A stretch of DNA of 64,000 nt from a virus. The stretch spans positions 1-64,000 of IMG/VR virus record IMGVR_UViG_3300005289_000003; one strand, given 5' to 3'. The notes beneath the pieces were generated by a model, which was not told where the DNA came from, ran no database searches, and saw only the letters and a program-made list of their open reading frames with translations. Position 1 is the stretch's first letter. Every line of letters begins with the position of its first letter. Of the stretch, positions 1-64,000 are shown piece by piece. The translations under genes were made by a program, and so were the position numbers.

Positions 1-10
1 GGAAATATCG

Positions 11-58
11 GGATATGTCCTAGCTTGTCCTGAAATGTCCGATTCGGGACCTTCGTCC
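11..58. repeat. Phased TGTCC repeat cluster
   Basis: TGTCC occurs at 16-20, 26-30 and 36-40 (10-bp spacing), followed by GGGAC and CGTCC. The cluster lies upstream of the first promoter and resembles larger clusters at 755-1152, 20644-20692 and 59058-59200. Phased spacing suggests a protein-binding array; the ligand is unknown. Confidence 0.5.
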
Positions 59-78
59 TAAGTAACTAAAAGTTATCG

Positions 79-107
79 TTGACGAAGAAGAAGTTTCTTG
101 GGAGACT
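79..107 (+). promoter_or_regulatory. Early promoter, TTGACG-17-GAGACT
   Basis: A -35-like TTGACG is followed by a 17-bp spacer and GAGACT. Position and spacing match the family at 1387, 2156, 2685, 3212 and 4080. It lies 27 bp before the first gene. Confidence 0.5.
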
Positions 108-133
108 TGTCGTGGACCCTAAAAGGAGGAACT

Positions 134-340
134 GTGGCTAAGAGTATTCCAAAAACTAAAAGCTCCGTCCGGTGGCTTTCCAACAACCAGTCTTTTGCCT
201 GGTCAAAGGATGGCGCCGATTGGCTCTGCAAGGAGGCTGGACTCTTCCAGGGGAACTCTCGCTTCCTGAAGGTGGAAGACCCCCAGGGCAACATCACGGA
301 GCGTCTGTACAAGACAGCTACGGAGGTATGGATCTACTAG
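134..340 (+). CDS. Small early protein, VWIY-tail family
   Basis: Function unknown, 68 aa. GTG is chosen as start because AAAGGAGGA lies just upstream; an earlier ATG at 98 has no comparable site. The chain runs ...QSFAWSKDG... to a C-terminal EVWIY. A similar layout (an early [G/Q]xxFxW/F segment, a middle beta-like stretch and a V-W-[IV]-Y end) occurs in the proteins at 3456, 4335 and 4519, suggesting a paralogous small beta-rich family. Flanked by its own promoter and terminator. Confidence 0.75.
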   Translation: MAKSIPKTKSSVRWLSNNQSFAWSKDGADWLCKEAGLFQGNSRFLKVEDPQGNITERLYKTATEVWIY

Positions 341-351
341 GCAAGTAGGAG

Positions 352-380
352 AAGCCGGGGCATTTGCCCCGGCTTTCTCT
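352..380. terminator. Bidirectional terminator
   Basis: AAGCCGGGG / CCCCGGCTT hairpin with a 6-nt loop and a T-rich 3' side. It sits between the converging genes at 134-340 and 391-645. Confidence 0.8.
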
Positions 381-390
381 TTGCCCTGAC

Positions 391-645
391 TTAGATCAGC
401 GTCATGTCCTCCGGCTTCAGAATCAAGTCTTCCCGGTAGTTGCTCACGCGGGTGGACCATGCCTCTGTCTCGGTCCCGAATCGGAAGACCTGACGAAACC
501 GCATGGCCTGCACTCGATAGCGGAGGATCCTTTCCCCATCGCAGATGAACCACTGAGCGCGGACCACACGACCCCGCACCACATAGGTGGTGTGGTTCCG
601 GTGGCTAAAGAACTGAACCTTCGTGCCGTTCTCAATCTTCGTCAT
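391..645 (-). CDS. Hypothetical protein, beta-rich
   Basis: Function unknown, 84 aa, leftward and converging on the first gene across a shared hairpin. It is rich in alternating hydrophobic and charged residues (TKVQFF, TYVVRGRVV), as expected of a small beta protein. The ribosome site before the ATG is weak. The frame is preferred because the terminator bounds it and overlapping frames are low-complexity. Confidence 0.6.
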   Translation of the reverse strand: MTKIENGTKVQFFSHRNHTTYVVRGRVVRAQWFICDGERILRYRVQAMRFRQVFRFGTETEAWSTRVSNYREDLILKPEDMTLI

Positions 646-754
646 GTTTTAATTATGGAGCCCAGCCGAACCAGAGTCAAGAAAAACTTTATCTGGACAA
701 AACGGACATTGGGGATTTATACCCTGTCAGGGGAAATATCCGGATCTGGGCTAG

Positions 755-1152
755 ATGTCCGGATTCACCCATAGGTCTGGATAGGGCTCATAGTCGGGAA
801 TGTCCGATTTGTCCCTATAGTCCGAAACATACGCTTCATCCCATTCGGTACCTTTATGCCAAATGCCTGGATAGTTCCAGTTGTCCACTTCGTCTGAACT
901 GTCCGGATGAACCCAATTGCGTAGCTTGTCCCATATGTTCCACATGTCCGTCTACTCCTCTTCGTCCCTAATGTCCGAATTGGGAAAGATCTCCCCTTCG
1001 TACCAATCGTCTTCTAAATCCTTTTGGTCCGCTTTGTCCCATGTGTCCATTTTGCCCTAGACCCTCCCAAGTCGTCCCAGACTCTCTCAACTTGTCCAGG
1101 ACTGTACCTCATGTCCTCCAAAGTCACCTATGTCCGATTTGCCCAGTTGCTC
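755..1152. repeat. Long TGTCC nonamer array
   Basis: About 400 bp with TGTCC or close variants every 9-10 bp. The best run is 1026, 1035, 1044, 1053, 1073, 1093, 1103, 1112, 1122, 1131 and 1140. A 64-codon leftward frame (751-945) is Asp-rich mainly because GGACA recurs every nine bases, so it is not called as a gene. Otherwise the 646-1386 interval holds no convincing gene. Confidence 0.6.
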
Positions 1153-1386
1153 CCGAATATACAATCCACAAGATCTTATACATTTGCTTTAAAGGCCCCT
1201 AGGAGGGCCGTAGAGGCACGACTCTTCAAACCCATACTTCCTATAGGGCCTCTCACGATCTTGTTTGCTCTTTGCAAGGAAAATAGTTGGCCTCAAGGTA
1301 TTGACAGGCTGGGAGTGTCCGGAGTGTCCGATTTGCACCACTAAGTCAGGACATGTCCAGGACATAAAGAATCTTGAAAGAACTTC

Positions 1387-1415
1387 TTGACTTCTCCTGG
1401 TACGAAGAGGAAATT
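1387..1415 (+). promoter_or_regulatory. Early promoter, TTGACT-17-GAAATT
   Basis: TTGACT, 17-bp spacer, GAAATT. It is preceded by AAAGAATCTTGAAAGAACTT, an upstream block also seen at 3190-3211 and, with changes, at 2140 and 2655. Confidence 0.7.
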
Positions 1416-1461
1416 AATAGTTGTCGCTCCCACCCAGGGAGCCAAACCCCTAGGAGGGGCC

Positions 1462-1686
1462 ATGACCAACACCACCACTTCCGACAAGCTTGTTCTTATC
1501 GTTGAGGTTTACTCGGAAGTGTGGGGTTGGGACATCGACAGCATTTTCTACTCGGGTACAACCGAGTACGCCCACAAGCTGACTTTCGGTGTGGTGGCCG
1601 ACCACATCGAAGAGGCCAAGGGCAAGGGCTACATGACGGAGGGCCAGCGGGACGGTAGCAAGCGCTACACCATCCGCCCCCTGTAA
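1462..1686 (+). CDS. Small early protein
   Basis: Function unknown, 74 aa. The start is the ATG after CTAGGAGGGG. The middle (VLIVEVYSEVWGWDID) is hydrophobic and aromatic, but no clear transmembrane helix is visible; the C-terminal part is basic (KGKGYM, GSKRYTIR). Single-gene unit with its own promoter and terminator. Confidence 0.75.
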   Translation: MTNTTTSDKLVLIVEVYSEVWGWDIDSIFYSGTTEYAHKLTFGVVADHIEEAKGKGYMTEGQRDGSKRYTIRPL

Positions 1687-1701
1687 AGGGAACGGCCCAA
1701 T

Positions 1702-1723
1702 GCCCCAGGGGAAACCCTGGGGC
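1702..1723 (+). terminator. GAAA-capped hairpin
   Basis: GCCCCAGGG GAAA CCCTGGGGC follows the gene at 1462. It lacks a T run, so it may allow read-through into the gene at 1761. Confidence 0.6.
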
Positions 1724-1760
1724 TTAAGGCAGTAGAAGACCAGGTCAAGGAGGATTTCAA

Positions 1761-1979
1761 ATGCTCATCACCATGGACTCTCCCCCGGTTTGCTTCATGA
1801 TCCCTGCTGCTTCTATTCAGGAGGGTGACAAGATCCTGACCATTTGGGGTTGGGCCATCGTGGACAGCATCGGAGAGACCAGGGACGGAAACCCCCTGAT
1901 CTTCTTCACGTTCGTCTACCGGGCTGGTACGGGTGTCCTGCCGTACGGGCCGAGAGTGGAGATACCCACTCTCTTCTAA
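1761..1979 (+). CDS. Small early protein, SH3-like layout
   Basis: Function unknown, 72 aa. Starts at ATG after CAAGGAGGA. A motif EGDKILTIWGWAIVDS followed by NPLIFFTFVYR suggests a short beta barrel comparable with the other small early proteins. No promoter is visible between it and 1686, so it is probably cotranscribed with the gene at 1462. Confidence 0.75.
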   Translation: MLITMDSPPVCFMIPAASIQEGDKILTIWGWAIVDSIGETRDGNPLIFFTFVYRAGTGVLPYGPRVEIPTLF

Positions 1980-1990
1980 ATACCCCTAGA

Positions 1991-2022
1991 AGGGCCTGAG
2001 AGCCAATCTCAGGCCCTTAGCT
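1991..2022 (+). terminator. Rho-independent terminator
   Basis: AGGGCCTGAGA / TCTCAGGCCCT, an 11-bp stem with a 5-nt loop, just downstream of the gene ending at 1979. Confidence 0.75.
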
Positions 2023-2155
2023 GTCTCTGGAGCCCTATCACCCCAGGAGCCTGCCCAGAGGCTTACAGGGCCTCTCAGCCAAATTCGGACAGTACGGACA
2101 TATCCGGATATTTCAGGACAAGGCAGGAGGGCTACAAGATTCTTTAAGAAAGTTC

Positions 2156-2184
2156 TTGACTCCTGGTGGTCAGAAGAGGATATT
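2156..2184 (+). promoter_or_regulatory. Early promoter, TTGACT-17-GATATT
   Basis: TTGACT, 17 bp, GATATT TAGA. Preceded by the conserved block AAGATTCTTTAAGAAAGTTC. Confidence 0.75.
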
Positions 2185-2221
2185 TAGAAGTGTCAGAGAA
2201 CGACCTAAAGGAGGAGCCGAA

Positions 2222-2506
2222 ATGACCACCACTCAGATCATCGAAGAGGCCAACGCGCTGGTTGCTCGCAACGTCACTCAGATTTGGGTGGCCGTGCTCA
2301 TCCTCATTCAGAAGGACGCGATCACGGTGGAGATCCTGGCGGACGGTACCAAGGTCTACACCCACACTGGCACTGGTCAGACGGTTGACCGCCGGTGGCT
2401 GGTGAACCTCAACAAGCGTGGCCTTGCCGAGATGTGGGCGGGACAGCCCCGACTCACCACCGATGGCAAGATCCGCTTCTTCCAGTGGGTTAACAAGAAG
2501 ATCTGA
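2222..2506 (+). CDS. Small early protein
   Basis: Function unknown, 94 aa. ATG is preceded by AAAGGAGGAGCC. The N-terminal half looks helical (IIEEANALVARNVTQIWVAV) and the C-terminal half mixed (TDGKIRFFQWVNKK). No catalytic motif recognised. Monocistronic between a family promoter and a strong terminator. Confidence 0.8.
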   Translation: MTTTQIIEEANALVARNVTQIWVAVLILIQKDAITVEILADGTKVYTHTGTGQTVDRRWLVNLNKRGLAEMWAGQPRLTTDGKIRFFQWVNKKI

Positions 2507-2519
2507 ACCTAGAGAGACC

Positions 2520-2550
2520 AGGGCCACCCGAAAGGGTGGCCCTCTCTTTT
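2520..2550 (+). terminator. Rho-independent terminator
   Basis: AGGGCCACCC GAAA GGGTGGCCCT followed by CTCTTTT. Confidence 0.9.
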
Positions 2551-2576
2551 GCCCCAAAACGGACATTTCACCACAT

Positions 2577-2610
2577 AGCGAGCAAAGCTCGCTTCTCGGC
2601 CAAAGGCCGA
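2577..2610. repeat. Tandem AAA-triloop mini-hairpins
   Basis: Two perfect hairpins in a row, AGCGAGC-AAA-GCTCGCT and TCGGCC-AAA-GGCCGA, separated by TC. The same arrangement with different stems recurs at 3077-3110, and with AAA/GAA loops at 3938-3970. All three lie between a terminator and the next promoter. Confidence 0.75.
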
Positions 2611-2684
2611 CATGTCCGGATATATCTCCTGACGGGGTATATTTCCCCCTAACAAAAGAATCATGGAAGTTCCTCAGAAAGTTC

Positions 2685-2713
2685 TTGACTCAGGGCTTGT
2701 CGAAGAGGATATT
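2685..2713 (+). promoter_or_regulatory. Early promoter, TTGACT-17-GATATT
   Basis: TTGACT, 17 bp, GATATT TAGAG, preceded by AAAAGAATC and CAGAAAGTTC, as in the other members of this family. Confidence 0.75.
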
Positions 2714-2763
2714 TAGAGATGGCAAGACAAGCACTTACAGAACTCAACAGAGGAGACACCAAC

Positions 2764-3015
2764 ATGTCTGAGACCATCACCATGGACATGATTGCTCGCA
2801 CCGACGTTCGTGACGTCGTGGAGGGCATGGAGCTTGTCACCAAGCTGGGTGTGGCGGAGGTTACGCGGATTGGTTTCGCAAACCCCTACCACCGATGCGG
2901 CTGGAAGTTCTACATGTCGGATGGGGAAGTCATGGAGTTCGGTTTCCACAACGAGAAGGTAATCCGGATCCTGCCGGAGTTCGTGGAACTGACCCGGAAG
3001 GTTTGCTCCAAGTAA
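2764..3015 (+). CDS. Small early protein
   Basis: Function unknown, 83 aa. The ATG after AGAGGAGACACC is preferred over the ATG at 2719, which lies close to the predicted transcription start. Acidic, with two cysteines (HRCGWKFY and a C-terminal VCSK). Monocistronic with its own promoter and terminator. Confidence 0.75.
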   Translation: MSETITMDMIARTDVRDVVEGMELVTKLGVAEVTRIGFANPYHRCGWKFYMSDGEVMEFGFHNEKVIRILPEFVELTRKVCSK

Positions 3016-3020
3016 GGAAC

Positions 3021-3049
3021 AGGGAGGCTCTTCGGAGCCTCCCTTCCTT
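3021..3049 (+). terminator. Rho-independent terminator
   Basis: AGGGAGGCTC TTCG GAGCCTCCCT, then TCCTTG: a UUCG-capped stem. Confidence 0.85.
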
Positions 3050-3076
3050 GTGTCGCCAGGGGGACAAATCGGACAT

Positions 3077-3110
3077 AGCGGCCAAAGGCCGCTTCTGCAC
3101 CAAAGGTGCA
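3077..3110. repeat. Tandem AAA-triloop mini-hairpins, copy 2
   Basis: AGCGGCC-AAA-GGCCGCT then TGCACC-AAA-GGTGCA. Stem sequences differ from copy 1 while the layout is preserved, which points to selection on structure. Confidence 0.75.
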
Positions 3111-3211
3111 TATATACCCCAAAGTCACCTAAATCAGGATATGTCCGGAAATAAAGTATTTGCGAAGCAAAAGCTATTTGTCCCTGTGGCTAAAGAATCT
3201 TCAAGAACTTC

Positions 3212-3240
3212 TTGACTTCCCCCTAGCCAACCCCCATATT
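3212..3240 (+). promoter_or_regulatory. Early promoter, TTGACT-17-CATATT
   Basis: TTGACT, 17 bp, CATATT TGA. The expected transcription start falls at or within a few bases of the ATG at 3247, suggesting a leaderless message. Confidence 0.75.
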
Positions 3241-3246
3241 TGAAAC

Positions 3247-3456
3247 ATGAGAACTTTCGCTTCCTGGGTTGTGGCGCTGAACCCCACCATCTTCCTTGCC
3301 CTGTTCCTGGTGGCGGAGGTTGTGGCCGGGTACTACTTCCGGACTGATCTTCTGAACGGACTGTCTCTCACCTGGAACTTCCTTTCCTTCGTCCTGGGGT
3401 CGGTCTGGAACTTCTTCGTGGCCCTCTGGTCTGATCTGGTTGGAGTGTTCGTCTGA
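3247..3456 (+). CDS. Small membrane protein
   Basis: 69 aa with two hydrophobic stretches, roughly residues 5-28 and 42-68, so probably a small inner-membrane protein. No Shine-Dalgarno precedes the ATG, and the promoter -10 ends only 6 bp upstream, consistent with leaderless translation. Function unknown; overlaps the next start by one base. Confidence 0.7.
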   Translation: MRTFASWVVALNPTIFLALFLVAEVVAGYYFRTDLLNGLSLTWNFLSFVLGSVWNFFVALWSDLVGVFV

Positions 3457-3656
3457 TGGCCGGGGGAACAGGGGCACAACAAAAGATTGACCTTGGCTTC
3501 GTAGGACAAGGTGGCTGGTTCGCCATGTACCAAAGTGGCAAGAAGGTCTACCAGGTCACAGATATAGGAGAGTACCGGGGAAGGGTCATCGTCCTGTGGA
3601 GGAAGTCTGATGGCTCCACAGGCCAGAATGACTCTGACAAAGAAGTGTGGATCTAA
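3456..3656 (+). CDS. Small protein, VWI-tail family
   Basis: 66 aa, unknown function. ATG overlaps the preceding stop (TGATG), implying translational coupling with the membrane protein. Carries the family layout: GGWFAMYQSGKKVYQV, a middle beta-like segment, and a terminal KEVWI. Confidence 0.7.
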   Translation: MAGGTGAQQKIDLGFVGQGGWFAMYQSGKKVYQVTDIGEYRGRVIVLWRKSDGSTGQNDSDKEVWI

Positions 3657-3670
3657 ACCTGAACCACCTA

Positions 3671-3698
3671 GAAGGCCCCTACGGGGGCCTTCTTCATT
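3671..3698 (+). terminator. Rho-independent terminator
   Basis: GAAGGCCCC TAC GGGGGCCTTC followed by TTCATTTG. Confidence 0.85.
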
Positions 3699-3937
3699 TG
3701 TCCTGAATCATTAGGAAAGCCTTGCCGGCCCTGAGAGCCACGTAGACAACATCAACAGGCTCCTAGGTGTGTTCTATCCAGGAGCCCTCTGTTAGGCCCT
3801 CAGGATTTGCTACAGCCCCTCGGTTAGGAGCCTTAGACCCCCAGGAAGTAGGTACCCCCCCGCCTTATATAAGTTTGGACTTATGTTCTATGCTTGGCCC
3901 GGATCCATCAGGTAGCCAGGGAAGATCCAGGATCATG
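3699..3937. other. Gene-free spacer
   Basis: No frame with a usable start and ribosome site on either strand. Only scattered CCTGAG/GGCCCT words typical of this genome are seen. Confidence 0.6.
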
Positions 3938-3970
3938 GGGAACAAAGTTCCCGAAGACACCGAAGGTGTC
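3938..3970. repeat. Tandem mini-hairpins, copy 3
   Basis: GGGAAC-AAA-GTTCCC followed by GACACC-GAA-GGTGTC. Same layout as 2577-2610 and 3077-3110. Followed by GGACAT and TGTCC boxes and then a family promoter. Confidence 0.7.
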
Positions 3971-4079
3971 TATGAGGGGCAAAACGGACATCTTGGTACA
4001 TGTCCCCATATATCCCGATATTTCTCCTGGTGACGGATATTTCCCCTCAAAACTTTCTTGAGAAACTTCTCAGAACTTC

Positions 4080-4108
4080 TTGCCTTATGTTCCGAACTCC
4101 TCCATACT
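4080..4108 (+). promoter_or_regulatory. Early promoter, TTGCCT-17-CATACT
   Basis: Same spacing and upstream AACTTCTCAGAACTTC block as the other early promoters, with TTGCCT replacing TTGACT. Confidence 0.65.
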
Positions 4109-4147
4109 TAGAAGTGCAGGGACGGGAGAGAATTCTAAGGAGGACAA

Positions 4148-4288
4148 GTGACTCAGGAAGAAGTTCTTCAGAAGATGGGGAAGCTTCGGAAGGCAGACCT
4201 ACTGCTACTCCTGGAAGCCCTCATGAAGTCCTCAGACCAGAAGCTCACGGACTCCCTGGGAAGCGCCGCAGAGCTTCTGAAGAAGTAA
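4148..4288 (+). CDS. Helical microprotein
   Basis: 46 aa, unknown function. GTG start follows TAAGGAGGACAA. The sequence is almost entirely helix-forming with leucine heptad character (LRKADLLLLLEALMKSS), so it may dimerise. Placed between a family promoter and a strong terminator, which supports it as a real gene despite its size. Confidence 0.7.
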   Translation: MTQEEVLQKMGKLRKADLLLLLEALMKSSDQKLTDSLGSAAELLKK

Positions 4289-4301
4289 GAGAAAGAGAGA
4301 A

Positions 4302-4330
4302 GGCCCGGCCAGTAGGCCGGGCCTCTCTTC
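4302..4330. terminator. Bidirectional terminator
   Basis: GGCCCGGCC AGTA GGCCGGGCC with flanking AGAGAGA/TCTCTTC; separates converging genes. Confidence 0.85.
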
Positions 4331-4334
4331 GTTC

Positions 4335-4526
4335 CTAGGTGTAGATCCAAACTATGGAGCCTGAGACGGAGAAGGTGTCTTCTCCTCCGGACTGAGGATC
4401 CTTGTACTTGATAGTCACCCCATCATTGGAGAGGACTTCATATTCCTTGGCATCCTCTCTACCGGAGAAGGCAAAGGATTGTCCCCTGGTGAGAGTGGAG
4501 GCTTGCCGGGATTGTCTTCTAGCCAT
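4335..4526 (-). CDS. Small protein, VWIY-tail family
   Basis: 63 aa, unknown function. Shows the family order: TRGQSFAFSG near the N-terminus, YEVLSNDGVTIKYKDP in the middle, and SIVWIYT at the end. It overlaps the paralogue at 4519-4707 by 8 bp, so the two are coupled. Confidence 0.75.
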   Translation of the reverse strand: MARRQSRQASTLTRGQSFAFSGREDAKEYEVLSNDGVTIKYKDPQSGGEDTFSVSGSIVWIYT

Positions 4527-4707
4527 AAACCCAGACCACCAACCGGCCCATGAAGTCTTCCCGGTACTCTTCTCCGTACTGCTTATAAGTGAGAGTGTGG
4601 GAAGCTCCCTTTCTCTTTCTAGAAACTACTTGGCAGTCAGTCACAGAATCTTCTGACCACCGGAAGAACTCTCCTTCTTCCAAGTCTTTAACTTGCTTCT
4701 TCTTCAA
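4519..4707 (-). CDS. Small protein, VWVY-tail family
   Basis: 62 aa paralogue of the protein at 4335: EEGEFFRWSED, then HTLTYKQYGEEY, then LVVWVYG. AGGAGGAAGTTTGA precedes the ATG. First gene of a two-gene leftward unit. The beta pattern fits a small SH3-like barrel, but this is inferred from pattern only. Confidence 0.8.
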   Translation of the reverse strand: MKKKQVKDLEEGEFFRWSEDSVTDCQVVSRKRKGASHTLTYKQYGEEYREDFMGRLVVWVYG

Positions 4708-4777
4708 ACTTCCTCCTTCAGTCCAGCCCCCAGGGAGGGAGAGAGCTAGAACAAGTCTCCCAGGAAGTTTCAGAACT

Positions 4778-4938
4778 TGTCAATGATAACTTTCTGTTAG
4801 TGGTGACAGAAAGTAAGAAGGTACAAAACGGACATTCCGGACAAAGTAGGATATATCCAGAAATAAGAGGAAGTAACAGAAAGTTAGGAACTACGGAAAG
4901 TTACTTGTCACAGAAAGTTACCGTAACCCAAAGTTATT
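4778..4938. repeat. AGAAAGTTA iteron-like cluster
   Basis: Repeated (C/A)AGAAAGTTA words: inverted TAACTTTCTGTTA at 4785-4800, then CAGAAAGTTAGG, CGGAAAGTTACTT, CAGAAAGTTACCG and CCAAAGTTATT between 4877 and 4938, mixed with GGACA boxes. The rest of the 4708-5210 gap holds no gene. A replication-initiator or regulator array is possible. Confidence 0.5.
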
Positions 4939-5040
4939 TTAAAGAATCATGTCTGAGAGGTTGACTCTAGGATGTGGAGGAGGGCAAGACCCCATTCTCA
5001 CCCCCCTCCACTATCATCCCCAATAACTTCCTACAACTTC

Positions 5041-5069
5041 TTGACTCAAACTTTGTAATTTTTTGGAAT
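5041..5069 (+). promoter_or_regulatory. Possible TTGACT promoter
   Basis: TTGACT after CTACAACTTC as in the early family, with TGGAAT 17 bp downstream. No rightward gene follows; it would transcribe antisense to the leftward genes from 5211 on. Weak. Confidence 0.3.
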
Positions 5070-5210
5070 TCTTCTTTTCTGGGAGAACTTCTCACTCCCT
5101 CTCTGGCTCTCTCTAGGGAGTTGGGGAGTACGTTTTCCCCCCGTCATTCGCTTCGCTCATGACACCCCCCAGGGGTTAAAACCGTGCAAAGAGTCCCACA
5201 ACTTATCAGG

Positions 5211-5501
5211 CTAGAAACTTTCCACAAAAGTAATTATTCCTCCAATCTGACAGTAATCTTCCAGAGCCTGACTAAGTTCTATAAGTTGTCCATCAGAAAG
5301 TTCTACAGGAAGTTCAACGTTATATCCACCAGGACCACTAGAAATAGCTTTCATTCCCTTCATAATTACTTGTCCATCACCAACCCACTTCACTTCTGGC
5401 CTTGGAAAGAATCTTCCGAATATGTTCTCTAGATCCCTAGTTATTTCTGGTTCATCTTCTGGAGTCCTATTCCAATTCCATGTATTGAAAGTTAGCTCCA
5501 T
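5211..5501 (-). CDS. Hypothetical protein
   Basis: 96 aa, unknown function. The ATG at 5501 is chosen because GAAGGAG sits 5 nt upstream; the longer frame reading upstream overlaps the next gene out of phase. Acidic N-terminal helix (DEPEITRDLENIFGRF) and a beta-like middle (VKWVGDGQVIMKGMKAI). Last gene of the leftward block. Confidence 0.7.
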   Translation of the reverse strand: MELTFNTWNWNRTPEDEPEITRDLENIFGRFFPRPEVKWVGDGQVIMKGMKAISSGPGGYNVELPVELSDGQLIELSQALEDYCQIGGIITFVESF

Positions 5502-5518
5502 CACTTCTCCTTCGCTCT

Positions 5519-6007
5519 TCACTCTTCCCCCTGAGGGCCTGAGAGACCTTCTACCGATCCCTTCCGACCTACCCTGCCCCTGACTAGGCCCTGAGGCTGA
5601 TGAGGGCTCCTGGGGCTTCTCAGGGCTTCTGGTAGCCACTCTGGTAGTTCCAGGTCCGGATGCCTTCTCAGGACTTCCTGAACCTTCTTGAGAGACAGAT
5701 CTCTCTTCGTCCGGATGTAGTCCCCAAGAGTCTTCTTCGGTCCCTGCCGGACATGCCTGGACTTGTTGGGACCTTCCCACGGGTCTTCTGGTTCTACCGA
5801 TCCATGGGGGTAGTCGTCCCGATCCCTACAGAACCAGACAACCTCTCCGTCTCCACAGATCCCTAGGTGGTTCTCTTCTTGCGTGCAGAAGTTTCCTTCA
5901 TGCTCACAGTCACACAGTGACAACTTCTTCCCCTTCCCATCCACATACAGGGCAAAGAATCTTTCCGGCTTCTGTCTTTCCTGTGAACGAAGGAATCCAG
6001 ACTTCAT
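5519..6007 (-). CDS. Cysteine-containing hypothetical protein
   Basis: 162 aa, unknown. Residues about 33-57 contain CDCEHEGNFC and GICGDG, a possible zinc site, followed by a helical basic region. The start overlaps the 3' end of the upstream gene by 98 bp, so the true start may lie further in; no better ATG or GTG with a ribosome site was found. Confidence 0.6.
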   Translation of the reverse strand: MKSGFLRSQERQKPERFFALYVDGKGKKLSLCDCEHEGNFCTQEENHLGICGDGEVVWFCRDRDDYPHGSVEPEDPWEGPNKSRHVRQGPKKTLGDYIRTKRDLSLKKVQEVLRRHPDLELPEWLPEALRSPRSPHQPQGLVRGRVGRKGSVEGLSGPQGEE

Positions 6008-6536
6008 CTTCCGGGTGCTTGGGATCTTCCGACAACGTGTAGCAAACCGTCACCCAGACTCTTGCCCGTGGCTTACCGCCACTCCAGGAAGTCTCTAGGA
6101 AGTAAGACGTGTAGTTGCCACAGATCTTCTGGGGGTTGTGCTGAAAGGCATCTTTGATAACCGGTAGCAAAGACTGAACTTTCCGGTTGAGGTATCCCCT
6201 AGCTCCCTCAGTCAGTTCCTGGAAAGTAGAAGCTTCCTGAGCTTCCATAAGTTCTACCGCTTCTACTAGAACGGCATCAATCTTCCCAAGCAGAACTTTT
6301 GCCGTGAAGTCAATTCCTTTCGTAAAGAACAACTTTCTTGTTCTCATCTTGGGATTCTTCACTCTTCGATAGAGCAAAGCCTTATAGTTATCAAGTTCGG
6401 CTAGTCCTTCTTCCAGGTCCAAGGGGACTCCATGATCTGTGTCTTGTGCATTGGTAAGGGGCACACAAACGGTAGGGTCTGCCCCCGGTGTAAAGGTTCC
6501 AAGAAAGAACCAGACTTCCCGAGTGGCAGACCCCAA
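5910..6536 (-). CDS. Hypothetical protein with C-terminal CPVCG
   Basis: 208 aa, TTG start after AGGCGGG. Long helical middle (residues about 55-120) and a C-terminal ILCPVCGWEGEE half zinc ribbon. The 98-bp overlap with the next gene leaves one of the two ends uncertain. Function not recognised. Confidence 0.65.
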   Translation of the reverse strand: MGSATREVWFFLGTFTPGADPTVCVPLTNAQDTDHGVPLDLEEGLAELDNYKALLYRRVKNPKMRTRKLFFTKGIDFTAKVLLGKIDAVLVEAVELMEAQEASTFQELTEGARGYLNRKVQSLLPVIKDAFQHNPQKICGNYTSYFLETSWSGGKPRARVWVTVCYTLSEDPKHPEDEVWIPSFTGKTEAGKILCPVCGWEGEEVVTV

Positions 6537-6541
6537 CCCGC

Positions 6542-6847
6542 CTAAGGAATGAAACGGCTCAGAAGTTCATAGTCTTCATCCGGAATGTCAAAGTACAAGT
6601 TTCCTTCCATGTTCCTGTAGCCGTATACCGCTCCCCTACTCTGGAGAACTTTCCGGACTGTCCCAGGAAACATAGCCAAGTCACCCAAATAAACAAATGG
6701 CCTTTCCTGGCCGAGTACTTTGCTTTCCCAGTTACCCGGACCCATCCAATAGAACCTGAGATCATTCCGGTTCACCCCCAAAGAATCCAGGGTTCGGAAG
6801 TAACCACTAATAGTGCTATTGAACACCAGAATCTTCAAATTAGACAC
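6542..6847 (-). CDS. WMGPG-motif protein A
   Basis: 101 aa, unknown function. GTG start overlaps the preceding stop and has AGGGATC upstream. Shares with the gene at 6953 an N-terminal beta-alpha start, a central [YL]WMGPGxxx[ENW]W motif, a second beta strand (VYLGD versus LLVLDWN) and VxKVLQxxGAVYGY versus VVLVMVQHMGGEVVYN. The pair are paralogues, perhaps a small Rossmann-like or BRCT-like domain. Confidence 0.7.
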   Translation of the reverse strand: MSNLKILVFNSTISGYFRTLDSLGVNRNDLRFYWMGPGNWESKVLGQERPFVYLGDLAMFPGTVRKVLQSRGAVYGYRNMEGNLYFDIPDEDYELLSRFIP

Positions 6848-6956
6848 AAGTGTGATCCCTAAAGACAGATATTGAAACAAAGTCTCGGTGGCACTTCTTG
6901 CAGTGGTTCACCAGTGGATCCCAAGCCTTGCCACAACTACAGGGCTTAGGTGTCAC
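6840..6956 (-). CDS. Zinc-knuckle microprotein
   Basis: 38 aa: CSCG near the N-terminus, HCKKCH in the middle and a final TCV. GTG start overlaps the upstream stop (GTGA), and its own stop overlaps the next GTG. Coupled between the two WMGPG paralogues. Its CxC...CxxCH pattern resembles the microproteins at 29571-30432. Confidence 0.65.
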   Translation of the reverse strand: MTPKPCSCGKAWDPLVNHCKKCHRDFVSISVFRDHTCV

Positions 6957-7243
6957 CAAGTTACTTTCCCGTTATAGACAACTTCTCCGCCCATGTGTTG
7001 CACCATGACTAGTACAACCTCTATGTCTTCCTTATTGAACCAATTCCAATCCAGCACTAGAAGTTTTAGTTCCTTCCCTCGGAACTTCTCCAGTCGGGAA
7101 TGCCAGTTCTCTACTCCTGGTCCTGGTCCCATCCAAAGAAGTTTCGGATCATACTTCCCCCGACCCTGTTGGGCTAGGAACTCCTCATAAGCCGTATTGC
7201 CTCCACAGACAATAAACCACTCTTCACCCGGTTGGATATTCAC
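6953..7243 (-). CDS. WMGPG-motif protein B
   Basis: 96 aa paralogue of the protein at 6542, with LLWMGPGPGVENW at about residues 35-47 and LKLLVLDWNWF at about 58-68. GTG overlaps the HNH stop codon (TAGTG). Function unknown. Confidence 0.7.
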   Translation of the reverse strand: MNIQPGEEWFIVCGGNTAYEEFLAQQGRGKYDPKLLWMGPGPGVENWHSRLEKFRGKELKLLVLDWNWFNKEDIEVVLVMVQHMGGEVVYNGKVTW

Positions 7244-7686
7244 TAATACTCCTTGATGTATCTCACTGGGTTACGGTAATGACTTCTAATTCTGTGACAG
7301 TTAGAACAGACAACTTCGCATTTTGCTATTTCGGCAACTATCTTATGAAACGCCATTCTTCGTCTTCTCATATCAGAGATATTAAATTCTTTATCATTAT
7401 TGACATGGTCAAAATCCATTACAAATGGAGGAAACCTTTCTCGGCAATCCATGCATGGCACAGATTTATAACCAAGTATTAGCTCATCAAGTTCCGCATC
7501 TCTCTTCTTAGCATTAGCAAAATACCTTTCTTTATTTTGCTGATAGTTCAACTTTCCATATTCTCTATTGCATGGTTTGCAGATATATTGATATCTTCTT
7601 TTACCATATTTTCTATTTAGCTTAGTAAATTGACTAGTGTGCTTTAACTTAAGACACTTACTACATCTAAGGAGAACTATTTTCAA
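7243..7686 (-). CDS. HNH homing endonuclease
   Basis: 147 aa. N-terminal CSKC...CKPC zinc pair (residues 8-39), then CMDC...MDFDHVNNDKEFNI and VVCSNCHRIRS, the His-Asn-His core of HNH nucleases with CxxC/CxxC metal sites. TTG start. It is clearly more AT-rich than its neighbours, as expected for a free-standing mobile homing endonuclease inserted between genes. A second HNH gene of a different subtype lies at 35979. Confidence 0.85.
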   Translation of the reverse strand: MKIVLLRCSKCLKLKHTSQFTKLNRKYGKRRYQYICKPCNREYGKLNYQQNKERYFANAKKRDAELDELILGYKSVPCMDCRERFPPFVMDFDHVNNDKEFNISDMRRRRMAFHKIVAEIAKCEVVCSNCHRIRSHYRNPVRYIKEY

Positions 7687-7687
7687 G

Positions 7688-8137
7688 CTAGAATTTTCCT
7701 TCCGCCACCTGGATACAAATAAGCCCTAGTTCTTCTCGCCACATCTTCACTACCTGATCTCTGTCATCAATAACCAAGAGAATGTTGAAGTCTTTCAGAT
7801 AGGTATCAAATATCTCTTTCTTGACAACAAAGTCAGGTCGGTTGTCTTCATCCTCTCGCATATAAAGATTGACTATCTGATAAGGAAAGATGTAATCGTG
7901 AATCCATCTGATAGTTTCTGCCCGACACTGCTCTTTCCGACCTGAGACAAAAACTATGTTGTAGCCCTCATTGCGGAGGGCACGGACAACATTGATGATC
8001 GGGTAGTTCGGAAAGTCAGTTCCGACAAGATGCCAATCAAAAGGACCACGGTTATCTTTTCTAAGAGCTACTGTCCCATCAACATCAACAATAACTACTT
8101 GTTGTTTAAGTCCTGTCGGATAGATCTTCTTATTCAT
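7688..8137 (-). CDS. HAD phosphatase, Pnkp 3'-phosphatase type
   Basis: 149 aa from the ATG; a GTG at 8155 would add 6 residues. Motif I VVIVDVDGTVA, motif II FVSGRKEQC, a lysine in FVVKKEIFD and motif IV LLVIDDRDQVV match the HAD domain of T4 polynucleotide kinase (PseT), which removes 3'-phosphates. No kinase domain is present. In a phage with many tRNAs it could help repair cleaved RNA ends; that role is inferred. Confidence 0.8.
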   Translation of the reverse strand: MNKKIYPTGLKQQVVIVDVDGTVALRKDNRGPFDWHLVGTDFPNYPIINVVRALRNEGYNIVFVSGRKEQCRAETIRWIHDYIFPYQIVNLYMREDEDNRPDFVVKKEIFDTYLKDFNILLVIDDRDQVVKMWREELGLICIQVAEGKF

Positions 8138-8281
8138 CGTCTGGTCCCAACCCACACATGACCCCGGATCCTGGCACCCCCGTAGAGGCCCCTAGGATTT
8201 CCGTAGGCAAATCAACAGGGCACGTCCGGTACCTCAGGACCCCCTGAAGCTCTCAGGCCATCTGAGCCCCTTCCAGCCCCG

Positions 8282-8326
8282 GCACTGGTCAGTGCATGCT
8301 AGCATCCTGGTTGTCGGACTGACCAG
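8282..8326. promoter_or_regulatory. Operator-like palindrome and hairpin
   Basis: GCACTGGTCAGTGC (8282-8295) recurs as its exact reverse complement at 9085-9098. CTGGTCAGT also pairs with ACTGACCAG at 8318-8326. A TATAAG -10-like box follows at 8341. Probably an operator in the divergent control region between leftward and rightward genes. Confidence 0.55.
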
Positions 8327-8390
8327 GGGTGGAGGCTCCCTATAAGAGATAACGCGCGCTTACCCCTATTACGCATACCCGTGCGCAGAT

Positions 8391-8427
8391 CTTGTCGACT
8401 AAAGGCTGTTAAGCCTGTGTCGACAAG
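8391..8427. repeat. Large palindrome
   Basis: CTTGTCGAC...GTCGACAAG with inner AGGC/GCCT, a 37-bp near-perfect inverted repeat centred on TGTTAA in the 8156-8493 gap. It could be an operator or a bidirectional terminator. No gene is seen in this gap. Confidence 0.6.
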
Positions 8428-8493
8428 TCGACACGAGAAGACTATTACTAAGCCTTAGTTACTATTATTAATAGTACTTACTCTGGAGTTATC

Positions 8494-8787
8494 TTGTCTA
8501 TCTTCCATCGGTCTCTTTATCTTCCTTCTTTCGTGATTATCGGACAACACCACGAAGGAAAGGTTCTTCTCACAGCTACTGACTCAATTACTAATTACAC
8601 TCTAGAACGTTCTCTTCCCGACTATGAAAGTTTCAGTAGTATGGATACTCCTTACGAAAGAGTTCTTATGAGACAACCAACTACCAATCTAAGTATGTCT
8701 TTCGGAAAAGCTTCTGTTGGTCATGGAGATAACTTTCTAGAAGCCCTTAATGCCATTTACTCCTTCGTCAAACTAGATAAGGAATAG
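8494..8787 (+). CDS. Hypothetical protein
   Basis: 97 aa, unknown function. TTG start after CTGGAG. Begins with a beta-rich stretch (SFVIIGQHHEGKVLLTATDS) and ends in a helix (FLEALNAIYSFVKLD). First gene of the rightward unit after the divergent control region. Confidence 0.65.
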   Translation: MSIFHRSLYLPSFVIIGQHHEGKVLLTATDSITNYTLERSLPDYESFSSMDTPYERVLMRQPTTNLSMSFGKASVGHGDNFLEALNAIYSFVKLDKE

Positions 8788-8791
8788 CTTA

Positions 8792-9019
8792 ATGGATGAA
8801 GAAAACATCAAATGCCATATTTGTTCCCATGACCTAGACCCTCATATATTGATAGCTACCCGATTTGTAAAGATCCTCCCTAACCCCAAAGTACCTGTTC
8901 CCTTCGCTAATGTTCCATTTTCAGGTATTAGTACTTGTCCTGATTGTGATTGTTATATGACCTGGGAGACACAATTTCCTGAAGGTGTTGAATACCAGGT
9001 AATAGAAGATAGCAATTAA
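8792..9019 (+). CDS. Two-CxxC zinc-ribbon-like protein
   Basis: 75 aa. CHICSHDLDPH at residues 9-19 and CPDCDCY at about 50-56 make a likely four-cysteine zinc site. Follows the previous gene by 4 bp. Function unknown. Confidence 0.7.
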   Translation: MDEENIKCHICSHDLDPHILIATRFVKILPNPKVPVPFANVPFSGISTCPDCDCYMTWETQFPEGVEYQVIEDSN

Positions 9020-9046
9020 CACGCGCGTATATAGGGGGCACACTTT

Positions 9047-9075
9047 TTGACAGGGGTCCAGACCTGAGGTAGTGT
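9047..9075 (+). promoter_or_regulatory. Promoter, TTGACA-17-TAGTGT
   Basis: Consensus -35 TTGACA, 17-bp spacer, TAGTGT. Drives the gene at 9121 and probably the TerD-like gene. Confidence 0.75.
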
Positions 9076-9084
9076 CCTGTCACG

Positions 9085-9098
9085 GCACTGACCAGTGC
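9085..9098. promoter_or_regulatory. Operator-like palindrome GCACTGACCAGTGC
   Basis: Exact reverse complement of 8282-8295. It covers about +3 to +16 of the promoter at 9047, where a bound repressor would block transcription. Confidence 0.6.
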
Positions 9099-9120
9099 AA
9101 GAGTCGATCGGGACAACGTG

Positions 9121-9285
9121 ATGGGGCCTGTCAACAGTTCGAACAAGGATTACCTAGTCAAAGTCAGAGACATATTTATAGCTTATTGGAGTGTCCTAAG
9201 TTCCAATAAGCTAATACTCTTGTCTGTGCTCTCTGTATGGGTAACAGTAATAGTAATACTTCTAGTAATCATTGTGGGAGTTTGA
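9121..9285 (+). CDS. Small membrane protein
   Basis: 54 aa. A polar, basic N-terminal 30 residues (NKDYLVKVRDIFIAYW) is followed by one strong transmembrane helix (WVTVIVILLVIIVGV). ATG after GGGAC. Three bp before the TerD-like gene and under the same operator, so it may be a membrane partner for it. Confidence 0.65.
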   Translation: MGPVNSSNKDYLVKVRDIFIAYWSVLSSNKLILLSVLSVWVTVIVILLVIIVGV

Positions 9286-9288
9286 CTA

Positions 9289-9864
9289 ATGATTGACATG
9301 GGTAAGGATGCTAAGACTGTTCTTAGCGTCAAGCGTCTTTACGTAGGCGTTGGTTGGAAGAGCACGGCCGGTGGCAAAAAGGGTGTGATGGGTGCCATCA
9401 AGCGCCGTCAGGGCACTGACCTTGACGCATGGGCCGTTGCTCTCGATGCCAATGGGGTTGCCCGTGCTATTGCCTGGTTCGACGATCAGGACCCATACGA
9501 GAATGGTTCTCTTCTCGTATCTGATGACGACAAGACGGGCCGTGGTCCTGGGGACGATGAATTCCTGACTGCTGACCTGGAGAGGATTAGCGGGCAGGTT
9601 CAATCCATCATCTTCGGAGTGTCCGCTTACAAGCCGGGTGTGACCTTCCAAAGCATCTCTTCGGTCTCTGCCCGAATCGTGGACCAGGGAGACAACAACC
9701 GGGAACTAGGTAACTTCATGCTTCCCGTGAACGCCAATGTGAATTCGGTAGCCCTCTGCAAGGTCGTGCGTCGTCCGGATAACACGTGGGAGTACACCAC
9801 CACGGAGTTGTTGGGCAATGCCCGCGACAAGGCACAAATCATCAACTTGGCTGCTTCAGCCTGA
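9289..9864 (+). CDS. TerD-family stress protein
   Basis: 191 aa, the usual length for TerD domains. Shows the TerD pattern: VGVGWKS, DLDAWAVALDANG, GRGPGDDEFLTADLERI, a long beta segment, and LCKVVRRPDNTWEYTTT. TerD proteins bind calcium through acidic loops and occur in tellurite and phage-stress operons; Streptomyces carries many. The exact role in phages is unknown. Cotranscribed with the membrane protein upstream under an operator-bearing promoter. Confidence 0.85.
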   Translation: MIDMGKDAKTVLSVKRLYVGVGWKSTAGGKKGVMGAIKRRQGTDLDAWAVALDANGVARAIAWFDDQDPYENGSLLVSDDDKTGRGPGDDEFLTADLERISGQVQSIIFGVSAYKPGVTFQSISSVSARIVDQGDNNRELGNFMLPVNANVNSVALCKVVRRPDNTWEYTTTELLGNARDKAQIINLAASA

Positions 9865-9874
9865 GAAGCCCTCA

Positions 9875-9931
9875 GACAGCCGCAGAGCCCTAGCCTCTGC
9901 CTTGGGTACCCCTAGACGCTCTGCGGCTGTC
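9875..9931 (+). terminator. Long 13-bp inverted repeat
   Basis: GACAGCCGCAGAG / CTCTGCGGCTGTC with a 31-nt loop directly after the TerD-like gene. No T run; it may be an mRNA 3' stabiliser or a factor-dependent terminator. Confidence 0.55.
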
Positions 9932-9981
9932 CACGGCCCTCCTAGAGCCCTTCACGGGCCTTCCCTGTCGGGTGGTGGTCA

Positions 9982-10446
9982 GTGACAGATAACCCGTACG
10001 ACTATGACACTGGTCCCTTTAGGCACTACTCATCTTCTGAGAGAACGGGGCAGAATTTAGCCAACTCTGGTCACTTCGCTAGGAGACACCTAGGGGACTG
10101 TGACTTTAGGGTTATGAATGTCGTGGATGAGTGTTATTTCCGTAACCCATCCAAGGGCAACAGATGTGAATGTACTCAGGAAGATATTCGGTGCTGCACT
10201 CGGATTGACTTTGACGAACAATATTGTCTTGAATGCAAGATGTTCTGTCTGAAGCTCATCAAACCGGAGGTAAGAACCATGGATATCAAGACCTGGGTTA
10301 AGGCACATGCAAAGTTCGTCACCGCGATCACTGGTGCTCTGGTTACGATCCTGGCCATGTTCCTAGCTCCTGACCAGGTTGCCGCAGTAACGGCACTTTT
10401 GACAGCACTAGGCGTTTACCAGGTTCCGAATAAGCCTTCGAATTGA
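9982..10446 (+). CDS. Cys-rich domain fused in frame to holin-like segment
   Basis: 154 aa from GTG. Residues 1-98 are soluble and contain eight cysteines (CDFR, ECYF, CECTQEDIRCC, CLECKMFC), probably metal-binding. Residues 100-154 form a complete holin-like protein with its own ATG and ribosome site (10279). No stop separates them, so the product may be a fusion, two proteins, or both. Confidence 0.6.
   Translation: MTDNPYDYDTGPFRHYSSSERTGQNLANSGHFARRHLGDCDFRVMNVVDECYFRNPSKGNRCECTQEDIRCCTRIDFDEQYCLECKMFCLKLIKPEVRTMDIKTWVKAHAKFVTAITGALVTILAMFLAPDQVAAVTALLTALGVYQVPNKPSN
10279..10446 (+). CDS. Holin-like membrane protein, internal start
   Basis: 55 aa beginning MDIKTWVKAHAKF, then a transmembrane stretch (VTAITGALVTILAMFLA) and a second hydrophobic stretch (VAAVTALLTALGVY). 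CGGAGG lies 9 nt before this ATG, far better than most sites here, so an independent product is likely. The type resembles small class II holins of actinophages. An amidase endolysin lies 2.6 kb downstream. Confidence 0.65.
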   Translation: MDIKTWVKAHAKFVTAITGALVTILAMFLAPDQVAAVTALLTALGVYQVPNKPSN

Positions 10447-10453
10447 GGAAGTA

Positions 10454-10885
10454 ATGGATACTTCAAAGTTGCGTGATGAGGAATTGGCTAGGGCTGTTTG
10501 GGAAAAGATAAATGCCATTCCTTCCACCGAGGGTGAAGGATTCGATTCTGAATTCGTTGAGTTCCTGAAGGAAGAAGGTATTACCGAAGTTTGGCAGCAG
10601 GATGATTACGTGGAACAAATGTTGGACGAAGAAGAGAACGTCTGCGCCACTGCTGCCTGTTTTGCTGGTTGGGCTTGTATCCTTGTTGATGGTTATATGG
10701 CAATTCAATTGCATGAAAGTGGTAGTGACCGTTACTACATGTACAACCGTGCTAAGGAATTGCTAGGTTTGGATGATGCTCAGGCTAACCGGCTATTCCA
10801 CATGGACAATGACCTAGACAGAATCGGCAACCTACTTGAGGACTATTACGATGGAGCCGAATTCAGAACCACAGACGATAAGTAG
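10454..10885 (+). CDS. Hypothetical acidic protein with CATAACFAGWA motif
   Basis: 143 aa, unknown function. NVCATAACFAGWACIL at about residues 62-77 recalls a motif in many short actinophage proteins that carry a C[GA]TAAC[IF]AGWA core. Acidic elsewhere and probably cytoplasmic. Start ATG after GAGGAAGTA. Confidence 0.75.
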   Translation: MDTSKLRDEELARAVWEKINAIPSTEGEGFDSEFVEFLKEEGITEVWQQDDYVEQMLDEEENVCATAACFAGWACILVDGYMAIQLHESGSDRYYMYNRAKELLGLDDAQANRLFHMDNDLDRIGNLLEDYYDGAEFRTTDDK

Positions 10886-11174
10886 GGAAGGGCAACTAAT
10901 AAACGGGCTGATGTGGATTAGGCATCTAGCCGCTTTGCATTTCATTGGAGACGCTTTCGATCCGGAACACATGAGGAGTCTTGCAAATATTGCTAGCGAC
11001 ACGGTAAATGGTAAGGAGTTTCCGGACTATTACCAGACGACCGTGAAGGCACGTGAACGAGCATTTGAAGAAGCCGCGCATTGGCATGAGATATTGAACA
11101 TAGAAGAGAGTGATGATGGGTCAGAGGCAATGGATAGTGGTAGTACCGGAGAGTCTGGGCAACCAGGCACTTAG
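10851..11174 (+). CDS. Hypothetical protein
   Basis: 107 aa, unknown function; ATG follows TTGAGGAC and overlaps the previous gene by 35 bp. Mostly helical, with a low-complexity acidic Ser/Gly tail (DDGSEAMDSGSTGESGQ). The resemblance of the central YYQTTVKARERAFEEA to paired small phage helical proteins is not specific. Confidence 0.65.
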   Translation: MEPNSEPQTISREGQLINGLMWIRHLAALHFIGDAFDPEHMRSLANIASDTVNGKEFPDYYQTTVKARERAFEEAAHWHEILNIEESDDGSEAMDSGSTGESGQPGT

Positions 11175-11481
11175 CCACTATGGCCCCTTTGAAGCTGAGA
11201 TGGCCCTACAGCTACAGGACCAACTGAGGCTTAGGGGTGCAACCGTCCACCGAATTTCACCAACGCACTTCAACCAGAAGGGCTACACGTCACCCAAGGA
11301 TTTGACTGAAGTGGTGCCGCTCCTGGATTGGGTGGTCGGCGTTACCCACGCTGACAATTTGGTGGATGAGGAGACGCTTAAGCCCATCAATCAGAGTGAT
11401 GCGGTGAAGATTCTGGAAGGCATCAACCGGGCTGTCATTGACTTCATGCAAAAGAACAAGTTGGGGAAGGTAAATGACTGA
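11110..11481 (+). CDS. Hypothetical alpha/beta protein
   Basis: 123 aa from the first in-frame start; ATG codons at 11113 and 11116 are also possible. Begins RQWIVVVPESLG, then a helix, then LDWVVGVTHAD, suggesting a compact alpha/beta fold. Overlaps both neighbours, as is common in this operon. Function unknown. Confidence 0.65.
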   Translation: MMMGQRQWIVVVPESLGNQALSHYGPFEAEMALQLQDQLRLRGATVHRISPTHFNQKGYTSPKDLTEVVPLLDWVVGVTHADNLVDEETLKPINQSDAVKILEGINRAVIDFMQKNKLGKVND

Positions 11482-11821
11482 CCAGGACATAGTGTTTCTT
11501 CTTCGTGAGAATGAAGAGCAACTAGCCCAATTGACTTCCATGGAGGAGCGTCTAAGGCTTGCCTATCGGGAACGGGCAATGATGGTTGCCAAGCAGACTG
11601 AGAAGCATTATTCGCACTGGACCATAGATCCGGAGTCACCAACCTGGAAGGTAATTTGTATTCACCTGAACACTCCGGAGGGGAGCTTCACCACGGTCAC
11701 ATGGCATATCTCGGCAGATGACCTAAATCTGTTCCCTGATGACCTGAGTACCTATACGGTTTCCGACTATGACGGGCACGACACCGAAGAGAAGTGGAGG
11801 AGGTTCAGGAAGTACGCATGA
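11474..11821 (+). CDS. Hypothetical protein with N-terminal coiled coil
   Basis: 115 aa, unknown. Residues 5-40 form a charged heptad-like helix (LLRENEEQLAQLTSMEERL); the rest is beta-rich. Starts 8 bp before the upstream stop and ends overlapping the next ATG by 4 bp. Confidence 0.7.
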   Translation: MTDQDIVFLLRENEEQLAQLTSMEERLRLAYRERAMMVAKQTEKHYSHWTIDPESPTWKVICIHLNTPEGSFTTVTWHISADDLNLFPDDLSTYTVSDYDGHDTEEKWRRFRKYA

Positions 11822-11928
11822 CATGTGGTAACTGCAATGGCAGTGGAAGAGTAACGGTAATATCCCCAGGGACCAATACACCTATTACAGTTAATTGCCC
11901 TAGGTGTCACGGTTCGGGGAATGTCTAG
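11818..11928 (+). CDS. DnaJ-type zinc-finger microprotein 1
   Basis: 36 aa: CGNCNGSGR near the N-terminus and CPRCHGSGN near the C-terminus, two CxxCxGxG half-sites as in the DnaJ zinc-binding domain. ATG overlaps the upstream TGA, and its stop overlaps the next GTG. Likely one zinc per chain; it may act on RNA or as a minimal chaperone part, unproven. Confidence 0.75.
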   Translation: MTCGNCNGSGRVTVISPGTNTPITVNCPRCHGSGNV

Positions 11929-12062
11929 TGGCCCTTATCGATTGCAAGTTTTGCAAAGGTAAAAGGACAGTCTCAGTAATCCTTGAAGGGCAGAACCGCG
12001 CCACTACTGTGATTTGTTCTGCTTGTGATGGGACAGGAAAACAATCGGACGGGAAGAAATAG
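11928..12062 (+). CDS. DnaJ-type zinc-finger microprotein 2
   Basis: 44 aa paralogue of the preceding protein: CKFCKGKR and CSACDGTGK. GTG overlaps the upstream TAG. Tandem, coupled, and separated from the next ATG by no bases. The pair imitates half of a DnaJ zinc domain each. Confidence 0.7.
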   Translation: MALIDCKFCKGKRTVSVILEGQNRATTVICSACDGTGKQSDGKK

Positions 12063-12554
12063 ATGACAGCAATGGCGGATTATGAGATAGCCATCAAGAG
12101 ATGGGCCAAGAAGCATGGGGGTGTCGTGGCCGATAGTTGGAGCAATCCGGGATACTCAAAGGAGTACGCCCTAGAGCATCATGACGTGCTTCTTCCGGAA
12201 CCTGACTTCGGGGACTACGCGGAAAGTAACATCTTCCGTTCGGATAAAGCCTTCATGTTCAACCCAGATAAGCACGCTTACATCTGGGGTAGTGACAGGG
12301 TAAATGAACTGGCCTTGCACAGAGACCAGCACTTCATTACTTATGCGGAAGACTTTGTTGAGAACAAACTGAATAATCTGATTCAGGCTTCAGGTCAGAG
12401 CGTCCTAGTTCCCATCAGGTGGTGGTATTACTGGGCAATGGAAGGAGAGCACGTAAAGGTGCTCACCGTGGCTGGTTGCGTTATTGTGGCCAAGCCAGAG
12501 ATGCGACCGATCGATACTGACCACATCGTCAGTGAGCTACTGAAAGAGGACTGA
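12063..12554 (+). CDS. Hypothetical protein
   Basis: 163 aa, unknown. ATG abuts the previous stop codon. Aromatic-rich, with a hydrophobic C-terminal stretch (HVKVLTVAGCVIVAKP). No catalytic motif recognised. Confidence 0.7.
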   Translation: MTAMADYEIAIKRWAKKHGGVVADSWSNPGYSKEYALEHHDVLLPEPDFGDYAESNIFRSDKAFMFNPDKHAYIWGSDRVNELALHRDQHFITYAEDFVENKLNNLIQASGQSVLVPIRWWYYWAMEGEHVKVLTVAGCVIVAKPEMRPIDTDHIVSELLKED

Positions 12555-12812
12555 TTGCCTTTCTATTCACCTGAGTTCGTCATTGACGCAACAGTGGTAA
12601 CTCAGGAACACGGCATGTCAAAGCCAACCGGGATACAGACACCGGTATTCGTCAAGGTCTGCGAGCAATGCGGCTGTATCGTGGTTGTGGAAGACGTCCA
12701 TGACCGCTGGCACCTAAAGATAATTAGAACCGTGAGAGACAGCACCATAGCTGTCATTGAGAAAAATAGGGAGTTGAACAGCAATGCTGACTCAGGGGAG
12801 ACACCGGGCTAA
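12555..12812 (+). CDS. CEQCGC zinc-ribbon-like protein
   Basis: 85 aa, TTG start directly after the upstream TGA. One CxxC (VCEQCGCIVV) in the middle between beta strands; the rest is polar. Function unknown. An upstream start for the next gene overlaps its last 29 bp. Confidence 0.6.
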   Translation: MPFYSPEFVIDATVVTQEHGMSKPTGIQTPVFVKVCEQCGCIVVVEDVHDRWHLKIIRTVRDSTIAVIEKNRELNSNADSGETPG

Positions 12813-13062
12813 GACGGAGTACCACTATTTCAACCGGTTTACCGGTAACAGGGAACTCTTCAACCCGATCTATATCATCATGACTTTCCTGGTGAATTAC
12901 TTCTACCAGGCACCCAAGGGAGTGCGGCCGGTCACGGTTCTTGAGATCCAGGTCTTCTCAAAGCAGACGTACGCCGCTACCTACTTTTGCATCATCTCGT
13001 TGACACTTGCCTTCTTTGCTGCCTTTCAGTCCTACTTGGTGGTGGCCACCGGGAGTGTCTAA
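12784..13062 (+). CDS. Small membrane protein before endolysin
   Basis: 92 aa. One clear transmembrane helix near the C-terminus (YFCIISLTLAFFAAFQSYLVV) and a shorter hydrophobic stretch (FNPIYIIMTFLVNYFY). Placed immediately before the endolysin, so a holin, antiholin or spanin-like role is possible but not shown by motif. Confidence 0.65.
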   Translation: MLTQGRHRAKTEYHYFNRFTGNRELFNPIYIIMTFLVNYFYQAPKGVRPVTVLEIQVFSKQTYAATYFCIISLTLAFFAAFQSYLVVATGSV

Positions 13063-13776
13063 ATGGAACTGTGGTACCCAAATGCCGTAAAGAAGCCCTT
13101 GACAGGCCCCGCGTGGTCCGACCGTAAAGGCACCAGGATCATCGGGTTTGTTCCTCATGTGCAGGTAGGTCACAACTCTCTTCGTGACTACTTCAGTAAC
13201 ACTAAGAATGAAGCTTCGTCCCATCTATGGCTTTCATATACAGGAGTGTTTGAGCAATACATTCCTTTTGATCTGGCAGCCTGGACACAAGCAGCGGGTA
13301 ACAAAGCATGGGTTACCTGTGAGTGTGAAGGCTTCCCAAATGAGCCATACACAGACCAGCAACTAAATAGGCTAGCTGAGTTCTTCAAGTGGGGAGCAAC
13401 TAACTTCGGTTGGAAACTCCAGATTACTGATAATCCAAACGTGGGTGGTTTGGGTACACATGTGATGGGCGGAACGGCATGGGGTGGCCACTCATGCCCT
13501 GGGACAATCCGGGCCGGACAACGGCTAGAAGTTCTACGTAGAGCACAAGCAGGTGGGGTAACACCAACCGGAGGAGTGAGCATGCCGCTAAACCCAGATG
13601 ACAAGAAGTGGCTTCTCTCTCCTGAATTTATGTTCCCTGTTTATAACGGGGTTTGGAAATACCCCTCACCTGTGAACGACAAAGAGACCATGGAAAGCGT
13701 AATGAAGACCTTGGTAACCACATTGGTGTCTATTGACAAGAAGCTGAGTGAAATCCTTGACAACGTGCGGAAGTGA
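13063..13776 (+). CDS. Endolysin, amidase_2-type
   Basis: 237 aa. Residues 1-170 match the N-acetylmuramoyl-L-alanine amidase fold: GFVPHVQVGHNSLRDYF with a zinc-ligand His, SSHLWLSYTG, WVTCECEG, and GGHSCPG with the last ligand His and Cys. Residues 185-237 form a tail with a C-terminal coiled coil (VMKTLVTTLVSIDKKLSEI). Cleaves peptidoglycan at lysis. Neighbours include membrane proteins at 10279 and 12784 that could act as holins. Confidence 0.85.
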   Translation: MELWYPNAVKKPLTGPAWSDRKGTRIIGFVPHVQVGHNSLRDYFSNTKNEASSHLWLSYTGVFEQYIPFDLAAWTQAAGNKAWVTCECEGFPNEPYTDQQLNRLAEFFKWGATNFGWKLQITDNPNVGGLGTHVMGGTAWGGHSCPGTIRAGQRLEVLRRAQAGGVTPTGGVSMPLNPDDKKWLLSPEFMFPVYNGVWKYPSPVNDKETMESVMKTLVTTLVSIDKKLSEILDNVRK

Positions 13777-14057
13777 CTATGGCCGATATTCGACATGGAA
13801 CATCAAGCGGGTACGACAGATGTAGGCCACGGTGCGATGCCTGCAAGAAGTGGCGTAGGGACTATGTCAGGGATCACCGGGAGAAGAACCGTGAGACCGT
13901 ACGGGACTACAACCGCCGGTACGCAAAGGCCCTCCGGATCCTCCGATCCGAGTACCCAGAACGGTTCCTAAGGATCCTGCAAGAGGTACGCCAGGAAGAG
14001 GCCCTAGAAGCCCTCAGGGCCTCCCAGAGACTCCAGGGGTACCCAAACCAGCGGTAG
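13773..14057 (+). CDS. Basic Cys-motif protein, HGTxxGYxxxxCRCDxC type
   Basis: 94 aa (88 from the ATG at 13779). IRHGTSSGYDRCRPRCDACKKW is a motif recurrent in actinophage and actinobacterial short proteins; the remainder is a long basic helix (RRDYVRDHREKNRE). Probably nucleic-acid binding. GTG overlaps the endolysin stop. Confidence 0.75.
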   Translation: MTMADIRHGTSSGYDRCRPRCDACKKWRRDYVRDHREKNRETVRDYNRRYAKALRILRSEYPERFLRILQEVRQEEALEALRASQRLQGYPNQR

Positions 14058-14147
14058 GCCCTGTCAGGGCTCCTACGTGGCTCTCAGGGGCCTTCACGGA
14101 GCTATGAGGTAGATAGGTGGTTCGGCATTAATACCGCTACTCCTTTA

Positions 14148-14819
14148 GTGACACTGATTGCCCTCACTGCTGTTGACTATGACGCTGCTTGGGAAGTGTC
14201 CAAGCAGAGATGGAAGTACAACCATGGTTTTGCTGCTGATGATCTGGCAGAGTTTGCGGGCAGGAATTGCTACCAGTCGTGGGATAACCCAGCAAACAGA
14301 ACAAATAAGGAATACATAGGCAACATCCTGGATAAGATGCATTTCTCTGTCTTGGAACATGCATGTGTGACGTTCCACATTGCTGGCATATCCCGAAGTC
14401 TGTCTCATGAGTTTGTGAGACATCGGCATTTCTCCTATAGCCAGTTGTCACAGAGGTATGTGGACGAGAAGGATTCTCCGATCATCCTGCCCCCGGCTAT
14501 AGCCAAGCTTGGTGATCCAGACTTGATGCTTCTTTATGATGATTCCGAGAAGCAAGCTAGGAACGCCTACCCACTTGCGGTAGAGATCCTGATGGAGAGG
14601 TACGGCTATAACCGGAAAGATGCTCGGTCGGCAGCTAGAGCCCTCTTTCCGAACATGTGGTCAACTCAGATTGTGGTGACTGGTAACCACCGGTCATGGC
14701 GAGAATTCTTGGATAAGCGTTTGTCACCAGCGGCAGATGATGAGATCAGAGAGCTTGCTCAGATCATTGTGAAGCAATTGAAGAAGGTAGCACCAAGCAC
14801 GTATCAAGACATGGCTTAG
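14148..14819 (+). CDS. thyX: Flavin-dependent thymidylate synthase
   Basis: 223 aa, normal length. Contains the ThyX signature RHRHFSYSQLSQRY at about residues 90-103 (RHRx7SxR), plus AGRNCYQSW, HFSVLEHACVTFHI and a C-terminal NHRSWREFLDKRL. Converts dUMP to dTMP using FAD, NADPH and methylenetetrahydrofolate, supplying thymidine for phage replication. GTG start. Confidence 0.95.
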   Translation: MTLIALTAVDYDAAWEVSKQRWKYNHGFAADDLAEFAGRNCYQSWDNPANRTNKEYIGNILDKMHFSVLEHACVTFHIAGISRSLSHEFVRHRHFSYSQLSQRYVDEKDSPIILPPAIAKLGDPDLMLLYDDSEKQARNAYPLAVEILMERYGYNRKDARSAARALFPNMWSTQIVVTGNHRSWREFLDKRLSPAADDEIRELAQIIVKQLKKVAPSTYQDMA

Positions 14820-14839
14820 GGAAGTTAGGAGATAGCCAA

Positions 14840-15094
14840 GTGGTTGCCAAGACTCCTGATTGGTATATGCGATATATCGGTAACCAGGTAAGGCAATTGA
14901 GAGTGGCTAATGGTTTCTCTCAGAAGGATCTTTCTAGGGAGCTTAATTGCTCACACGATTACTTCTGGAGAATTGAGAACGGCACGACTGTTCCAACCAT
15001 TCACTTCTTGGTGGCTCTGGCGTATCGCTTCGAAGTAGACATTGCTTCTTTCTTTCCAGGACCAGCAACGAAGAAGGCAAATGACACCGTTTGA
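14840..15094 (+). CDS. Xre-family HTH regulator
   Basis: 84 aa. IGNQVRQLRVANGFSQKDLSRELNCSHDYFWRIENGTTVP is a typical Cro/CI helix-turn-helix (residues 13-52), followed by a short helix; no separate oligomerisation domain. GTG after TTAGGAGA. A candidate to bind the GCACTGGTCAGTGC sites; that link is inference. Confidence 0.85.
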   Translation: MVAKTPDWYMRYIGNQVRQLRVANGFSQKDLSRELNCSHDYFWRIENGTTVPTIHFLVALAYRFEVDIASFFPGPATKKANDTV

Positions 15095-15350
15095 AACCCC
15101 TCTTGATTATCAGTTTCCTTCGGATGGTCTGAGGAAGATAGACGAACGAGTAAAGTACTATCGCAACTCTGGTAGCAAGGTAGTCCATAAGGAAGACTGT
15201 AAGAAGCTTGCTTCTGTAGAAAGAAATCAGTGGTTGTGGGCAACCGGTAAGGAACCAAATGCCGTAGTTCAAGAATGCAAAGTAAATAAGTTCGGTTTGA
15301 AACCATGTGTCCAATGCTTCAAAGAAGACATTAAGGAATCTGATGGCTAA
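15081..15350 (+). CDS. Hypothetical protein, Cys pairs
   Basis: 89 aa. VVHKEDCKKLAS and a C-terminal LKPCVQCFKED resemble the short Cys-His segments of Ada-like or nuclease-associated zinc folds, but identity is unclear. Overlaps neighbours at both ends. Confidence 0.65.
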   Translation: MTPFETPLDYQFPSDGLRKIDERVKYYRNSGSKVVHKEDCKKLASVERNQWLWATGKEPNAVVQECKVNKFGLKPCVQCFKEDIKESDG

Positions 15351-15669
15351 GATTGTTACCAATGCAATTTACTTCTCTCAAAAGGGCCGTGACGTCCGGA
15401 CCGTTGAGATTGAAGTAGTGGGAGACATGTTCTTCATCAAGTTGGGCCGGATGATGGCTTCGCTTCCGGTAGAGAAGATGCTCTCTCTGATTAACCAGGC
15501 AAAGGTCCTGTCTGCTGCTACTCCGGAAGAAGACCTAACCCCGAAGGTAGTAGAGGGTGAACCGCTCGTCTCTGAGTTTGTCCCTATGGGGTCAGTTGAG
15601 TCTGGAGTTCTTCCTAGCGGAGAGTCCGGAACCCTGTTTGAAATGCCAGCAACCGACACCGTTCATTGA
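15343..15669 (+). CDS. Hypothetical protein
   Basis: 108 aa, unknown. N-terminal 55 residues are beta-alpha (RTVEIEVVGDMFFIKLGR) and the C-terminal half is low-complexity and Pro/Gly/Glu-rich. ATG overlaps the previous stop region with AAGGAATCTG upstream. Confidence 0.65.
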   Translation: MAKIVTNAIYFSQKGRDVRTVEIEVVGDMFFIKLGRMMASLPVEKMLSLINQAKVLSAATPEEDLTPKVVEGEPLVSEFVPMGSVESGVLPSGESGTLFEMPATDTVH

Positions 15670-15841
15670 GATTAGCTTTGAAGCCTTCCTCCATCCTGGT
15701 CTGTGTGCTAACCAGATGTGGGAAGAGTACTGGCGGGCTATCTACCAACACGGTCCGTTCCCCAAAGCTTTCTATGACAACATCTATCAGCCACACCTAA
15801 ACGGACCTACCAGGTTCCCGCATAGCAAGCTCAGGGCATGA
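15596..15841 (+). CDS. Hypothetical protein, CLKC motif
   Basis: 81 aa if TTG at 15596 is the start; a GTG at 15557 would extend it. ESPEPCLKCQQ near the N-terminus and a single later Cys. Overlaps the previous gene by about 70 bp. The start is uncertain; the C-terminal frame is bounded by a strong terminator. Confidence 0.55.
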   Translation: MSLEFFLAESPEPCLKCQQPTPFIEISFEAFLHPGLCANQMWEEYWRAIYQHGPFPKAFYDNIYQPHLNGPTRFPHSKLRA

Positions 15842-15845
15842 AAAA

Positions 15846-15874
15846 GGGGCCACCCGCTTTCGGGTGGCCCCTTC
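15846..15874. terminator. Bidirectional terminator
   Basis: GGGGCCACCCG CTTT CGGGTGGCCCC with T-rich flanks, between converging gene blocks. Confidence 0.9.
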
Positions 15875-15881
15875 TCTGTTT

Positions 15882-16307
15882 CTATTTATTGTCGCTGTAT
15901 GAATCCAACCTTGGGAGTGGCCCTAGTGGCTTACCATCTCTCCCTAGCTGTTCAGCGCAACCCTTGCCAATATACGAATCACGGGCATTGGTGGACAACT
16001 GGATAGTGACGTCACTCGGTGGCCTCTGAGCGCTGTAGTTCGGGAGCATGTACACGCTACGAAGGAAGGGGCAGTCTGCCCGTACCAAGTCCTTGAAATC
16101 GGTACTCAGCGTCTCAAACCGTTGCGCCAATATCACGTCATTCTTAGCGAACTTGTCATTGGTATGTGAGTTGTTTCGAACGATAAGAATAGTAAGGGTT
16201 ATGACAGCTAGCAAAAGAAAAATGACTACTGCACGGAATACTTTGAAGAAAGTCTCTGGACTTCTTTCATATGACATATCCTGCAATGCATTTTTTACTT
16301 TTCTCAC
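15882..16307 (-). CDS. Single-pass membrane protein
   Basis: 141 aa. Transmembrane helix at about residues 25-43 (VVIFLLLAVITLTILIV) after a basic N-terminus. The outer part has two cysteines (ADCPFL, KGCAEQL). GTG overlaps the upstream gene by 4 bp. Function unknown. Confidence 0.7.
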   Translation of the reverse strand: MRKVKNALQDMSYERSPETFFKVFRAVVIFLLLAVITLTILIVRNNSHTNDKFAKNDVILAQRFETLSTDFKDLVRADCPFLRSVYMLPNYSAQRPPSDVTIQLSTNARDSYIGKGCAEQLGRDGKPLGPLPRLDSYSDNK

Positions 16308-16594
16308 GCTGTGCCTCCCTCACCACTTCCATCTTGCGGTGACGTAGAGGAAGAGGAGGATTGAACAGGGGAATTTTCCAATGGCGGAGAAGGTGTAGAA
16401 GTACGTGAAGATAGCAAGTCTGACGCTCTGGCTTGCAGCACTCTTAGCGTAGCGTCCACAGGTACACCCATAAGAACGAATCCTATTACCACTGCTAGAT
16501 ATCTCGGTTCCGGCTGTCTTATCACTTCGTTGATTTCTATCAACAAGCCAATCAACGGTGACAGGATATTCTGTATTAGATTTTTCAGCCACAC
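16304..16594 (-). CDS. Membrane protein with Ser/Pro tail
   Basis: 96 aa. Two hydrophobic segments (LIQNILSPLIGLLIEI, YLAVVIGFVLMGVPV) then a Ser/Pro/Thr-rich low-complexity tail. The size and topology could suit a holin or tail-associated membrane protein. GTG start. Confidence 0.6.
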   Translation of the reverse strand: MWLKNLIQNILSPLIGLLIEINEVIRQPEPRYLAVVIGFVLMGVPVDATLRVLQARASDLLSSRTSTPSPPLENSPVQSSSSSTSPQDGSGEGGTA

Positions 16595-16630
16595 CTAACA
16601 CCCCACATTCTTTCTATGCCGGCATTCAGG

Positions 16631-17812
16631 TTAGGCCACACGATATAGTTCTTTGTATTTAGCGGCAGAGTTCGGGTTACCACTAAGCAAGTCTGAATCC
16701 ACATTTCCGCCACCCATTGGGTCTGCGAAATAGAATTCAGCGTAAAGGATTCCCTTCGCAAAGAGATCCTGATAAGTCTCAAAAGTGCATTGGATGAAGT
16801 CTGGGTTGTCGAAGCCACCGTTGGCACCAGCCCCGGAAGCTACTCCCCACTCTCCAACAATCAGTTGCTTACCGGCGGACTGTGCCTTACCGGCTAGCCA
16901 CTTGATGCCACCGACCGCGTTGGCCTGAGAGTTGTAGAGAGCCCTTGAGGCATTTATGTCTTTACCTCTTGATGGCGGGTACATGTCATAGGCGTCAATG
17001 CCCACAAAAGTAACCACGTCATTGCCAGGGTAGAGGTTCCATGGGTCGGTAGTGCCCACTGCGGCAGGAGTCCCGTGAGCGTTAATGATCCATGCTGTCT
17101 TCACATTCGGATAAGTCTTCCGAAGAGAAGTCACGATGGCCTTATAACCCTTGATGTACTGGTCTGGGTTGGCATAGTGGCTAGGACCAGAACCAGAGCC
17201 ACCACCCCAATACATGTAGGTGCCGTTCATCTCCCAGGCAATAGAGACGATAACCGGAACAAACCCGGCATCCTCACGTGCCTTCAAACCGGCCCCAATT
17301 TGCTGCCACCAACTGTCATACTTGTTATCTACAAGATCCTTGTAGTTACCACCTGACGGGAACGGGGCAGTCTGGATAAGTAGTTCTAGCTTCTTATCCG
17401 TGTGAGTGGAGATCTGACCGGCGGAGTAGTGGGAGCTAACAAAAGCATTCCACCCAGCATCACGGGTGGCGTACACAATCGAGAAGTCACAAGCACGGCC
17501 ACGGAAGTTGCCCCACTCCGTCACGGCCGAACCTAGGTTGGTATTCCGGCTACCACCACTCCGCCAGAAGGCCCGTACCGGCCCTGTAGGCCCCGTAGGC
17601 GTGCCAGTTGGGCCGCTAGGCCCTGAAGGGCCGGAAGGTCCCGTTGGGCCGGTAGGACCCTTCTCAAGGGCCTCAACACGGGCCACTAGTTCGTTGAAGT
17701 CTTCTAGGGTTGGAACTTCTACACCAGGCATAGAGAGAAGTACCTCTCTTACAGAAGGAACAAAGTGCGTTCCACCTGGGAACCATGCCGGTTGCCATCT
17801 AGGCAGACTCAT
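16631..17812 (-). CDS. Tail protein with collagen-like stem and glycosidase domain
   Basis: 393 aa. N-terminal 50 residues, then a GPTGPSGP collagen-like stretch (about 52-80), then a domain of about 300 residues with FSIVYATRDAGWNAF, IVSIAWEMNGTYMYW, FVGIDAYDMYP and LIVGEWGVASG, the acid/base and nucleophile Glu pattern of clan GH-A endoglycosidases such as GH26. Probably a receptor-binding or polysaccharide-degrading tail fibre protein. Its position beside replication genes is unusual. Confidence 0.75.
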   Translation of the reverse strand: MSLPRWQPAWFPGGTHFVPSVREVLLSMPGVEVPTLEDFNELVARVEALEKGPTGPTGPSGPSGPSGPTGTPTGPTGPVRAFWRSGGSRNTNLGSAVTEWGNFRGRACDFSIVYATRDAGWNAFVSSHYSAGQISTHTDKKLELLIQTAPFPSGGNYKDLVDNKYDSWWQQIGAGLKAREDAGFVPVIVSIAWEMNGTYMYWGGGSGSGPSHYANPDQYIKGYKAIVTSLRKTYPNVKTAWIINAHGTPAAVGTTDPWNLYPGNDVVTFVGIDAYDMYPPSRGKDINASRALYNSQANAVGGIKWLAGKAQSAGKQLIVGEWGVASGAGANGGFDNPDFIQCTFETYQDLFAKGILYAEFYFADPMGGGNVDSDLLSGNPNSAAKYKELYRVA

Positions 17813-18677
17813 AGAGTTCTCTTATGGTCTCTAGGGGAAGGCTGCCAGGATCGGCACCTTCCGGAAGATTTGCGTAGTCGACCGAAGAGATAAGCATGCC
17901 GTCAATGACTTCTTTAGTGGAGGCTAGAGCCTTTCTCCCACTGACGTCATTGTCATAAAAGCATACCACTCTTTTGATATTCAACTTGTGGAGAAGAATT
18001 AGATGATCATCTGAGAAGTATGATCCATAGATCCCTAGGGCCGGAACTCCCGCTTGCCATGCTCGGATCACATCTGTAGGGCCTTCCATCAGAGCCACGG
18101 TCTGTGCTCTGGGCTTCCGGACCTTCCAGGAACCGAACATGTTCTTCTTCTTGGGAAAGCTCTTTGGGTAGACGTATTTCCCATGCTTCGTCTTGTCCAG
18201 ACGACGGAACGCCACTCCCAGGAGCCTGCCGTAAAGGTCCCTCAGAGGCAGTGTGAGCCTGTCTGAGATGGGGTCGTACCCAAGGCCCCAGGAAGCCACG
18301 GTAGGGCCATCAAAGCCCCTCTGAGCCCATGCGTCGTGAGGGAAGGCAAAGCGCTGTAGGGAAGGTTCAGGTAGGAACTTCCGGCCGTATGGTGCCGGTT
18401 GGTTAACCTTCATCTCCATGAAAGCCACCTGAAGATTCAGGACTTCCAGGGATACCGGCGGTTCAATATAGACAGCACCAAAGTGCTTGAGGAACTTTCC
18501 AATACCACCCTTGGCACCACACGAGTAACAGATAAAAACCCCACGTCTCAGGTTGAACCGAAACGAAGGGTTGGAATCCTCATGGAACGGGCAAAGGGCT
18601 AGTGCCTCTTCACCCGAGATATTGAAGATGGTCAAACGTTTCTTGGCTATATCTTCATATCGATACATGACCACCAT
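17799..18677 (-). CDS. DNA primase, DnaG type
   Basis: 292 aa, shorter than bacterial DnaG. CHC2 zinc finger CPFHEDSNPSF...FICYSCGAKGG (about residues 29-58) and a TOPRIM core with VALMEGPTDVIRAWQAG and RVVCFYDNDVSGRKA. Synthesises RNA primers; no helicase-binding C-terminal domain is visible. Leftward, downstream of the SLOG-like and helicase genes, but separated from them by a terminator. Confidence 0.9.
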   Translation of the reverse strand: MVVMYRYEDIAKKRLTIFNISGEEALALCPFHEDSNPSFRFNLRRGVFICYSCGAKGGIGKFLKHFGAVYIEPPVSLEVLNLQVAFMEMKVNQPAPYGRKFLPEPSLQRFAFPHDAWAQRGFDGPTVASWGLGYDPISDRLTLPLRDLYGRLLGVAFRRLDKTKHGKYVYPKSFPKKKNMFGSWKVRKPRAQTVALMEGPTDVIRAWQAGVPALGIYGSYFSDDHLILLHKLNIKRVVCFYDNDVSGRKALASTKEVIDGMLISSVDYANLPEGADPGSLPLETIRELYESA

Positions 18678-18683
18678 CCAAAG

Positions 18684-18716
18684 AAAAGGCCCGGCAAGCT
18701 CAGTGCCTACCGGGCC
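18684..18716 (-). terminator. Leftward terminator
   Basis: Read leftward, GGCCCGG...CCGGGCC followed by TTTTCTTT. Lies between the SLOG-like gene and the primase. Confidence 0.75.
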
Positions 18717-18722
18717 AATCCC

Positions 18723-19166
18723 TTACTCTTCCTCTGCCGCTACAGGCTCAGTATCCCCTGACGTGGCTTCCGTAGTCGGGTTGCTCACCCAGACGACTTT
18801 ACAAGGCTTCCCGACACGCCGGACGTAGCGCTCACACCAGCCAACGCCACCGGAGTTGGTGTCTTCCGTGCAGAGGATGACCACGTAATCGGACTTGTCG
18901 ATGATTTCAGCGTTAGTGTCCCTAAAGCCACCGACAGCATCCCACTTATAAACCTTGGTGGGGATGGTCTCGTAATTGACCCGAAGGTTGTGGGCAATGT
19001 CAGTGGCAATTGCCGGAACACCACTGCCGTTAGAGACATAGACGTTATCGTACTTAGCGTCTGCCCCTGAGCAATTGGTATTCATGAATTCAGTGACAAA
19101 CTCACGAACTCTGATTACTTCTTCAGGAGACAGGTCTTTGCTACCCAAAAAAGAAACGTTAGCCAC
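18723..19166 (-). CDS. SLOG/Rossmann-like nucleotide-binding protein
   Basis: 147 aa from GTG 19166 (overlapping the helicase stop), or 157 aa from GTG 19196. VSFLGSKDLSPEEVIRVREFV, then YVSNGSGVPAIATDIAHNL, then EIIDKSDYVVILCTEDTNSGG, resembles the SLOG superfamily (GS motif, helix, SD-x-VI), which binds nucleotides or nucleotide-derived signals. Ends with a low-complexity acidic tail. Substrate unknown. Confidence 0.65.
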   Translation of the reverse strand: MANVSFLGSKDLSPEEVIRVREFVTEFMNTNCSGADAKYDNVYVSNGSGVPAIATDIAHNLRVNYETIPTKVYKWDAVGGFRDTNAEIIDKSDYVVILCTEDTNSGGVGWCERYVRRVGKPCKVVWVSNPTTEATSGDTEPVAAEEE

Positions 19167-20433
19167 TTGATTTCTCTTCCGCTTTGTCTTGGTCACGTAG
19201 GTCTAGATACTTGTCATAACTTATTTCTCTGATGATACCTGCTGTTGGTTCATAATGAAGGTGAATGGTGATTCCACCTTCACCATGCCTGTTTTTCACA
19301 TTCTTTAGAATCATTGTTCTTTTGCTGGTGAGCCTGTTAGCAAATACGGACGTGGCATCCTGCCCGATACTGTCACCACGGGCCAAGTGCTCAGGACCAC
19401 CCGGATCATCTCTCTTGGTGGCAGCATCACGGTTTAGCTGTGCTGCACAGATGATAGGAATTCCGTATTCATTCGCAAGGATAGTCAGGTCATTGGACAG
19501 TTTTACTACAGAGGACCAGTCTTCACCAGCCATCTTCATCAAGGTGATGTAGTCAATGTAGACAATATCTGGCTCATTGCGTTCTATTTGTCCCTGGACA
19601 TCCAAAACCCCCATCCGGCCCTTAGATGAATCCATGACGTGCATCCGGCTACGTAGGTTCTTCCTTAGCCCCTGAAGGAACTTACGGTATTCAGCCGGAT
19701 CGATGTTTTTGCCTTGTGCCAAACTGATATTGTCGAATACCTTATTCCCATATTGCTTGGATAGTAGGGCGTGGACTCTTCCGGATACCTGAGCACGGGG
19801 CATTTCCAGAGAGTCAAACTGAATGCTCTTGCCAGCGATAAGGGCCGTAACCGCCATGCTAAGAAGCAACCATGATTTACCTTGGCCTAGACGGGCAGAG
19901 ACGATGTGGAGCCCAGTAGTAAACCCGCCTATCCGTTCATCAAAGGTTGGGAAGCCAGTGGGGATACCGGCGAATCCTTCTTCCTCATATTTTTGTTTAC
20001 GAAGAAGAAATTCCTTATAGTCTGTTTCCCAATCCCCAATAATGTCGTTATCGTGCATAACGTTACAGACCGAAGCGACTTTGATAGCCCCGGTATGCAT
20101 CGTCTCTATTGCTTTTTGGACGTTCCCTAGAGACAGTTGGTCGGCAGCCTTGGAAATAACACCACTTGTCAGGATTTCGGAGTGACGTTTCCGGACAAGA
20201 TCGGAATAGTGTCCTACGTCGTCTACCGCGATAACCCGGAACTCTGGGAACTGTGCCTTGAAGGCAGGCTTACTAGGTGCCCTCTTATAGGTGTAGATGT
20301 AGTGAAGAAGCCATTTTCCTTCGTCCGGGAACCCATGGAAGAACTCTTCACTAATGCCCTGGTCCAAGAGGGTTTGATGGTCACCCTGCCGGACGACAGC
20401 AGAGATCAAACCCACTTCGGGAGTACTCGCCAA
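19159..20433 (-). CDS. Replicative DNA helicase, DnaB-like
   Basis: 424 aa from TTG 20433 (GTG at 20415 is an alternative; upstream residues do not look homologous). Short N-terminal DnaB-like domain, then RecA-type core: TGLHIVSARLGQGKSWLLLS (Walker A), IDPAEYRKFLQG, DIVYIDYITLMKM (Walker B), and IPIICAAQLNRDAA (motif 3). Unwinds the fork and pairs with the primase at 17799. Confidence 0.9.
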   Translation of the reverse strand: MASTPEVGLISAVVRQGDHQTLLDQGISEEFFHGFPDEGKWLLHYIYTYKRAPSKPAFKAQFPEFRVIAVDDVGHYSDLVRKRHSEILTSGVISKAADQLSLGNVQKAIETMHTGAIKVASVCNVMHDNDIIGDWETDYKEFLLRKQKYEEEGFAGIPTGFPTFDERIGGFTTGLHIVSARLGQGKSWLLLSMAVTALIAGKSIQFDSLEMPRAQVSGRVHALLSKQYGNKVFDNISLAQGKNIDPAEYRKFLQGLRKNLRSRMHVMDSSKGRMGVLDVQGQIERNEPDIVYIDYITLMKMAGEDWSSVVKLSNDLTILANEYGIPIICAAQLNRDAATKRDDPGGPEHLARGDSIGQDATSVFANRLTSKRTMILKNVKNRHGEGGITIHLHYEPTAGIIREISYDKYLDLRDQDKAEEKSSG

Positions 20434-20593
20434 AGGTGTTAACCGCCTTTCCAGAGCACAAAAAAAGGTGAGCGGTGGAGGGCCACCCAGGACCCGCCAC
20501 CATCTCACCCGTTCGCGCGGTAGTCGACTATGCGTAGGGCACATCACTTCACATAGCCCGTTGACCCGATGTCCTAGGACTACCGGCAACGGA

Positions 20594-20622
20594 ATAGTAA
20601 CAAAACTTTCCGAAGTGCGCAA
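20594..20622 (-). promoter_or_regulatory. Leftward promoter, TTGCGC-17-TACTAT
   Basis: Read leftward: TTGCGC, 17 bp, TACTAT, about 160 bp before the helicase start. The 20434-20590 leader holds no gene. Confidence 0.45.
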
Positions 20623-20643
20623 TAGGTGAGCTATGTTTACTTT

Positions 20644-20692
20644 TGTCCGAACTGTACTCAACTGTCCTATATGCCCGGTTCGTGCTGTCCGG
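20644..20692. repeat. TGTCC cluster at divergent control region
   Basis: TGTCC, TGTAC, TGTCC, TGCCC and TGTCC at 9-14 bp spacing between the leftward helicase promoter and rightward tRNA-array promoters. Confidence 0.5.
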
Positions 20693-20778
20693 ACACCTAC
20701 CCGATCATGGTTGCTCGGGAGCAAGAAAACCAGGCAGGAGAGTCAGCATAGCTCCCTGACCTGGAACGATGCTACTTC

Positions 20779-20869
20779 TTGACAGACTGACGGGTGGTCT
20801 GATATATGCGGGACGTTCCTAAAAAATCTTGGGAACGTCCTTGACACGTGACCACAGGTTCCGTAAGTT
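20779..20869 (+). promoter_or_regulatory. Tandem promoters of the tRNA array
   Basis: P1: TTGACA, 17 bp, ATATAT (20779-20807). P2: TTGACA, 17 bp, TAAGTT (20841-20869). Between them GGACGTTCC / GGAACGTCC forms a 9-bp hairpin that only the P1 transcript would contain. TTCTTGACAGACTGACGGG at P1 is also present in the leftward promoter at 58986-59014. Confidence 0.75.
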
Positions 20870-20874
20870 CGTTC

Positions 20875-21836
20875 CTGTCAGCCCGGCAGGATGGCACAGA
20901 CCACCTAGACCACTGACACACGTAAGACCCGCATGACGCACCAAATCAAGACAGTAAGGCACGTACGCACGAAGCAAGACAGCATCGCCGCACTACCTGT
21001 AAGGCACGGTACGACACGCACACGAGCGGCAGGAGCAAGGCCAGCGGATACCAACCGCATGGCTGCCAGAGGGCTTTACAGAGCCTCTGGGGCTATACGG
21101 GCTAGGTCCGTGCAACCTCTCACTAAGCAACCGGTGTGACCCAACAGAAAAGACATGGCTAGTAATAATAAGCTTGCCCTTTGGCAGGGGTAAGGCGAAG
21201 CATCCCGCGACCGGGAAGGGTACCCCGGTGGGAAACCATGTCCGCCTAGCAGTCTTAGGCATACTAAATAGTGAGTGACTGAATGACGATAACAGTCACG
21301 ACGTGGCACCTTTTAAGGTACACCTATGTAAGTAGTGGGTGCCACTGGATTGACTGTCAGAGTTACTGTGCTCCGTTATGTCATCAGAGGATTGGTTCCG
21401 AGACGTATAGCCGCCGGTAGGGAGTACCTATCGATACGGGTACGCGGTATAACGCTAGCCCTACTAGTAAGTTGAGTACGGCCATGTAGGGCATGGTCCT
21501 ATGCTCCGCCATTTTCTCTGGTGACGTATCGGAGCACAGTCACTCCTATAGATGTGGCTAGGCTCCATTCTAATGGCGTTTCCGGTGACACGTTTATGTC
21601 AAAAGGTGGGGCCTAGTCGCGTAGCTGCAATAACCCAGTTGATATAACTGGGGGTATCCCTTCTGAGTAATACAAAGTACGTCGGTAGATCTCCTGGTCT
21701 TGTATCCGTACTGTGGCAAGAATCTGGACCGAAGATAAAACTTCAATTCGGATTGGCGCTCACCACACTAGACCTTGGCTAAGGCGCGTCGGACGTCTAT
21801 AAGTAGGAGTATAAGAACACACCACATCCGACACAT
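20875..21836 (+). ncRNA. About 1-kb structured non-coding transcript
   Basis: No credible gene; a 68-codon frame (20933-21139) lacks a ribosome site. Many long-range pairings: GTGACTG/CAGTCAC (21275-21299), GTGGCACC/GGTGCCAC (21303-21345), ACTGTGCTCCG/CGGAGCACAGT (11 bp, 21365-21540), GGCTAGGCTCC/GGGGCCTAGTC (11 bp with wobble, 21556-21618) and CCCAGTT/AACTGGG (21634-21652). Ends at tRNA-Val and is driven by the tandem promoters. Size and position recall large ornate phage RNAs such as GOLLD or ROOL, but I cannot assign it to either. Confidence 0.6.
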
Positions 21837-21910
21837 GCCCCGGTAGCTCAATCCGGCAGAGCGCCACTCTTACAAAGTGGATGTTAGAGGTTCAACTCCT
21901 CTTCGGGGTA
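21837..21910 (+). tRNA. tRNA-Val (TAC)
   Basis: Complete cloverleaf: GCCCCGG acceptor, D stem GCTC/GAGC, anticodon loop CTTACAA, T arm AGAGG-TTCAACT-CCTCT. No encoded CCA. First tRNA of the array. Confidence 0.9.
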
Positions 21911-21913
21911 CGG

Positions 21914-22040
21914 CACACATGGCGCTAAATCTCAAAATGGGGTATTGGCATTGCGCCATCAGATGTAGCGAAGGTTTGAATAGGCCGGAAACAGTTATGC
22001 CGCTGGGTTCTGTTCATTCCAAGTAACTACGCCATGTGTG
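21914..22040 (+). ncRNA. Stem-closed RNA 1
   Basis: CACACATGGCG at 21914-21924 pairs perfectly with CGCCATGTGTG at 22030-22040 (11 bp), enclosing about 105 nt without a gene. Confidence 0.55.
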
Positions 22041-22051
22041 TAATTAAAACA

Positions 22052-22110
22052 GGGCAAGGGGTCCGGACTGTATAAACCGGCTTAAACGGCACTGTGGTGT
22101 GCCCTTGCCC
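22052..22110 (+). ncRNA. Stem-closed RNA 2
   Basis: GGGCAAGGG / CCCTTGCCC, 9 bp, enclosing 41 nt that contain a CCGG...CCGG sub-hairpin. The 22111-22284 interval has weaker hairpins only. Confidence 0.5.
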
Positions 22111-22284
22111 ACCATTAAGATATTGGGAGCGCTGATAGTAGGCAATTCAGGAAGAAGGTTGCGGAGTCCAAGGACTGTGAAACAACTCTTCTTAGGAACC
22201 CTGGATAGGGCCACTGGGTGATGGCAGCGTAACGGCCGATAGCGGGTGATTCGGCTACACACGTCTCTAAGAGGAAGTAGAAGC

Positions 22285-22500
22285 GTGTCTCCAGAAGAGC
22301 AAAAGGTAGTCAAGGCTTCTGCTGACTTGGAAGACCTAGCAGCAGAGCTACGGGACATCATCAACGAAATGCGTCAGCGTCCAACTGATACGGCTTACGC
22401 CTATGCCCTGACTTATAACTTCAGGACTGATCTAGGGCGTGTGGTGGCTTCCCTGGGGGCTGGTAAGCCGAGCATGAAGGTAATGAATGGAAAGCACTAG
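22285..22500 (+). CDS. Helical hypothetical protein
   Basis: 71 aa. GTG after AGAGGAAGTAGAAGC is chosen over an earlier in-frame start with no ribosome site. Acidic amphipathic helix (SADLEDLAAELRDIINEM) then a second helix. Function unknown; first protein gene in the tRNA array. Confidence 0.7.
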   Translation: MSPEEQKVVKASADLEDLAAELRDIINEMRQRPTDTAYAYALTYNFRTDLGRVVASLGAGKPSMKVMNGKH

Positions 22501-22647
22501 ACGGGCAGTGGGCGCGATAGCTGCCAACCTAGTAAGTAAGCCGCCCCCCGGCTTTCACTGAACGGTGAACCAAAACGCGCTAAGGGAACCTAGTCCGTTT
22601 ACGGTATGGGAGCGGGCCACGTCCTAGGTGAGGGTTTAGAGGACATT

Positions 22648-22692
22648 CCCCGTGGGGTCTGTTTGCAGGCTTAAAACCACAAACCCACGGGG
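22648..22692 (+). ncRNA. Stem-closed leader of tRNA-Gly
   Basis: CCCCGTGGG / CCCACGGGG, 9 bp, ending 6 nt before tRNA-Gly. Confidence 0.5.
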
Positions 22693-22698
22693 CTTCAT

Positions 22699-22770
22699 GC
22701 GGTCATAGCTCAATTGGCAGAGCGCCAGACTTCCAATCTGGTGACCGGGGTTCAATTCCCCGTGGCCGTT
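22699..22770 (+). tRNA. tRNA-Gly (TCC)
   Basis: Acceptor GCGGTCA/TGGCCGT, D stem GCTC/GAGC, anticodon loop CTTCCAA, T arm CGGGG-TTCAATT-CCCCG. Confidence 0.9.
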
Positions 22771-22772
22771 CT

Positions 22773-22890
22773 GTTCCCCATAGGTCCGGCAGACTAAAGG
22801 GGAACCGTCTATCCACCTTAGACGTTAAATATGCGTGGTTTATCCCTGCCAATTGGTTAGGGGTACGTCTTTCTCCTCTGACGTTAAACG
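22773..22890 (+). ncRNA. Repeated hairpin-GTTAAA elements
   Basis: GTTCCCC/GGGGAAC (22773-22805) is followed by two similar hairpins, each ending in GACGTTAAA: CGTCT...AGACGTTAAA (22806-22829) and ACGTC...GACGTTAAA (22865-22888). The 22771-23022 gap has no gene. Confidence 0.4.
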
Positions 22891-23022
22891 AGGATGACGG
22901 CCGATGGTACGGCGGTTTGCATTGCTGTCTGGGAGTGGGTACCCAGATGGAACCGACACGAGTTAAACCCATATAGGGAGTGGTCGGACCGTACCACCAT
23001 AAGCTTCAAAGGAGGAGTATAG

Positions 23023-23253
23023 ATGGTTACCATTTACTTCCCTGCCTACACAGCTAAGTTCAAGCTTCAGGATCGGGTTTACCTGACCAACAAGATTTCA
23101 TCAGGTCTGGGGACTGTAGTCGGCATCCACGCTCCATGGTCGATTGGCTTTGTAAGCGTTGGCGTTCGATACTCCGTCTCCTGGGATCGGAACAGGAAGA
23201 CTCTCAACGGTCCGGCCATGGAATCCGAAGAGGAATTGTCTAAGGTGATCTGA
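23023..23253 (+). CDS. Small beta-rich protein
   Basis: 76 aa; ATG after AAAGGAGGAG. YTAKFKLQDRVYLTNKISSGLGTVVGIHAPW looks like a KOW/Tudor-like or SH3-like strand order (basic strand, GxGxVxGI turn), typical of RNA- or protein-binding barrels. Not assigned further. Overlaps the next gene by one base. Confidence 0.75.
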   Translation: MVTIYFPAYTAKFKLQDRVYLTNKISSGLGTVVGIHAPWSIGFVSVGVRYSVSWDRNRKTLNGPAMESEEELSKVI

Positions 23254-23474
23254 TGCCCAGAGCTAAGGCGACTCATCCTTTCCACCTGGTTCAGGTCGGT
23301 ATTCCTTCGTACAACCCGCTAGAAGAGAAGCCTGTCTTGCGCATCACTGCGATAGACGAAAAAGACGGCAGGTTATTGGAGGGAGACTTCACCCCAGAGG
23401 AATTTAGAGTCTGGGCAGCCTCCTTGAACAAGTGGGCTGATCTATACGACGATATGGTTAGTCGCAAGAAGTAA
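23253..23474 (+). CDS. Hypothetical protein
   Basis: 73 aa, unknown. ATG overlaps the upstream TGA. A beta segment (FHLVQVGIPSYN, PVLRITAIDEKDG) and a C-terminal helix (EFRVWAASLNKWADLYDDM). Confidence 0.75.
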   Translation: MPRAKATHPFHLVQVGIPSYNPLEEKPVLRITAIDEKDGRLLEGDFTPEEFRVWAASLNKWADLYDDMVSRKK

Positions 23475-23539
23475 TACTTGTGGTCCCGATGAAAATAGCC
23501 ACTAGTGCCACGGTCAAGGTTCGGGATAGCCGTTGGTAT

Positions 23540-23612
23540 GGGGTCATAGCTCAGATGGAAGAGCGGAGCACTGAAAATGCTCAGGTCCGTGGTTCGATTC
23601 CACGTGTCCCCA
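23540..23612 (+). tRNA. tRNA-Phe (GAA)
   Basis: GGGGTCA acceptor with one T-T mismatch, anticodon loop CTGAAAA, T arm CGTGG-TTCGATT-CCACG. Confidence 0.85.
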
Positions 23613-23662
23613 CGGGAGGCCCTGAGAGGGCTCCTAACAAGATCACCTTTGAAGGGGGTGTC

Positions 23663-24073
23663 ATGGCAGCGTCAGCAACCCCTCGGGTCCGTACGGCCCG
23701 TTCAGGGGCTTCCAAGAAGGCAGCTACACCAGTAGCCGACCCCATGGTTGTGGAGATGGACTTCAAGCCAAGTTCCGGGGCACGCTTCGTCTACGATCCG
23801 GAAGACATTCCGAAGATTGTGATGGCCTTTGAGGGGCTACACGCGATCCTCTCGGCTGAATTCCTGGCAGAGGCCAAGACTCCGGATATCGTCAAGGTTC
23901 TGGTAGACAACGGCTATACCCTGTCGACCACCAGTGACCCGAAGTATGGGGCACTGTATGAAGGCCCGTTCATCACCTTGACCTACAAGAAGACTCTTCT
24001 TCGTCTGTCCGTGGTGGTTACCAAGGACAGCATCAAGGCAGACTTCCGGACCTATTACGAGACCAGAGGATAA
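23663..24073 (+). CDS. Hypothetical protein, basic N-terminus
   Basis: 136 aa; ATG after GAAGGGGGTG is used because upstream codons run through tRNA-Phe. A basic Ala/Thr-rich N-terminal 30 residues is followed by a beta-alpha domain (MVVEMDFKPSSGARFVYDP...). Fits a small DNA- or RNA-binding protein, but no family is recognised. Confidence 0.75.
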   Translation: MAASATPRVRTARSGASKKAATPVADPMVVEMDFKPSSGARFVYDPEDIPKIVMAFEGLHAILSAEFLAEAKTPDIVKVLVDNGYTLSTTSDPKYGALYEGPFITLTYKKTLLRLSVVVTKDSIKADFRTYYETRG

Positions 24074-24077
24074 GTTT

Positions 24078-24249
24078 CCTTCAGGGAATTGATGCCCCAG
24101 GATTTGCGCCATGCGTCCTGGGAGTCCCTGAAGGAGCGGCAGGGAAGGAAGCGCGGGCAATCCCCCACACGTGCCCGTGAGACTCTGGCTCCCCGTGGTT
24201 CCCTGATTGGACGACAGGGTTAATCTTCGTGGTAGCTTCCTTCCCTGTC
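24078..24249 (+). ncRNA. Two stem-closed RNAs before tRNA-Ile
   Basis: First: CCTTCAGGGA/TCCCTGAAGG with inner CCCAGGA/TCCTGGG (24078-24134). Second: a 15-bp stem 24138-24152 with 24235-24249 (GGCAGGGAAGGAAGC against GCTTCCTTCCCTGTC, one wobble) enclosing GGGCA/TGCCC. Ends 6 nt before the tRNA. Confidence 0.6.
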
Positions 24250-24255
24250 AGTTAG

Positions 24256-24331
24256 GCCCCTGTAGCCAAGTTCGGGGAAGGCATCCGTCTTATACGCGGA
24301 AGATACGTTGGTTCAAATCCAACCAGGGGTA
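24256..24331 (+). tRNA. tRNA-Ile (TAT)
   Basis: Acceptor GCCCCTG/CAGGGGT, anticodon loop CTTATAC, T arm GTTGG-TTCAAAT-CCAAC. Reads ATA, a codon that is rare in high-GC hosts, so useful to the phage. Confidence 0.85.
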
Positions 24332-24370
24332 CTGTTTTTGACCTATCCACTTACCCTAGGGAATCATTTA

Positions 24371-24490
24371 GTGAAGCACACGCACACGTGCCAGAATGCA
24401 GACTGTAAGAAAGTGTTCTACTGTACTGGCACGGGAGAACACCAGAGTGAATGCACGCATTGTGGAAACAAATATACCTTCACAAGCTAG
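24371..24490 (+). CDS. Zinc microprotein, CxNxxCKKxFxC type 1
   Basis: 39 aa; GTG after TAGGGAA. HTHTCQNADCKKVFYC and ECTHCGNKYTF give a four-cysteine ribbon with a His-rich N-terminus. Paralogue of the next gene. Function unknown; part of the tiny zinc-protein set in this array. Confidence 0.65.
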   Translation: MKHTHTCQNADCKKVFYCTGTGEHQSECTHCGNKYTFTS

Positions 24491-24500
24491 GGGTTAATGG

Positions 24501-24632
24501 GTGGCTTCTCACTCGCACACATGTCAGAACACGTCATGTGGCAAGACGTTCCAATGCAATAAGGTAGGACCCCACACGTTGGCGTGTCCTGATTGTGGTT
24601 CCGATACATCAGGCCACACGCACGCTCACTAA
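24501..24632 (+). CDS. Zinc microprotein, CxNxxCGKxFxC type 2
   Basis: 43 aa; GTG after TAGGGGTTAATGG. HSHTCQNTSCGKTFQC and CPDCGSDTSGHTHAH repeat the cysteine spacing of the preceding protein and end in a His cluster. Ends 8 bp before tRNA-Gln. Confidence 0.65.
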   Translation: MASHSHTCQNTSCGKTFQCNKVGPHTLACPDCGSDTSGHTHAH

Positions 24633-24640
24633 TTTCATAA

Positions 24641-24713
24641 TCCCCTGTGGTCTAATCTGGCAAGACATCGGATTTTGGTTCCGATCATCTAGGTTCAAAT
24701 CCTGGCAGGGGAG
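24641..24713 (+). tRNA. tRNA-Gln (TTG)
   Basis: Acceptor TCCCCTG/CAGGGGA, TGGTCTAAT D loop typical of Gln, anticodon loop TTTTGGT, T arm CTAGG-TTCAAAT-CCTGG. Confidence 0.85.
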
Positions 24714-24738
24714 CGGCATTGCGAAAGGAGGATTGCGA

Positions 24739-25335
24739 ATGCCGGGTTTCAACCCTGATGGCTCTTATAGAGTCTTTGATTCTGAAGCGGAAAGACTAGA
24801 AAACCAAGAGGCTGTAAGAAGAATCATTCAGGGTTTGCACACCAAGTATCCTGACCCGAGGGTAAGCCCACGTCCGGGTAATCCTGAAAAATGGGTTGGG
24901 AGTCTGAAGATGCCCAAAAAGATAGAGTTCAAAGATGGTGTGTTCCAATACGTGGGACCGCCAACCAAATCGGAAGGTACTGAAAACAAAATGGCGCGTG
25001 ACAGTGGTATGGACGTCAAGAGCTACAGCCCGTCGGACCCCAAGTTCGCCAGTGACGAGACTCCTTTCGAAGTCGGCCAGATCATCTCCATCGTGGGTCG
25101 CCACGGCGAGAGCGGTACCCACCTGCTGATCACGGACGTTCAGGCAGACACGGAGGTTCGTCACGAGGGTTCACCGGTCGGTGGCACCTACTACACCGGC
25201 TACGCTTCCAACGATTACGACCGTTCCACCCAGGTCATCAAGGTGGAGAACGGCACGGCCGTGACCGTGTGGACCGAGTACGACGTTCCGGTTACCCCGA
25301 AGGGTCTCCAGTCGCTTTCCTTCCCGAAGCGGTGA
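24739..25335 (+). CDS. Hypothetical protein, two-part
   Basis: 198 aa; ATG after AAAGGAGGA. N-terminal 80 residues are polar (DSEAERLENQEAVRRI); the C-terminal 115 residues are beta-rich (FEVGQIISIVGRHGESGTHLLITDVQ, QVIKVENGTAVTVWTEYDVPV). From about 25010 the codon use is visibly more GC-biased than before, suggesting a fusion or domain acquisition. The C-terminal strand order again recalls the VW-type small barrels. Confidence 0.75.
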   Translation: MPGFNPDGSYRVFDSEAERLENQEAVRRIIQGLHTKYPDPRVSPRPGNPEKWVGSLKMPKKIEFKDGVFQYVGPPTKSEGTENKMARDSGMDVKSYSPSDPKFASDETPFEVGQIISIVGRHGESGTHLLITDVQADTEVRHEGSPVGGTYYTGYASNDYDRSTQVIKVENGTAVTVWTEYDVPVTPKGLQSLSFPKR

Positions 25336-25366
25336 CCCTGACCTGATACCCAGGTCTAGATAAGCT

Positions 25367-25420
25367 CCTACCGGTCGACAGACGACATAAGCCCTGTTAC
25401 GGCAACGTCGGGCCGGTAGG
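25367..25420 (+). ncRNA. Stem-closed leader of tRNA-Arg
   Basis: CCTACCGG / CCGGTAGG enclosing a GACG...CGTC sub-stem; ends 4 nt before the tRNA. Confidence 0.5.
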
Positions 25421-25424
25421 TCTA

Positions 25425-25496
25425 GCCTCTATAGCTCAACGGATAGAGCACCGTGCTACGAACGCGGGTGTCCAGGTTCGATTCCTGGTAGAGGTA
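25425..25496 (+). tRNA. tRNA-Arg (ACG)
   Basis: Acceptor GCCTCTA/TAGAGGT, anticodon loop CTACGAA (A34 expected to become inosine via the host TadA), T arm CCAGG-TTCGATT-CCTGG. Confidence 0.9.
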
Positions 25497-25509
25497 CGCA
25501 ATAAAACTT

Positions 25510-25659
25510 CCAGCAATGGCTATAGGGTCGATCCGGACGTCTCCCGGTAGGTTGCTGGTTGGCTTGTATGACACGGGTGAGCAATTGCTATTGTGGAACT
25601 TGCCTCCACAAAGAACCAACCCTCCCAAGGCATGGGCTCAGAATGGTTGGCCGTGTCAT
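25510..25659 (+). ncRNA. Hairpin plus multi-arm stem-closed RNA
   Basis: CCAGCAA/TTGCTGG (25510-25558), then ATGACACGG/CCGTGTCAT (25568-25659) closing a junction with arms TTGTGGA/TCCACAA and CCAACC/GGTTGG plus the self-complementary GAGCAATTGCT: cloverleaf-like but with no T loop. Ends 3 nt before tRNA-Asn. Confidence 0.6.
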
Positions 25660-25662
25660 TAT

Positions 25663-25736
25663 TCCCCGTTAGCTCAACTAGGCAGAGCAACGCACTGTTA
25701 ATGCGTCGGTTGAATGTTCGAATCATTCACGGGGAG
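25663..25736 (+). tRNA. tRNA-Asn (GTT)
   Basis: Acceptor TCCCCGT/ACGGGGA, D stem GCTC/GAGC, anticodon loop CTGTTAA, T arm GAATG-TTCGAAT-CATTC. Confidence 0.9.
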
Positions 25737-25740
25737 CCTA

Positions 25741-26160
25741 GTCCCCAATGCGTCAAACTGATTGCCGATATTTGTAAGGTCGTGGTATCGCAGCATGAGG
25801 CAAGGTAGGTTGTAGCTATGTTTTCGCACCTTGGACATAGTTATACGGTGCTCCTAACCAATAGACCTTCCTGCGCATTGGGGACTTCAAAGCATCCTGA
25901 CGTCAGTCAGGAGCGAAGCATCCTAGGGAGAGTGATACGCCAACACCACTAATACGTGTCCCGTGAGCCCTAGGTAAGTCGGGACGTTGGCAGATTGGGT
26001 AAAAGGGCAAGCTTCCGTTTAGGTGGTGACAGCCGAGAGAAGAAGCCTGGGCACCCTAGGGTTAGATGAGGCAATATAGCGTTGACCTGACCCGTAGGAC
26101 TGTCACCCTGTAGCGCGATGGAAGAATACGCATGCGCGATAGTCGTACTTCTAGGGTGCC
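25741..26160 (+). ncRNA. Three consecutive stem-closed RNAs
   Basis: GTCCCCAATGCG/CGCATTGGGGAC (12 bp, 25741-25885), CCTAGGG/CCCTAGG (25922-25974) and GGCACCCTAG/CTAGGGTGCC (10 bp, 26050-26160), with a small perfect hairpin TCCTGAC...GTCAGGA between the first two. No gene in these 420 bp. Confidence 0.6.
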
Positions 26161-26185
26161 ACCCAATCGTTACATTGGAGACTAA

Positions 26186-26518
26186 ATGATAAAGTTTGGT
26201 GTCTTTGCTAAGACATTGGAAGAAGCCTGGTTCAAGGCTCACAACGAAGCAAAGCTCTTCTTCGGTGAGTCCAGGGTTCATAGCGTCAGGTTTCTGGGTG
26301 GCACCAAAGAAGATGATGACGCCTATTACTGCACCTTTGCCGCAGACTTGGTAAATGATGCGGATGCGGTTTCTGAGTACTACCCAACGGGTCGGCCATC
26401 TTCTCCGCCACCTTTCGAACCTCTGACTACTCCTCTGCCACTCTTGGAGGCCACGGCGATAATCGGGCCTACCACAGAGGAAAGAGAAGTCCTCAGAGTC
26501 AGCTATACAACCGAATAG
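26186..26518 (+). CDS. Hypothetical protein
   Basis: 110 aa; ATG after TTGGAG. N-terminal MIKFGVFAKTLEEAWFKAHNEAKLFF is a beta-alpha unit; the C-terminus is Pro-rich then beta. Function unknown. Confidence 0.75.
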   Translation: MIKFGVFAKTLEEAWFKAHNEAKLFFGESRVHSVRFLGGTKEDDDAYYCTFAADLVNDADAVSEYYPTGRPSSPPPFEPLTTPLPLLEATAIIGPTTEEREVLRVSYTTE

Positions 26519-26525
26519 ATGGCTT

Positions 26526-26610
26526 GCCATGGATGCACGCATGGGACGTGCGCCAGTCTGTAGAACTGGTGTCTAACAAGGCTAAGTAGGTTCGATTCCT
26601 ACCCGTGGCA
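26526..26610 (+). tRNA. tRNA-Tyr (GTA)
   Basis: Class II tRNA with a 16-nt variable region. Acceptor GCCATGG/CCGTGGC, D stem GCAC/GTGC, anticodon loop CTGTAGA, T arm GTAGG-TTCGATT-CCTAC. Confidence 0.9.
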
Positions 26611-26612
26611 CT

Positions 26613-26719
26613 GGAGACAATGAGGATAGAGCAGAGTCCCTAACCCGTAAGGGTGGGACGGTTTCCATAGCTGGCCACCGGCGAAACTCTGCTTTCACGG
26701 TTCAATTCCGGAGTCTCCT
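26613..26719 (+). ncRNA. Anticodon-less tRNA-like RNA, copy 1
   Basis: GGAGAC/GTCTCC acceptor, a T-arm-like CGG-TTCAATT-CCG, and in place of D and anticodon arms one large arm GCAGAGT/ACTCTGC containing GTCCC-ACCC/GGGT-GGGAC. Starts 2 nt after tRNA-Tyr. Its 5' ATGAGGATA, 3' TCACGGTTC and downstream CTCTATTCA recur in copy 2 (28486-28584). Confidence 0.6.
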
Positions 26720-26745
26720 CTATTCAAAAACTATAAGGAGTATTT

Positions 26746-26955
26746 GTGGGCAGAGCTACACACACGACAACCACGATTAGGCGAATCATTGTTGGTCAAG
26801 AGTTCTATCTCTCTATCGACGGAGTCACCGCTTACAAGCTCCTGACCAAGTCAGACATTGGTGGAGCAAGCTACAACGTCACCTTCAAGCGTGCAGACAA
26901 TGAAGGTGAAACCGAGCATGGAGACTGGCCGTACAACACCAAGGTCTACATCTGA
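26746..26955 (+). CDS. Small protein, beta family with KVYI end
   Basis: 69 aa; GTG after AAGGAG. RIIVGQEFYLSIDGVTAYKLLTKSD, SYNVTFKRADNEGE and terminal NTKVYI follow the order of the VWIY family at the left end (xGxxFxxSxDxxxxYxxxxxxDG, middle, V[WY]I). Confidence 0.75.
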   Translation: MGRATHTTTTIRRIIVGQEFYLSIDGVTAYKLLTKSDIGGASYNVTFKRADNEGETEHGDWPYNTKVYI

Positions 26956-26982
26956 CGGGGTCATGCCTGTTGGCCCGTTGCT

Positions 26983-27254
26983 GGTGAGCCTGTAGGCGAG
27001 CGGAGCACACCAGCCCAAAGAGGCTCACCTTTGCAGGGGTAGAGCCTCAATAGGTGGCCCCCGTGACGGTACCCAGAAGCCACGTGGTAGGGCTCTGGTG
27101 AGCTACCGGGGGCAGAGGCCCTAGGTTGTGTTCCAGCCCTTCCTAGGGCCTCTCAGACGTCTCTGTGGGAGCTTCCCTGTCCCCCCGTCAGGGCCACAGA
27201 GACAGGGGGAACCCTGGTGGGTTCCACTCCCCCCGGAATTCCTAGGGTTCCCCC
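26983..27254 (+). ncRNA. Chain of stem-closed RNAs before tRNA-Trp
   Basis: GGTGAGCCT/AGGCTCACC (26983-27029); AGGCCCTAGG/CCTAGGGCCT (about 27116-27152); GTCTCTGTGG/CCACAGAGAC (27159-27203); GGGGGAACCCT/AGGGTTCCCCC (27205-27254). Four strong independent stems in 270 gene-free bases; the last ends 6 nt before the tRNA. Confidence 0.6.
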
Positions 27255-27260
27255 GTTCAA

Positions 27261-27333
27261 GCGTCGTTAGCTTAATTGGTAGAGCTACGGTCTCCAAAAC
27301 CGTCAGGTGAGGGTTCGAATCCCTTGCGGCGTG
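27261..27333 (+). tRNA. tRNA-Trp (CCA)
   Basis: Acceptor GCGTCGT/GCGGCGT with wobbles, anticodon loop CTCCAAA, T arm GAGGG-TTCGAAT-CCCTT. Confidence 0.9.
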
Positions 27334-27352
27334 CTCCAAAGGAGGAAACTAT

Positions 27353-27478
27353 ATGAGCAAAAATATATCTGGTATGGAGTGTGGCTGCATGCTGGTTATT
27401 GAGTACGGTAAAGCGCCGTACATCATCAGGCACGCTAATTGCAAGAAGGCCCACGGCACACCAGAGAAGAAGAATTGA
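27353..27478 (+). CDS. CGC microprotein A
   Basis: 41 aa; ATG after AAAGGAGGAAACTAT, an ideal ribosome site. ECGCMLVIEYGKAPYIIRHANCKKAHG parallels the protein at 29287 (SCGCVLVFVDGKFSHQDVKNCNRGH): CGC, hydrophobic strand, GK, then HxNC/KNC and a final Cys-His pair. Likely metal binding. Confidence 0.7.
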   Translation: MSKNISGMECGCMLVIEYGKAPYIIRHANCKKAHGTPEKKN

Positions 27479-27479
27479 C

Positions 27480-27983
27480 ATGACCATGTCAGATGCCGAT
27501 CACATGCACCCGCATGTGGCTAGGGCTCTTCACGATGCTTTGAAGAGTGGGGACTACAAGCAAGGTCACAACTTCCTTCACAAGGTAATGAAGGACATAG
27601 GTGATCTTTACTGCTGCTTGGGTGTCCTTTGCCGGCTAGCCATTAACGCTGGCGTAGTGGTTCCTCAGGAAGAGTTCAATCTAGGGAACGGCAATCAGGT
27701 AGTCATCAAGTATGAAGGTGATGACGGGTGGCTTGGCCTGATAGTCAGTGAGTGGGCCGGAAAGCACGCTACTCCTTCTTATAGGCTTCCTCTCTGGTAC
27801 GACGAAGAGAAGAAGATTCCTTTTGCTGGGGACCTTGACGAAGAAATGGACCGTATTACTCTGGCCATCTTGAATGATGGAGATAGCAATAGGTTCCATG
27901 GTCTGACATTCTCTCAAATAGCCGACATCGTTTTGTTCATGTGGGGATACGGCGATGAAGACGAAGTATCGGCTAACGATTAG
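27480..27983 (+). CDS. CCLGVLC-motif phage protein
   Basis: 167 aa; ATG one base after the previous stop. LYCCLGVLCRLAINAG at about residues 41-56 is a motif seen in many actinophage proteins of unknown function. Region between is alpha/beta and acidic at the C-terminus. Role unknown. Confidence 0.8.
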   Translation: MTMSDADHMHPHVARALHDALKSGDYKQGHNFLHKVMKDIGDLYCCLGVLCRLAINAGVVVPQEEFNLGNGNQVVIKYEGDDGWLGLIVSEWAGKHATPSYRLPLWYDEEKKIPFAGDLDEEMDRITLAILNDGDSNRFHGLTFSQIADIVLFMWGYGDEDEVSAND

Positions 27984-28125
27984 ACGGAGTAACGGAAGAC
28001 TCGTTCGCGAATACGGCAACCTGAGCAAGTACGCGGCTAAAGTCCGTAGAGATGAACTAGAAGACAAATACGATTCCGGCTATTACGTCGAATTGACACC
28101 CGATAGGAAACCCAATGCTGAATAA
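27955..28125 (+). CDS. Basic small protein
   Basis: 56 aa; ATG overlaps the preceding gene by 29 bp, with GGGGATACGGCG upstream. MKTKYRLTIRRSNGRLVREYG then a helical basic stretch. Its stop overlaps the next ATG. Function unknown. Confidence 0.55.
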   Translation: MKTKYRLTIRRSNGRLVREYGNLSKYAAKVRRDELEDKYDSGYYVELTPDRKPNAE

Positions 28126-28402
28126 TCCAGGTCTCGTCTACGTCTGCTACATGGTCAGTGGGGACCAGGAGCCACGGCCCATCAAGGTGGGTCTGACGTA
28201 TGACGAAGCCTTGAAGGAAGTCAACGCGAATAAGAGGGCTGTCAAAACCGTACTCAGGTTCGCGTGGATCGCTGGCCTGTTCAGTAAGGAAGCGCGCAAG
28301 AACATGCAAACCCTGAAGGGTGTGAAGTACTACATCACGGGGTACCGGCCCACGGCGGTCAACAACCTTGCCACGGTGGATGAGGAGTGGGCAGAACAAT
28401 AA
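28115..28402 (+). CDS. Hypothetical protein
   Basis: 95 aa. LVYVCYMVSGDQEPRPIKVGLTYDEALKEV is a beta hairpin plus helix; ends with an acidic helix. Overlaps the upstream gene by 11 bp. Function unknown. Confidence 0.75.
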   Translation: MLNNPGLVYVCYMVSGDQEPRPIKVGLTYDEALKEVNANKRAVKTVLRFAWIAGLFSKEARKNMQTLKGVKYYITGYRPTAVNNLATVDEEWAEQ

Positions 28403-28410
28403 GGAAATAA

Positions 28411-28483
28411 GCCCCATTAGCTCAGTGGACAGAGCGACACCCTTCTAAGGTGAAGGCCGTAGGTTCGACTCCTACATGGGGTA
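28411..28483 (+). tRNA. tRNA-Arg (TCT)
   Basis: Acceptor GCCCCAT/ATGGGGT, anticodon loop CTTCTAA on a 4-bp-plus-mismatch stem, T arm GTAGG-TTCGACT-CCTAC. Reads AGA. Confidence 0.85.
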
Positions 28484-28485
28484 CG

Positions 28486-28584
28486 GGGGCACGATGTGGA
28501 AACGCGGGGAAGTAGGAAACAGTTTCTTCCTCCTTTATGTTTCCTATGATGACCGTTGTCACGGTTCGATTCCGGGGTGCCCCT
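28486..28584 (+). ncRNA. Anticodon-less tRNA-like RNA, copy 2
   Basis: GGGGCAC/GTGCCCC acceptor (7 bp), T-arm-like CACGG-TTCGATT-CCGGG, and a single arm TAGGAAAC/GTTTCCTA instead of D and anticodon arms. Starts 2 nt after tRNA-Arg, as copy 1 starts 2 nt after tRNA-Tyr, and is followed by the same CTCTATTCA. Confidence 0.65.
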
Positions 28585-28810
28585 CTATTCACTCTGAAGA
28601 GTGACCTGTAAGCACACCTATAAGTAGACTCTCCCTTCTGTCTGGCAGGATAAGAGCCACGGCTAGCATGCTGTCTGTGGTGACTGAAACTGCCCCGTAC
28701 GCGGAGAATGGCAAAGGGAGCGCATGTCACGCCACTGTGGATGAGTCATAGCCCTACCGAGTGCGCCGGTTCTAAGGGGTTAGGCGTTCGTCCGGAAGAG
28801 CGCTGGAACG

Positions 28811-28938
28811 AATGAGGGCCTACTAGGTGGAGTCGATTGGACTACTCGGGTCAGGTTGTCTAGGGTCTTAGAGCTGACGCAACCTGATGCAAAAGGGACG
28901 GGTAGGAGACTGAGAAGCCGATAATGTAGGCCCTCATT
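28811..28938 (+). ncRNA. Stem-closed RNA, 13-bp stem
   Basis: AATGAGGGCCTAC pairs perfectly with GTAGGCCCTCATT, enclosing CAGGTTG/CAACCTG. Ends 12 nt before the ribosome site at 28949. The 28585-28810 part has only small hairpins (CACTCT/AGAGTG). Confidence 0.6.
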
Positions 28939-28960
28939 TGTTTTGTCCAAAGGAGGAAAA

Positions 28961-29287
28961 ATGACAGATTTCATTATTGGCTGGATTCTTCCACCATTGA
29001 TGGTTATCGTGCTAGTAATCATGAATGTGTGTGGATACATGACAAAGAAGGGATACGATAAATACGTATGCCTGTCATGGGGAATAATGGCTATTTATTC
29101 TCTCGTCAAGGTTGATATCGGCGGGATAATCATCTACCTTACTTTTTCTCTTTATCACGGTTACAAGTGGTGGAAGAACCGCAAGGATGACGACTGGACC
29201 GACAAGGGTAACAAGCCAAAGCGGAAGCGTTCCCGTAACTGGGTTCCGAAGCTAAAGAACCCTGAACCAACAAAGTCGGTGGTGTAG
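28961..29287 (+). CDS. Membrane protein with basic tail
   Basis: 108 aa; ATG after AAAGGAGGAAAA. Three hydrophobic segments (IIGWILPPLMVIVLVIMNV, LSWGIMAIYSLV, GGIIIYLTFSLYHGY) then a strongly basic tail (KPKRKRSRNWVPKLK) expected inside the cell. Function unknown. Confidence 0.75.
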   Translation: MTDFIIGWILPPLMVIVLVIMNVCGYMTKKGYDKYVCLSWGIMAIYSLVKVDIGGIIIYLTFSLYHGYKWWKNRKDDDWTDKGNKPKRKRSRNWVPKLKNPEPTKSVV

Positions 29288-29388
29288 TGGCGACCGAGAA
29301 GCGTCCGCTAAGTTGCGGTTGTGTCCTGGTATTCGTGGATGGCAAGTTTTCACATCAGGACGTTAAGAACTGCAACAGAGGGCATTAG
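29287..29388 (+). CDS. CGC microprotein B
   Basis: 33 aa; GTG overlaps the upstream TAG. SCGCVLVFVDGKF...VKNCNRGH matches CGC microprotein A (27353) in spacing. Translationally coupled to the membrane protein. Confidence 0.65.
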   Translation: MATEKRPLSCGCVLVFVDGKFSHQDVKNCNRGH

Positions 29389-29418
29389 TTATTAATGGGT
29401 GGGCGAGGAAGACACCGC

Positions 29419-29480
29419 GCGTGGTCGGTGCTTGGAAACCGCCCTATGCCTCTGCACCAGATAGCCAGAGGTAGCCACGC
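29419..29480 (+). ncRNA. Stem-closed leader of tRNA-Ser
   Basis: GCGTGG/CCACGC enclosing CCTCT/AGAGG; ends 2 nt before tRNA-Ser. Confidence 0.45.
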
Positions 29481-29482
29481 AT

Positions 29483-29569
29483 GGGGAGTTGGCAGAGTGG
29501 CCGAATGCACTAGTCTTGAAAACTAGAGGGGCCTTAAAACCCCCAAGGGTTCAAATCCCTTACTCCCTT
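29483..29569 (+). tRNA. tRNA-Ser (TGA)
   Basis: Class II. Acceptor GGGGAGT/ACTCCCT, anticodon loop CTTGAAA, GGGG/CCCC variable arm, T arm AAGGG-TTCAAAT-CCCTT. Confidence 0.9.
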
Positions 29570-29570
29570 C

Positions 29571-29681
29571 GTGATACAAGAAGATGGTTGTACCTGCTGC
29601 GAGGATGGCGGGTTTACCGAGGGATATGGTAATAGCCATCGGTGCGGCAATTGTGGACACACTGAAGGAGCCCATAAGTAA
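29571..29681 (+). CDS. CxCC zinc microprotein 1
   Basis: 36 aa. GCTCCEDGGFTEG, then CGNCGHTEGAHK. GTG starts one base after tRNA-Ser. First of four coupled cistrons whose stops overlap the next ATG (TAATG or TGATG). Shared pattern across the family: Cx[CI]C, 12-20 residues, CxxCxHxxxAH. Confidence 0.65.
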   Translation: MIQEDGCTCCEDGGFTEGYGNSHRCGNCGHTEGAHK

Positions 29682-29821
29682 TGGCCGAATGTACCTGTTG
29701 CACAAATGGTGCCTTTGTTGAAGGACTCAACCCGAACCTGTGTAACAACTGCTTTCACCTGAAGTCGCTTCACTCCATCGTGGTGAGCTTCTTCAAGTTC
29801 TGGAATAGGATTAGCTTCTGA
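29681..29821 (+). CDS. CxCC zinc microprotein 2
   Basis: 46 aa. ECTCCTNGAFVEG, LCNNCFHLKSLHS, then a hydrophobic aromatic tail (IVVSFFKFWNRISF) that could associate with membrane. ATG overlaps the upstream TAA. Confidence 0.65.
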   Translation: MAECTCCTNGAFVEGLNPNLCNNCFHLKSLHSIVVSFFKFWNRISF

Positions 29822-29934
29822 TGGGTGTCTGTATCTGCTGCCTCTTTGGTGACTTCAAGGGTGGTGGCGAAAAGGACATCAAGGATATATGCGGGTGTGG
29901 CCATCACAGGAAAGACCACCAGAAGAGGTTTTAA
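29821..29934 (+). CDS. CxCC zinc microprotein 3
   Basis: 37 aa. VCICCLFGDFKGG, then CGCGHHRKDHQ. ATG overlaps the upstream TGA. The CICCLFGDF start closely resembles CYCCFIGDF at 30170 and CYCCLFDI at 41143. Confidence 0.65.
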   Translation: MGVCICCLFGDFKGGGEKDIKDICGCGHHRKDHQKRF

Positions 29935-30047
29935 TGTTCTTCTTTCTCTTCGGAGCATGTAGTTGCTGCTTGGCAGGCTCCTTCTCTGAGGGTGGCAACG
30001 ACGGTAAGTGCTCCCTCTGCAATCACACGTACGGAGCACACACCTAG
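29934..30047 (+). CDS. CxCC zinc microprotein 4
   Basis: 37 aa. FGACSCCLAGSFSEGG, CSLCNHTYGAHT. ATG overlaps the upstream TAA. Ends 5 bp before tRNA-Ser (GCT). Confidence 0.65.
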   Translation: MFFFLFGACSCCLAGSFSEGGNDGKCSLCNHTYGAHT

Positions 30048-30052
30048 AAATA

Positions 30053-30141
30053 GGTAGGGTGGCAGAGTGGCCTATTGCGCGTCCCTGCTAAGGACGTAAG
30101 GGAACAACACACCTTCCAGGGTTCGAATCCCTGCCCTACCG
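30053..30141 (+). tRNA. tRNA-Ser (GCT)
   Basis: Class II. Acceptor GGTAGGG/CCCTACC, anticodon loop CTGCTAA, long variable arm, T arm CAGGG-TTCGAAT-CCCTG. Confidence 0.9.
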
Positions 30142-30169
30142 CGCACCATTAAAAAGGAGGAAATAAAGG

Positions 30170-30286
30170 ATGCTTTGGTACCTATTTGCAGGTTGCTACT
30201 GTTGCTTCATCGGTGACTTCATCGAGAGTGATAGCGACCGGAAAACCTGCAAGAGATGTACGCATGTGAGGGGTGCTCATTCTTAA
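30170..30286 (+). CDS. CxCC zinc microprotein 5
   Basis: 38 aa; ATG after AAAAAGGAGGAAATAAAGG, which confirms that this family is translated from a strong site. GCYCCFIGDFIESD, CKRCTHVRGAHS. Confidence 0.75.
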   Translation: MLWYLFAGCYCCFIGDFIESDSDRKTCKRCTHVRGAHS

Positions 30287-30432
30287 TGGGCTCTTGCTCA
30301 TGCTGTAACTCTGGTGGATTCGAAGCTAGCGCTACAGCCCTCATTTGCAAACATTGTCTTCATGTCAGGTCTGCTCACTCTGGCTACTTCCACTACATGG
30401 CTTCCTTCCTCCGCTACATGACAGGAAGGTAA
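30286..30432 (+). CDS. CxCC zinc microprotein 6
   Basis: 48 aa. SCSCCNSGGFEAS, CKHCLHVRSAHS, then an aromatic tail (GYFHYMASFLRYM). ATG overlaps the upstream TAA. Confidence 0.7.
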   Translation: MGSCSCCNSGGFEASATALICKHCLHVRSAHSGYFHYMASFLRYMTGR

Positions 30433-30445
30433 ATAGCGTGGAGTA

Positions 30446-30506
30446 TGACGGGCCTCCACGGTGGTGAACGTGCGGCCGTAGGTAGCCACCGAAACAAATC
30501 CCGTCA
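30446..30506 (+). ncRNA. Stem-closed leader of tRNA-Asp
   Basis: TGACGGG/CCCGTCA enclosing GGTGG/CCACC; ends 3 nt before tRNA-Asp. Confidence 0.5.
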
Positions 30507-30509
30507 AAT

Positions 30510-30585
30510 GCCCCCGTAGCTTAGCCGGGTTTAAAGCGCCACCCTGTCAAGGTGGAGACCGAGGGTTCAAATCCCTTCGGGGGCG
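30510..30585 (+). tRNA. tRNA-Asp (GTC)
   Basis: Acceptor GCCCCCG/CGGGGGC, anticodon loop CTGTCAA, T arm GAGGG-TTCAAAT-CCCTT. Confidence 0.9.
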
Positions 30586-30591
30586 CGTGCT

Positions 30592-30728
30592 ACGTAATGG
30601 CAATTGCGTAGAGTCTGTGGTCAGCAACCGCCAATTGCTCCGCGCGACAGACACGCATTACGTGTGGCCGAGTGACCGGCAATGCTTTGGTGGTGGAGAT
30701 GGTCACGCTGCCTACCAGAGAGCCACAC
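30592..30728 (+). ncRNA. Two stem-closed RNAs before tRNA-Pro
   Basis: ACGTAATG/CATTACGT (30592-30663) encloses GCAATTG/CAATTGC interleaved with GTCTGT/ACAGAC, a possible pseudoknot. GTGTGGC/GCCACAC (30662-30728) encloses GTGACC/GGTCAC and ends 4 nt before the tRNA. Confidence 0.55.
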
Positions 30729-30732
30729 GGAA

Positions 30733-30806
30733 CGGGTCATAGCTCAATTTGGTGGAGCGCTTGGTTTGGGACCAAGAGGTTACAGGTTCAAATCCTGTTG
30801 GCCCGA
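30733..30806 (+). tRNA. tRNA-Pro (TGG)
   Basis: Acceptor CGGGTCA/TGGCCCG, anticodon loop TTTGGGA, T arm ACAGG-TTCAAAT-CCTGT. Confidence 0.9.
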
Positions 30807-30822
30807 CGCGAAAGGAGGAATG

Positions 30823-30906
30823 ATGCGTAGATTCCTGGAAGAGCTTCTAGAGAGAATCGCGGACATGAACGACAACGACACGAGAGAGCTTGGCAAGGAT
30901 CGGTGA
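30823..30906 (+). CDS. 27-residue helical peptide
   Basis: MRRFLEELLERIADMNDNDTR is an amphipathic helix. AAAGGAGG lies 5 nt before this ATG (a preceding ATG is too close). The stop overlaps the next GTG. A real gene is likely because of the perfect ribosome site; function unknown. Confidence 0.55.
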   Translation: MRRFLEELLERIADMNDNDTRELGKDR

Positions 30907-31091
30907 GTATAGCCACCTTTGGAATCTTTTGTTTCCTCTGGTTGGCCGCTGCTTACTCGCTCTGTATTTACTTGATAAAGACAGTTCGGGACGACACGTT
31001 TAACCTTAGGGTCACAATTGCTTGCTTCTCTGTCCTGATACCTGTGGGCATCCTGCTACTGGTGGTGTCCTTTGTGTCAGTGGTGACTTAG
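30903..31091 (+). CDS. Two-helix membrane protein
   Basis: 62 aa, GTG overlapping the upstream TGA. Hydrophobic stretches at about 3-25 and 37-61 with a basic loop between. Function unknown. Confidence 0.7.
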   Translation: MSIATFGIFCFLWLAAAYSLCIYLIKTVRDDTFNLRVTIACFSVLIPVGILLLVVSFVSVVT

Positions 31092-31114
31092 CAAGATTTG
31101 AAGGAGGAATTGAG

Positions 31115-31282
31115 ATGGGTTTCGCGATAGCCATAGTCGTCATGCTCGTTGCCCTGGTGGTTGTGATGTCTGCTCTACTGGCGGTTGACCAGCACATCCG
31201 GAACAGGCCACCCTTGGCCCCCACCATCAAGCAAGACATTGCTGAAGCGGTGGAGCGTTACCGGACGGAGCTTTACCAGTGA
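31115..31282 (+). CDS. Single-pass membrane protein
   Basis: 55 aa; ATG after GAAGGAGGAATTGAG. N-terminal transmembrane helix (FAIAIVVMLVALVVVMSALLAV) then a soluble polar tail. Overlaps the next GTG by 4 bp. Confidence 0.75.
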   Translation: MGFAIAIVVMLVALVVVMSALLAVDQHIRNRPPLAPTIKQDIAEAVERYRTELYQ

Positions 31283-31572
31283 GCTTGGTTGAAGCGATAT
31301 ACGAAACCGCGCTACTAGACATCCTGGTTGCCCTGGAAGCGGGACACCCTGAAGAAGCCGCCAGGATGGCCCGTAAGGCTCTGGGAGTACCTGACCCATC
31401 CAAGGACACCCAGGACGGTTCAGAGGCTGTCAGCGTGGCTCCTGGGGGCCTTCATGGGCTCAGTGGGCTTGAGACCTTGCCGGTACTTGTCAGGGACTCA
31501 GGGGGTATGCCCGTCAGGGGTAACGGGCTACCTCCAATCAATTGGCGTCGTCCGTGGATGAGGAAACGGTGA
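31279..31572 (+). CDS. Hypothetical protein
   Basis: 97 aa. N-terminal helix pair (EAIYETALLDILVALEAGHPEEAARMARKAL), then a Gly/Pro-rich C-terminal half. GTG overlaps the upstream TGA. Function unknown. Confidence 0.65.
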   Translation: MSLVEAIYETALLDILVALEAGHPEEAARMARKALGVPDPSKDTQDGSEAVSVAPGGLHGLSGLETLPVLVRDSGGMPVRGNGLPPINWRRPWMRKR

Positions 31573-31808
31573 GCTTCTTCCGCCGTAGATTTTGGATCCG
31601 AAGTCCAGAGCAAAAAGCTTTCGCCAGGATCGTTGCCCTTGGGTGTGAGCTTCTTCAGGAAGAGTTTCCTGAACTCTCAAAGAGGGAGTTCGACGTAATA
31701 GCGGTGACGATCCTGGAAGAGCTAATGGAGTCGGATCCGGATACTCTCATTAGTCCCTCTTCGCTCGTGTGGCGCGTGAGAGAACGGGTCAGGTCTTCTA
31801 GGCTCTGA
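31569..31808 (+). CDS. Helical hypothetical protein
   Basis: 79 aa; GTG overlaps the upstream TGA. Entirely helical and charged (RSPEQKAFARIVALGCELLQEE). Function unknown. The following 31809-31924 has a GGGCAG/CTGCCC stem only. Confidence 0.65.
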   Translation: MSFFRRRFWIRSPEQKAFARIVALGCELLQEEFPELSKREFDVIAVTILEELMESDPDTLISPSSLVWRVRERVRSSRL

Positions 31809-31924
31809 TTTCGTGTGGTCTGCCTGAGGGACACTGAAGAGGGCAGGGTAACGATGGACACATAAGAGCGTGGCTCTCTAAAAGCACGTCGCTGCCCAAC
31901 CATCGCCGCACCAATGGATAAGGT

Positions 31925-32254
31925 ATGGACGAAGTAGACACTGTTAAAAGAGAAGTGTCAATAAAAGGTCAGTGGGTTGACCGGATTGTTAAAGACCCAG
32001 ACTTGTCGGAAAGAGAGAAACTTCTCCTTCTGGTTATTAGTAACTTCATGAATAGATCAGGTATAGCTTTTGTCAATAGGATGAATGTTGCTGCCTATAG
32101 TGGCATTAGCTCTGCTAAGATCAAAAGCATGGTAGAAAGTCTAGCCGAAAGACATTACCTATCCGTTAGATTCACACTCCCTGGTACAAACACAAAGAAC
32201 AGTCCAAATTATAGGAAGTTTGAAGTTCACGGATTGATAGAAGCGGATGGGTGA
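31925..32254 (+). CDS. Winged-helix DNA-binding protein
   Basis: 109 aa; AAGGT precedes ATG. Helices DLSEREKLLLLVISNFMN and RMNVAAYSGISSAKIKSMVESLAERHYLSVR form a MarR/replication-initiator-like winged helix, with a basic C-terminal strand. Could regulate the array. Confidence 0.65.
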   Translation: MDEVDTVKREVSIKGQWVDRIVKDPDLSEREKLLLLVISNFMNRSGIAFVNRMNVAAYSGISSAKIKSMVESLAERHYLSVRFTLPGTNTKNSPNYRKFEVHGLIEADG

Positions 32255-32257
32255 AGC

Positions 32258-32437
32258 ATGAAGGCTGGACACATCAACGTAGGCAATGGCTTTAAGTGGA
32301 CACCAGACGATGATGATTGCGTCTGTGTGGGCAGAGAAGACGAACCAGATGAGACCAGGATTCGCATCATCTGGCGCTATAAGGACAGTCAGAGCAATTA
32401 CACCACTTCGGTATCAAGAGAAGACACGCTTTATTAA
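32258..32437 (+). CDS. Small acidic protein
   Basis: 59 aa; ATG 3 bp after the previous stop. KAGHINVGNGFKWTPDDDDCVCVG then RIRIIWRYKDSQSNYTT; beta-rich, with a single CVC. Another possible relative of the small barrel family. Confidence 0.6.
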   Translation: MKAGHINVGNGFKWTPDDDDCVCVGREDEPDETRIRIIWRYKDSQSNYTTSVSREDTLY

Positions 32438-32446
32438 GGAATAACT

Positions 32447-32686
32447 ATGGGTTTCAAGTTGCGTACTTACTCCAGTGTCGCACTGTTGGTAGCGCTTATC
32501 CTGACTGCTGCTATCCTGGCGAGTTGCAAGCCTGCCGGTAGCCTTTCGGGGCCTCCCCTGGGTGTCTGCAAGTACAAGGCAAATGCCGTGGTCCTGAAGG
32601 ATGACGGTAAGTGGAAGTGCTACAGCACCAAGAAGCAGAATGGCGTCACGGTCCTGGTCCGTCAGAAGACTTGGGACAAGAAGTAA
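32447..32686 (+). CDS. Small lipoprotein
   Basis: 79 aa. Signal peptide with lipobox LILTAAILASCKP (Cys about residue 27), so probably lipid-anchored outside the membrane. Two further cysteines. ATG after AAGGAATAACT. May alter the infected-cell surface; inferred. Confidence 0.75.
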   Translation: MGFKLRTYSSVALLVALILTAAILASCKPAGSLSGPPLGVCKYKANAVVLKDDGKWKCYSTKKQNGVTVLVRQKTWDKK

Positions 32687-32899
32687 ATGGGGTTTTGGAG
32701 CAACGACGCTCCGAAGCAGAAGTATGGAACCCTAGGAGTGCGTTCGGAATTCAAGTTCAGCCCTAGTGGATATACCTGTATCGTCACTGGGGTATCCAAT
32801 GGTGCATACGGCAAACTAGTCATCACCTATAAGATAAAGGGTGGTGATGGTGGTACCGCCAGTATGGATGTCTACCCAACCGAGAGTTGTTACCTATGA
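32687..32899 (+). CDS. Small beta-rich protein
   Basis: 70 aa, ATG directly after the lipoprotein stop. SEFKFSPSGYTCIVTGVSNGAYGKLVITYKIKGG resembles the order of the VWIY family (xFxxSxxGYxxxVxxxxxGxxxxxYK). Confidence 0.7.
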   Translation: MGFWSNDAPKQKYGTLGVRSEFKFSPSGYTCIVTGVSNGAYGKLVITYKIKGGDGGTASMDVYPTESCYL

Positions 32900-33075
32900 C
32901 TCCTGATGAACTGGCGGAATTTGCCGGTAGGTTTATGTTCCTGCTAGACAAAGACTGGGTTTACCGCGCTCCTGAGACGTTCATCAAGCCTGCCCGTATC
33001 TGGTGGGCTCTAGCGAATAAGAATTGGGAGATGGCAAACCGGTTGCTATCGGAGCTTGAATCCGATAGCGTCTAA
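32896..33075 (+). CDS. Small helical protein
   Basis: 59 aa; ATG overlaps the upstream TGA. TPDELAEFAGRFMFLLDKDWVYRAPE then a helical C-terminus. Function unknown. Confidence 0.65.
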   Translation: MTPDELAEFAGRFMFLLDKDWVYRAPETFIKPARIWWALANKNWEMANRLLSELESDSV

Positions 33076-33090
33076 ACAACTGAATACATG

Positions 33091-33162
33091 GTGTCTGTGG
33101 CAGAGTGGCTATGCACTGGATTGTGGGTCCAGACCACGTGGGTTCAAATCCCACCAGACACA
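33091..33162 (+). tRNA. tRNA-His (GTG)
   Basis: Acceptor GTGTCTG/CAGACAC, with a G at 33090 available as G-1. Anticodon loop TTGTGGG, T arm GTGGG-TTCAAAT-CCCAC. The next base after the discriminator starts the Y-RNA array. Confidence 0.85.
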
Positions 33163-33163
33163 C

Positions 33164-33307
33164 GAGGTACCGAAGCGAAGAAGACGGATACTTCAATGGA
33201 TAAACCGTAGGTCGTTGGTTCAAATCCAACCCTCCCAACCATTGGGAGGTAGCTCAGTGGTTAGAGCAACGGTGAAAAGACTGTCTTCGATTATTTCTCG
33301 GTACCTC
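33164..33307 (+). ncRNA. Y-RNA-like element 1 with permuted tRNA mimic
   Basis: GAGGTACCGA/TCGGTACCTC closes the element. Next to it GAAGCG...GGATACTTC forms the Ro-site-like hairpin. Inside, in order: CCGT, T arm GTTGG-TTCAAAT-CCAAC, an acceptor stem closed on itself (CCTCCCAA-CCA-TTGGGAGG), D arm GCTC...GAGC, ACGG. This is tRNA order permuted as in bacterial YrlA Y RNAs. Confidence 0.8.
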
Positions 33308-33313
33308 CCAGTT

Positions 33314-33453
33314 TGGCACTGAAGCGGAAGGTAAGGGTTACTCCTAATATGAATAGGGTAGACCAGGTTCGAATCCTGGCCGCTCCACAATAAGGGGCGG
33401 TAGTGTAATGGCAGCACACTAAAAATACCCAAACCTAATATTTCTCAGTGCCA
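33314..33453 (+). ncRNA. Y-RNA-like element 2 with permuted tRNA mimic
   Basis: TGGCACTGA/TCAGTGCCA closing stem, GAAGCGG...GGGTTACTCC site, GGGTA/TACCC inner stem, T arm CCAGG-TTCGAAT-CCTGG, capped acceptor CCGCTCC/GGGGCGG, and a Gly-tRNA-like D arm TAGTGTAATGGCAGCAC. Linked to element 1 by CCCAGTTTG. Confidence 0.8.
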
Positions 33454-33460
33454 CCCAGTT

Positions 33461-33585
33461 TGACCCGAAGCGTAGTAACTGGTTACTTCTCTCCGCCAGG
33501 GCCTAGCCCGGAGGGCACCTACTTCCAAGCTTTTAAACTTGGTTTCGTAGGAACCTGTGTGCCAATTACGATATTTCTCGGGTCG
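33461..33585 (+). ncRNA. Y-RNA-like element 3
   Basis: GACCCGA/TCGGGTC stem, GAAGCG...GGTTACTTC site. The insert is not tRNA-like: CTCCG/CGGAG around GGGC/GCCC, and GGCAC/GTGCC around CCTAC-CCAAG/CTTGG-GTAGG. Preceded by the same CCCAGTTTG linker. Confidence 0.7.
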
Positions 33586-33592
33586 CCTAGAC

Positions 33593-33758
33593 GGCTTCAG
33601 AAGCGAAGAGAGAAGATACTTCTACAGAGAAAGAAAGTCCGTCCGACCAACGGCGCGCTACCTACTCCACACGTCATTGAGTAGGAGCAAGGGTGTAATT
33701 ACCAGATGTTGTGATTTGTTAATACCACCCGTCTTTTCTCAAGTATTACTCTGAAGTC
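33593..33758 (+). ncRNA. Y-RNA-like element 4
   Basis: GGCTTCAGA/TCTGAAGTC stem, GAAGCG...GATACTTC site. Insert has a capped acceptor-like stem CCTACTC/GAGTAGG preceded by CCGT-7-ACGG and followed by GGTGTAATTACC: a degenerate permuted tRNA without a canonical T loop. Confidence 0.65.
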
Positions 33759-33765
33759 TCCTTGT

Positions 33766-33858
33766 TGGGTCAGAAGCGGACGGATAGGTTACTTCACAAA
33801 CACCACTATTAATGGTGTCTCTAAGAGACAAACTTATTCGAATTATTTCTCTGACCCA
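33766..33858 (+). ncRNA. Y-RNA-like element 5, compact
   Basis: TGGGTCAGA/TCTGACCCA stem, GAAGCGG...GGTTACTTC site, then two simple hairpins CACCA/TGGTG and GTCTC/GAGAC. The 3' side repeats ATTATTTCTC seen in element 1. No tRNA mimic. Confidence 0.7.
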
Positions 33859-33862
33859 CCCT

Positions 33863-33949
33863 AAAGCAAGAGGCACCGAAGCGGAGAATACGGTTACTTC
33901 TTTCGGCTGATAGATCCGTATTCGTTTATTACTCGGTGCTCCTTGCTTT
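33863..33949 (+). ncRNA. Y-RNA-like element 6, shortest
   Basis: AAGCAAG and GGCACCGA pair with TCGGTGC and CTTGCTT across one bulge; GAAGCGG...GGTTACTTC site. The long stem followed by TTTT may double as terminator of the array. Ends 27 bp before the Ro gene. Confidence 0.7.
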
Positions 33950-33976
33950 TATTACTCTCCCGAAAGGAGAAGCGGC

Positions 33977-35584
33977 ATGGGAAAGCTAGGTAAGCAAAGC
34001 GCAAAGCTTCAGGTGGAAAGTGCGAACAAGAAGGCTGGACTGATTCGCACCAGCGGGGGAAAGACCACCACTCATGAAGGTGGAACCGGGCACCTACGCG
34101 ATACCAAGTCGGAACTATTCCTTCTTGGTGTTACCAACATGGTGTCTGAGCAAACCTTCTATGAGCGCGGTTCGGATCGTGACAAGCGCTTTATGGGTCT
34201 GCTCATCACGGTGACCCATCAGGATGCCGATTGGGTATCTCGGTTCCTACCGTGGCTACGCGGACCAGGCAACATGAGAACCGCTTCTATCGTCGGTGCG
34301 GCTGTCTATGCCCGCACCGTCCTGTCCATGGCTCCTGAGGCACGTGAGGCTCTTTACAGGGCTTTCCCTGGGGCCACGGTCCGGAAGGTTGTGGCGTCCG
34401 TCCTACAGCGTCCCGACGAACCAGCAGAGTTCATCTCCTACTGGCTTCAGGGAAGTGACACCAAGACGCTTCCTGGTGGCGTGCAGCGTGGTCTAGCCGA
34501 CGCGGTAAAGCGTCTGTACACGGAACGGAACTCCCTGAAGTACGACGGACAGAACCAGCCATGGCGTATGTCTGACGTGATTCAGTTGGTTCACCCGGAC
34601 CCTGATACTGAGGTTCAGTCTCTTCTTTTCGATTACCTTGCCAAGAAGCGCTTCAGCGGAAGCGAAGCGGTAATCCCAGACGAACTCTTGATGCTTCAGG
34701 CAAACAGGAAGCTCTACGAAATCCCTCAGGAGCTACGTCGGGAGCGTCTGGCAGCAGACCCGAAGTCAATGGCTACCATTCTCCGGAGTGGTGGCATGAC
34801 CTGGGAATCACTAGCAACGTGGCTAGGTGGTCCTCTGGGTAAGGAAGGTTGGGAGGCAATTGCTCCTAGCCTGGGAATCTTCGCTCTGGTCCGGAACCTT
34901 CGGAACATCAGTGAAGCTGGAGTGAGCAACGAGGTTCAGGAAGCCCTAGCGGCAAAGATTTCTGACCCTCAGGTAATTGCCAACTCTCGTATGTTCCCTC
35001 TTCGCTTCTACACGGCGTATCGGGAAGCCACGAACGTCATATGGAGCTACCCCCTTGAGAAGGCCCTGATGGCTTCTCTGGGGAACATTCCGAAGTTGGA
35101 CGGCCGAACGCTGGTACTGATCGACCAATCAGGTTCGATGAATTTTTCTATGTCGAACAAGTCCACCGTGCGACTCTCGGAACAGGCTGCCTTGTTCGGT
35201 ATCGCTCTGGGCATGGCTGCCGACAATGCGGATGTCTACGTCTACGGGAATTCTCACAAGGAAATCCCGCTACCCAAGGGTGGTTCAATCCTGCCGCTTG
35301 TCGCTAAGTACGGTCAGGCTGATATGGGTGGAACCCAGACATGGACCACTGCCAGATCCCTTTACCGGGGTCATGACAGAATCGTTATCGTGACGGATGA
35401 GCAGAGCCACGATAGCGCGTACGGAATTCCGGATATCCCCATCGTGACCTTCAACGTTGAGGGCTACAAGGCTGCCCACACGGAATCCTCAAAGAAGAGA
35501 ATCACCGTGGGTGGTCTGTCGGATGGTGGGTTCAGCCTGATTCAGGCCATGGACTCCGCCGGTAAGGGTGAGTGGCCTTTCTGA
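33977..35584 (+). CDS. rsr: TROVE/Ro60-like RNA-binding protein
   Basis: 535 aa, normal for bacterial Ro (Rsr). Residues about 30-360 form the helical HEAT-repeat ring (FMGLLITVTHQDADWVSRFL, ALYRAFPGATVRKV, PEFISYWL-like repeats). Residues about 375-535 form a von Willebrand A domain with MIDAS DQSGSM at about 382 and VTDEQSHD. Ro binds ends of misfolded RNAs in its ring and Y RNA on its surface; with PNPase it degrades structured RNA. ATG after GAAAGGAG. Six Y-like RNAs lie directly upstream. Confidence 0.9.
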   Translation: MGKLGKQSAKLQVESANKKAGLIRTSGGKTTTHEGGTGHLRDTKSELFLLGVTNMVSEQTFYERGSDRDKRFMGLLITVTHQDADWVSRFLPWLRGPGNMRTASIVGAAVYARTVLSMAPEAREALYRAFPGATVRKVVASVLQRPDEPAEFISYWLQGSDTKTLPGGVQRGLADAVKRLYTERNSLKYDGQNQPWRMSDVIQLVHPDPDTEVQSLLFDYLAKKRFSGSEAVIPDELLMLQANRKLYEIPQELRRERLAADPKSMATILRSGGMTWESLATWLGGPLGKEGWEAIAPSLGIFALVRNLRNISEAGVSNEVQEALAAKISDPQVIANSRMFPLRFYTAYREATNVIWSYPLEKALMASLGNIPKLDGRTLVLIDQSGSMNFSMSNKSTVRLSEQAALFGIALGMAADNADVYVYGNSHKEIPLPKGGSILPLVAKYGQADMGGTQTWTTARSLYRGHDRIVIVTDEQSHDSAYGIPDIPIVTFNVEGYKAAHTESSKKRITVGGLSDGGFSLIQAMDSAGKGEWPF

Positions 35585-35787
35585 TGAAAGTAACCATTGG
35601 GGAACTAATGGATACCATCAACAAGGTTCTAAATGACCCTGACAACCCATTCGACATGGGGCCTGATACGGAAGTGGTGGTGAGTCGCGGTATCTTTCAT
35701 CCGGACTCACCAGAAGGGAAATTCCAGGTACTAATGGTTGCCCCTTATCAGGGTAAACTTCATCTGGTAGTTTCCAAGCTTCACTGA
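35584..35787 (+). CDS. Small hypothetical protein
   Basis: 67 aa; ATG overlaps the Ro stop codon, so it is coupled to Ro. VTIGELMDTINKVLNDPDNPFDMGPDTEVVV followed by a beta C-terminus (FQVLMVAPYQGKLHLVV). A possible Ro partner, from coupling only. Confidence 0.7.
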   Translation: MKVTIGELMDTINKVLNDPDNPFDMGPDTEVVVSRGIFHPDSPEGKFQVLMVAPYQGKLHLVVSKLH

Positions 35788-35876
35788 ATGATGTGGTCTA
35801 GCACCTAGGTAAGACTCTGTACTAAGGCGCCTTAGGTGTTTGCGTCGATAGATCGGGTAGTGCAGAGCACCACTAT

Positions 35877-35950
35877 GGATCGCTAGCTCAATTGGTCAGA
35901 GCAATGCGCTCTTAACGCATAGGTTCAGGGTTCGAGTCCCTGGCGATCCA
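35877..35950 (+). tRNA. tRNA-Lys (CTT)
   Basis: Acceptor GGATCGC/GCGATCC, anticodon loop CTCTTAA, T arm CAGGG-TTCGAGT-CCCTG. Confidence 0.9.
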
Positions 35951-35978
35951 CTTAATAGTCCTGTGGTAGAGTGCAGTT

Positions 35979-36401
35979 ATGCCTATTTGCCATGTCTGCT
36001 CAAAAGAAGTCGATAGATACGCCAACAACAAGCGTTGCCGAGAATGCTATAACGAATATATGCGCGAATATATGAAAAAGCGCTTTCACCAAAAGCGTGC
36101 AGAAATGATAGCCATTCTTGGTGGCGTTTGTGTTCATTGTGGAACTACAGAAAAGCTGGAATTCGACCACATATTTGAGAATACCAAATCATGGGATATA
36201 GGTAAGATTTGGGGACACCGTAAAGTAATAGCTGAATTGAAGAAGATTCAGTTGCTATGCAATAGCTGCCACAAAAAGAAGTCAGCTAGATATATGAGTG
36301 TTGACCATGGTGGCGGTCTATCTGGTAAAGATGGTTGCAAATGTACAAAGTGCAAAGCACGCAAAGCAGAATATATGAAGAAATACAATAAGCCCCGTTA
36401 G
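35979..36401 (+). CDS. HNH homing endonuclease
   Basis: 140 aa. CHVCSKEV and CRECYNEYM zinc pair at the N-terminus, GVCVHCGTTEKLEFDHIFEN and LLCNSCHKKKS HNH core, then a C-terminal Cys-rich basic tail (CKCTKCKARKAEYMKK). AT-rich compared with neighbours. Its last 10 bases overlap tRNA-Lys (TTT), suggesting insertion at a tRNA. Confidence 0.85.
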   Translation: MPICHVCSKEVDRYANNKRCRECYNEYMREYMKKRFHQKRAEMIAILGGVCVHCGTTEKLEFDHIFENTKSWDIGKIWGHRKVIAELKKIQLLCNSCHKKKSARYMSVDHGGGLSGKDGCKCTKCKARKAEYMKKYNKPR

Positions 36402-36465
36402 CCCAACCTGGTAGGGCAATCGGCTTTTAACCGATAGATTGTAGGTTCAAATCCTACACGGGGCA
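36392..36465 (+). tRNA. tRNA-Lys (TTT)
   Basis: Acceptor GCCCCGT/ACGGGGC, anticodon loop CTTTTAA, T arm GTAGG-TTCAAAT-CCTAC. Its 5' end lies inside the HNH gene. Confidence 0.9.
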
Positions 36466-36466
36466 C

Positions 36467-36700
36467 ATGGACATTTACGACGTATTCAGGTCAGTAGCGG
36501 ATGCCATTCCCAATGGAGGTAATTCACGAAAGAGAATGAGGAGACGTGTCAAGGCTTACCGTATGGCTGACAGCATCATGGACCCGAAGTCATTCCTTCG
36601 TTCTCAGACCTACTGTCGGATGGGTAAGCACCAGCCTGTAGGCAAAATGTATTGCATCATCTGCGAGCATTGCCGCAAAGTCCTAGGAAACAACTATTAG
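36467..36700 (+). CDS. Basic Cys-His protein
   Basis: 77 aa; ATG starts one base after tRNA-Lys and has no upstream ribosome site outside the tRNA. Basic middle (SRKRMRRRVKAYR) and CRMGKHQPVGKMYCIICEHCRKV, a likely zinc site. The stop codon shares its last base with tRNA-Ala. Confidence 0.7.
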   Translation: MDIYDVFRSVADAIPNGGNSRKRMRRRVKAYRMADSIMDPKSFLRSQTYCRMGKHQPVGKMYCIICEHCRKVLGNNY

Positions 36701-36772
36701 GGGCCTTAGCTCAGTTGGTAGAGCACTTGCCTTGCAAGCAAGGGGTGGGGGGTTCGATTCCCCTAGGCTCCA
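36700..36772 (+). tRNA. tRNA-Ala (TGC)
   Basis: Acceptor GGGGCCT/AGGCTCC, anticodon loop CTTGCAA, T arm GGGGG-TTCGATT-CCCCT. Confidence 0.9.
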
Positions 36773-36773
36773 C

Positions 36774-36977
36774 ATGAACAATCAAAAGTTGGTAGTAGGT
36801 TTCTGTGATGGCAGCATGGAAATCCACGATTGGCAGCGTGGTTATAGCTTGACCACGGATGTCGGTACTGGAGAGATGCTTTGGATCTATAAGAAAGAAG
36901 GTGCCAAATATGTAAAGATTGGTAGCCTGGAAGATATCGACTGGTTTACCATCAGTGGCAAGATAACAATCAAGTAA
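36774..36977 (+). CDS. Small beta-rich protein
   Basis: 67 aa; ATG one base after tRNA-Ala. LVVGFCDGSMEIHDWQRG, GEMLWIYKKEGAKYVKI. The LWIY element links it loosely with the VWIY family. Like the previous gene it appears to be released by tRNA 3' processing and read from a leaderless end. Confidence 0.65.
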   Translation: MNNQKLVVGFCDGSMEIHDWQRGYSLTTDVGTGEMLWIYKKEGAKYVKIGSLEDIDWFTISGKITIK

Positions 36978-36985
36978 TGGTTTAA

Positions 36986-37059
36986 GGGTGTGTAGCTCAG
37001 TTGGTTAGAGCATTCGGCCGATAACCGAAAGGTCGGGGGTTCAATTCCTCCCACACCTA
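36986..37059 (+). tRNA. tRNA-Ile (GAT), C33
   Basis: Acceptor GGGTGTG/CACACCT, stem TTCGG/CCGAA, loop CCGATAA, so position 33 is C instead of the near-universal U. T arm GGGGG-TTCAATT-CCTCC. Confidence 0.8.
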
Positions 37060-37061
37060 CG

Positions 37062-37204
37062 CTGTCATTCCGGGGTTTCCTCAGCCGGAATATTAAGTCA
37101 CATGTACTCTTCCGGAAATGGTTTTGGCTTAGCACCATACTAGACCGGAACGGTTGGGCAAAGGCAGAGAGCTAAGCCGATCGCCTTTCAAGCATGTGAG
37201 ACAG
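37062..37204 (+). ncRNA. Nested stem-closed RNA before tRNA-Glu
   Basis: CTGTC/GACAG, then TCACATG/CATGTGA, then GGCTTAGC/GCTAAGCC nested inside, plus TTCCGG/CCGGAA. Ends 4 nt before the tRNA. Confidence 0.6.
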
Positions 37205-37208
37205 TTAA

Positions 37209-37280
37209 GGCCCTATCTTCCAGCGGTTAGGAAGCGAGGTTTTCACCCTCGTAACCGGGGTTCGACTCCCCGTAGGGTCA
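37209..37280 (+). tRNA. tRNA-Glu (TTC)
   Basis: Acceptor GGCCCTA/TAGGGTC, anticodon loop TTTTCAC, T arm CGGGG-TTCGACT-CCCCG. Confidence 0.9.
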
Positions 37281-37285
37281 CGAGT

Positions 37286-37450
37286 CGCAAAGAGGCATGA
37301 TGCCTAGAGAGATTCTAGGATGGGTTCGATGGTGTCTTACCTTGTGAAACAAACTCTTTGTGGCTCTCTTCTAGATGGTGACTAGAAGAAGCGGCACCTT
37401 CGGGTCTGGCTAGGGGTGCAAGAAGCCCCAGGGGTTGCCGCCCCTGGGGT
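37286..37450 (+). ncRNA. Two stem-closed RNAs before tRNA-Leu
   Basis: CGCAAAGAG/CTCTTTGTG (37286-37362) and GCCCCAGGGG/CCCCTGGGGT (37425-37450). The second ends 2 nt before the tRNA. Confidence 0.55.
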
Positions 37451-37452
37451 GA

Positions 37453-37526
37453 GCCCACATATCCCAATTGGTAGAGGAGACGGATTCAAACTCCGTATGT
37501 TGTCAGTTCAAATCTGACTGTGGGTA
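37453..37526 (+). tRNA. tRNA-Leu (CAA), short variable loop
   Basis: Acceptor GCCCACA/TGTGGGT, anticodon loop TTCAAAC, T arm GTCAG-TTCAAAT-CTGAC. It has a 5-nt variable loop, whereas bacterial tRNA-Leu normally has a long arm. Confidence 0.75.
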
Positions 37527-37554
37527 CGTCGTCTCTGACTGTGGGTACGTCGTC
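37513..37554 (+). repeat. 21-bp tandem duplication at tRNA-Leu 3' end
   Basis: The 21 bases 37513-37533 (from TCTGACTGTGGG to ACGTCGTC) are repeated exactly at 37534-37554. The unit covers the 3' half of the T arm, the acceptor strand and the trailer. Confidence 0.9.
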
Positions 37555-37669
37555 ATGGTGGCCATACTGCTTCACCCGAATAACCAGCGCTGGTGTCGCT
37601 TGTCGGTACCGGCTGGACTTGTCCAGTTCACAAGCGGCAGGGTGTGTAAGGCGGAGCAACCACCATGAC
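37552..37669 (+). ncRNA. Stem-closed RNA before tRNA-Cys
   Basis: GTCATGGTGG/CCACCATGAC, 10 bp, enclosing about 100 nt; ends 7 nt before tRNA-Cys. Confidence 0.55.
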
Positions 37670-37676
37670 GTCTTAT

Positions 37677-37747
37677 GGCTACGTACGCAATTGGTTAGCG
37701 AGACGTCTGCAAAACGTCGTAAGCCGGTTCGATTCCGGCCGTAGCTT
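37677..37747 (+). tRNA. tRNA-Cys (GCA)
   Basis: Acceptor GGCTACG/CGTAGCT, anticodon loop CTGCAAA, T arm GCCGG-TTCGATT-CCGGC. Confidence 0.9.
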
Positions 37748-37750
37748 CGT

Positions 37751-37848
37751 GGGGTATAGCTTAAGTAATTGACATTGCCTGCCAGCAATCGAGATGAAAT
37801 GGCTAGACGTTGGCAGACGTTCCGATGCCTCAGAAACATCGGTGCCCC
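37751..37848 (+). ncRNA. Possible tRNA-like RNA 3
   Basis: Starts 3 nt after tRNA-Cys. GGGGTA/TGCCCC ends, ATTGC/GCAAT arm, and CCGATG/CATCGG in the T-arm position but without a T loop. It could be a decayed tRNA or a relative of the copies at 26613 and 28486. Confidence 0.4.
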
Positions 37849-37882
37849 GTTAAACTCCTGTTGGACCCAGGAGAGCAAGAAG

Positions 37883-37910
37883 CCCCATAGGAGTTCCAGC
37901 CCCTATGGGG
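37883..37910 (+). ncRNA. Leader hairpin of tRNA-Leu (TAG)
   Basis: CCCCATAGG/CCTATGGGG, 9 bp, 10-nt loop; ends 4 nt before the tRNA. Confidence 0.5.
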
Positions 37911-37914
37911 TCAC

Positions 37915-37997
37915 GCCCGTGTGGTGGAATTTGGTATACACGCTAGCCTTAGGAGCTAGTGCCGAAAGGTTTGCAGGTTCGAATCCTGTCACGGGTA
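37915..37997 (+). tRNA. tRNA-Leu (TAG)
   Basis: Class II. Acceptor GCCCGTG/CACGGGT, anticodon loop CTTAGGA, variable arm TGCCGAAAGGTTT, T arm GCAGG-TTCGAAT-CCTGT. Confidence 0.9.
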
Positions 37998-38048
37998 CTT
38001 CCGCCAGAGTGCGGATATAGGGAACTAGATAAGAAAGGAGGAAAAAAT

Positions 38049-38318
38049 ATGGGTGCCAAGAAGCGCATCAACAAGTCACACCCTTCGCATGATCGCAGGT
38101 CCCGAAGCATCGCCCGTGGGCTGGTTCGGAAGAAGGCCCGTAGTGAGGCTCAGAAGGCCGCAGAGCGACGCAACAGGGCACGTGGCTACTCGGCATGGGA
38201 TGTGGCCAAGGCACGGCGTACGGCCCGTCTAGGGCGCATCCTGACACCAGAGCAACGGAAGATGCTCACAGACCAGGGTTACAGCGCAGAGACAGGCAAG
38301 AAGACAACTTCAAAGTAA
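38049..38318 (+). CDS. Highly basic small protein
   Basis: 89 aa; ATG after AAAGGAGGAAAAAAT. Lys/Arg/Ala-rich (AKKRINKSHPSHDRRSRSIARG, EAQKAAERRNRARGY), so probably binds nucleic acid. Last gene of the tRNA array, followed by a terminator. Confidence 0.8.
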   Translation: MGAKKRINKSHPSHDRRSRSIARGLVRKKARSEAQKAAERRNRARGYSAWDVAKARRTARLGRILTPEQRKMLTDQGYSAETGKKTTSK

Positions 38319-38331
38319 GGACCACACGAAG

Positions 38332-38366
38332 AAGCCGGTAGCCCATGGGGAGCTACCGGCTTTCTT
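38332..38366 (+). terminator. Terminator of the tRNA array
   Basis: AAGCCGGTAGC/GCTACCGGCTT, 11 bp, then TCTTTGTTCTTT. Confidence 0.9.
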
Positions 38367-38397
38367 TGTTCTTTGAGAATTGAGGAATTGAAAAAGA

Positions 38398-39402
38398 ATG
38401 ATTAGCAAGGTTGAGTTCAAGACAGGGGATATGGGCCGCCCGGTGTTCCCCGTACCCATCTTCGGAGAGTACGACGAAGACAACGTGCGGACCATCAAGA
38501 TGGAGATCACACCTTCCATCGCTCGTATCCTGCTGACAAAGAACATCGGCAACAGGAACGTTTCGGAAGACTACATCAACGAGTACGCCGGACGTATCTC
38601 GCGTGGTGAGTGGTGGTTGAACGGTGCAGCCATCAAGATTGCTTGGAATGGCAGATTGTTGGACGGGCAGACCCGTCTAGAGGCTGTCATCAAGGCTGGT
38701 CTTCCCATCACCACCATGGTTACCTACGGACTCCACCCGGAATCCCAGATGACCATGGACATGGGCAAGAAGCGTTCTCAGGCAGACGTCCTGAGGATGC
38801 ACGGTTTCACGGACACCATTCGGTTGGCCGCTCTCATCAACATTGTCATGCGGTACAAGGATGGCAAGTTGATTCCGGGGCACCGTGCCGCGCGGTACTC
38901 GGAAGGTCAGATCCTGGACTTTGCCAACCAGAACAAGACCCTTCTGTACAACGCGCTTTCCCACTCATGGACCTTCAACAGTAAGGTTCCCATGGCCATC
39001 GTTTCCGCTGCTGCTGCGGCGTGGTACATCATGGCCGAGAAGAACATGCAAGACCTGGATTCCTTCTGGACCAGACTCATCACAGGTGAACACCAGATTG
39101 ACCGTGATCCGGTTTGGGTCCTACGGGAGCGGATTGCCAAGGGTGCCAAGCTTGCGGGTGGAGGCAAGGGAAAGCTCCCCTCCTACCTTCAGGTGGCGCT
39201 CACCCTCAAGGCTTTCAGGTATCACATCATCGGCCGTCCGATTTCCTACCTCAGGTGGGATCCGGAAACGGAACCCTTCCCCGAAGTCACCGTGTCCGTG
39301 GGAGATGACGACGGTTTCGACAGTGCGGAAGACCAGACGAACGCGGTCATTCTGAACGAGACTGACGAATTCGACATTCCCGACGACACACCTAGGGACT
39401 AA
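38398..39402 (+). CDS. ParB/sulfiredoxin-fold protein
   Basis: 334 aa. Residues about 45-110 resemble the ParB nuclease-like fold: YINEYAGRISRGEWWLNGAAIKIAWNGRLLDGQTRLEAVIKAGLPI, where GQTRLEA replaces the GxxRxxA box. The C-terminal 200 residues are helical with an acidic tail. Similar phage proteins occur near replication genes. Ribosome site GAGGAATTG is 12 nt upstream. Confidence 0.7.
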   Translation: MISKVEFKTGDMGRPVFPVPIFGEYDEDNVRTIKMEITPSIARILLTKNIGNRNVSEDYINEYAGRISRGEWWLNGAAIKIAWNGRLLDGQTRLEAVIKAGLPITTMVTYGLHPESQMTMDMGKKRSQADVLRMHGFTDTIRLAALINIVMRYKDGKLIPGHRAARYSEGQILDFANQNKTLLYNALSHSWTFNSKVPMAIVSAAAAAWYIMAEKNMQDLDSFWTRLITGEHQIDRDPVWVLRERIAKGAKLAGGGKGKLPSYLQVALTLKAFRYHIIGRPISYLRWDPETEPFPEVTVSVGDDDGFDSAEDQTNAVILNETDEFDIPDDTPRD

Positions 39403-39405
39403 TAC

Positions 39406-39762
39406 ATGCCACAACACCAATACGTTATTGACCCACGTACCGGTGAAGTGGACATGGCTGCATACGAAGCAGAAGGCCACAAAGGCTCACTCTGCTTCGT
39501 GTGTGGCGCCCACGTCTGTGCAGCCTCCTGCACGTCTCACAGAGGCAGGCTGATACCGCTAGACGTAGCCCAGTGTCGTGGGGCGGAAACTACCTTCTTT
39601 GTCGTCTACGAAGCTTCTACCTACACGTCTCTTTCTTTCCACCTTTCGAAGGTAGGGGCGCAGAGCTACGTTTCAAAGCGGCTAGAGAAGGATCGTTCTA
39701 GCGGTAAGGTTCACCAATACGTAGACCCCTACCCGATCGTAGAGGAGCCGCTATGTCTCTAG
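39406..39762 (+). CDS. Hypothetical protein with CxxC-CxxxC
   Basis: 118 aa; LCFVCGAHVCAASCTSH at about residues 28-44 looks like a zinc knuckle; the rest is beta-rich. Starts 4 bp after the ParB-like gene. Function unknown. Confidence 0.7.
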   Translation: MPQHQYVIDPRTGEVDMAAYEAEGHKGSLCFVCGAHVCAASCTSHRGRLIPLDVAQCRGAETTFFVVYEASTYTSLSFHLSKVGAQSYVSKRLEKDRSSGKVHQYVDPYPIVEEPLCL

Positions 39763-39950
39763 GTTCGACAGGGGTCGGTTATAAGATCCTGTTGTTTGTT
39801 GTCAGGGCTAACTTCCTGATGACTGATCTATATGACAACATTATGCGTATCCTCTTCGGTACAGAAGCTTTTGATGACGCGCAAATGAGGGTTTACAATG
39901 AGCGCGTCAAGAGAGAGCAAGAGGAAGAAGGGGAGGATGCCACGGGGTAA
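39753..39950 (+). CDS. Small hypothetical protein
   Basis: 65 aa. Hydrophobic N-terminal half (YKILLFVVRANFLMTDL) then an acidic helix. Overlaps both neighbours. Function unknown. Confidence 0.6.
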   Translation: MSLGSTGVGYKILLFVVRANFLMTDLYDNIMRILFGTEAFDDAQMRVYNERVKREQEEEGEDATG

Positions 39951-40182
39951 GGGCAAGCAGGGTCGGGAGGGCCGTAGGCTTAAAGCTGAGAGCCTGAGAG
40001 TCCTTAGGGAGTCCCGTAGCCTAGGTGAGCAACTGGATTTGCTAGACGCTCGCCTAGGGCCTAACAGAGGGGCATCACGGGAGCGCCAGCGTCTCCTATA
40101 TGAGTCGGCAGCTAGGAACAATGACCGTGCTCAACAAGAGGCAAAGGACTTTTCGATGATTGGCCGGAAGAGACGAAAGTAG
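39937..40182 (+). CDS. Basic helical protein
   Basis: 81 aa; the ATG at 39937 with AAGGGGAGG is chosen. Lys/Arg/Gly N-terminus (PRGKGKQGREGRR) then a long charged helix. Probably nucleic-acid associated. Confidence 0.65.
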   Translation: MPRGKGKQGREGRRLKAESLRVLRESRSLGEQLDLLDARLGPNRGASRERQRLLYESAARNNDRAQQEAKDFSMIGRKRRK

Positions 40183-40189
40183 GTTCTCG

Positions 40190-40498
40190 ATGGATAGAGA
40201 GCAGGTTTCATTTTTTCTGGATTCGCAAGCATTGAGAAATTATGAACCGCTCTCTATCCAGAGAGTAGTAACTGATATTCTTTGTGGCGACTTTGACAAT
40301 CAACTAGATCTAATAACGGCCACCATTGCGAGACGCAAACACATTCTTTTGATTGCACCTAAAATGCGCCGTATCGTCCTACGGCGGGCAGTTGTACTGA
40401 AGAGAACCGGTAGGAAGGTTAACGGGGTTGAGGCTGGTAAGAACCCAGAAGGCACAACAGCGGCAACAAATCGCACTAGAACTTTCACAAATACGTGA
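40190..40498 (+). CDS. Hypothetical protein
   Basis: 102 aa; ATG 7 bp after the previous stop. Alpha/beta start (VSFFLDSQALRNYEPLSIQRVVTDIL) and basic C-terminus. Function unknown. Confidence 0.65.
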   Translation: MDREQVSFFLDSQALRNYEPLSIQRVVTDILCGDFDNQLDLITATIARRKHILLIAPKMRRIVLRRAVVLKRTGRKVNGVEAGKNPEGTTAATNRTRTFTNT

Positions 40499-40892
40499 CC
40501 AAATTGCAGACCTGAAGAAGCAAGAAGCAGAGCTTCAAGCTTCATTGTTGTCAATGACGGGGCCTGAGGAAGTCATTGCCCTAAGCCCTACCCGTTCTCT
40601 TCTTCGTGTGGATCCTGAAGCCAAAGACGAAATTGATGACTCAACCCTTAAGCACTTGGTAGATGATAAGACTTGGGAAGCTATCACTATCAGGGTGCTT
40701 GACCACAAAGCGCTTTCCCTTGCAATCCGGACAGGGGTTGTACAACCGGGTATAGTCGCGGAAGCCACGGTCAAAAAGGAACCGAAGGCTTCCCACTTCC
40801 GGGCGGTACGACATGATGAAACTAAGGATTCAGGGGAAGGTAAAGAGGGAAAGACAACACAGAGAAAAAGAACTAGAGCGCTATCTAATTGA
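40428..40892 (+). CDS. Coiled-coil protein
   Basis: 154 aa from TTG 40428, with AGGAAGG 8-14 nt upstream. Residues 8-45 form a glutamine-rich coiled coil (RQQIALELSQIRDQIADLKKQ). A folded middle follows, then a charged tail. Overlaps the previous gene by 71 bp, so the start is uncertain. Confidence 0.6.
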   Translation: MRLVRTQKAQQRQQIALELSQIRDQIADLKKQEAELQASLLSMTGPEEVIALSPTRSLLRVDPEAKDEIDDSTLKHLVDDKTWEAITIRVLDHKALSLAIRTGVVQPGIVAEATVKKEPKASHFRAVRHDETKDSGEGKEGKTTQRKRTRALSN

Positions 40893-40971
40893 GCGGTTTC
40901 CGGGTTATACTCTTGAAACAATTCATATTGTGATGAGGAAAGCTAGGGAGACGTATGCGCTTGGACTATAG
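40813..40971 (+). CDS. Possible overlapping small gene
   Basis: 52 aa, basic and helical (KLRIQGKVKRERQHREKELER). It spans the gap between the coiled-coil gene and the gene at 40955, overlapping both. No clear ribosome site. Confidence 0.35.
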   Translation: MMKLRIQGKVKRERQHREKELERYLIERFPGYTLETIHIVMRKARETYALGL

Positions 40972-41146
40972 TTACACAGCGGAAAAAGGCTTCACGGTTG
41001 CCGAACTAAGGGAATTCGTGAACGCTCTTGATGGGCTCCCTGGTGACTACATTATCCGTGGGGAAAAGGAACTCAAGTTCGATTTCAATGCGGCGGGTGG
41101 CCGTATAGTTAGATTGACTGCTGTTCCACCACCCAAGCCTGTATGA
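40955..41146 (+). CDS. Small hypothetical protein
   Basis: 63 aa; ATG after AGGGAGACGT. FTVAELREFVNALDGLPGDYIIRGE is a short alpha/beta unit with acidic residues also found in actinophage proteins of this size. Function unknown. Confidence 0.65.
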   Translation: MRLDYSYTAEKGFTVAELREFVNALDGLPGDYIIRGEKELKFDFNAAGGRIVRLTAVPPPKPV

Positions 41147-41232
41147 TATGCCTTTGCTATTGTTGCCTCTTTGACATTGCCAAGCCAAAGAGACGTGTGA
41201 TTAGACCTAAAGTCAAGCAAAGGAAGAAGTGA
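41143..41232 (+). CDS. CxCxCC microprotein
   Basis: 29 aa: MICLCYCCLFDIAKPKRRV then a basic tail. ATG overlaps the upstream TGA. The CYCCLFDI start matches CICCLFGDF (29821) and CYCCFIGDF (30170), so this is probably an outlying member of the microprotein family lacking the second Cys pair. Confidence 0.5.
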   Translation: MICLCYCCLFDIAKPKRRVIRPKVKQRKK

Positions 41233-41236
41233 CTGA

Positions 41237-41905
41237 GTGGCAATCAGGGCCGGTATCCTTGGGTCAAAACAAGCCGTAAAGAAAGCTGCCGCAAAAGGCG
41301 GTGGTGGGGATTTCGCGCAAATCCTTAAAGGCGATGGCGACACTTGGAAGGTTCGATTCCTGATCGAACCTGAAAATTGGCTTGAATACTTTGAGCACTA
41401 CTACGATGGCAAATACGTTGTGTGTGATGATGAAGTCTGCCCGGCTTGTGACGATGGCGTACGGCGTAGCCAACGCTTCCTAGTCCCTGTCTTGATGGTG
41501 GACGACAGTAAGGTTGCTTGCATCAAGCTTGCCAAGACTGCCTATTCAGCCTTGGAGCGCAAGTACCAGCGATACGACACCATGACCGATCGGGATTATG
41601 AAATCACCCGACACGGCACGGGACAGAATGACACAGAATACGAAGTAGAACCGGGTGACCCCATTAAGGTCAACCTCTCTCGGTTCAAGCCTCCTTCTCC
41701 TCACAAGACGTGGGAGGCTTACGTATTCTCCTTTATCAAGGCCATGGTTGATTCAGCGGCCAATGCGGACATTGATGATGACGATGATGAAGAAGATGAG
41801 GAAACACCAGCAGTAAAGAAGCGGCCGGTTGCTGCCAAGGCCACAGTAAAAAAGACGATTGCAGCAAAGAAGCCAAGCACCAACGTCATTCGTCGCTCAC
41901 GCTGA
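41237..41905 (+). CDS. Single-stranded DNA-binding protein-like
   Basis: 222 aa. WKVRFLIEPENWLEYFEHYYDGKYVVCDDEVCPACDDG with a zinc-like Cys group, then RRSQRFLVPVLMVDDSKVACIKLAKTAYSALERKYQRYDTMTDRDYEITRHG resembles phage gp32/gp2.5-type ssDNA-binding OB proteins. It ends with an acidic stretch and then a Lys/Ala-rich tail. Located before DNA polymerase. Family assignment is by pattern. Confidence 0.7.
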   Translation: MAIRAGILGSKQAVKKAAAKGGGGDFAQILKGDGDTWKVRFLIEPENWLEYFEHYYDGKYVVCDDEVCPACDDGVRRSQRFLVPVLMVDDSKVACIKLAKTAYSALERKYQRYDTMTDRDYEITRHGTGQNDTEYEVEPGDPIKVNLSRFKPPSPHKTWEAYVFSFIKAMVDSAANADIDDDDDEEDEETPAVKKRPVAAKATVKKTIAAKKPSTNVIRRSR

Positions 41906-41917
41906 AAGGCTCTCTGA

Positions 41918-42652
41918 ATGCCTAAGGGTCCGAAGTCAGAAGTTTCTAGTACTGGTGCGGTTCTTCTAGAGGCTTTGAGAGCCTATATTGAAGAGGAGTT
42001 CGGAGAGGAAAGCGACGAAACCGGTAAGGTCATTGACGGGGTTTCTTCGGAGAAGCTTGGCTTTGAACAACTCAAGGCGCTTTCTCTGGTAGAGCTACGG
42101 GCATGGGCCAAGGAAGCCGGATTCACCGCTAGTAATAAGAAAGCGGATATCCTCAACTGGGCACAGCAACAGGAGACTTCTTCTGATGAGGAAGAGTCTG
42201 ATGAGGATGTAGACGAAGACGAGGATGACGAGGAAGACACCGAAGAAGACGACTCTGACGACGAAGACGAAACTTCGGAGGAAGAGACCGAACTACGGGA
42301 AGAGCTAGAAGAGCTTGGCCCGGTAGACCTACGCAAGCGGGCACGGGAGAACGACAAGTCTCTCAAGCTTGCAGAGCTAAAGGAAAAGAGCAATGAAGAG
42401 CTAATCGAACTGATTGTCAGTCAGGAGATTAGTTCTGAAGAAGAAGACGAAGATGACGAAGAGTCGGACGATGAAGACGACGACGATTCAGGCATCGATC
42501 CCAAGGAAATGATGGACAAGAAGATTTGGCCGATGCCACGTCTTCACAAGTTCGCAGAAGAGAACGGTGTAGCGATTCCGGCCAAGGTGAAAAACAACCG
42601 GTCGGCAATCGTAGAGCTTCTGACTGAAGCTCTAGGGGAAGATGACGAGTAG
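41918..42652 (+). CDS. Acidic protein with SAP/LEM-like repeats
   Basis: 244 aa. Three short helix-extended-helix units (LKALSLVELRAWAKEAGF, LGPVDLRKRARENDKSL, MPRLHKFAEENGVAIPAK) joined by very acidic Asp/Glu/Ser linkers. SAP-like units bind DNA; the linkers may mimic DNA. Gene between the SSB-like protein and DNA polymerase. Confidence 0.7.
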   Translation: MPKGPKSEVSSTGAVLLEALRAYIEEEFGEESDETGKVIDGVSSEKLGFEQLKALSLVELRAWAKEAGFTASNKKADILNWAQQQETSSDEEESDEDVDEDEDDEEDTEEDDSDDEDETSEEETELREELEELGPVDLRKRARENDKSLKLAELKEKSNEELIELIVSQEISSEEEDEDDEESDDEDDDDSGIDPKEMMDKKIWPMPRLHKFAEENGVAIPAKVKNNRSAIVELLTEALGEDDE

Positions 42653-42666
42653 CCAGACATAGAGAA

Positions 42667-42697
42667 GGGGCCACGGTTCTTTGCCGTGGCCCCTTTT
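42667..42697 (+). terminator. Rho-independent terminator
   Basis: GGGGCCACGG/CCGTGGCCCC with a 7-nt loop, then TTTT. Confidence 0.9.
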
Positions 42698-42715
42698 CGT
42701 GTTTGTGGAGAACCT

Positions 42716-45484
42716 ATGACCAACTCCTATTTCTCAGTCCACACACATTCTTCCTTTTCGTGTCTTGACGGCATGTCCGAAGTCAGGCACTTGGTAACCA
42801 AAGCGGCCAAACTTGGTCACCCTGCCATGGCCCTTACCGACCATGGCCACATGGCTGGAACCGTGCAGCTATATAAAGCCTGTAAAGACCAAGGGATCCT
42901 TCCCTACCCTGCCGTAGAGGCTTACCTAGTCCCAGAGCATGAGGAGTGGGACGGTAAGGCTTCTCGGTACCACCTGGGGCTTATCGCGCTAAGCCTGAAG
43001 GGCTACAGGGCTCTTATCAAGCTTGTGTCACGGAGCTACACCCGACCACAGTTCAACCGGTTTCCTCGGATCGACTGGAACGATCTAGCCCTGTTGTCCC
43101 AGGAAGCGCGAGACGATATAGCCCTGACTACCGGTTGCTATTTCGGTCTGCCTATTCAAACGCTGGTAACCGAAACAGTGGATCCGGTCAAGGGCCTGAA
43201 CTTTGGGAAGCTGAGTAACCGGAACAAGGCAAGGTCTGTTGTCCAGACCTACGCCCGACTCTTCCCCAATACCTATGTGGAACTCCAGAACCACTACACC
43301 CCGCACCCAGACAACTGGACTGACGAGCAAATCTGTACGGAAATGTTCGGTATAGCTCAGGAGCTAGGGCTACCTGTGGTGGTCACCCAGGACACCCACT
43401 ATTTGGATGTCCGGCACTCATCAGCCCACACGCTGATGAAGAGATCCACCTACGGCGGTATGGAAGATGGATTCCCTGGGGACTCCTACCACTTCGCTTC
43501 CACCAGATTCATCAAGAACCACCACCAGGCAGAACACTGGGAAGCGGCGCAAGAAGGTTTCACAGATCTACTGGACCGACACCGGGTGTCCCTCCCTGCC
43601 CTGGACACCTTCCGCGCGCACATCCCAGAAGTCACCACAGACCCGCTGAAGGGTGTCACCCAGCTAGTTACCCGCCGACTCCAGGATCTTGCCTCTACGG
43701 GCCTCCTAGCCCCCTCTAAGGGCCGATCAGGGAAGCCAGCAGAGACGCTAGCCCGGTACCAGGAGCGGCTAGACCACGAACTAGAAGTCATCGAGTATCT
43801 AAACATTGCGGGTTATTTTGCACTTGTTAGACAGATCGTTCTGTGGTGTCAGCGTAACGGTGTCTTTGTGGAAGCGAGAGGTTCGGCCAACGGTTCCCTT
43901 GTCTGCTTTCTTCTTGGTATCACGCAAGTCGATCCGCTTAGATGGGGAACTTCCTTTGAGCGGTTTTTGTCTAAAGATAGAAAGAAGCCACCGGACGTAG
44001 ACCTAGACGTTTCCTATACCGAACGCAAGCGTCTATTGGAATACATCTCCTCACACTTCCCGACTCAACAAATTGGGACCTTCCAGCAACTAGGTACCAA
44101 TGATGAGGGTCAAGGCTCTGTCATGGTCACCTATAAGGCTGGAATTAGGAAACAACTAGGTGACGACACCAAGGCCCTGAACGACGTCAAGACGGTAGAA
44201 GACGTTAAGTGGTTTCGACCCCAGGATTACCAGGCTCTCAAATACCTTTCAGAAATGGAAGTCAAGAGATCCTATGGCGTCCATGCCGCTGGACTTCTTA
44301 TCAGCGCTCCATCTCTCAAGATGGAAGATTATGTTCCGACCATGCTGGTTGCTTCGTCCAACACGAAGGTAACTCAGTTCGTCGGTAATGACCTGGAAGA
44401 GTTCGGCTTCTGCAAGATTGACATCCTTGGCCAGATCACGCTAACCGCGATGATGAAGTGTCAAGAACTAATCGGTGGCGAGCATGCCGAGAAGACAGAC
44501 GACTTCTCTTGGATTCCTTTTGATGACAAGAAGACCATGGCCACGATTGGGCAGGGTCGGCTAGACACGGGGATCTTCCACTTCGATAAGTTCACCAAGG
44601 CCCGTGGTGCCCGTGACATGCAACCCAGGAACACGATGGAGCTATGTCTAGCTCAGGGCCTGTTCCTACCAGGGGCCATGGATACTGGGCAGACTGCGGC
44701 CTACCTGAAGCGTCGGAAGATGACCAGGGAAGAGCGGCAAGCCGATATTGAGTACATACACCCTGCCTGGGAGCACGCCCTAGCCAAGACGTACGGGACT
44801 GTCATTTTTCAGGAACAAGTTATTGACATCCTCCGTGAACTTGGTATGAGCATTGAGGCCATCAACATCTTCTTCAAGTTGGTGAAGGACTCCGCTTCAG
44901 GTTCCCTCGGTCGTAACGCGGAACGTATGAAGGTAGTCAAGGCAGAGTTCGATAAGGCTTGCCACCGGAACGGTATTGAAGATGCTGATGCCGCTTACCA
45001 CTCCTTTGCCGGTTTGATTGCCTATGCCTTCAACTTCAATCACGCGGTTGGTTATGGCATCAGGGCTTATCGGACGGCGTACCTAAAGACTCACTATCCG
45101 CTTGAATATATGACTGCACTTCTGAACTATGCTGGTAGTGAGATGGAACCCAAGTACGTGGTGGAGTGCCGACGTATCGGTATCCGGATCCTTCCCCCAG
45201 ACATCAACTTGTCTGGTGCGTCCTGGTCCATGGATAAGGGCCGTAACGCCATCCGTAGGGGCCTAGGAGCGGTCAAGGGCATTGGACCCAAGGCAGCTAC
45301 CGACCTGGTCAGCAACCAGCCCTTCAAGTCCGTCAAGGACGTCTATCTGAGATGTGGCCGATCAGTGACCGGTGGAGACGAATACATGAAGACAAAGAAT
45401 CCACAAGACCTGATCGGCACCATGAAGGTTCTGTTGGATTCAGGAGCCTTTGAGTCTTCCTTCGGTATCTCCCGTTATAGCTAA
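42716..45484 (+). CDS. DNA polymerase III alpha-like (DnaE-type)
   Basis: 922 aa, shorter than bacterial DnaE. N-terminal PHP domain with VHTHSSFSCLDGMSE and ALTDHGHMAGT; family C catalytic motif PDVDLD at about residues 425-430; YAFNFNHAVGYGIRAY near 771; then an HhH segment (RGLGAVKGIGPKAATDL) and no OB or clamp-loader-binding C-terminus. Main replicative polymerase. ATG after GTGGAGAACCT is preferred to an upstream start inside the terminator. Confidence 0.95.
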   Translation: MTNSYFSVHTHSSFSCLDGMSEVRHLVTKAAKLGHPAMALTDHGHMAGTVQLYKACKDQGILPYPAVEAYLVPEHEEWDGKASRYHLGLIALSLKGYRALIKLVSRSYTRPQFNRFPRIDWNDLALLSQEARDDIALTTGCYFGLPIQTLVTETVDPVKGLNFGKLSNRNKARSVVQTYARLFPNTYVELQNHYTPHPDNWTDEQICTEMFGIAQELGLPVVVTQDTHYLDVRHSSAHTLMKRSTYGGMEDGFPGDSYHFASTRFIKNHHQAEHWEAAQEGFTDLLDRHRVSLPALDTFRAHIPEVTTDPLKGVTQLVTRRLQDLASTGLLAPSKGRSGKPAETLARYQERLDHELEVIEYLNIAGYFALVRQIVLWCQRNGVFVEARGSANGSLVCFLLGITQVDPLRWGTSFERFLSKDRKKPPDVDLDVSYTERKRLLEYISSHFPTQQIGTFQQLGTNDEGQGSVMVTYKAGIRKQLGDDTKALNDVKTVEDVKWFRPQDYQALKYLSEMEVKRSYGVHAAGLLISAPSLKMEDYVPTMLVASSNTKVTQFVGNDLEEFGFCKIDILGQITLTAMMKCQELIGGEHAEKTDDFSWIPFDDKKTMATIGQGRLDTGIFHFDKFTKARGARDMQPRNTMELCLAQGLFLPGAMDTGQTAAYLKRRKMTREERQADIEYIHPAWEHALAKTYGTVIFQEQVIDILRELGMSIEAINIFFKLVKDSASGSLGRNAERMKVVKAEFDKACHRNGIEDADAAYHSFAGLIAYAFNFNHAVGYGIRAYRTAYLKTHYPLEYMTALLNYAGSEMEPKYVVECRRIGIRILPPDINLSGASWSMDKGRNAIRRGLGAVKGIGPKAATDLVSNQPFKSVKDVYLRCGRSVTGGDEYMKTKNPQDLIGTMKVLLDSGAFESSFGISRYS

Positions 45485-45492
45485 GGACAATT

Positions 45493-46029
45493 ATGAATCT
45501 GGTTAGCCCAGAAGAAGTCATCAAGGTCTATCGTCAGTGTGTGGAAGAGGTAATCCGCAAGTACGGCATGCAGCCTGAGAGCTACCAAACCGATTTTGCG
45601 GATGAAGCGGAAGTCTCTCCGGTCATGACTTCGGTTATGGCTACCTGGGACATTGCCGGTAGACGAGCATTCATCATGGTCTACTACCAGTCAATCTCTG
45701 GGAACTACACACTGAACTTCCACGGGTTTGGTGATGGTCGGTTGTTGTCCCTGACAGAGATAGTCACCAAGGACAACATCTCTGACAATGACTTCTACTT
45801 CCCCATGACACTGGTTGGTCTGGGAGATATGAACTACCTACTCCCAGAGCTAGCAGAGTTGCCAGAGGTTCCGGAAGGTAGCGGAATCTTTATGGGTGAG
45901 ATAGTCGGGGCATCCTACGATGATTTCAAGAAGCTTCTAGACGTAGCCGGTCAAGAAGGCTTCACGATCATTGGCCCGGATTTCGTGGCGACTGTTGGGC
46001 ACGAAGAGGAAGAGCCTACCCAGGAGTAA
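45493..46029 (+). CDS. Hypothetical protein
   Basis: 178 aa, unknown. ATG 8 bp after the polymerase stop. Alpha/beta with repeated hydrophobic strands (AFIMVYYQSISGNYTLNFHGFGDGRLL) and an acidic tail. Confidence 0.75.
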   Translation: MNLVSPEEVIKVYRQCVEEVIRKYGMQPESYQTDFADEAEVSPVMTSVMATWDIAGRRAFIMVYYQSISGNYTLNFHGFGDGRLLSLTEIVTKDNISDNDFYFPMTLVGLGDMNYLLPELAELPEVPEGSGIFMGEIVGASYDDFKKLLDVAGQEGFTIIGPDFVATVGHEEEEPTQE

Positions 46030-46050
46030 CCCTTTACTCATGGAGTAAAG

Positions 46051-46458
46051 ATGACTTCAGATTGGACGGTAGAAACTCTCCGCGAACATTACAATGAAGT
46101 CCTACAACAGATGGACCTTAGGTACCAACAGAGATATGACGCACAAAACAAAGCTCTAGACGCTGCACTTCTTGCCGCTAAAGAAGCCGTACAGACTGCC
46201 CTGTTGGCGGCCAAGGAAGCGGTCATCAAGGCAGAGGTAGCCACCGAGAATCGGCTAACTCTTCTGAACGAACTACGCGCGGGTGTTGCTACCAGGGAAC
46301 AGATAGACGGACTGACGGAAAGACAGAGTGACCTGAAGGAACGGCTAGACCGAATAGAAGGCAAAAATTCTGGCATCGGTTCGTCCTGGTCAATACTGAT
46401 TGGTGCTATTAGTGTTATTGCCACAGTAATTATAGTAATCGTCACTCTGACATCATGA
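46051..46458 (+). CDS. Coiled-coil tail-anchored membrane protein
   Basis: 135 aa. Long Ala/Lys/Glu coiled coil at residues 20-100 (AALLAAKEAVQTALLAAKEA) and a C-terminal transmembrane helix (ILIGAISVIATVIIVIVTL). Similar proteins are common in actinophages; function unknown. Confidence 0.75.
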   Translation: MTSDWTVETLREHYNEVLQQMDLRYQQRYDAQNKALDAALLAAKEAVQTALLAAKEAVIKAEVATENRLTLLNELRAGVATREQIDGLTERQSDLKERLDRIEGKNSGIGSSWSILIGAISVIATVIIVIVTLTS

Positions 46459-46461
46459 AGA

Positions 46462-47628
46462 TTGGCGTCTGTGTCGACTGCTCAGGACTTGATGCGGCAT
46501 GTGAATCAGTTCATGGGTTCACAAGTCGTGTCATTGGGAGATGACCCCAAATACAAAGTTAAGAACTTGCCCAGTGGAATAGTTCCCATTGACTATCTGA
46601 TGCACGGTGGCTTTCCGCGCGGACGATGCACGGAGCTATACGGAACGTTCTCGTCTCTGAAGACTTTCATTGGTTTGAACGCCATTGCCCAGACGCAACG
46701 TGATGGGGGCACAGCGGCACTTATCGATACTGAACGGGTCTATGACTCCGATTGGGCGCAGAGGCTAGGCGTAGACACCAGCGCGCTTATCCTGCTCCAA
46801 CCTGAGAACGGAGAAACCGCGATCGATGCAGCGGAGGTACTTGTCAGGAAAAATCTGGACATTCTAGTCTTTGACTCCGTGGCAGCCACCCTGCCCAAAG
46901 CGGAACAAGAGACGAAAATTTCGGACAAAGTACCCCAGATGGCGAGACTTGCCGCTTTGATGTCATTGGGACTCCGGAAGCTCACGGCAGCCAATGACCA
47001 CACGGCAATCATCTGGATTAACCAGACCAGACAGAACGTGGGCATTACCTTCGGGAACCCAGAGAATCCGACCGGAGGTAAGGCACTCGGTTACTACGCT
47101 TCGTGGCGCATCAACGTACGGCGGGCAGGACAAGTCACCAAGGAAAAGAAGATATTTGATGGTGAGAAGTTCCGTTCCGCTAAGTCCGTTGAGAAGGTCC
47201 GTATCTGCGCCACGGTAGAAAAGTCGAAACTAGCCAAACCCTTTGAGGTTATCTACTTCGACTATGACCTAGCTTCCGCCACAGTTGATGACGTTGGCTT
47301 CCTGATCTCACTTGGCCTTGAGTCCGGAGTCATCAAACAGGATGGTCAAATGTGGACACTCCAAAATGGAAGCAAGGTAAGGGGCAAGGACAAGTTCCGG
47401 GAAACAGTGGACGTGGAAGCCCTCAGAGCCCTTCTGAGCCTTCCTGGCGGGCACGTACCCCCCAAGACACCGGCCGCGCGGTTGAGGCTGCCAGCGTCCA
47501 AGCTAGGGGCCTCCACGGGCACCCCAGGTCCGGGGCAGGGAAAATCAAGTACGACGCTTCGGACCAAGAAGCTATCTACGAAATCAAGTCTGCCCAACGA
47601 TCCTTCAGACTGGGATACATACTTGTAA
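46462..47628 (+). CDS. RecA-like recombinase
   Basis: 388 aa from TTG. Walker A is the variant GTFSSLKT (about residue 60) in place of GPESSGKT; LDILVFDSVAATLP is Walker B; HTAIIWINQTRQNVGITFGNP corresponds to the DNA-binding L1/L2 region. Promotes strand exchange. A G_GGA_AAA heptamer at codons 360-361 leads into a second frame (see next entry), so a longer product may also be made. Confidence 0.85.
   Translation: MASVSTAQDLMRHVNQFMGSQVVSLGDDPKYKVKNLPSGIVPIDYLMHGGFPRGRCTELYGTFSSLKTFIGLNAIAQTQRDGGTAALIDTERVYDSDWAQRLGVDTSALILLQPENGETAIDAAEVLVRKNLDILVFDSVAATLPKAEQETKISDKVPQMARLAALMSLGLRKLTAANDHTAIIWINQTRQNVGITFGNPENPTGGKALGYYASWRINVRRAGQVTKEKKIFDGEKFRSAKSVEKVRICATVEKSKLAKPFEVIYFDYDLASATVDDVGFLISLGLESGVIKQDGQMWTLQNGSKVRGKDKFRETVDVEALRALLSLPGGHVPPKTPAARLRLPASKLGASTGTPGPGQGKSSTTLRTKKLSTKSSLPNDPSDWDTYL
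47538..47544 (+). promoter_or_regulatory. -1 frameshift slippery heptamer
   Basis: GGGAAAA in the recA-like frame reads G GGA AAA, the X XXY YYZ form. A short GCTTC/GAAGC hairpin begins 11 nt downstream. Shifting by -1 enters a frame that stays open to 47726. Confidence 0.6.
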
Positions 47629-47726
47629 GAGATCTCTTCAGGTATGCAACCAGGCAAGGGAAGAAACCAGTAATACTAATTTACTTTCCAGAATATGTGG
47701 TGGAATGTGAGATTAAGAGAAGGTAA
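47544..47726 (+). CDS. -1 frame C-terminal extension, nuclease-like
   Basis: 60 residues beginning immediately at the slippery site: DASDQEAIYEIKSAQRSF then GKKPVILIYFPEY. The D...ExK pattern with a following basic loop recalls PD-(D/E)XK nucleases. No ATG, GTG or TTG occurs between 47352 and this segment, so a free start is unlikely; frameshifting would give a 421-residue RecA fusion. Confidence 0.55.
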   Translation: MKYDASDQEAIYEIKSAQRSFRLGYILVRDLFRYATRQGKKPVILIYFPEYVVECEIKRR

Positions 47727-47729
47727 AAG

Positions 47730-48092
47730 TTGGCTTTTTATGATGACATAGACAGAGAGAAAAGGGCAACTAGATCTGTATACATTGAATCTGAAGAGCA
47801 TCGTTATAAACTAGATCTTTGTGAAGAAAACTATACCACTATAATTTTCCCGCTTTTGAAAGCAGCTACGAAAGTAGCGCAGCCCAAAAGCACAAATATT
47901 AAAGTTAAACCAAATAAGGATGATCAACCTAAGAGTCCAACTTACCCATGGAGCACAAATGAAGTCAGAATAGCAAAAATCTATTTTAGAAATAAAGGTG
48001 AAAAGGTTCCGCAAGCTTTGTTGAAAAAAGAAAAAATGCAAGAATGGGAACGTGCCGGTAGACCTCATGAAATACTAAAAGAAGGAATGTGA
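47730..48092 (+). CDS. Lsr2-like nucleoid protein
   Basis: 120 aa from TTG after AGAGAAGG. FYDDIDREKRATRSVYIESEEHRYKLDLCEENYTTII matches the Lsr2 dimerisation domain (DDxDG..A..tv.F..dg..YEIDLs..N), and STNEVRIAKIYFRNKGEKVP matches the C-terminal helix pair. The usual RGR minor-groove hook is missing or changed. Lsr2 silences AT-rich foreign DNA in actinobacteria; a phage copy may antagonise or imitate it. Confidence 0.75.
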   Translation: MAFYDDIDREKRATRSVYIESEEHRYKLDLCEENYTTIIFPLLKAATKVAQPKSTNIKVKPNKDDQPKSPTYPWSTNEVRIAKIYFRNKGEKVPQALLKKEKMQEWERAGRPHEILKEGM

Positions 48093-48107
48093 GGTAAAAA
48101 GAAGGTA

Positions 48108-48380
48108 ATGGCAGAGTTCGGAAGTAAGCTTGGAGATAATGAACCACCCAACTTTTGCACGATAGAAGAGTGCGAAAACGACTCAGAGACTGCTATAGAA
48201 CTAGTAATATTTCAAACTCCAACCACACATATGGTTACTACCATTATGGTTTGCTACGAATGCAAACACAAGTATGAAGACTATAAGAATATGCAAGGTA
48301 ACCAAATAGACAGTACCAAAAGATACGAAGAAAACACTAGACATATTGAGCAAGGCTACGAAGAAGGTTCAATAACCTAG
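48108..48380 (+). CDS. Hypothetical Cys protein
   Basis: 90 aa. FCTIEECENDSETA and MVCYECKHKYEDY suggest a four-Cys metal site. AT-rich like its neighbour. Stop overlaps the next GTG. Confidence 0.7.
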   Translation: MAEFGSKLGDNEPPNFCTIEECENDSETAIELVIFQTPTTHMVTTIMVCYECKHKYEDYKNMQGNQIDSTKRYEENTRHIEQGYEEGSIT

Positions 48381-48754
48381 TGATTAGTCGTCGTGCCAAA
48401 TATATATTGGTGGGCTCTGCTGGAATAATCCTGTTTGCCAGTTGTGTTGCTGCTCTTAGCTCACCATCAGCAGACACGAGGAAGGACAGGATCACACCAG
48501 TAGTAACCACAACGACAGCTAGCCCGGTAACATCAACAAGTTCTATTACAGAACCTATTGAGACTACAGAACCTCCGGTACAAACCACGCAAGCGCCGGA
48601 ACCTGTAGTCATAGAAACTACAAATAAGCCAAGTCAAATTTATTACGGTAGTTGCTCCGAAGTCAGGCAAGCGGGTGCCGCTCCACTCAGTCAGGGTGAA
48701 CCTGGTTACCGCGCTGGTCTGGACAGAGATAGCGACGGAATGGCATGTGAATAA
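48380..48754 (+). CDS. Excalibur-domain lipoprotein
   Basis: 124 aa. Signal with lipobox-like LFASC, a long Thr/Pro/Ser linker, then YYGSCSEVRQAGAAPLSQGEPGYRAGLDRDSDGMACE, the Excalibur calcium-binding domain (DxDxDGxACE). Exposed on the cell surface, possibly altering adsorption. GTG start. Confidence 0.85.
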   Translation: MISRRAKYILVGSAGIILFASCVAALSSPSADTRKDRITPVVTTTTASPVTSTSSITEPIETTEPPVQTTQAPEPVVIETTNKPSQIYYGSCSEVRQAGAAPLSQGEPGYRAGLDRDSDGMACE

Positions 48755-48756
48755 CA

Positions 48757-49170
48757 ATGAGTAAGTTTTTGAAGGTCCTTCTTGGAATCATCGTCGTGAT
48801 CGTCCTGATTCTGGTCATAGCCGCATCTTGTGGGACAAATTCGGACAAGTCCGGACATGCCCCGGATCGGCAGAAGCCAGGGACAGAAGATGTTACAATC
48901 AGTAATTGCAATCTTTCGGAAGACTTGCCAGGAACCTTCAAACTGTCAGTAGACGTCAGCATTGAGAACCACTCAAGCAAGCCGAGCAACTACCTAGTTA
49001 CCACCGGTTTTGAGAACGAAGAAGGGGACCAACTAGGTACCGGTACCGCTGCTGTAGTTCACCTGAACCCAGGTCAGAAGTCCAAGCAACCGGCTATTAG
49101 TTTGCTTCAGGCTACTAAGCCAAAGGAACTTCACTGCACGATAGCGGACATTACCCGGTACGCCGCTTGA
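48757..49170 (+). CDS. Lipoprotein with FxLYD-like domain
   Basis: 137 aa. Signal helix VLLGIIVVIVLILVIAASCG with a lipobox Cys, then a beta-sandwich pattern (VTISNCNL..., FKLSVDVSIENHSSKPSNYLVTTGFENEEGDQLGTG, VHLNPGQKS) as in actinobacterial extracellular FxLYD-type domains. Confidence 0.75.
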   Translation: MSKFLKVLLGIIVVIVLILVIAASCGTNSDKSGHAPDRQKPGTEDVTISNCNLSEDLPGTFKLSVDVSIENHSSKPSNYLVTTGFENEEGDQLGTGTAAVVHLNPGQKSKQPAISLLQATKPKELHCTIADITRYAA

Positions 49171-49256
49171 GAAAAGGCGATTGGTTCGTACTGATTGGCG
49201 GAGTGCTGGGAACTCTCGCGCTCCTATGGTTTCTTTCTAATGTGGTTTGGGCCTAG
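49167..49256 (+). CDS. 29-residue membrane peptide
   Basis: TTG overlaps the upstream TGA. LIGGVLGTLALLWFLSNVVW is a single transmembrane helix after RKGDW. Coupled to the lipoprotein. Confidence 0.5.
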   Translation: MRKGDWFVLIGGVLGTLALLWFLSNVVWA

Positions 49257-49270
49257 AAAGGGTCTGAGCA

Positions 49271-49804
49271 ATGGAAGTAGAAATAGGTAAGGACGAGACC
49301 GAGGATGGTCCGTCCGGCCCGGACAAGTCCGTAAAGGGACGTCGCGTCAACCGTCCTGGTGTACGGGGTCGGTTCACCCGTCGGCGTGTGGCCGTCCTGG
49401 TGGCTCTCATGGGCCTTGCCGGAACGTTGTTCGGAGTTGGTGTAGCTCAGGCTGATCTACCTACAGCCTGGACACAGACCATTACGACTCCTGCCAATGG
49501 GTCGGCTAATGGTCTTCTTATCACTGGTCCGACTTCTGGCCTGGTCAACCTCTTTGAAATCAAGGACGGTTTCGATCAGCCCATTGCGGCAGTTGGTAAT
49601 GATGGTGGCCTGAAGGTCTTTGGTGATGACCTGGGGGTTTACGGTGCCCGTGGTGGAGTCTTCCTCCCTGAGGTTTACTTCACCCCTGACACCATCACAG
49701 CGGGTGCAGCCTGCCCGCTAGCGAACCAAGTAGCCATCTCTGGTCAAGACGGTAGCTTCTGGCGTTGCCACGCAACGCTTCTGAAGTGGAACAGAATTCT
49801 GTAA
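49271..49804 (+). CDS. Signal-anchored extracellular protein
   Basis: 177 aa. Basic N-terminal region (VRGRFTRRR) and signal helix (VAVLVALMGLAGTLFGVGVAQA) ending at a likely AxA cleavage site, then a beta-rich exported domain with two cysteines. Function unknown. Confidence 0.75.
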   Translation: MEVEIGKDETEDGPSGPDKSVKGRRVNRPGVRGRFTRRRVAVLVALMGLAGTLFGVGVAQADLPTAWTQTITTPANGSANGLLITGPTSGLVNLFEIKDGFDQPIAAVGNDGGLKVFGDDLGVYGARGGVFLPEVYFTPDTITAGAACPLANQVAISGQDGSFWRCHATLLKWNRIL

Positions 49805-49978
49805 GTGGCATGGCAGATTTCCAGGAATCACCCCTGGGGAGATGTAATAGTCTGGCTTCCCACTGAATATGGTTGGGGGTTCTCTCCTGACTATCAGGAC
49901 AGGGAAGCCAGACTAGAAGCTGTGTTGAATGCTTATGCGGAATACCATCAGCAACAGGAAAGGGGCACCACTGGATAA
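49805..49978 (+). CDS. Small hypothetical protein
   Basis: 57 aa; GTG directly after the upstream TAA. WQISRNHPWGDVIVWLPTEYGWGF then a helix. Its 3' end reaches into the terminator. Function unknown. Confidence 0.6.
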   Translation: MAWQISRNHPWGDVIVWLPTEYGWGFSPDYQDREARLEAVLNAYAEYHQQQERGTTG

Positions 49979-50002
49979 CTCCGGTGTGTGCCCCTTTTTT
50001 AG
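49962..50002 (+). terminator. Rho-independent terminator
   Basis: GGGGCAC...GTGCCCC with inner CTGG/CCGG, then TTTTTT. Confidence 0.9.
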
Positions 50003-50038
50003 TCTAAGGAGATTGATACGAAACTTCCGAAAGATCTA

Positions 50039-50878
50039 ATGGAAGAATTGAGGAACATAAAGAACGCGAACTTGATAGTCACGCCATACTTTGAGAACTG
50101 GCTTTTGACCCACCTTGATGATTCCCTTTCGGAAGAAATAATCTCCATCATTGTTCAGGAGTTCCGCAAGCCTCCCTATGATGACAAGCGACGTCTAGGG
50201 GGAAGCTCTGCCGGAACCTGCCTACGTAAGCAAGTCTTGTCTTATCTCGGGACCACTCCCACCAGTCTGCCCAACAACCACCTACGCCGAATCTTCCACG
50301 ATGGAAACTGGCGGCATCTCCGGTGGCAAGCTGCACTTCTCTCCGCTGGAATAGTTAGCGAAATAGAAGTCACTGTTGAGGATCCGGAAACGAAGGTAAG
50401 AGGGAAGATTGACGCGGTTGGTTTCGTACATGAAGACCACCCGAACAAGCTCTTCCGTGGCAAAAAGTTTGCTTTTGAATTGAAAGGCGCACACGACTAC
50501 GCTTACCGTTCTTACGGTAAGGAGGGTTGGCGCCAATACGGCGACCAAATGGTTAGGTATTTGAATGCCGACCCGACTATTGAGCTTTATGTCTTGGTGG
50601 TAGAGAACAAGAACACCAACGACTACAAAGAGTGGGTCATCCGGCGGGAAGACCTGGGGGCAGCCATTGCGCGGGAGCACTCGGAACTAGAGGCCCTGAA
50701 CCAGGCCATAGACACGCGGACGCTACCGCCCATGCTCACCCAGTGCGCGGCCGGTAAGGGCACCCTATGGACGCGCTGTAAGTTCGGTGGAGATACTGGC
50801 CAATGTGTGCAGCTAACCGAATGGCCAGTCAAGAAGCGAGTGATTAGGCCAAAGAATGGCGCCACGAATAAGGGTTAA
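50039..50878 (+). CDS. Cas4-family exonuclease
   Basis: 279 aa. GTCLRKQVLSYLG (Cys about 59), RGKIDAVGF (Asp about 123), FELKG (ExK about 146) and a C-terminal QCAAG...RCKFGGDTGQC trio give the PD-(D/E)XK core plus four-Cys Fe-S site of Cas4/AddB-type exonucleases. With the RecA-like and RuvC-like proteins it forms a recombination set. No CRISPR array is present. Confidence 0.8.
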   Translation: MEELRNIKNANLIVTPYFENWLLTHLDDSLSEEIISIIVQEFRKPPYDDKRRLGGSSAGTCLRKQVLSYLGTTPTSLPNNHLRRIFHDGNWRHLRWQAALLSAGIVSEIEVTVEDPETKVRGKIDAVGFVHEDHPNKLFRGKKFAFELKGAHDYAYRSYGKEGWRQYGDQMVRYLNADPTIELYVLVVENKNTNDYKEWVIRREDLGAAIAREHSELEALNQAIDTRTLPPMLTQCAAGKGTLWTRCKFGGDTGQCVQLTEWPVKKRVIRPKNGATNKG

Positions 50879-51257
50879 CTCCCTAGCCCGTAAGACTCTG
50901 GCAATCAAAGTCCCCTATGGTCTCCTCTCGGTTAAAGACCTTGAGAAGGAAATAGACGAAATGGCTAGCGTCCTTCTCGGCCACACGCCACCACCCATCG
51001 ATACCGGTATATCCACCATGATGGAAGTGGCAGAAGGCTACTACGCCCGATGTGCAGAGCTAACCCGTCTTATCCTTCGGGAAGAGAGCAATGGGACGAT
51101 AGTCAAGGGAAGCCCCTACTACAAGCTTCGTACCGGTGAGCTACGGCTAATGCTGGAACTTTGTTCCCGACTAGCTAACCTTGGCAGCAGACGAATAACA
51201 GCCGATGAATTGAGATTTAAGAAGACAACCTATGGCCGAGAATCCTACCGTTCGTAA
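50856..51257 (+). CDS. Helical hypothetical protein
   Basis: 133 aa. LEKEIDEMASVLLGH, then long helices (MMEVAEGYYARCAELTRLILRE, RLMLELCSRLANLGSRR). Overlaps neighbours by 23 and 26 bp. Related-looking proteins accompany RuvC-like genes in phages; function unknown. Confidence 0.7.
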   Translation: MAPRIRVNSLARKTLAIKVPYGLLSVKDLEKEIDEMASVLLGHTPPPIDTGISTMMEVAEGYYARCAELTRLILREESNGTIVKGSPYYKLRTGELRLMLELCSRLANLGSRRITADELRFKKTTYGRESYRS

Positions 51258-51516
51258 GCTAGCCTTTGCTGGTGCTGGTGCGTCTTGGTTGTCTCATGCT
51301 GGCGTACCGGTAAAGGCAATTGTCTGCCTTGAGTGCGGAACAGTAATAGACATCACCATTGCTCCGCCAAATGTCCAACCTGACTTTTACTTGGACCAAC
51401 ACCAATTCAGAACAGCACGTGATTTGATTGTGGACTTTTGGAGGCTTAACAGAACCTTCCGAGGGAAGCTAGATACCGGTGTCGAAAAGGTACAAGCATA
51501 CGACGATTGCCATTGA
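51232..51516 (+). CDS. Hypothetical protein with CLEC motif
   Basis: 94 aa. AIVCLECGTVIDI at about residues 29-41 is a half zinc ribbon. A second Cys occurs only at the C-terminus. Overlaps the RuvC-like gene by 38 bp. Confidence 0.65.
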   Translation: MAENPTVRKLAFAGAGASWLSHAGVPVKAIVCLECGTVIDITIAPPNVQPDFYLDQHQFRTARDLIVDFWRLNRTFRGKLDTGVEKVQAYDDCH

Positions 51517-52003
51517 CCCTAGCTCCGTCCGGTTGGCATTCGCGGTGACGGGGCCACGTGGCGAGAAGTTCTATCTTTTTGACCTACCTAAAGATAAGGT
51601 CGAAGCATGTGGCTACGCCTACCGGTACACCAGAGACGTAATTTCTGAATTCTCTTTCTTCGGGTGTCGTCCGGTCGTCTTCTGTGAGCGTCAGGTAGGA
51701 AGCCCCAGAGGGGGCTACAACGCGCTCATACCTCAGGCCCATGTCTCGGGTGCCATCATGGCCGCTACGGTCACTGCGGCCACCCCAGCACCCTTCGTGC
51801 CCGTGCAGGTGGGCACATGGAAGAAGACAGTGATAGGGGTCGGGAGTGCCGGCAAGGATCTGGTAGCCGCACGCATCAAAGTCATGTGGCCGTCCGCATG
51901 GGAAGTTGCCCAACAACACCCAAAGACTAAGGGACGGCAAGACATCATTGATGCTGCGGCTATGAACCTCTGGGGTCGCATGTACCAGAATGGCAAAATT
52001 TAA
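51479..52003 (+). CDS. RuvC-like Holliday junction resolvase
   Basis: 174 aa, GTG start. IAIDPSSVRLAFAV gives the first Asp, VVFCERQVGSP the Glu, and RQDIIDAAAMN the final Asp pair of the RNase H-fold RuvC active site. Cleaves branched DNA from recombination or packaging. Confidence 0.85.
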   Translation: MSKRYKHTTIAIDPSSVRLAFAVTGPRGEKFYLFDLPKDKVEACGYAYRYTRDVISEFSFFGCRPVVFCERQVGSPRGGYNALIPQAHVSGAIMAATVTAATPAPFVPVQVGTWKKTVIGVGSAGKDLVAARIKVMWPSAWEVAQQHPKTKGRQDIIDAAAMNLWGRMYQNGKI

Positions 52004-52378
52004 ATGACATTTGAAGAGGCTAAGCACATACTTAGTCAGATAACGTATAAGCCTGGTTGGAAATTCATTTTAAGTCCAGCCTATATGGATAATACGGCAG
52101 TCATTCATATTGATTATGAAGCCGATGAAGCAAGACTTCATCGAGCAAGATATATGCCAAAGACACACATAGTTTCCAGCCACATGATTTCTTTGGGATC
52201 TTTGGAGACTTCATACTTCCTTAGTCAAGTGTGGCGAGCAATCCTGGAAGCAGAGACTCACGAAATGCTAGAGTTCTTCAAAGTAAACGGTGAGATCTAT
52301 TGTGATCCACACGAGCGAGAGAACTACCGATACGGTAGCCCACCGAAGATGCCAGACTTCACTAAGTCCATAAACTAG
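52004..52378 (+). CDS. Paralogous YKPGWxF protein A
   Basis: 124 aa. TFEEAKHILSQITYKPGWKFILS aligns with VNLVNAIIYKPGWTFTAEE of the leftward gene at 54298, as do the following IDYEAD/IDYPAR and EAETHEMLEFF/DIEMHEAREYF. The two paralogues lie in opposite operons. Function unknown. Confidence 0.75.
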   Translation: MTFEEAKHILSQITYKPGWKFILSPAYMDNTAVIHIDYEADEARLHRARYMPKTHIVSSHMISLGSLETSYFLSQVWRAILEAETHEMLEFFKVNGEIYCDPHERENYRYGSPPKMPDFTKSIN

Positions 52379-52382
52379 AGAA

Positions 52383-52412
52383 GGGCCGTGGCTTTTGCCA
52401 CGGCCCTTTCTC
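52383..52412. terminator. Bidirectional terminator
   Basis: GGGCCGTGGC TTTT GCCACGGCCC with T/A-rich flanks between converging blocks. Confidence 0.9.
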
Positions 52413-52422
52413 ACGTCCTGGG

Positions 52423-52692
52423 TTAGTTCTTGTCTAGCTGTTCTGCCCTGAGATAGATATCTACCCCGTCTAGCCGAACATGAATGTTGGGGTAGTTCAC
52501 TCTGGTGTATTGCAGGAGTGACGAGTAGAGGCTACGAACGGTCGTCGTCCTGCCTCTCCAGTTGAGAAAGCTCTGTGGAACTCTCCAGGGCTTCTCACCA
52601 CCAGCACGCTTGAACTCCGTGATGACTTCGCTAGACCTGGATACCTGGATCTTACGGGGTGATCCGTCCCTATTAGTTGTAGTCACGTTCAT
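52423..52692 (-). CDS. Hypothetical basic protein
   Basis: 89 aa. KIQVSRSSEVITEFKRAGGEKPWRVPQSFLNWRGRTTTV is basic, possibly nucleic-acid binding. Overlaps the upstream gene by 20 bp. Function unknown. Confidence 0.65.
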   Translation of the reverse strand: MNVTTTNRDGSPRKIQVSRSSEVITEFKRAGGEKPWRVPQSFLNWRGRTTTVRSLYSSLLQYTRVNYPNIHVRLDGVDIYLRAEQLDKN

Positions 52693-53170
52693 TGCCTTCT
52701 ACTCGTTGCGGTCCGAATGCTGACGTAAGTTGCTCTTTTACTGCGGCGACGAAATCAGGGTTCTCTAGGGGAAGGTCTGTTCCTTCTCCATTAGTCAGCA
52801 TCTCTATCTCGGCGTAAGCCTTCAGAACTTTACTGGCTTCCAGAGACAAAGTGCTGACTTCTACATCAGGCCAAAGCCTGAGCATCTTCCACATGAACTC
52901 AGTTGCGTTGACGGCATTAGGAATGCTCGCCGCATTTCTCGGTATTCCGAACTCTTCCATCATTGCTTTATAAAGCAGAGTCCGAAGCTTGAACCGAACC
53001 TCTACAGCCGTCAGTATTTCTCCGTCATCCCAGTCACCAACTATTTGGTTGATGATGTTGGCTGGTTCGGTACCGGGCCACAGGTTCACTATCTCCTGAT
53101 AGACCATGTAGGCGTAATTCCTAATGTTGCCTAGCAGGAATTCCATGTCTTCTATATCTTTTTGTTCCAC
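52673..53170 (-). CDS. Helical acidic protein
   Basis: 165 aa; GTG after TTTAGGA. Mostly helices (EDMEFLLGNIRNYAYMVYQEIVNLW). Contains IPRNAASIPNAVNATEFMWKMLRLWP. Function unknown. Confidence 0.7.
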   Translation of the reverse strand: MEQKDIEDMEFLLGNIRNYAYMVYQEIVNLWPGTEPANIINQIVGDWDDGEILTAVEVRFKLRTLLYKAMMEEFGIPRNAASIPNAVNATEFMWKMLRLWPDVEVSTLSLEASKVLKAYAEIEMLTNGEGTDLPLENPDFVAAVKEQLTSAFGPQRVEGNERDYN

Positions 53171-53190
53171 TCCTAAAGCCTCTCAAACTG

Positions 53191-53257
53191 CCGTAGGGGA
53201 CCTGAGGCAGCCTCCCGGGGTGTTCGTACCGGGCAGACGTTCTCAGGTCCCCTACGG
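53191..53257. repeat. 16-bp perfect inverted repeat
   Basis: CCGTAGGGGACCTGAG pairs with CTCAGGTCCCCTACGG across 35 nt that contain CCCGG/CCGGG. A GGCCCC/GGGGCC hairpin follows. Possibly a terminator or processing hairpin between leftward genes. Confidence 0.7.
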
Positions 53258-53282
53258 GGCTTCTAGGCCCCTTCCTGGGGCC

Positions 53283-53447
53283 TCACTGAACCAGGGTGGT
53301 CACTACGTCCCTGATCACTTGCTTGCGATTCCAGTGCTTGCCCGTACCCGTCTTCAGGTCCATGGACATCAGGCCCAATTGCACGGACAGATCGTGCAGC
53401 GCTTGAGCAAGCTCTAGGTCTTCATCCGTTGGCTTCCGGCTACCCAT
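53283..53447 (-). CDS. Small hypothetical protein
   Basis: 54 aa. DEDLELAQALHDLSVQLGLMSM then a basic C-terminus (GKHWNRKQVIRDV). ATG directly after the upstream stop. Function unknown. Confidence 0.6.
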   Translation of the reverse strand: MGSRKPTDEDLELAQALHDLSVQLGLMSMDLKTGTGKHWNRKQVIRDVVTTLVQ

Positions 53448-53861
53448 TCAGACCAGCCCTTCCAGTTCCTGAGGCTTCCCGAAGTGAGAGAACAGCATCG
53501 GACGTAGCTTCCGCCATTCCTCTATCGGGTCATGCTGGGTGTCGTCCGGTGCATCGTCGTCAAGTATTTCATTCAACCACTGAACGATGATGCCGCGTAC
53601 GTGCATCGCGTGCTCATGCCAGACGACGAAGGAAGCGATTTGGATTACCTCGAAGAATTCCATTGGGTCCATACTCACGGCCCAAAAGTCGGTGGCCAGC
53701 AGAGCCAGCGAACCGGTACGCGGTTCCTCGTTGTTCCGATCGGGAAGCAGAGCTTCCAGGATCCTCCGATCGTTCTGGAGAACTACCTCGTACCGTTCGG
53801 CCCACTCCTCCGGAATATCTCCGGTCGACATCTTGTCAAAAAGATCCCATACAGCACTCAC
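53448..53861 (-). CDS. Hypothetical protein
   Basis: 137 aa; GTG after AGGGAGGTAATTAAC is chosen over the long N-terminal extension. Helical and acidic (VWDLFDKMSTGDIPEEWAERYEVVLQ). Function unknown. The 53862-53973 leader has two small hairpins. Confidence 0.7.
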   Translation of the reverse strand: MSAVWDLFDKMSTGDIPEEWAERYEVVLQNDRRILEALLPDRNNEEPRTGSLALLATDFWAVSMDPMEFFEVIQIASFVVWHEHAMHVRGIIVQWLNEILDDDAPDDTQHDPIEEWRKLRPMLFSHFGKPQELEGLV

Positions 53862-53973
53862 GTTAATTACCTCCCTATAGTTGCCTCTTCCGATGAAGAG
53901 GCTACGTGCCTTTCCCTGGTTTCGCACCATAAGCCGCTTTCCGAAGAAAGCACTTGGGTAAGGCCACCTTGGT

Positions 53974-54285
53974 TTAACCGTTAGTGAACTTGACCACCGG
54001 GGCATCTCCCCAGTCTGGATCCTTTTCCATTAGGTCCCAACGGTAATCAGACCTTCTGGGGAGATCCACTTCAAAACCGGTAGGGACGCGAGTAACCAGC
54101 ATCTCTACGGTTCCGCCAGGAATCTTGTTCGGGGTGTGGCTGGTCTTTACCCACATGTCCCTATTGGCATCAGCCCACATGGCCCATGGGACCACATAGG
54201 CGGATTGACCAATCTTTAGGTCTGCCAATGTGCGCCGTTCCAACCGCTTCGGAAGTTTGGGCCGCTTCCAGAAACTCACTGCCAT
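53974..54285 (-). CDS. Small beta-rich protein
   Basis: 103 aa; ATG after AGGAGAAGTGGGAA. TLADLKIGQSAYVVPWAMWADANRDMWVKTSH, then TVEMLVTRVPTGFEVDLPRR: an IGQxAYVVPW start like other small barrel proteins here. Function unknown. Confidence 0.7.
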   Translation of the reverse strand: MAVSFWKRPKLPKRLERRTLADLKIGQSAYVVPWAMWADANRDMWVKTSHTPNKIPGGTVEMLVTRVPTGFEVDLPRRSDYRWDLMEKDPDWGDAPVVKFTNG

Positions 54286-54297
54286 TTCCCACTTCTC

Positions 54298-54684
54298 CTA
54301 GACGATGCCGAACTTCAGGTCATCCACCATCGTTCCGAATCGCTTCATGCCCGCGATCGTGTGGGGGTGGAATGGCGCGTCCATGTCCGGTGAGGTACGG
54401 AAGTACTCGCGTGCCTCATGCATCTCGATATCAAAGATGACTTCCAGGACACGACGGAGAAGGCTGTAGTGGTCGCAATCGGCCACCACCAGGGGGAAGG
54501 AAGCGTAGGTCTTGATTTCCTCCGGATACTCGGGAGCCTGGTCCTGATTGGTGTTCCGGGCCGGATAGTCAATCCGGACCTTGATAGCTCCCTCAAACCG
54601 GTTGGTGTGCTCCTCCGCCGTGAAGGTCCAACCAGGCTTGTAGATGATGGCGTTCACCAGATTGACAGCCTCAACCGGTCGCAT
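54298..54684 (-). CDS. Paralogous YKPGWxF protein B
   Basis: 128 aa; ATG after AAAGGAGGAAATGAA. Paralogue of 52004-52378 (see there). Several Asp/His pairs (VVADCDHYSLLRRV, FDIEMHEAREYF) could bind metal. Function unknown. Confidence 0.75.
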   Translation of the reverse strand: MRPVEAVNLVNAIIYKPGWTFTAEEHTNRFEGAIKVRIDYPARNTNQDQAPEYPEEIKTYASFPLVVADCDHYSLLRRVLEVIFDIEMHEAREYFRTSPDMDAPFHPHTIAGMKRFGTMVDDLKFGIV

Positions 54685-54713
54685 TTCATTTCCTCCTTTT
54701 GTTTGATGAAGCC

Positions 54714-54953
54714 TTAGCGGACAGGGTTGGGAAGTTCGTTGATGACCACGCGACCGTAACCGAACTTGTCGGTAAGCCGCGCGTAGTACTCATCCGGGGT
54801 CTGGCCATTGTGTACGTACTCGCCATCAATGGCCGTGATGTGGCCCTTGAAGACTTCCAGGATGCCGGCCAGGGACCAAGGAACCTCACTGATGTCTGTG
54901 TCCTGGTAGACCATGACGGCGAGGTTGGTCCGCTTTGGCTTGATACCCAACAT
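54714..54953 (-). CDS. Small hypothetical protein
   Basis: 79 aa; ATG after AGGAGGAAAAGGGAA. Hydrophobic and beta start (TNLAVMVYQDTDISEV), helix, acidic middle. Function unknown. Confidence 0.7.
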   Translation of the reverse strand: MLGIKPKRTNLAVMVYQDTDISEVPWSLAGILEVFKGHITAIDGEYVHNGQTPDEYYARLTDKFGYGRVVINELPNPVR

Positions 54954-54992
54954 TTCCCTTTTCCTCCTTCTATTGGTTGTCGTGCTTACTGC

Positions 54993-55041
54993 GCTCCCCT
55001 ACCTGGGATCAAACCCGCAAGCTCTAAGGCTAGGAAGGGGA
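54993..55041 (-). ncRNA. Decayed tRNA-like element
   Basis: Read leftward: TCCCCT/AGGGGA acceptor-like ends, a GCGGG-TTTGATC-CCAGG T-arm relic, one short arm AGC/GCT, and no anticodon arm. In the leader of the gene at 54714. Confidence 0.35.
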
Positions 55042-55048
55042 TCCGGCC

Positions 55049-55291
55049 CTAAAGCCGGGATAGGTCTTCCTTGACGTCGTGGCCGATGTGCTGGACATCA
55101 ACGCTGACGTGGTGAATGTAGTGGCCGAAACCGTGAAGACCACCCATGGTGGTAATGCTGGCGTGGACGGCAGGTTCCGCGTGAATCACCAGGGCCATGA
55201 ACTCCACCGCCAGGATGAAGAGGAAGAACAGCAGAGACGATCCACTGTCGATCCGGTAGAAGGCAAGCTTGTCACGGGTGGCCTGAACCAT
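55049..55291 (-). CDS. Membrane protein with His-rich tail
   Basis: 80 aa; ATG after AAGGAGGAAAGAAA. Transmembrane helix LLFFLFILAVEFMALVIHA, then HGFGHYIHHVSVDVQHIGHD. The histidines may bind metal. Function unknown. Confidence 0.7.
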   Translation of the reverse strand: MVQATRDKLAFYRIDSGSSLLFFLFILAVEFMALVIHAEPAVHASITTMGGLHGFGHYIHHVSVDVQHIGHDVKEDLSRL

Positions 55292-55327
55292 TTTCTTTCC
55301 TCCTTGTTTGTTGAACTTGCATTGCGC

Positions 55328-55375
55328 GCCCTATTCGCCATCAAAGGCCACGGTGTCACTGCTGACCCGTAGGGC
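55328..55375 (-). ncRNA. Possible tRNA relic
   Basis: GCCCTA/TAGGGC ends 36 nt apart. Its flank TTGCATTGCGCGC resembles the flank of tRNA-Glu at 57545 (TTGCATTACCTTGCGCGC), suggesting a deleted tRNA. Confidence 0.3.
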
Positions 55376-55381
55376 TTGTGT

Positions 55382-55546
55382 TCACTCCTTCTCGGTGAAC
55401 TTAAACGCTGGTGGGAAATCTACTATCTGCCCGTCAGGAAGTTCCAACTTGGTCCACATGACCCACTGAGTTGGTATTACTATCCTTCCGACTATTTCGA
55501 AAGCAGAAGTCCCATACACGGTTTCCACTGAAACTTTGTAGGTCAT
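55382..55546 (-). CDS. Small hypothetical protein
   Basis: 54 aa. TYKVSVETVYGTSAFEIVGRIVIPTQWVMWTKLELPDGQIVD is all beta. ATG overlaps the upstream TGA. Function unknown. Confidence 0.65.
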   Translation of the reverse strand: MTYKVSVETVYGTSAFEIVGRIVIPTQWVMWTKLELPDGQIVDFPPAFKFTEKE

Positions 55547-55767
55547 CACGGTATGTTCCCTCTTACTACATTGAACTTCTCGTCTCTAGCTGTAACCCAG
55601 AGACGTTCCGTTAGCGTGCTGGTGTCTATTGCCGTGAAGCCAACATCATCGATAAACAACCCTGGGGTTATCTCTATCTGAGTGTCAGTGTCTATCTCCT
55701 TAACTACCCAGTAGGTTTTATCAGAGAGGAAGACATCACCTTTCATCAACTGGTGAGCCTCTTTCAC
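55546..55767 (-). CDS. Small beta-rich protein
   Basis: 73 aa, GTG. LMKGDVFLSDKTYWVVKEIDTDTQIEITPG, then TERLWVTARDEKFNVV, similar in order to the VWIY small proteins. Overlaps neighbours at both ends. Confidence 0.65.
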   Translation of the reverse strand: MKEAHQLMKGDVFLSDKTYWVVKEIDTDTQIEITPGLFIDDVGFTAIDTSTLTERLWVTARDEKFNVVRGNIP

Positions 55768-55976
55768 TGCTCCTCCACGATCTTCCAGAACGACGCGCGG
55801 TAGTTTCCGGAGGGAAGGTCACCGGAGTGGACCTTCACACGGAGTTCATAGAACCCCTTGACCGTGTTGTAACCGTAGCCGTTGATGGTTCCGAAGATGG
55901 GCACATTCCCCATCTGGAAGGTGAATCGAACCTTCTTGCCGATTGCGTATTCAACCGGCTTGATTACCTTTGGCAT
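55764..55976 (-). CDS. Small beta-rich basic protein
   Basis: 70 aa; ATG after GGAGGGAAGGAA. YAIGKKVRFTFQMGNVPIFGTINGYGYNTVKGFYELRVKV has a clear Sm/SH3-like strand pattern with GxG turns. Function unknown. Confidence 0.7.
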   Translation of the reverse strand: MPKVIKPVEYAIGKKVRFTFQMGNVPIFGTINGYGYNTVKGFYELRVKVHSGDLPSGNYRASFWKIVEEQ

Positions 55977-56007
55977 TTCCTTCCCTCCTTTGTTTTGCCT
56001 TGTTACG

Positions 56008-56057
56008 TGGGTTTGCTGGATTCGAACCAGGCCATCCGCTCCATCTAGCGCTAACCC
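56008..56057 (-). ncRNA. Mini tRNA-like element lacking anticodon arm
   Basis: Read leftward: GGGTTAG/CAAACCC acceptor (6 of 7 pairs), D-like arm CGCT-AGATGG-AGCG, T arm CTGG-TTCGAAT-CCAG, discriminator A. About 50 nt, with no anticodon arm. Its D-like arm is repeated at 56404. Confidence 0.5.
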
Positions 56058-56063
56058 TGGGGC

Positions 56064-56261
56064 TTACCAGCCCCTTGCCTTCTTGTACTCTCGTTGACTC
56101 TTGCGGCTACTGAAGTAACGCCCGACCTTTTCGAACTGGTTACCGACCATGATGATCAGAATATGCAGCCAAAAAACAATGGCAATCAATGCCAAGACTG
56201 CAAGGACTGCACAAATTGGCGCAAAGAAACCGATTAGGAAAGCGTTCGCTGATTGGTCCAT
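56064..56261 (-). CDS. Two-helix membrane protein
   Basis: 65 aa. FLIGFFAPICAVLAVLALIAIVFWLHILIIMV is a long hydrophobic region, then a basic tail (SSRKSQREYKKARGW) inside the cell. Function unknown. Confidence 0.7.
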   Translation of the reverse strand: MDQSANAFLIGFFAPICAVLAVLALIAIVFWLHILIIMVGNQFEKVGRYFSSRKSQREYKKARGW

Positions 56262-56263
56262 GG

Positions 56264-56371
56264 TCAGTCCATTTCCGCAAGCTTGCCGATCAGGCTAAAG
56301 ATGAAGTAGAACAAAGCGAAAGCGCCTAGTCCCCCGAAGATTCCAAGGATTGGCGCCAGGATCTCCATCAT
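56264..56371 (-). CDS. 35-residue membrane peptide
   Basis: MMEILAPILGIFGGLGAFALFYFIFSLIG with AAAGGAGGAAGTCAA before the ATGs. A single transmembrane helix with GG motifs. Immediately before the membrane protein at 56064. Confidence 0.65.
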   Translation of the reverse strand: MMEILAPILGIFGGLGAFALFYFIFSLIGKLAEMD

Positions 56372-56403
56372 TTGACTTCCTCCTTTTAGTTGATTTCCTT
56401 ACG

Positions 56404-56453
56404 TGGGTGCCGCCGGATTTGAACCGGTTAACGCTCCATCTAGCGCGGTCCCT
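56404..56453 (-). ncRNA. Mini tRNA-like element, copy 2
   Basis: Same D-like arm (CGCT/AGCG around AGATGG) and flank TTACGTGGG as 56008, T arm CCGG-TTCAAAT-CCGG, but the acceptor stem is mostly unpaired (GGG/CCC only). Probably decaying. Confidence 0.4.
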
Positions 56454-56462
56454 GCCTGTTAC

Positions 56463-57509
56463 TTAGAACGCCCGTGCCACGTCCCATGCCTTGTCCAGCG
56501 CGCTGGTAAGCGCGGGAACCGACTCCAGGACACGGCGCGCGTTGGCCTCTGCCCTGGTCTCGCCAGAGCGCGTCTGCACGCGCCCCGGAAGGTGCTGGGT
56601 GACTTCCACCGTGGCGTTCAACCACCCTGCCGCCGTGCCGCTAATGTCCGCCGTAGTGGCCGAACGGAGGGCACCGAAAAGGGCCTCCCGCTGCTTCTCC
56701 ATCACGGTCTGGCCACGCTTGGAGTCCTTCTCTCCCCACCCGTAAAGGTCGGTCCACGCGGCCAAAGCCTGATCGGCCGTGACCCGAGTGTTGAGAAGTT
56801 CCCGATAGTCCGCGATCCACTTCTCAAGGTCAGCGTCACCCTTGGCAAGGATCTTCTGAACCGTCGCGTCAATCTTCGACGGAGCTAGGGCACTGTGCTT
56901 GATGCTCACAGCACCCATGACCTTGGAAGAAGTCATCAGGTTCGCGCACACCCGCCGGATCCCCCGAAGAGAAACCCTCAGGGCCGTCTTGCCGTTGTTG
57001 CCAAGGTCCAGTTGCCACCGGAAAGCGATAACCTCCCGGCTTTCAACCTGACGCTTGGCCACATCCGAATACGCCGTAGTCGTGAAGTCCGCTGACTTGT
57101 GTTCGAACACCAACCGGGTAACCGGCCCTGGAACGATGCTCATCAGTGGGTGACCCGTGGCGGTAATAGCGTCCACCAGGGGAACAACCTCTTCCGGAAG
57201 GATGAAGTTGAAGCCCTCCGAAGCCTGCCCGAACCGAACCGATTCCCGATCCGGCCCGAAGTTGTGGACGATGATTGCCGCTTCGGACGCTGGCGCCATG
57301 TGGATGTTTCCGCGTGAGTCCATCGCGCTCTGGGGAGCGGTTTCCGCTTCCCACCCGAAAAGACCCGCGTCGTTCATGGCCTGGTTCGCGTTCTCCATGT
57401 TGCCCTGAACCGTCGACAGAAGCTCAAACGGGTCAAGAACCCCGTTAGCAGCAACGGCGAATTCCTGGCGGTCCAGACCAGCGGAGAAGATTTCCATTTC
57501 GCGAGACAT
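56463..57509 (-). CDS. DUF932 protein
   Basis: 348 aa. LDRQEFAVAANGVLDPFELLSTVQGNMENANQAM, ITATGHPLMSIVPGPVTRLVFEHKSADF and RWQLDLGNNGKTALRVSLRGIRRVCANLMTSS follow the DUF932 (phage/plasmid-like) family, common beside plasmid and phage replication genes; molecular role unknown. Codon use is more GC-rich than neighbouring genes. ATG after AAGGAGGAAATGGA. Confidence 0.85.
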   Translation of the reverse strand: MSREMEIFSAGLDRQEFAVAANGVLDPFELLSTVQGNMENANQAMNDAGLFGWEAETAPQSAMDSRGNIHMAPASEAAIIVHNFGPDRESVRFGQASEGFNFILPEEVVPLVDAITATGHPLMSIVPGPVTRLVFEHKSADFTTTAYSDVAKRQVESREVIAFRWQLDLGNNGKTALRVSLRGIRRVCANLMTSSKVMGAVSIKHSALAPSKIDATVQKILAKGDADLEKWIADYRELLNTRVTADQALAAWTDLYGWGEKDSKRGQTVMEKQREALFGALRSATTADISGTAAGWLNATVEVTQHLPGRVQTRSGETRAEANARRVLESVPALTSALDKAWDVARAF

Positions 57510-57544
57510 TCCATTTCCTCCTTATAGTGTTGCATTACCTTGCG

Positions 57545-57617
57545 CGCTCCAAAGGGGAATCCAACCCCTGTCTTCTGGTTGAGAGCCAGAGATCCTAAGC
57601 AATTGAACGATTGGAGC
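57545..57617 (-). tRNA. tRNA-Glu (CTC)
   Basis: Leftward. Acceptor GCTCCAA/TTGGAGC, anticodon stem TCTGG/CCAGA with loop CTCTCAA, T arm AGGGG-TTGGATT-CCCCT. T loop TTGGATT departs from TTCGATT. Located in the DUF932 leader, away from the main array. Confidence 0.8.
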
Positions 57618-57791
57618 TAGGAGGATTTAGTCACTCACTATTTAGTTAGCGGATTGGGGTCACTGCCCGTCCGTCCGGAATTCCGGCTTCCACCCGCCCC
57701 GTAGCACCCGCGCGTCCTGGTTCGAACCTTCGGGCTATTGCGTCCGGCCGTTGGTGGCTTTTTTGTTTTCGTGTTCCCCGTGCAACACCAA

Positions 57792-57820
57792 CTATGGGGG
57801 ACGGACACCCCGCCAGTCAA
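57792..57820 (-). promoter_or_regulatory. Leftward promoter, TTGACT-17-CCATAG
   Basis: Preceded by AAAAAATCTTGAAGAAAGTTC, the same upstream block as the left-end early promoters. Drives tRNA-Glu, DUF932 and the genes beyond. The 57618-57791 leader holds small hairpins only. Confidence 0.7.
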
Positions 57821-57925
57821 GAACTTTCTTCAAGATTTTTTATAAACCTGTGACCTGGGGTTTTTGGTAATCAGCAACCAGGACGGGCAACCGGACGGCC
57901 CGGAACCTGCCTCCCAGGTGGAGGG

Positions 57926-57962
57926 ACGCGCGCCTACGCGCGTACGTGCGTGCGCGTACGTG
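57926..57962. repeat. Alternating purine-pyrimidine tract
   Basis: About 37 bp of nearly unbroken CG/TA/TG alternation (ACGCGCGCCTACGCGCGTAC then GTGCGTGCGCGTACGTG), in gene-free DNA between a promoter and a terminator. Such tracts can adopt Z-DNA under negative supercoiling. Confidence 0.65.
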
Positions 57963-57967
57963 GGAGG

Positions 57968-58056
57968 GCCTGAGAGCCACCAGGAGCACTGAACCTGCCC
58001 CCGGACATGCCAAAGGCCCGGACCGTTGGGGTCCGGGCCTCTCTGTGGCTCTCAGG
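57968..58056 (-). terminator. Nested terminator
   Basis: Outer CCTGAGAGCCAC/GTGGCTCTCAGG and inner AGGCCCGGACC/GGTCCGGGCCT (58014-58040), directly downstream of the leftward gene at 58052. Confidence 0.75.
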
Positions 58057-58495
58057 CTGATCGGAGTGGCATGTATTGGGACAGATCCCCCGGATAGGGG
58101 AAGAACACCCCGACGTCTGCCCTGTCATAGAAGTAGGCGCCGATGAAGTCGGGAGACCTACCGGCGGACATCATGGTTTCCCCGTTTACCGTGCTGTAGG
58201 CGTGACGAATAGTCCGGCCGCTGGAAATGAAATCATCGACAAAAAGCCACGTCTCGCCTATTTCTCCTTCAATGATGTTTCCACTGTTCCGGCTTTCACC
58301 CTCCTTGCGAACGATCGCCCATTTCTTGCCGAGAATTTCAGCGGCACGGGGAATGACCAGGGCACCAGAGAGACCAACGCCAACCATGGTGTCGAACTCT
58401 TCGGTTACCTTTTCCGCTATGTCATCCGCGAACCACTGGCCGGAACGATTGAAAGCCTTACGCAACCAGATAGCGTGATCCGAATAGGTGTTCAT
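58052..58495 (-). CDS. Phosphoribosyltransferase-like protein
   Basis: 147 aa; ATG after ATAAGGAGGGCCTTAAG. ETWLFVDDFISSGRTIRHAY is the PRPP-binding VDDxxxxGxT motif. GVGLSGALVIPRAAEILGKKWAIVRK provides the preceding strand. Probably nucleotide or base salvage; specificity not evident. Confidence 0.8.
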   Translation of the reverse strand: MNTYSDHAIWLRKAFNRSGQWFADDIAEKVTEEFDTMVGVGLSGALVIPRAAEILGKKWAIVRKEGESRNSGNIIEGEIGETWLFVDDFISSGRTIRHAYSTVNGETMMSAGRSPDFIGAYFYDRADVGVFFPYPGDLSQYMPLRSA

Positions 58496-58524
58496 CTTAA
58501 GGCCCTCCTTATAAGACTTACCAA

Positions 58525-58941
58525 TTAGAGCAAGAAGCCGTACTTCTCGGCCAACCGGGAGACTCCCACGTGGTAGCAGACATCTACCTTCGGTGTTCCG
58601 TCGACCTTGACACCAGGCACGGCCCGAAAGCGGAAGACACCATGAGGGCACGTGCATTGACCCTTGATGGAGGCCAGATAGTTTCTGTCCCCCTTCTTGG
58701 AACGCACCTTGTAGATACCAGGGAAGACAGTCTTCTGTATCGCTCCATCTTCAATAACGTCTATGGCATTATCCAGTTGACCGACGTACATACTGTGAGG
58801 GTTGTTACTGATAAGTTTTTCCAGATAGGAGACAGCCTTATCCCTACGTTCGGCTATCTCTTTTACGGCGCACTCACGACCGTAACCACGGGCTATAGAC
58901 GGACCAGCCTTTAGGAGATGGCCGCAACGCTTGCACTTCAT
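58525..58941 (-). CDS. DUF6011/SWIM-type zinc protein
   Basis: 138 aa. MKCKRCGHLLKAGPSIARGYGRECAVK matches the DUF6011 zinc module. CTCPHG...VDVCYHVGVS later is a CxC...CxH SWIM-type finger. Likely nucleic-acid binding. ATG after GGAGACACCTAT. Confidence 0.75.
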   Translation of the reverse strand: MKCKRCGHLLKAGPSIARGYGRECAVKEIAERRDKAVSYLEKLISNNPHSMYVGQLDNAIDVIEDGAIQKTVFPGIYKVRSKKGDRNYLASIKGQCTCPHGVFRFRAVPGVKVDGTPKVDVCYHVGVSRLAEKYGFLL

Positions 58942-58985
58942 ATAGGTGTCTCCCGGTTTGGAGCTTGACGGACGTGGGGGCCACA

Positions 58986-59014
58986 GTCTTACCTACCTCC
59001 CGTCAGTCTGTCAA
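58986..59014 (-). promoter_or_regulatory. Leftward promoter, TTGACA-17-TAAGAC
   Basis: TTCTTGACAGACTGACGGG is shared with promoter P1 of the tRNA array (20776-20794). Preceded by AAAAAATCTTGGTAAGAAG. Confidence 0.75.
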
Positions 59015-59057
59015 GAACTTCTTACCAAGATTTTTTCTCCCTCGGTTGCCTACCTGA

Positions 59058-59200
59058 CATCTCCCCCGATGTCCCCATATATCCGGGCGATTGGGGCAAA
59101 TCGGACAAACCGTTGACGATCGGGCAAATAGGCTGGTAAGCTCCGAACACCGGACAAGACGGGCCTTTTTGCCGAATCGGGTCATAGCGTGTAATGTCCG
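59058..59200. repeat. TGTCC/GGACA cluster at divergent promoters
   Basis: TGTCC, GGGCA, GGACA, GGGCA, GGACA, GGGCC and TGTCC words with 9-10 bp steps in places, between the leftward promoter at 58986 and the rightward gene at 59248. Confidence 0.5.
59113..59142 (+). promoter_or_regulatory. Possible rightward promoter
   Basis: TTGACG, 18 bp, TAAGCT, embedded in the GGACA/GGGCA cluster upstream of 59248. Confidence 0.4.
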
Positions 59201-59247
59201 ATAGGTACAACCACAAATAGTTTTCACATTGGGAGCAAAAAACAACT

Positions 59248-59844
59248 ATGGCAGTATCAGCAGCAAAGCTACGTAAGCTTGACAGTGAGAACGTTAAGAG
59301 TCTGAATGGCGAGAGCCTATGGGTTACTATCATTCTGGAAGATTCCACTGAGCTACAAGGATTCTTCCGTCACGATGCTGTAGCCGACACGGTGTCTGTT
59401 AAGGTTCCCGGACGTCGCGGACGCTTGAAGGCTTACCCGTTGACCGATGTTAATGACATCGAGATCACGGAAGCTCCTAAGGACGTAGTTTCCAACCTGC
59501 AAGCGGTACGGACTGTCAACACCCCTACTCGCCAGGGACGTCGGACCGTTACCAGCATTCCGGACGACGGTAGGGCAGAGAAGCTAGGCGCGGCAGCCAA
59601 GCAATTGGTAGCTCCCGCTGGTGTTCTTTGCTACCTAACCGGCCAGAAGACAGATCCCCGTAAGGATGTTGCTGTCTGGTACGAAGGAAACAAGTACTTC
59701 ATCACTAAGGAAGCTTTCGCTCCTGTCCTGAAGGCTTTGGGCCTGATGGAAGAGGATGCGACAGAGGAAGCCCCGGTAGCCAAGCGTCGTCCGGGCCGTC
59801 CGGCTGGATCAAAGAACACCACGGTACGGCGTGCCAAGAAGTGA
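59248..59844 (+). CDS. Sm-like/AT-hook protein
   Basis: 198 aa. NGESLWVTIILEDSTELQGFFRHDAVADTVSV resembles an Sm fold strand order (residues about 20-60). A middle alpha/beta region follows (GNKYFITKEAFAPVLKALG), and the tail KRRPGRPAGSKNTT is an AT-hook (RPGRP). Probably binds DNA or RNA; possible ligand for the repeat cluster upstream. Confidence 0.65.
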   Translation: MAVSAAKLRKLDSENVKSLNGESLWVTIILEDSTELQGFFRHDAVADTVSVKVPGRRGRLKAYPLTDVNDIEITEAPKDVVSNLQAVRTVNTPTRQGRRTVTSIPDDGRAEKLGAAAKQLVAPAGVLCYLTGQKTDPRKDVAVWYEGNKYFITKEAFAPVLKALGLMEEDATEEAPVAKRRPGRPAGSKNTTVRRAKK

Positions 59845-59855
59845 ATGATCGGAAG

Positions 59856-59886
59856 GGGCCACGGTGAAGATTACCGTGGCCCTTTT
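59856..59886 (+). terminator. Rho-independent terminator
   Basis: GGGCCACGG/CCGTGGCCC then TTTTCG. Confidence 0.85.
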
Positions 59887-59891
59887 CGTTT

Positions 59892-59964
59892 GCCTCCTTA
59901 GTTCAGTGGCCTAGAACCTCTGCCTTGTAAGCAGATAACGAGAGTTCAAATCTCTCAGGAGGCT
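59892..59964 (+). tRNA. tRNA-Thr (TGT)
   Basis: Acceptor GCCTCCT/AGGAGGC, anticodon loop CTTGTAA, T arm GAGAG-TTCAAAT-CTCTC. Stands alone outside the array. Confidence 0.9.
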
Positions 59965-59998
59965 CTTTCCCTAACCGGAAACTTGATTATGAGGAAGT

Positions 59999-60493
59999 AT
60001 GCCTAAGCCACCTACAGCAAAAGCAGTTCATATCATCTTCGCAATTGGTCCGGATGATGAATCCACAATAGACCAATTTGTGGAAGGCATAAAACTAGCT
60101 GTCAGTCACGCCTATATGGGTAAAGTGCTGGCAACCATGCTTTATGGTGAATACCAGCATGACGGTAAAAGATATAAGCAACTGGATTGGGAACGTTGGG
60201 ATGGTGATCCAAGTAAGAAACCACAGGATCGCTACACCAATGAACCACGCGCCGTGGCTATCCACCAGACAGTCAGGGATAAGCCCCTAACTTCTGCCGA
60301 CGTCAAGAAGGCCCTTGACGTCCACAGAGAGGCCCTAGGACTACCACCCCGCCCATTGCCCCCAGAGGCTCATGACAGGCCCGTAGAATCGCTCTCAGGC
60401 CCTCTGGCGGGGTGGCCCCGTCTAGAGGGTTGGGAACCAGACCCTTGGCCACGTGTAAGCCACAAGAAAAGATTGATACGTCGCAATAAGTAG
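59999..60493 (+). CDS. Hypothetical protein
   Basis: 164 aa; ATG after GAGGAAGT. VHIIFAIGPDDESTIDQFVEGIKLAVSHAYMG alpha/beta start, then a Pro-rich, Arg-rich C-terminal third. Function unknown. Confidence 0.75.
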   Translation: MPKPPTAKAVHIIFAIGPDDESTIDQFVEGIKLAVSHAYMGKVLATMLYGEYQHDGKRYKQLDWERWDGDPSKKPQDRYTNEPRAVAIHQTVRDKPLTSADVKKALDVHREALGLPPRPLPPEAHDRPVESLSGPLAGWPRLEGWEPDPWPRVSHKKRLIRRNK

Positions 60494-60500
60494 GTTCTAA

Positions 60501-60812
60501 ATGAATATGCCCTTGGTGGATCCACACGAATGGATAAATGATAAGAATCATCAAATACATATAGGTGACATGGTTGACCGAAATACCATCGCTACTCGTC
60601 TGAAAGTCTCCAGGCAAGCCATAGGAAATTGGGCTATCCAGAGAAGTAGGACAGGATTTCCCGAACCTATCTTTGGGAATGACGGAGTACGCGGAAGATC
60701 CAGAGGCAACGCAACATGTATTTATTATTGGCCGGATGTTTCCTCTTGGTTTGAGAAGTGGCAAAAGGTCAAGCCTCTAGGCGGTATCAAATACCATAAG
60801 GATCGGTCATGA
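60501..60812 (+). CDS. Helix-turn-helix DNA-binding protein
   Basis: 103 aa. DRNTIATRLKVSRQAIGNWAIQRSRTGFPEPIFGNDG is a MerR/excisionase-like winged HTH, with an RGRSRG wing. Probably a regulator. AGTAGGTTCTAA precedes the ATG. Confidence 0.75.
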   Translation: MNMPLVDPHEWINDKNHQIHIGDMVDRNTIATRLKVSRQAIGNWAIQRSRTGFPEPIFGNDGVRGRSRGNATCIYYWPDVSSWFEKWQKVKPLGGIKYHKDRS

Positions 60813-61396
60813 AAATTATAAATAAGGCCAAGGTTCTTGCAGACACAAGAGCAGAGTACGAAGAAGTTCCAGTTCTCCAGTTCTTGAAGAATAAAGCTAA
60901 GCAATACGTTCCGGGCAACGGTCCCTTTAACGCTTCTGTGGCCATCCTGGGGGAAGCTCCCGGGGGCACAGAGGATGACCTAGGCCAACCCTTTGTTGGT
61001 CCGGCCGGACGTGTTCTGAACAAACTTCTCAAAGAGAACGATGTTGACCGAGACTCCATCTGGGTGACAAACATCGTGAAGTACCGGCCACCACAGAACA
61101 GGCCACCCACTCCGGAGGAGATAGAGGCTTCACGGCCCTTCCTTCTGAGAGAGCTATCTACCCTGAAGATTAAGAACGTAATTGTTCTGGGGCGGTCCGC
61201 CATGTCGGCTATGGGCATTGCCAACCCGGTGGTAAGTCAGCTACACGGAACAAGCAAGGTAAGAGAGTTCGACGGTAGGGAAATCAGACTGTTTATGACC
61301 TACCATCCTGCTGCCGCTCTCAGAGATCCAACCAATATGGTGACACTTCGGGAAGACTTTGGTGCCATCTTTAAGGAGATAAACCGTGGCAGTTGA
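60809..61396 (+). CDS. Uracil-DNA glycosylase, family 4/5-like
   Basis: 195 aa. VAILGEAPGGTEDDLGQPFVGPAGRVLNKLL, WVTNIVKYRPPQNRPPTPEE and MTYHPAAALRD are the active-site and binding motifs. Unlike family 4 enzymes it contains no cysteine at all, so there is no Fe-S cluster. Removes uracil from DNA. ATG overlaps the upstream TGA. Confidence 0.85.
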   Translation: MKIINKAKVLADTRAEYEEVPVLQFLKNKAKQYVPGNGPFNASVAILGEAPGGTEDDLGQPFVGPAGRVLNKLLKENDVDRDSIWVTNIVKYRPPQNRPPTPEEIEASRPFLLRELSTLKIKNVIVLGRSAMSAMGIANPVVSQLHGTSKVREFDGREIRLFMTYHPAAALRDPTNMVTLREDFGAIFKEINRGS

Positions 61397-61532
61397 ACAG
61401 GATCTTGACGCGCTAACTGAACGTGTAGCCCAGCTAGAGAACCTAGTTATTGCGATCATTTCTTTCATGGGTATCTCACGGCAAATCCTCACACAAAACT
61501 ACGGCGTAGTAATCCCAAGTAGGAATGAATAA
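61386..61532 (+). CDS. Short coiled-coil protein
   Basis: 48 aa; GTG overlapping the upstream gene by 11 bp. VEQDLDALTERVAQLENLVIAIISFMGI is a leucine-zipper-like helix. Function unknown. Confidence 0.6.
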   Translation: MAVEQDLDALTERVAQLENLVIAIISFMGISRQILTQNYGVVIPSRNE

Positions 61533-61535
61533 AAG

Positions 61536-61570
61536 AAAGGCCCCCAGGAAGAATCCTGGGGGCCTTTCGC
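61536..61570. terminator. Bidirectional terminator
   Basis: AAAGGCCCCCAGGA AGAA TCCTGGGGGCCTTT between converging genes. Confidence 0.95.
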
Positions 61571-61577
61571 ATGCCCA

Positions 61578-62678
61578 CTATCGGGCAACGAATCTTTCTA
61601 TTGGGCGTTGCTGGTAGAAGCCATCTTCATACAGGGTGAACAAGTGATCAAAATAATCCTGATACTGCCATTGAATCGTGTTCATGGAGAACCGCTTAAT
61701 GGCGTAGTCCCTGATTGCCTGTCTGTCTAGAGAGGGAGCACGCTTGGCACCCTCCACAAATTCAGCCATGCTGCGACATCTGAAACCAGTAACGCCGTGA
61801 ATGTTGACTTCCGGGCAGGAACCCCAATCTGTTGTCAGTACTGGAGTTCCACAGAACATGGCTTCAATCTGGACAGCGCCAAAAGGTTCTAGATATAGGG
61901 AAGGCATGAAGCTAAATTGAGCCTTAGAGAAAAGTTCCGCTCTCTCTTCAGGTCCAACGACACCGACGTACTCACCATATATCGGGGGGGCACCCTCACC
62001 AGCGACGATAAGACGTATTCCCAACATTTTGCAAACATCAGCCGCAATGTGGTAACCCTTGCGGTCTATAAGTCTGCCCATGAAGAGCGCATAGTCAGAG
62101 CGCTGGTCACTTGGGACGAAGGGGAAATAATCATCTTCGAAGAAGTTAGGGATTACGCAATCGTAGAAGTTACCGTTAGCGTTGTTTGCACCCTGTTGTT
62201 GTCCGTAAAGGGTATGCATCCACGCATACGATTCGAATACCCGGAATCTTGAGTACGTACCTTCGTACCCAACTCCCCATTCGACAACAATGTTTTCCGG
62301 GAATTCATCTGTTACCGGCTTCTGACAGGCCCCGGCAATGACACAGATGATGTCCCGTGGCTGGATTCTCTTTCTGATCTCTGCGATGCAGTTGTCATTA
62401 AAGAGTTTCCAGTAGGGCATTTCCGTGTTGTACGCACCCTTGAGAATATCCTTGGGTCCGTTTAGTCCGTACTCCGCTTGTTGTGCTCTGGTGATGCAAG
62501 GAATGTTTTCGGTGTACTCCGCGTCTTCGCTCTCGTCACCGTGGTAAAGGTAAACCTCATTCCCTACCGCCATCATCATCTTAGTGAATTTGGCAACCTT
62601 CATGGTGTACGCGCACATACTGTACTGATAAGAGCATTGAGTGTGCGGAAGACCTAGCACATGCAAGCGGTACTTCAT
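61578..62678 (-). CDS. Glycosyltransferase, GT4-like
   Basis: 366 aa. C-terminal GT-B domain with YALFMGRLIDRKGYHIAADV, IRLIVAGEG, and LEPFGAVQIEAMFCGTPVLTTDWGSCPEV (E-x7-E nucleotide-sugar motif). May glycosylate phage structural proteins or modify DNA or cell wall. Located next to tail-type genes. Confidence 0.85.
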   Translation of the reverse strand: MKYRLHVLGLPHTQCSYQYSMCAYTMKVAKFTKMMMAVGNEVYLYHGDESEDAEYTENIPCITRAQQAEYGLNGPKDILKGAYNTEMPYWKLFNDNCIAEIRKRIQPRDIICVIAGACQKPVTDEFPENIVVEWGVGYEGTYSRFRVFESYAWMHTLYGQQQGANNANGNFYDCVIPNFFEDDYFPFVPSDQRSDYALFMGRLIDRKGYHIAADVCKMLGIRLIVAGEGAPPIYGEYVGVVGPEERAELFSKAQFSFMPSLYLEPFGAVQIEAMFCGTPVLTTDWGSCPEVNIHGVTGFRCRSMAEFVEGAKRAPSLDRQAIRDYAIKRFSMNTIQWQYQDYFDHLFTLYEDGFYQQRPIERFVAR

Positions 62679-62851
62679 TTTTCTAGTCCGTCCATTCTGA
62701 ACTTTAGCTCTTTGTATTCTTCGAAAATCCTTAGGACCGTATCGGCTGTTCTTTCCTCATGCCGATAGAAGCTAGGGAAATCCGCTTTGATGACACGTCG
62801 TACTTGCTTTACTTGCTCATACCAAGATGGATCCGTGATTGGTTTTGTCAT
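62675..62851 (-). CDS. Small hypothetical protein
   Basis: 58 aa. SWYEQVKQVRRVIKADFPSFYRHEERTADTVLRIFEEYKEL, helical. Overlaps the glycosyltransferase start by 4 bp and is coupled to it. Function unknown. Confidence 0.65.
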   Translation of the reverse strand: MTKPITDPSWYEQVKQVRRVIKADFPSFYRHEERTADTVLRIFEEYKELKFRMDGLEK

Positions 62852-63048
62852 TAGGCAAATCCAAACTTCTTCCGGAAGACCAGGTATTCCCCGCTAGGCA
62901 GGAAGATACCTGGTTCCTCCGTCTCTTCGTCACTGACCATGTAGTGCGTACCAGAGTGAGGCATTGGTTCATCTTCTTCAGATGAGCTTGAAAGCTCTAT
63001 GCAGTAATTAGGCTCATCTGGCCAAAGCAATGGAGCGTACAGACTCAT
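62851..63048 (-). CDS. Small hypothetical protein
   Basis: 65 aa, acidic Ser/Glu-rich middle (SSSSEEDEPM), beta C-terminus (GIFLPSGEYLVFRKKFG). Overlaps the next gene by one base. Confidence 0.65.
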   Translation of the reverse strand: MSLYAPLLWPDEPNYCIELSSSSEEDEPMPHSGTHYMVSDEETEEPGIFLPSGEYLVFRKKFGFA

Positions 63049-63055
63049 CTTTACC

Positions 63056-63706
63056 TCACGTGATGATAATCCTAGGACGGAAGGAAGTGATAGCCGCCCC
63101 GTCGTTCACGGTTAGGTCATCCCACGTGAAGGTACACGTGGAGTTAACCCCTGGCAATCCTGCCAATCCGACATAGCCTGCCGCAGTGACATCAGAGTCA
63201 GTTACTTCTGAATCCCATGAGGCAGGCTCACCCGAACCATCATTCCAAATCTTAGCCTTGATAGCTGTGCCTACAGCTACCAGCCTGATTTGAATAGCGG
63301 TACCAGCGGTAAAAGTCTTACTGATGGTGTCCATAAGAGTGTAAGCCTGAGCTACACCTTTACGAAAAGTATAAGAGTTGTTGTTCAAATCGATATCAAG
63401 AAAATAGCCAGTGTCCGGGTAGAAACCAGTACCAGTAAAAGTGTTACACCGAACGGCAGCCAAACAATATTCGGTCTTCTTCGGGTTATCAAATGCACAC
63501 TTAACAGTTATGTCGTAATCAACTACTGGTGTCTCTCCTGATGCCCTTGCCTCCACGTCTGTAGTGAAGGCAGTAACACCCGTCCGCATTCTTCCCGCGT
63601 TGCTCTGAATATCTGTACTGGAACCAGTACCACCAGTTTTCACCCATCGTGCGTTCCAGGCTGCACCGTTGGTACCCGTGAAGTTGTCAGACCACAAGAC
63701 AGTCAT
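63056..63706 (-). CDS. Tail or fibre protein, jelly-roll domain
   Basis: 216 aa. WSDNFTGTNGAAWNARWVKTGG start and repeated beta strands (YDITVKCAFDNPKKTEYCLAAVRC, GYFLDIDLNNNSYTFRKG, IQIRLVAVGTAIKAKIWNDGSGEPASWDSEVTD) fit a concanavalin/LamG-like lectin fold used in phage tail appendages. Leftward structural unit. Confidence 0.75.
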   Translation of the reverse strand: MTVLWSDNFTGTNGAAWNARWVKTGGTGSSTDIQSNAGRMRTGVTAFTTDVEARASGETPVVDYDITVKCAFDNPKKTEYCLAAVRCNTFTGTGFYPDTGYFLDIDLNNNSYTFRKGVAQAYTLMDTISKTFTAGTAIQIRLVAVGTAIKAKIWNDGSGEPASWDSEVTDSDVTAAGYVGLAGLPGVNSTCTFTWDDLTVNDGAAITSFRPRIIIT

Positions 63707-63712
63707 TAATTA

Positions 63713-64000
63713 TCACCCGAACCTGAGAACAACGCCTAGACCCTTGGTTCCCGTTCCGGCCACGTCGACGTCAATTGCGATACGGTCACCGGTCGCCACG
63801 TCATCTGTAGATGTGTTGATGACCGGAGGAGTAGCCGCACTGTAGGACGTGAACTCAGAGGCATCAATCGTGATGGCTGTTGAGAGCATGTCTACAGCGT
63901 CAGTCACATTCCTAATCATGACCGTAGGCAGACCCGAAGAAGAAACCGTAGTCACATAAGCGTCAGCGTCAATAAGGTTGAGAGTGTCGAAGTCAGACGA
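63713..64000 (-). CDS. Structural protein, partial at window edge
   Basis: Open past the window end, at least 95 aa visible. C-terminal part ends with RIAIDVDVAGTGTKGLGVVLRFG, a pattern frequent in phage tail and fibre proteins that carry repetitive beta domains. 5' end not seen. Confidence 0.65.
   Translation of the reverse strand, partial: SSDFDTLNLIDADAYVTTVSSSGLPTVMIRNVTDAVDMLSTAITIDASEFTSYSAATPPVINTSTDDVATGDRIAIDVDVAGTGTKGLGVVLRFG

What the first reader, a model, noticed from the sequence alone, without database searches (positions are those of the whole stretch)
20875..21836. About 1 kb structured non-coding RNA leads the tRNA array
Driven by two TTGACA promoters, this region has no credible gene but several 7-11-bp long-range helices, including an 11-bp stem closing 176 nt. 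Size, position beside tRNAs and phage context recall GOLLD and ROOL, yet I cannot match their conserved motifs from memory.
Basis: partly seen in the sequence, partly recalled or inferred. Interest (0 to 1): 0.75.

Follow-up and report, generated by a model that had tools for sequence, protein, structure and literature searches.

The report
Orphan structured RNA before phage tRNAs
A bacterial virus carries, just ahead of its large set of transfer-RNA genes, a stretch of about 360 bases that folds far better as RNA than chance allows; it matches no known RNA family and has no detectable relatives, so it is a good candidate for a new viral RNA but its role is unproven.

Summary
20434-21836 is non-coding and lies between a leftward DnaB gene and a rightward tRNA array of 23 genes, in an 86-kb phage distantly related to Brevibacterium/Gordonia phages. 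The exceptional fold is not the whole 962 nt. It is confined to about 21281-21640 (+): z about -8.6 to -8.9, best of 212 window positions, clearly better on the + than the - strand. The 5' part (20875-21280) and 3' part (21641-21836) fold like shuffled sequence. GOLLD and ROOL are not supported: no hit at E<=10, while the same GOLLD search finds known phage copies at 216 bits. Only two same-phage contigs, identical over the RNA, carry it, so covariation cannot be tested. Best reading: a + strand structured RNA in the leader of the tRNA operon, probably freed by RNase P at tRNA-Val and acting as a stable RNA; a cis-acting leader is the main rival. Expression and function are unproven. In passing: six tandem Y-RNA-like units beside a Ro60/TROVE gene at 33164-35584.

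The parts
20779..20808 (+). promoter-like P1: TTGACA, 18 nt, TATATG
   Evidence: consensus match only
20810..20841 (+). 13-bp perfect hairpin with 6-nt loop between P1 and P2 (operator or RNA hairpin; no T-tail)
   Evidence: -20.4 kcal/mol, z -6.3; a search for the inverted repeat found no second copy in the window (GGAACGTCC occurs once)
20841..20869 (+). promoter-like P2: TTGACA, 17 nt, TAAGTT; start expected near 20876
   Evidence: consensus match only
20875..21280 (+).
   Evidence: z -0.5; non-coding
21281..21640 (+). structured core of the RNA (-159.5 kcal/mol over 360 nt)
   Evidence: z -7.6 to -8.9, best of 212 window positions; strand asymmetry
21292..21357 (+). element A: 7+10-bp stem with apical hairpin
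   Evidence: z -3.3
21360..21545 (+). element B: 34-bp interrupted long-range helix (21360-21396/21508-21545) ending in a three-way junction with two hairpins
   Evidence: strongest helix of the window, 0/200 shuffles
21552..21622 (+). element C: 25-bp hairpin rich in G-U pairs, stable only as + strand RNA
   Evidence: + strand -37.2 kcal/mol z -5.7; - strand -17.8 z -2.3
21641..21836 (+). 3' part of the leader up to tRNA-Val; ordinary folding; holds a possible promoter TTGGCT-17-TATAAG at about 21775-21803
   Evidence: z 0.06
21837..21911 (+). tRNA-Val(tac), first tRNA of the array; RNase P cut at its 5' end would free the leader (inferred)
21912..22284 (+). non-coding spacer after tRNA-Val with a 12-bp helix 21913-21924/22030-22041; mild excess of folding only

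Best explanation
The phage makes a structured non-coding RNA from the + strand as the 5' part of its tRNA-array transcript. Transcription starts near 20876 (inferred). The stretch 21281-21640 folds into three side-by-side elements: stem A, a long helix B ending in a three-way junction, and hairpin C (computed). RNase P, which must cut at the 5' end of tRNA-Val, frees the upstream RNA (inferred from general tRNA maturation). The very stable core would resist degradation and accumulate as a free RNA during infection, working in the manner of GOLLD and ROOL (phage RNAs coded near tRNA islands) without being a member of either family (inferred). Its target or partner is unknown. The part 'a real + strand RNA structure' I hold at about 0.85; the part 'acts as a free RNA' at about 0.45.
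For: The core is the best-folding of 212 360-nt window positions (z -8.6; controls mean -1.5, sd 1.5, minimum -6.15). It shows the largest strand asymmetry of 107 windows (-19.9 kcal/mol against a control sd of 6.7, none of 106 as large), which a DNA-level inverted repeat would not give. Hairpin C alone is -37.2 on the + and -17.8 on the - strand. Helix B is beyond 200 shuffled windows. Elements A and C exceed shuffles when folded alone. The region is non-coding, follows two TTGACA motifs and leads directly into tRNA-Val with no terminator-like site on the + strand between them. Phage RNAs of this general kind near tRNA islands are documented (PMC12286853).
Against: There is no covariation test: the only other copies are two contigs of the same phage, identical across the RNA. 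No expression data. The stretches 20875-21280 and 21641-21836 are not unusually structured, so a 1-kb ornate RNA is not shown. The nearest phages by DnaB (about 40% identity) lack tRNA arrays and have ordinary, unstructured gaps at the corresponding place, so nothing shows conservation. Ordinary windows of this phage also fold somewhat better than shuffles.
Confidence: 0.5

Rival explanations
1. A cis-acting structured leader: the folded core acts only on its own transcript, for example as an antitermination, transcript-stabilising or processing element that lets polymerase run through the 16-kb tRNA array.
For: The structure lies in the leader of a long array with 23 tRNAs, few terminator-like sites nearby and no stronger promoter match directly before most tRNAs; structured leaders that act in cis are common (general knowledge).
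Against: At about 360 nt it is several times larger than known antitermination RNAs such as put (general knowledge, not tested here); a possible promoter just before tRNA-Val (TTGGCT-17-TATAAG) would uncouple the tRNAs from it.
Confidence: 0.27
2. A replication-origin or regulatory region beside the helicase and primase genes, possibly with an origin RNA as in extrachromosomal mycobacteriophages.
For: It lies directly upstream of the divergent DnaB-primase genes; relatives also have 0.4-1.2 kb of unannotated DNA upstream of the helicase genes; RNA-based phage origins exist (PMC7157519); the upstream part 20434-20874 folds well on both strands (z -4.6 and -3.2), as palindromic DNA would.
Against: No repeat family of three or more copies, no DnaA-box-like match in the region, the cumulative GC-skew minimum of the window lies near 8-10 kb, not here, and the core's stability is strand-specific.
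Confidence: 0.12
3. Chance or history: an inverted duplication plus random pairing in a non-functional spacer.
For: No relatives of the sequence anywhere searched; phage spacers can be young and unconstrained.
Against: Three elements exceed shuffles, with a G-U bias towards one strand; helix B is beyond 200 shuffled windows.
Confidence: 0.08
4. A divergent GOLLD or ROOL RNA missed by the models.
For: Position at a tRNA array in a phage, and size of the whole spacer.
Against: No hit at E<=10 for either model although the GOLLD model scores 216 bits in mycobacteriophages Bongo and PegLeg; the structured part is only about 360 nt.
Confidence: 0.03

Closest known systems
GOLLD RNA (RF02032)
   Same: Phage-coded large structured RNA associated with tRNA arrays, also in actinobacterial phages (found here in Bongo and PegLeg)
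   Different: No covariance-model match at E<=10; the structured part is about 360 nt and lacks the conserved part that the model describes
ROOL RNA (RF03087)
   Same: Phage or prophage RNA often near tRNA islands (PMC12286853)
   Different: No covariance-model match at E<=10 (no positive control was available in that search)
Replication-associated non-coding RNAs of extrachromosomal mycobacteriophages (PMC7157519)
   Same: Non-coding RNA from a small transcribed region of an actinophage genome
   Different: Those act in prophage maintenance next to parABS; here the neighbours are DnaB/primase and a tRNA array, and no origin-like repeats were seen
Y RNA / YrlA (RF02553)
   Same: Present in the same tRNA array 12 kb away, with a Ro60 protein
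   Different: No YrlA match in the finding's region

Membership tests
GOLLD (RF02032) | Match to the conserved covariance model | tested here: not met
   No match at E<=10 in the 86-kb genome; positive control 216 bits in Bongo and PegLeg
GOLLD (RF02032) | Coded in a phage or prophage near a tRNA array | tested here: met
   23 tRNAs from 21837 to 37998
GOLLD (RF02032) | Homo-oligomeric nanocage assembly | not testable with these tools
   Needs cryo-EM or native gels
ROOL (RF03087) | Match to the conserved covariance model | tested here: not met
   No match at E<=10; no positive control rang in that search, but the permissive scan of all Rfam models over the region also found none
Any other Rfam family (OLE, HEARO, 6S, introns, riboswitches) | Match to the covariance model in 20400-23100 | tested here: not met
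   Permissive cmscan to E 5: only tRNAs and tRNA-like chance matches
Structured non-coding RNA in general | Folding beyond composition and beyond other stretches of the same genome | tested here: met
   Core z -8.6, best of 212 window positions, strand-specific
Structured non-coding RNA in general | Covarying pairs among divergent homologues | tested here: inconclusive
   No divergent homologue found in phages, plasmids, exact-pattern scans of IMG/VR and GTDB, or with a single-sequence covariance model over relatives
Structured non-coding RNA in general | Expression as RNA | not testable with these tools
   No transcriptome available

The most novel reading that the evidence does not exclude
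A new class of phage structured RNA, unrelated in sequence to GOLLD and ROOL, freed from the leader of a tRNA array and acting as a free, possibly self-assembling RNA during infection.
Probability: 0.25. Interest if true: 0.75.

Novelty: new variant of a known kind. Interest (0 to 1): 0.45.

Why it matters
Large structured RNAs coded beside phage tRNA arrays (GOLLD, ROOL) are ornate but have no known function. A third, unrelated RNA in the same genomic niche would suggest that the niche itself, tRNA delivery during infection, selects for such RNAs, and would give a smaller example of about 360 nt for structural and genetic work.

Tried and rejected
A coding gene: rejected by period-3 signal and domain search. 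GOLLD and ROOL membership: rejected. RF01998 was searched first by mistake for GOLLD; it is a group II intron fragment and gave nothing. Homologues through neighbours: DnaB relatives at about 40% have no tRNA arrays and ordinary gaps. Ro60-bearing actinophages with tRNA arrays: a single-sequence covariance model of element B finds nothing convincing (best 18 bits in Chidiebere, chance level). Exact 16-19-mers from the RNA in IMG/VR and GTDB: only the two same-phage contigs plus chance matches that do not extend. The whole-region z of -6.6 as evidence for a 1-kb RNA: rejected after calibration on other windows and dissection by parts. The first 240-nt scan timed out, and one 962-nt run printed nothing and was repeated. 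An alignment with wrong locus coordinates was discarded and replaced.

Full report
What the region is. The window is bases 1-64000 of an 86,444-base virus record. The finding lies in a 1.4-kb ORF-free gap (20434-21836) between a leftward DnaB helicase gene and a rightward tRNA array of 23 tRNAs running from 21837 to 37998. DnaB is 42% identical to that of Brevibacterium phage Cantare and about 40% to Gordonia phages such as Chidiebere and GMA6, so the phage belongs to a distant branch of that actinophage group. Two further contigs of the same phage are held in IMG/VR: one has no mismatch over its stretch and the other one mismatch in 11.4 kb, at 25935, outside the RNA.

Is it non-coding? Yes, as far as sequence can tell. 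Period-3 signal is 16 per kb in 20875-21836 against 48-91 in genes of the same phage. The longest ORF is below 90 aa, and six tested ORFs match no Pfam family.

Is it structured? That is less remarkable than it looks: 40 other 962-nt windows of this phage average z -2.9 (sd 1.7), and one coding window reaches -7.65. Dissection shows where the signal is: 20875-21280 z -0.5, 21281-21640 z -8.9, 21641-21836 z +0.06. The 360-nt core is the best-folding of 212 window positions (z -8.6; controls mean -1.5, sd 1.5, minimum -6.15). The core was chosen after seeing the fold, which flatters it somewhat, but the gap to the next window (-6.15) is wide. With 100 shuffles the tool gives -159.5 kcal/mol and z -7.6.

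The anatomy of the core: element A, a 7+10-bp stem 21292-21357; element B, a long interrupted helix of 34 bp, 21360-21396 with 21508-21545, closing a three-way junction with hairpins 21404-21446 and 21447-21504; element C, a 25-bp hairpin 21552-21622. In 200 shuffled windows the maximum averaged 45.7 and never passed 61.4 (fitted extreme-value probability about 0.0005). The two hairpins inside B are not exceptional by themselves (21397-21507, z -1.0).

RNA or DNA? The fold is strand-specific. The excess stability of the + over the - strand is 19.9 kcal/mol, outside all 106 control windows (sd 6.7). Hairpin C is -37.2 kcal/mol as + strand RNA and only -17.8 as - strand RNA, because many of its pairs are G-U. 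A palindromic DNA element would not show this. By contrast, stem A folds about equally on both strands, and the upstream part 20434-20874 folds well on both strands (z -4.6 and -3.2), as regulatory palindromes would; it includes a perfect 13-bp hairpin at 20810-20841 between the two promoter-like motifs.

Transcription. TTGACA occurs at 20779 and 20841; the second with TAAGTT after 17 nt would start transcripts near 20876. The stricter sigma-70 scan passes neither, and one or two such loose matches are expected per window by chance, so promoter function is a guess supported mainly by place. No terminator-like site lies on the + strand before tRNA-Val. If the tRNA is processed normally, RNase P would cut at 21836/21837 and free the upstream RNA (inference from general tRNA maturation). 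A possible second promoter at about 21775-21803 could uncouple the two.

Relatives. Sensitive nucleotide searches of 50,697 phage records found nothing, and at E up to 10 only one chance match; plasmids gave nothing. Exact patterns from five places in IMG/VR and one in GTDB gave only the same phage and chance matches that do not extend. A covariance model of element B over 37 phage and viral records, including the DnaB relatives and six Ro60-bearing actinophages, gave nothing credible. Of the relatives by DnaB, the complete phages have no tRNAs and the metagenomic ones at most two clear tRNAs, and the gaps before their helicase genes fold like shuffled DNA. Covariation, the standard proof of a structured RNA, is therefore untestable with what is held.

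Known families. Neither GOLLD nor ROOL matches at E<=10. The GOLLD search is valid: it scores 216 bits in mycobacteriophages Bongo and PegLeg. ROOL had no positive control in that search. A permissive scan of all 4,227 Rfam models over 20400-23100 found only tRNAs and tRNA-like chance matches. GOLLD and ROOL are described as phage RNAs often near tRNA islands that assemble into RNA-only cages and have no known function (PMC12286853). The present RNA shares the niche, not the family.

How it most likely works. Shown by computation: a strand-specific, exceptionally stable 360-nt fold in a non-coding stretch that leads the tRNA array. Inferred: co-transcription with the array, release by RNase P, persistence as a stable free RNA, and action in trans in the manner of GOLLD/ROOL. 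The main rival is a cis-acting leader for the long array; others are an origin region next to the replication genes and chance. The next steps given would separate them.

Verdict. Interest is moderate because function and conservation are both open.

Noticed in passing
window 33164-33946 (+): Six tandem Y-RNA-like units between tRNA-His and a Ro60/TROVE gene. Each has an invariant GAAGCG on the 5' side, a TATTTCTC- or TATTACTC-type motif on the 3' side, and a closing stem whose sequence differs in every unit but stays paired. Units 1 and 2 carry permuted tRNA-like modules and match YrlA RF02553 below the cut-off (38.3 and 21.8 bits). Arthrobacter phage Atuin has two units of the same motif after its Ro gene. 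This may deserve its own study.
   Followed up: partly
window 33977-35584 (+): 535-aa Ro60-like protein with TROVE domain (Pfam 6.8e-12, phrog_850), about 40% identical to Ro-like proteins of Streptomyces phage BRock and Gordonia phage VanLee.
   Followed up: partly
window 29681-30432 (+): Four or five tandem tiny ORFs (37-52 aa) with a shared CxCC...CxxCxHxxxxH-like pattern, likely a family of duplicated mini zinc-binding proteins inside the tRNA array.
   Followed up: no
window 20434-20874: Upstream part of the gap folds well on both strands (z -4.6 and -3.2) and holds a perfect 13-bp hairpin at 20810-20841 between two TTGACA motifs; a candidate operator.
   Followed up: partly
window 21366-21375, 21499-21508, 21530-21539: CTGTGCTCCG and CTATGCTCCG can both pair with CGGAGCACAG, so helix B has a possible alternative local hairpin, a potential conformational switch.
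   Followed up: no
window 42501-43462: A 962-nt window overlapping the start of the DNA polymerase III alpha-like gene folds even better against shuffles (z -7.65); not examined.
   Followed up: no
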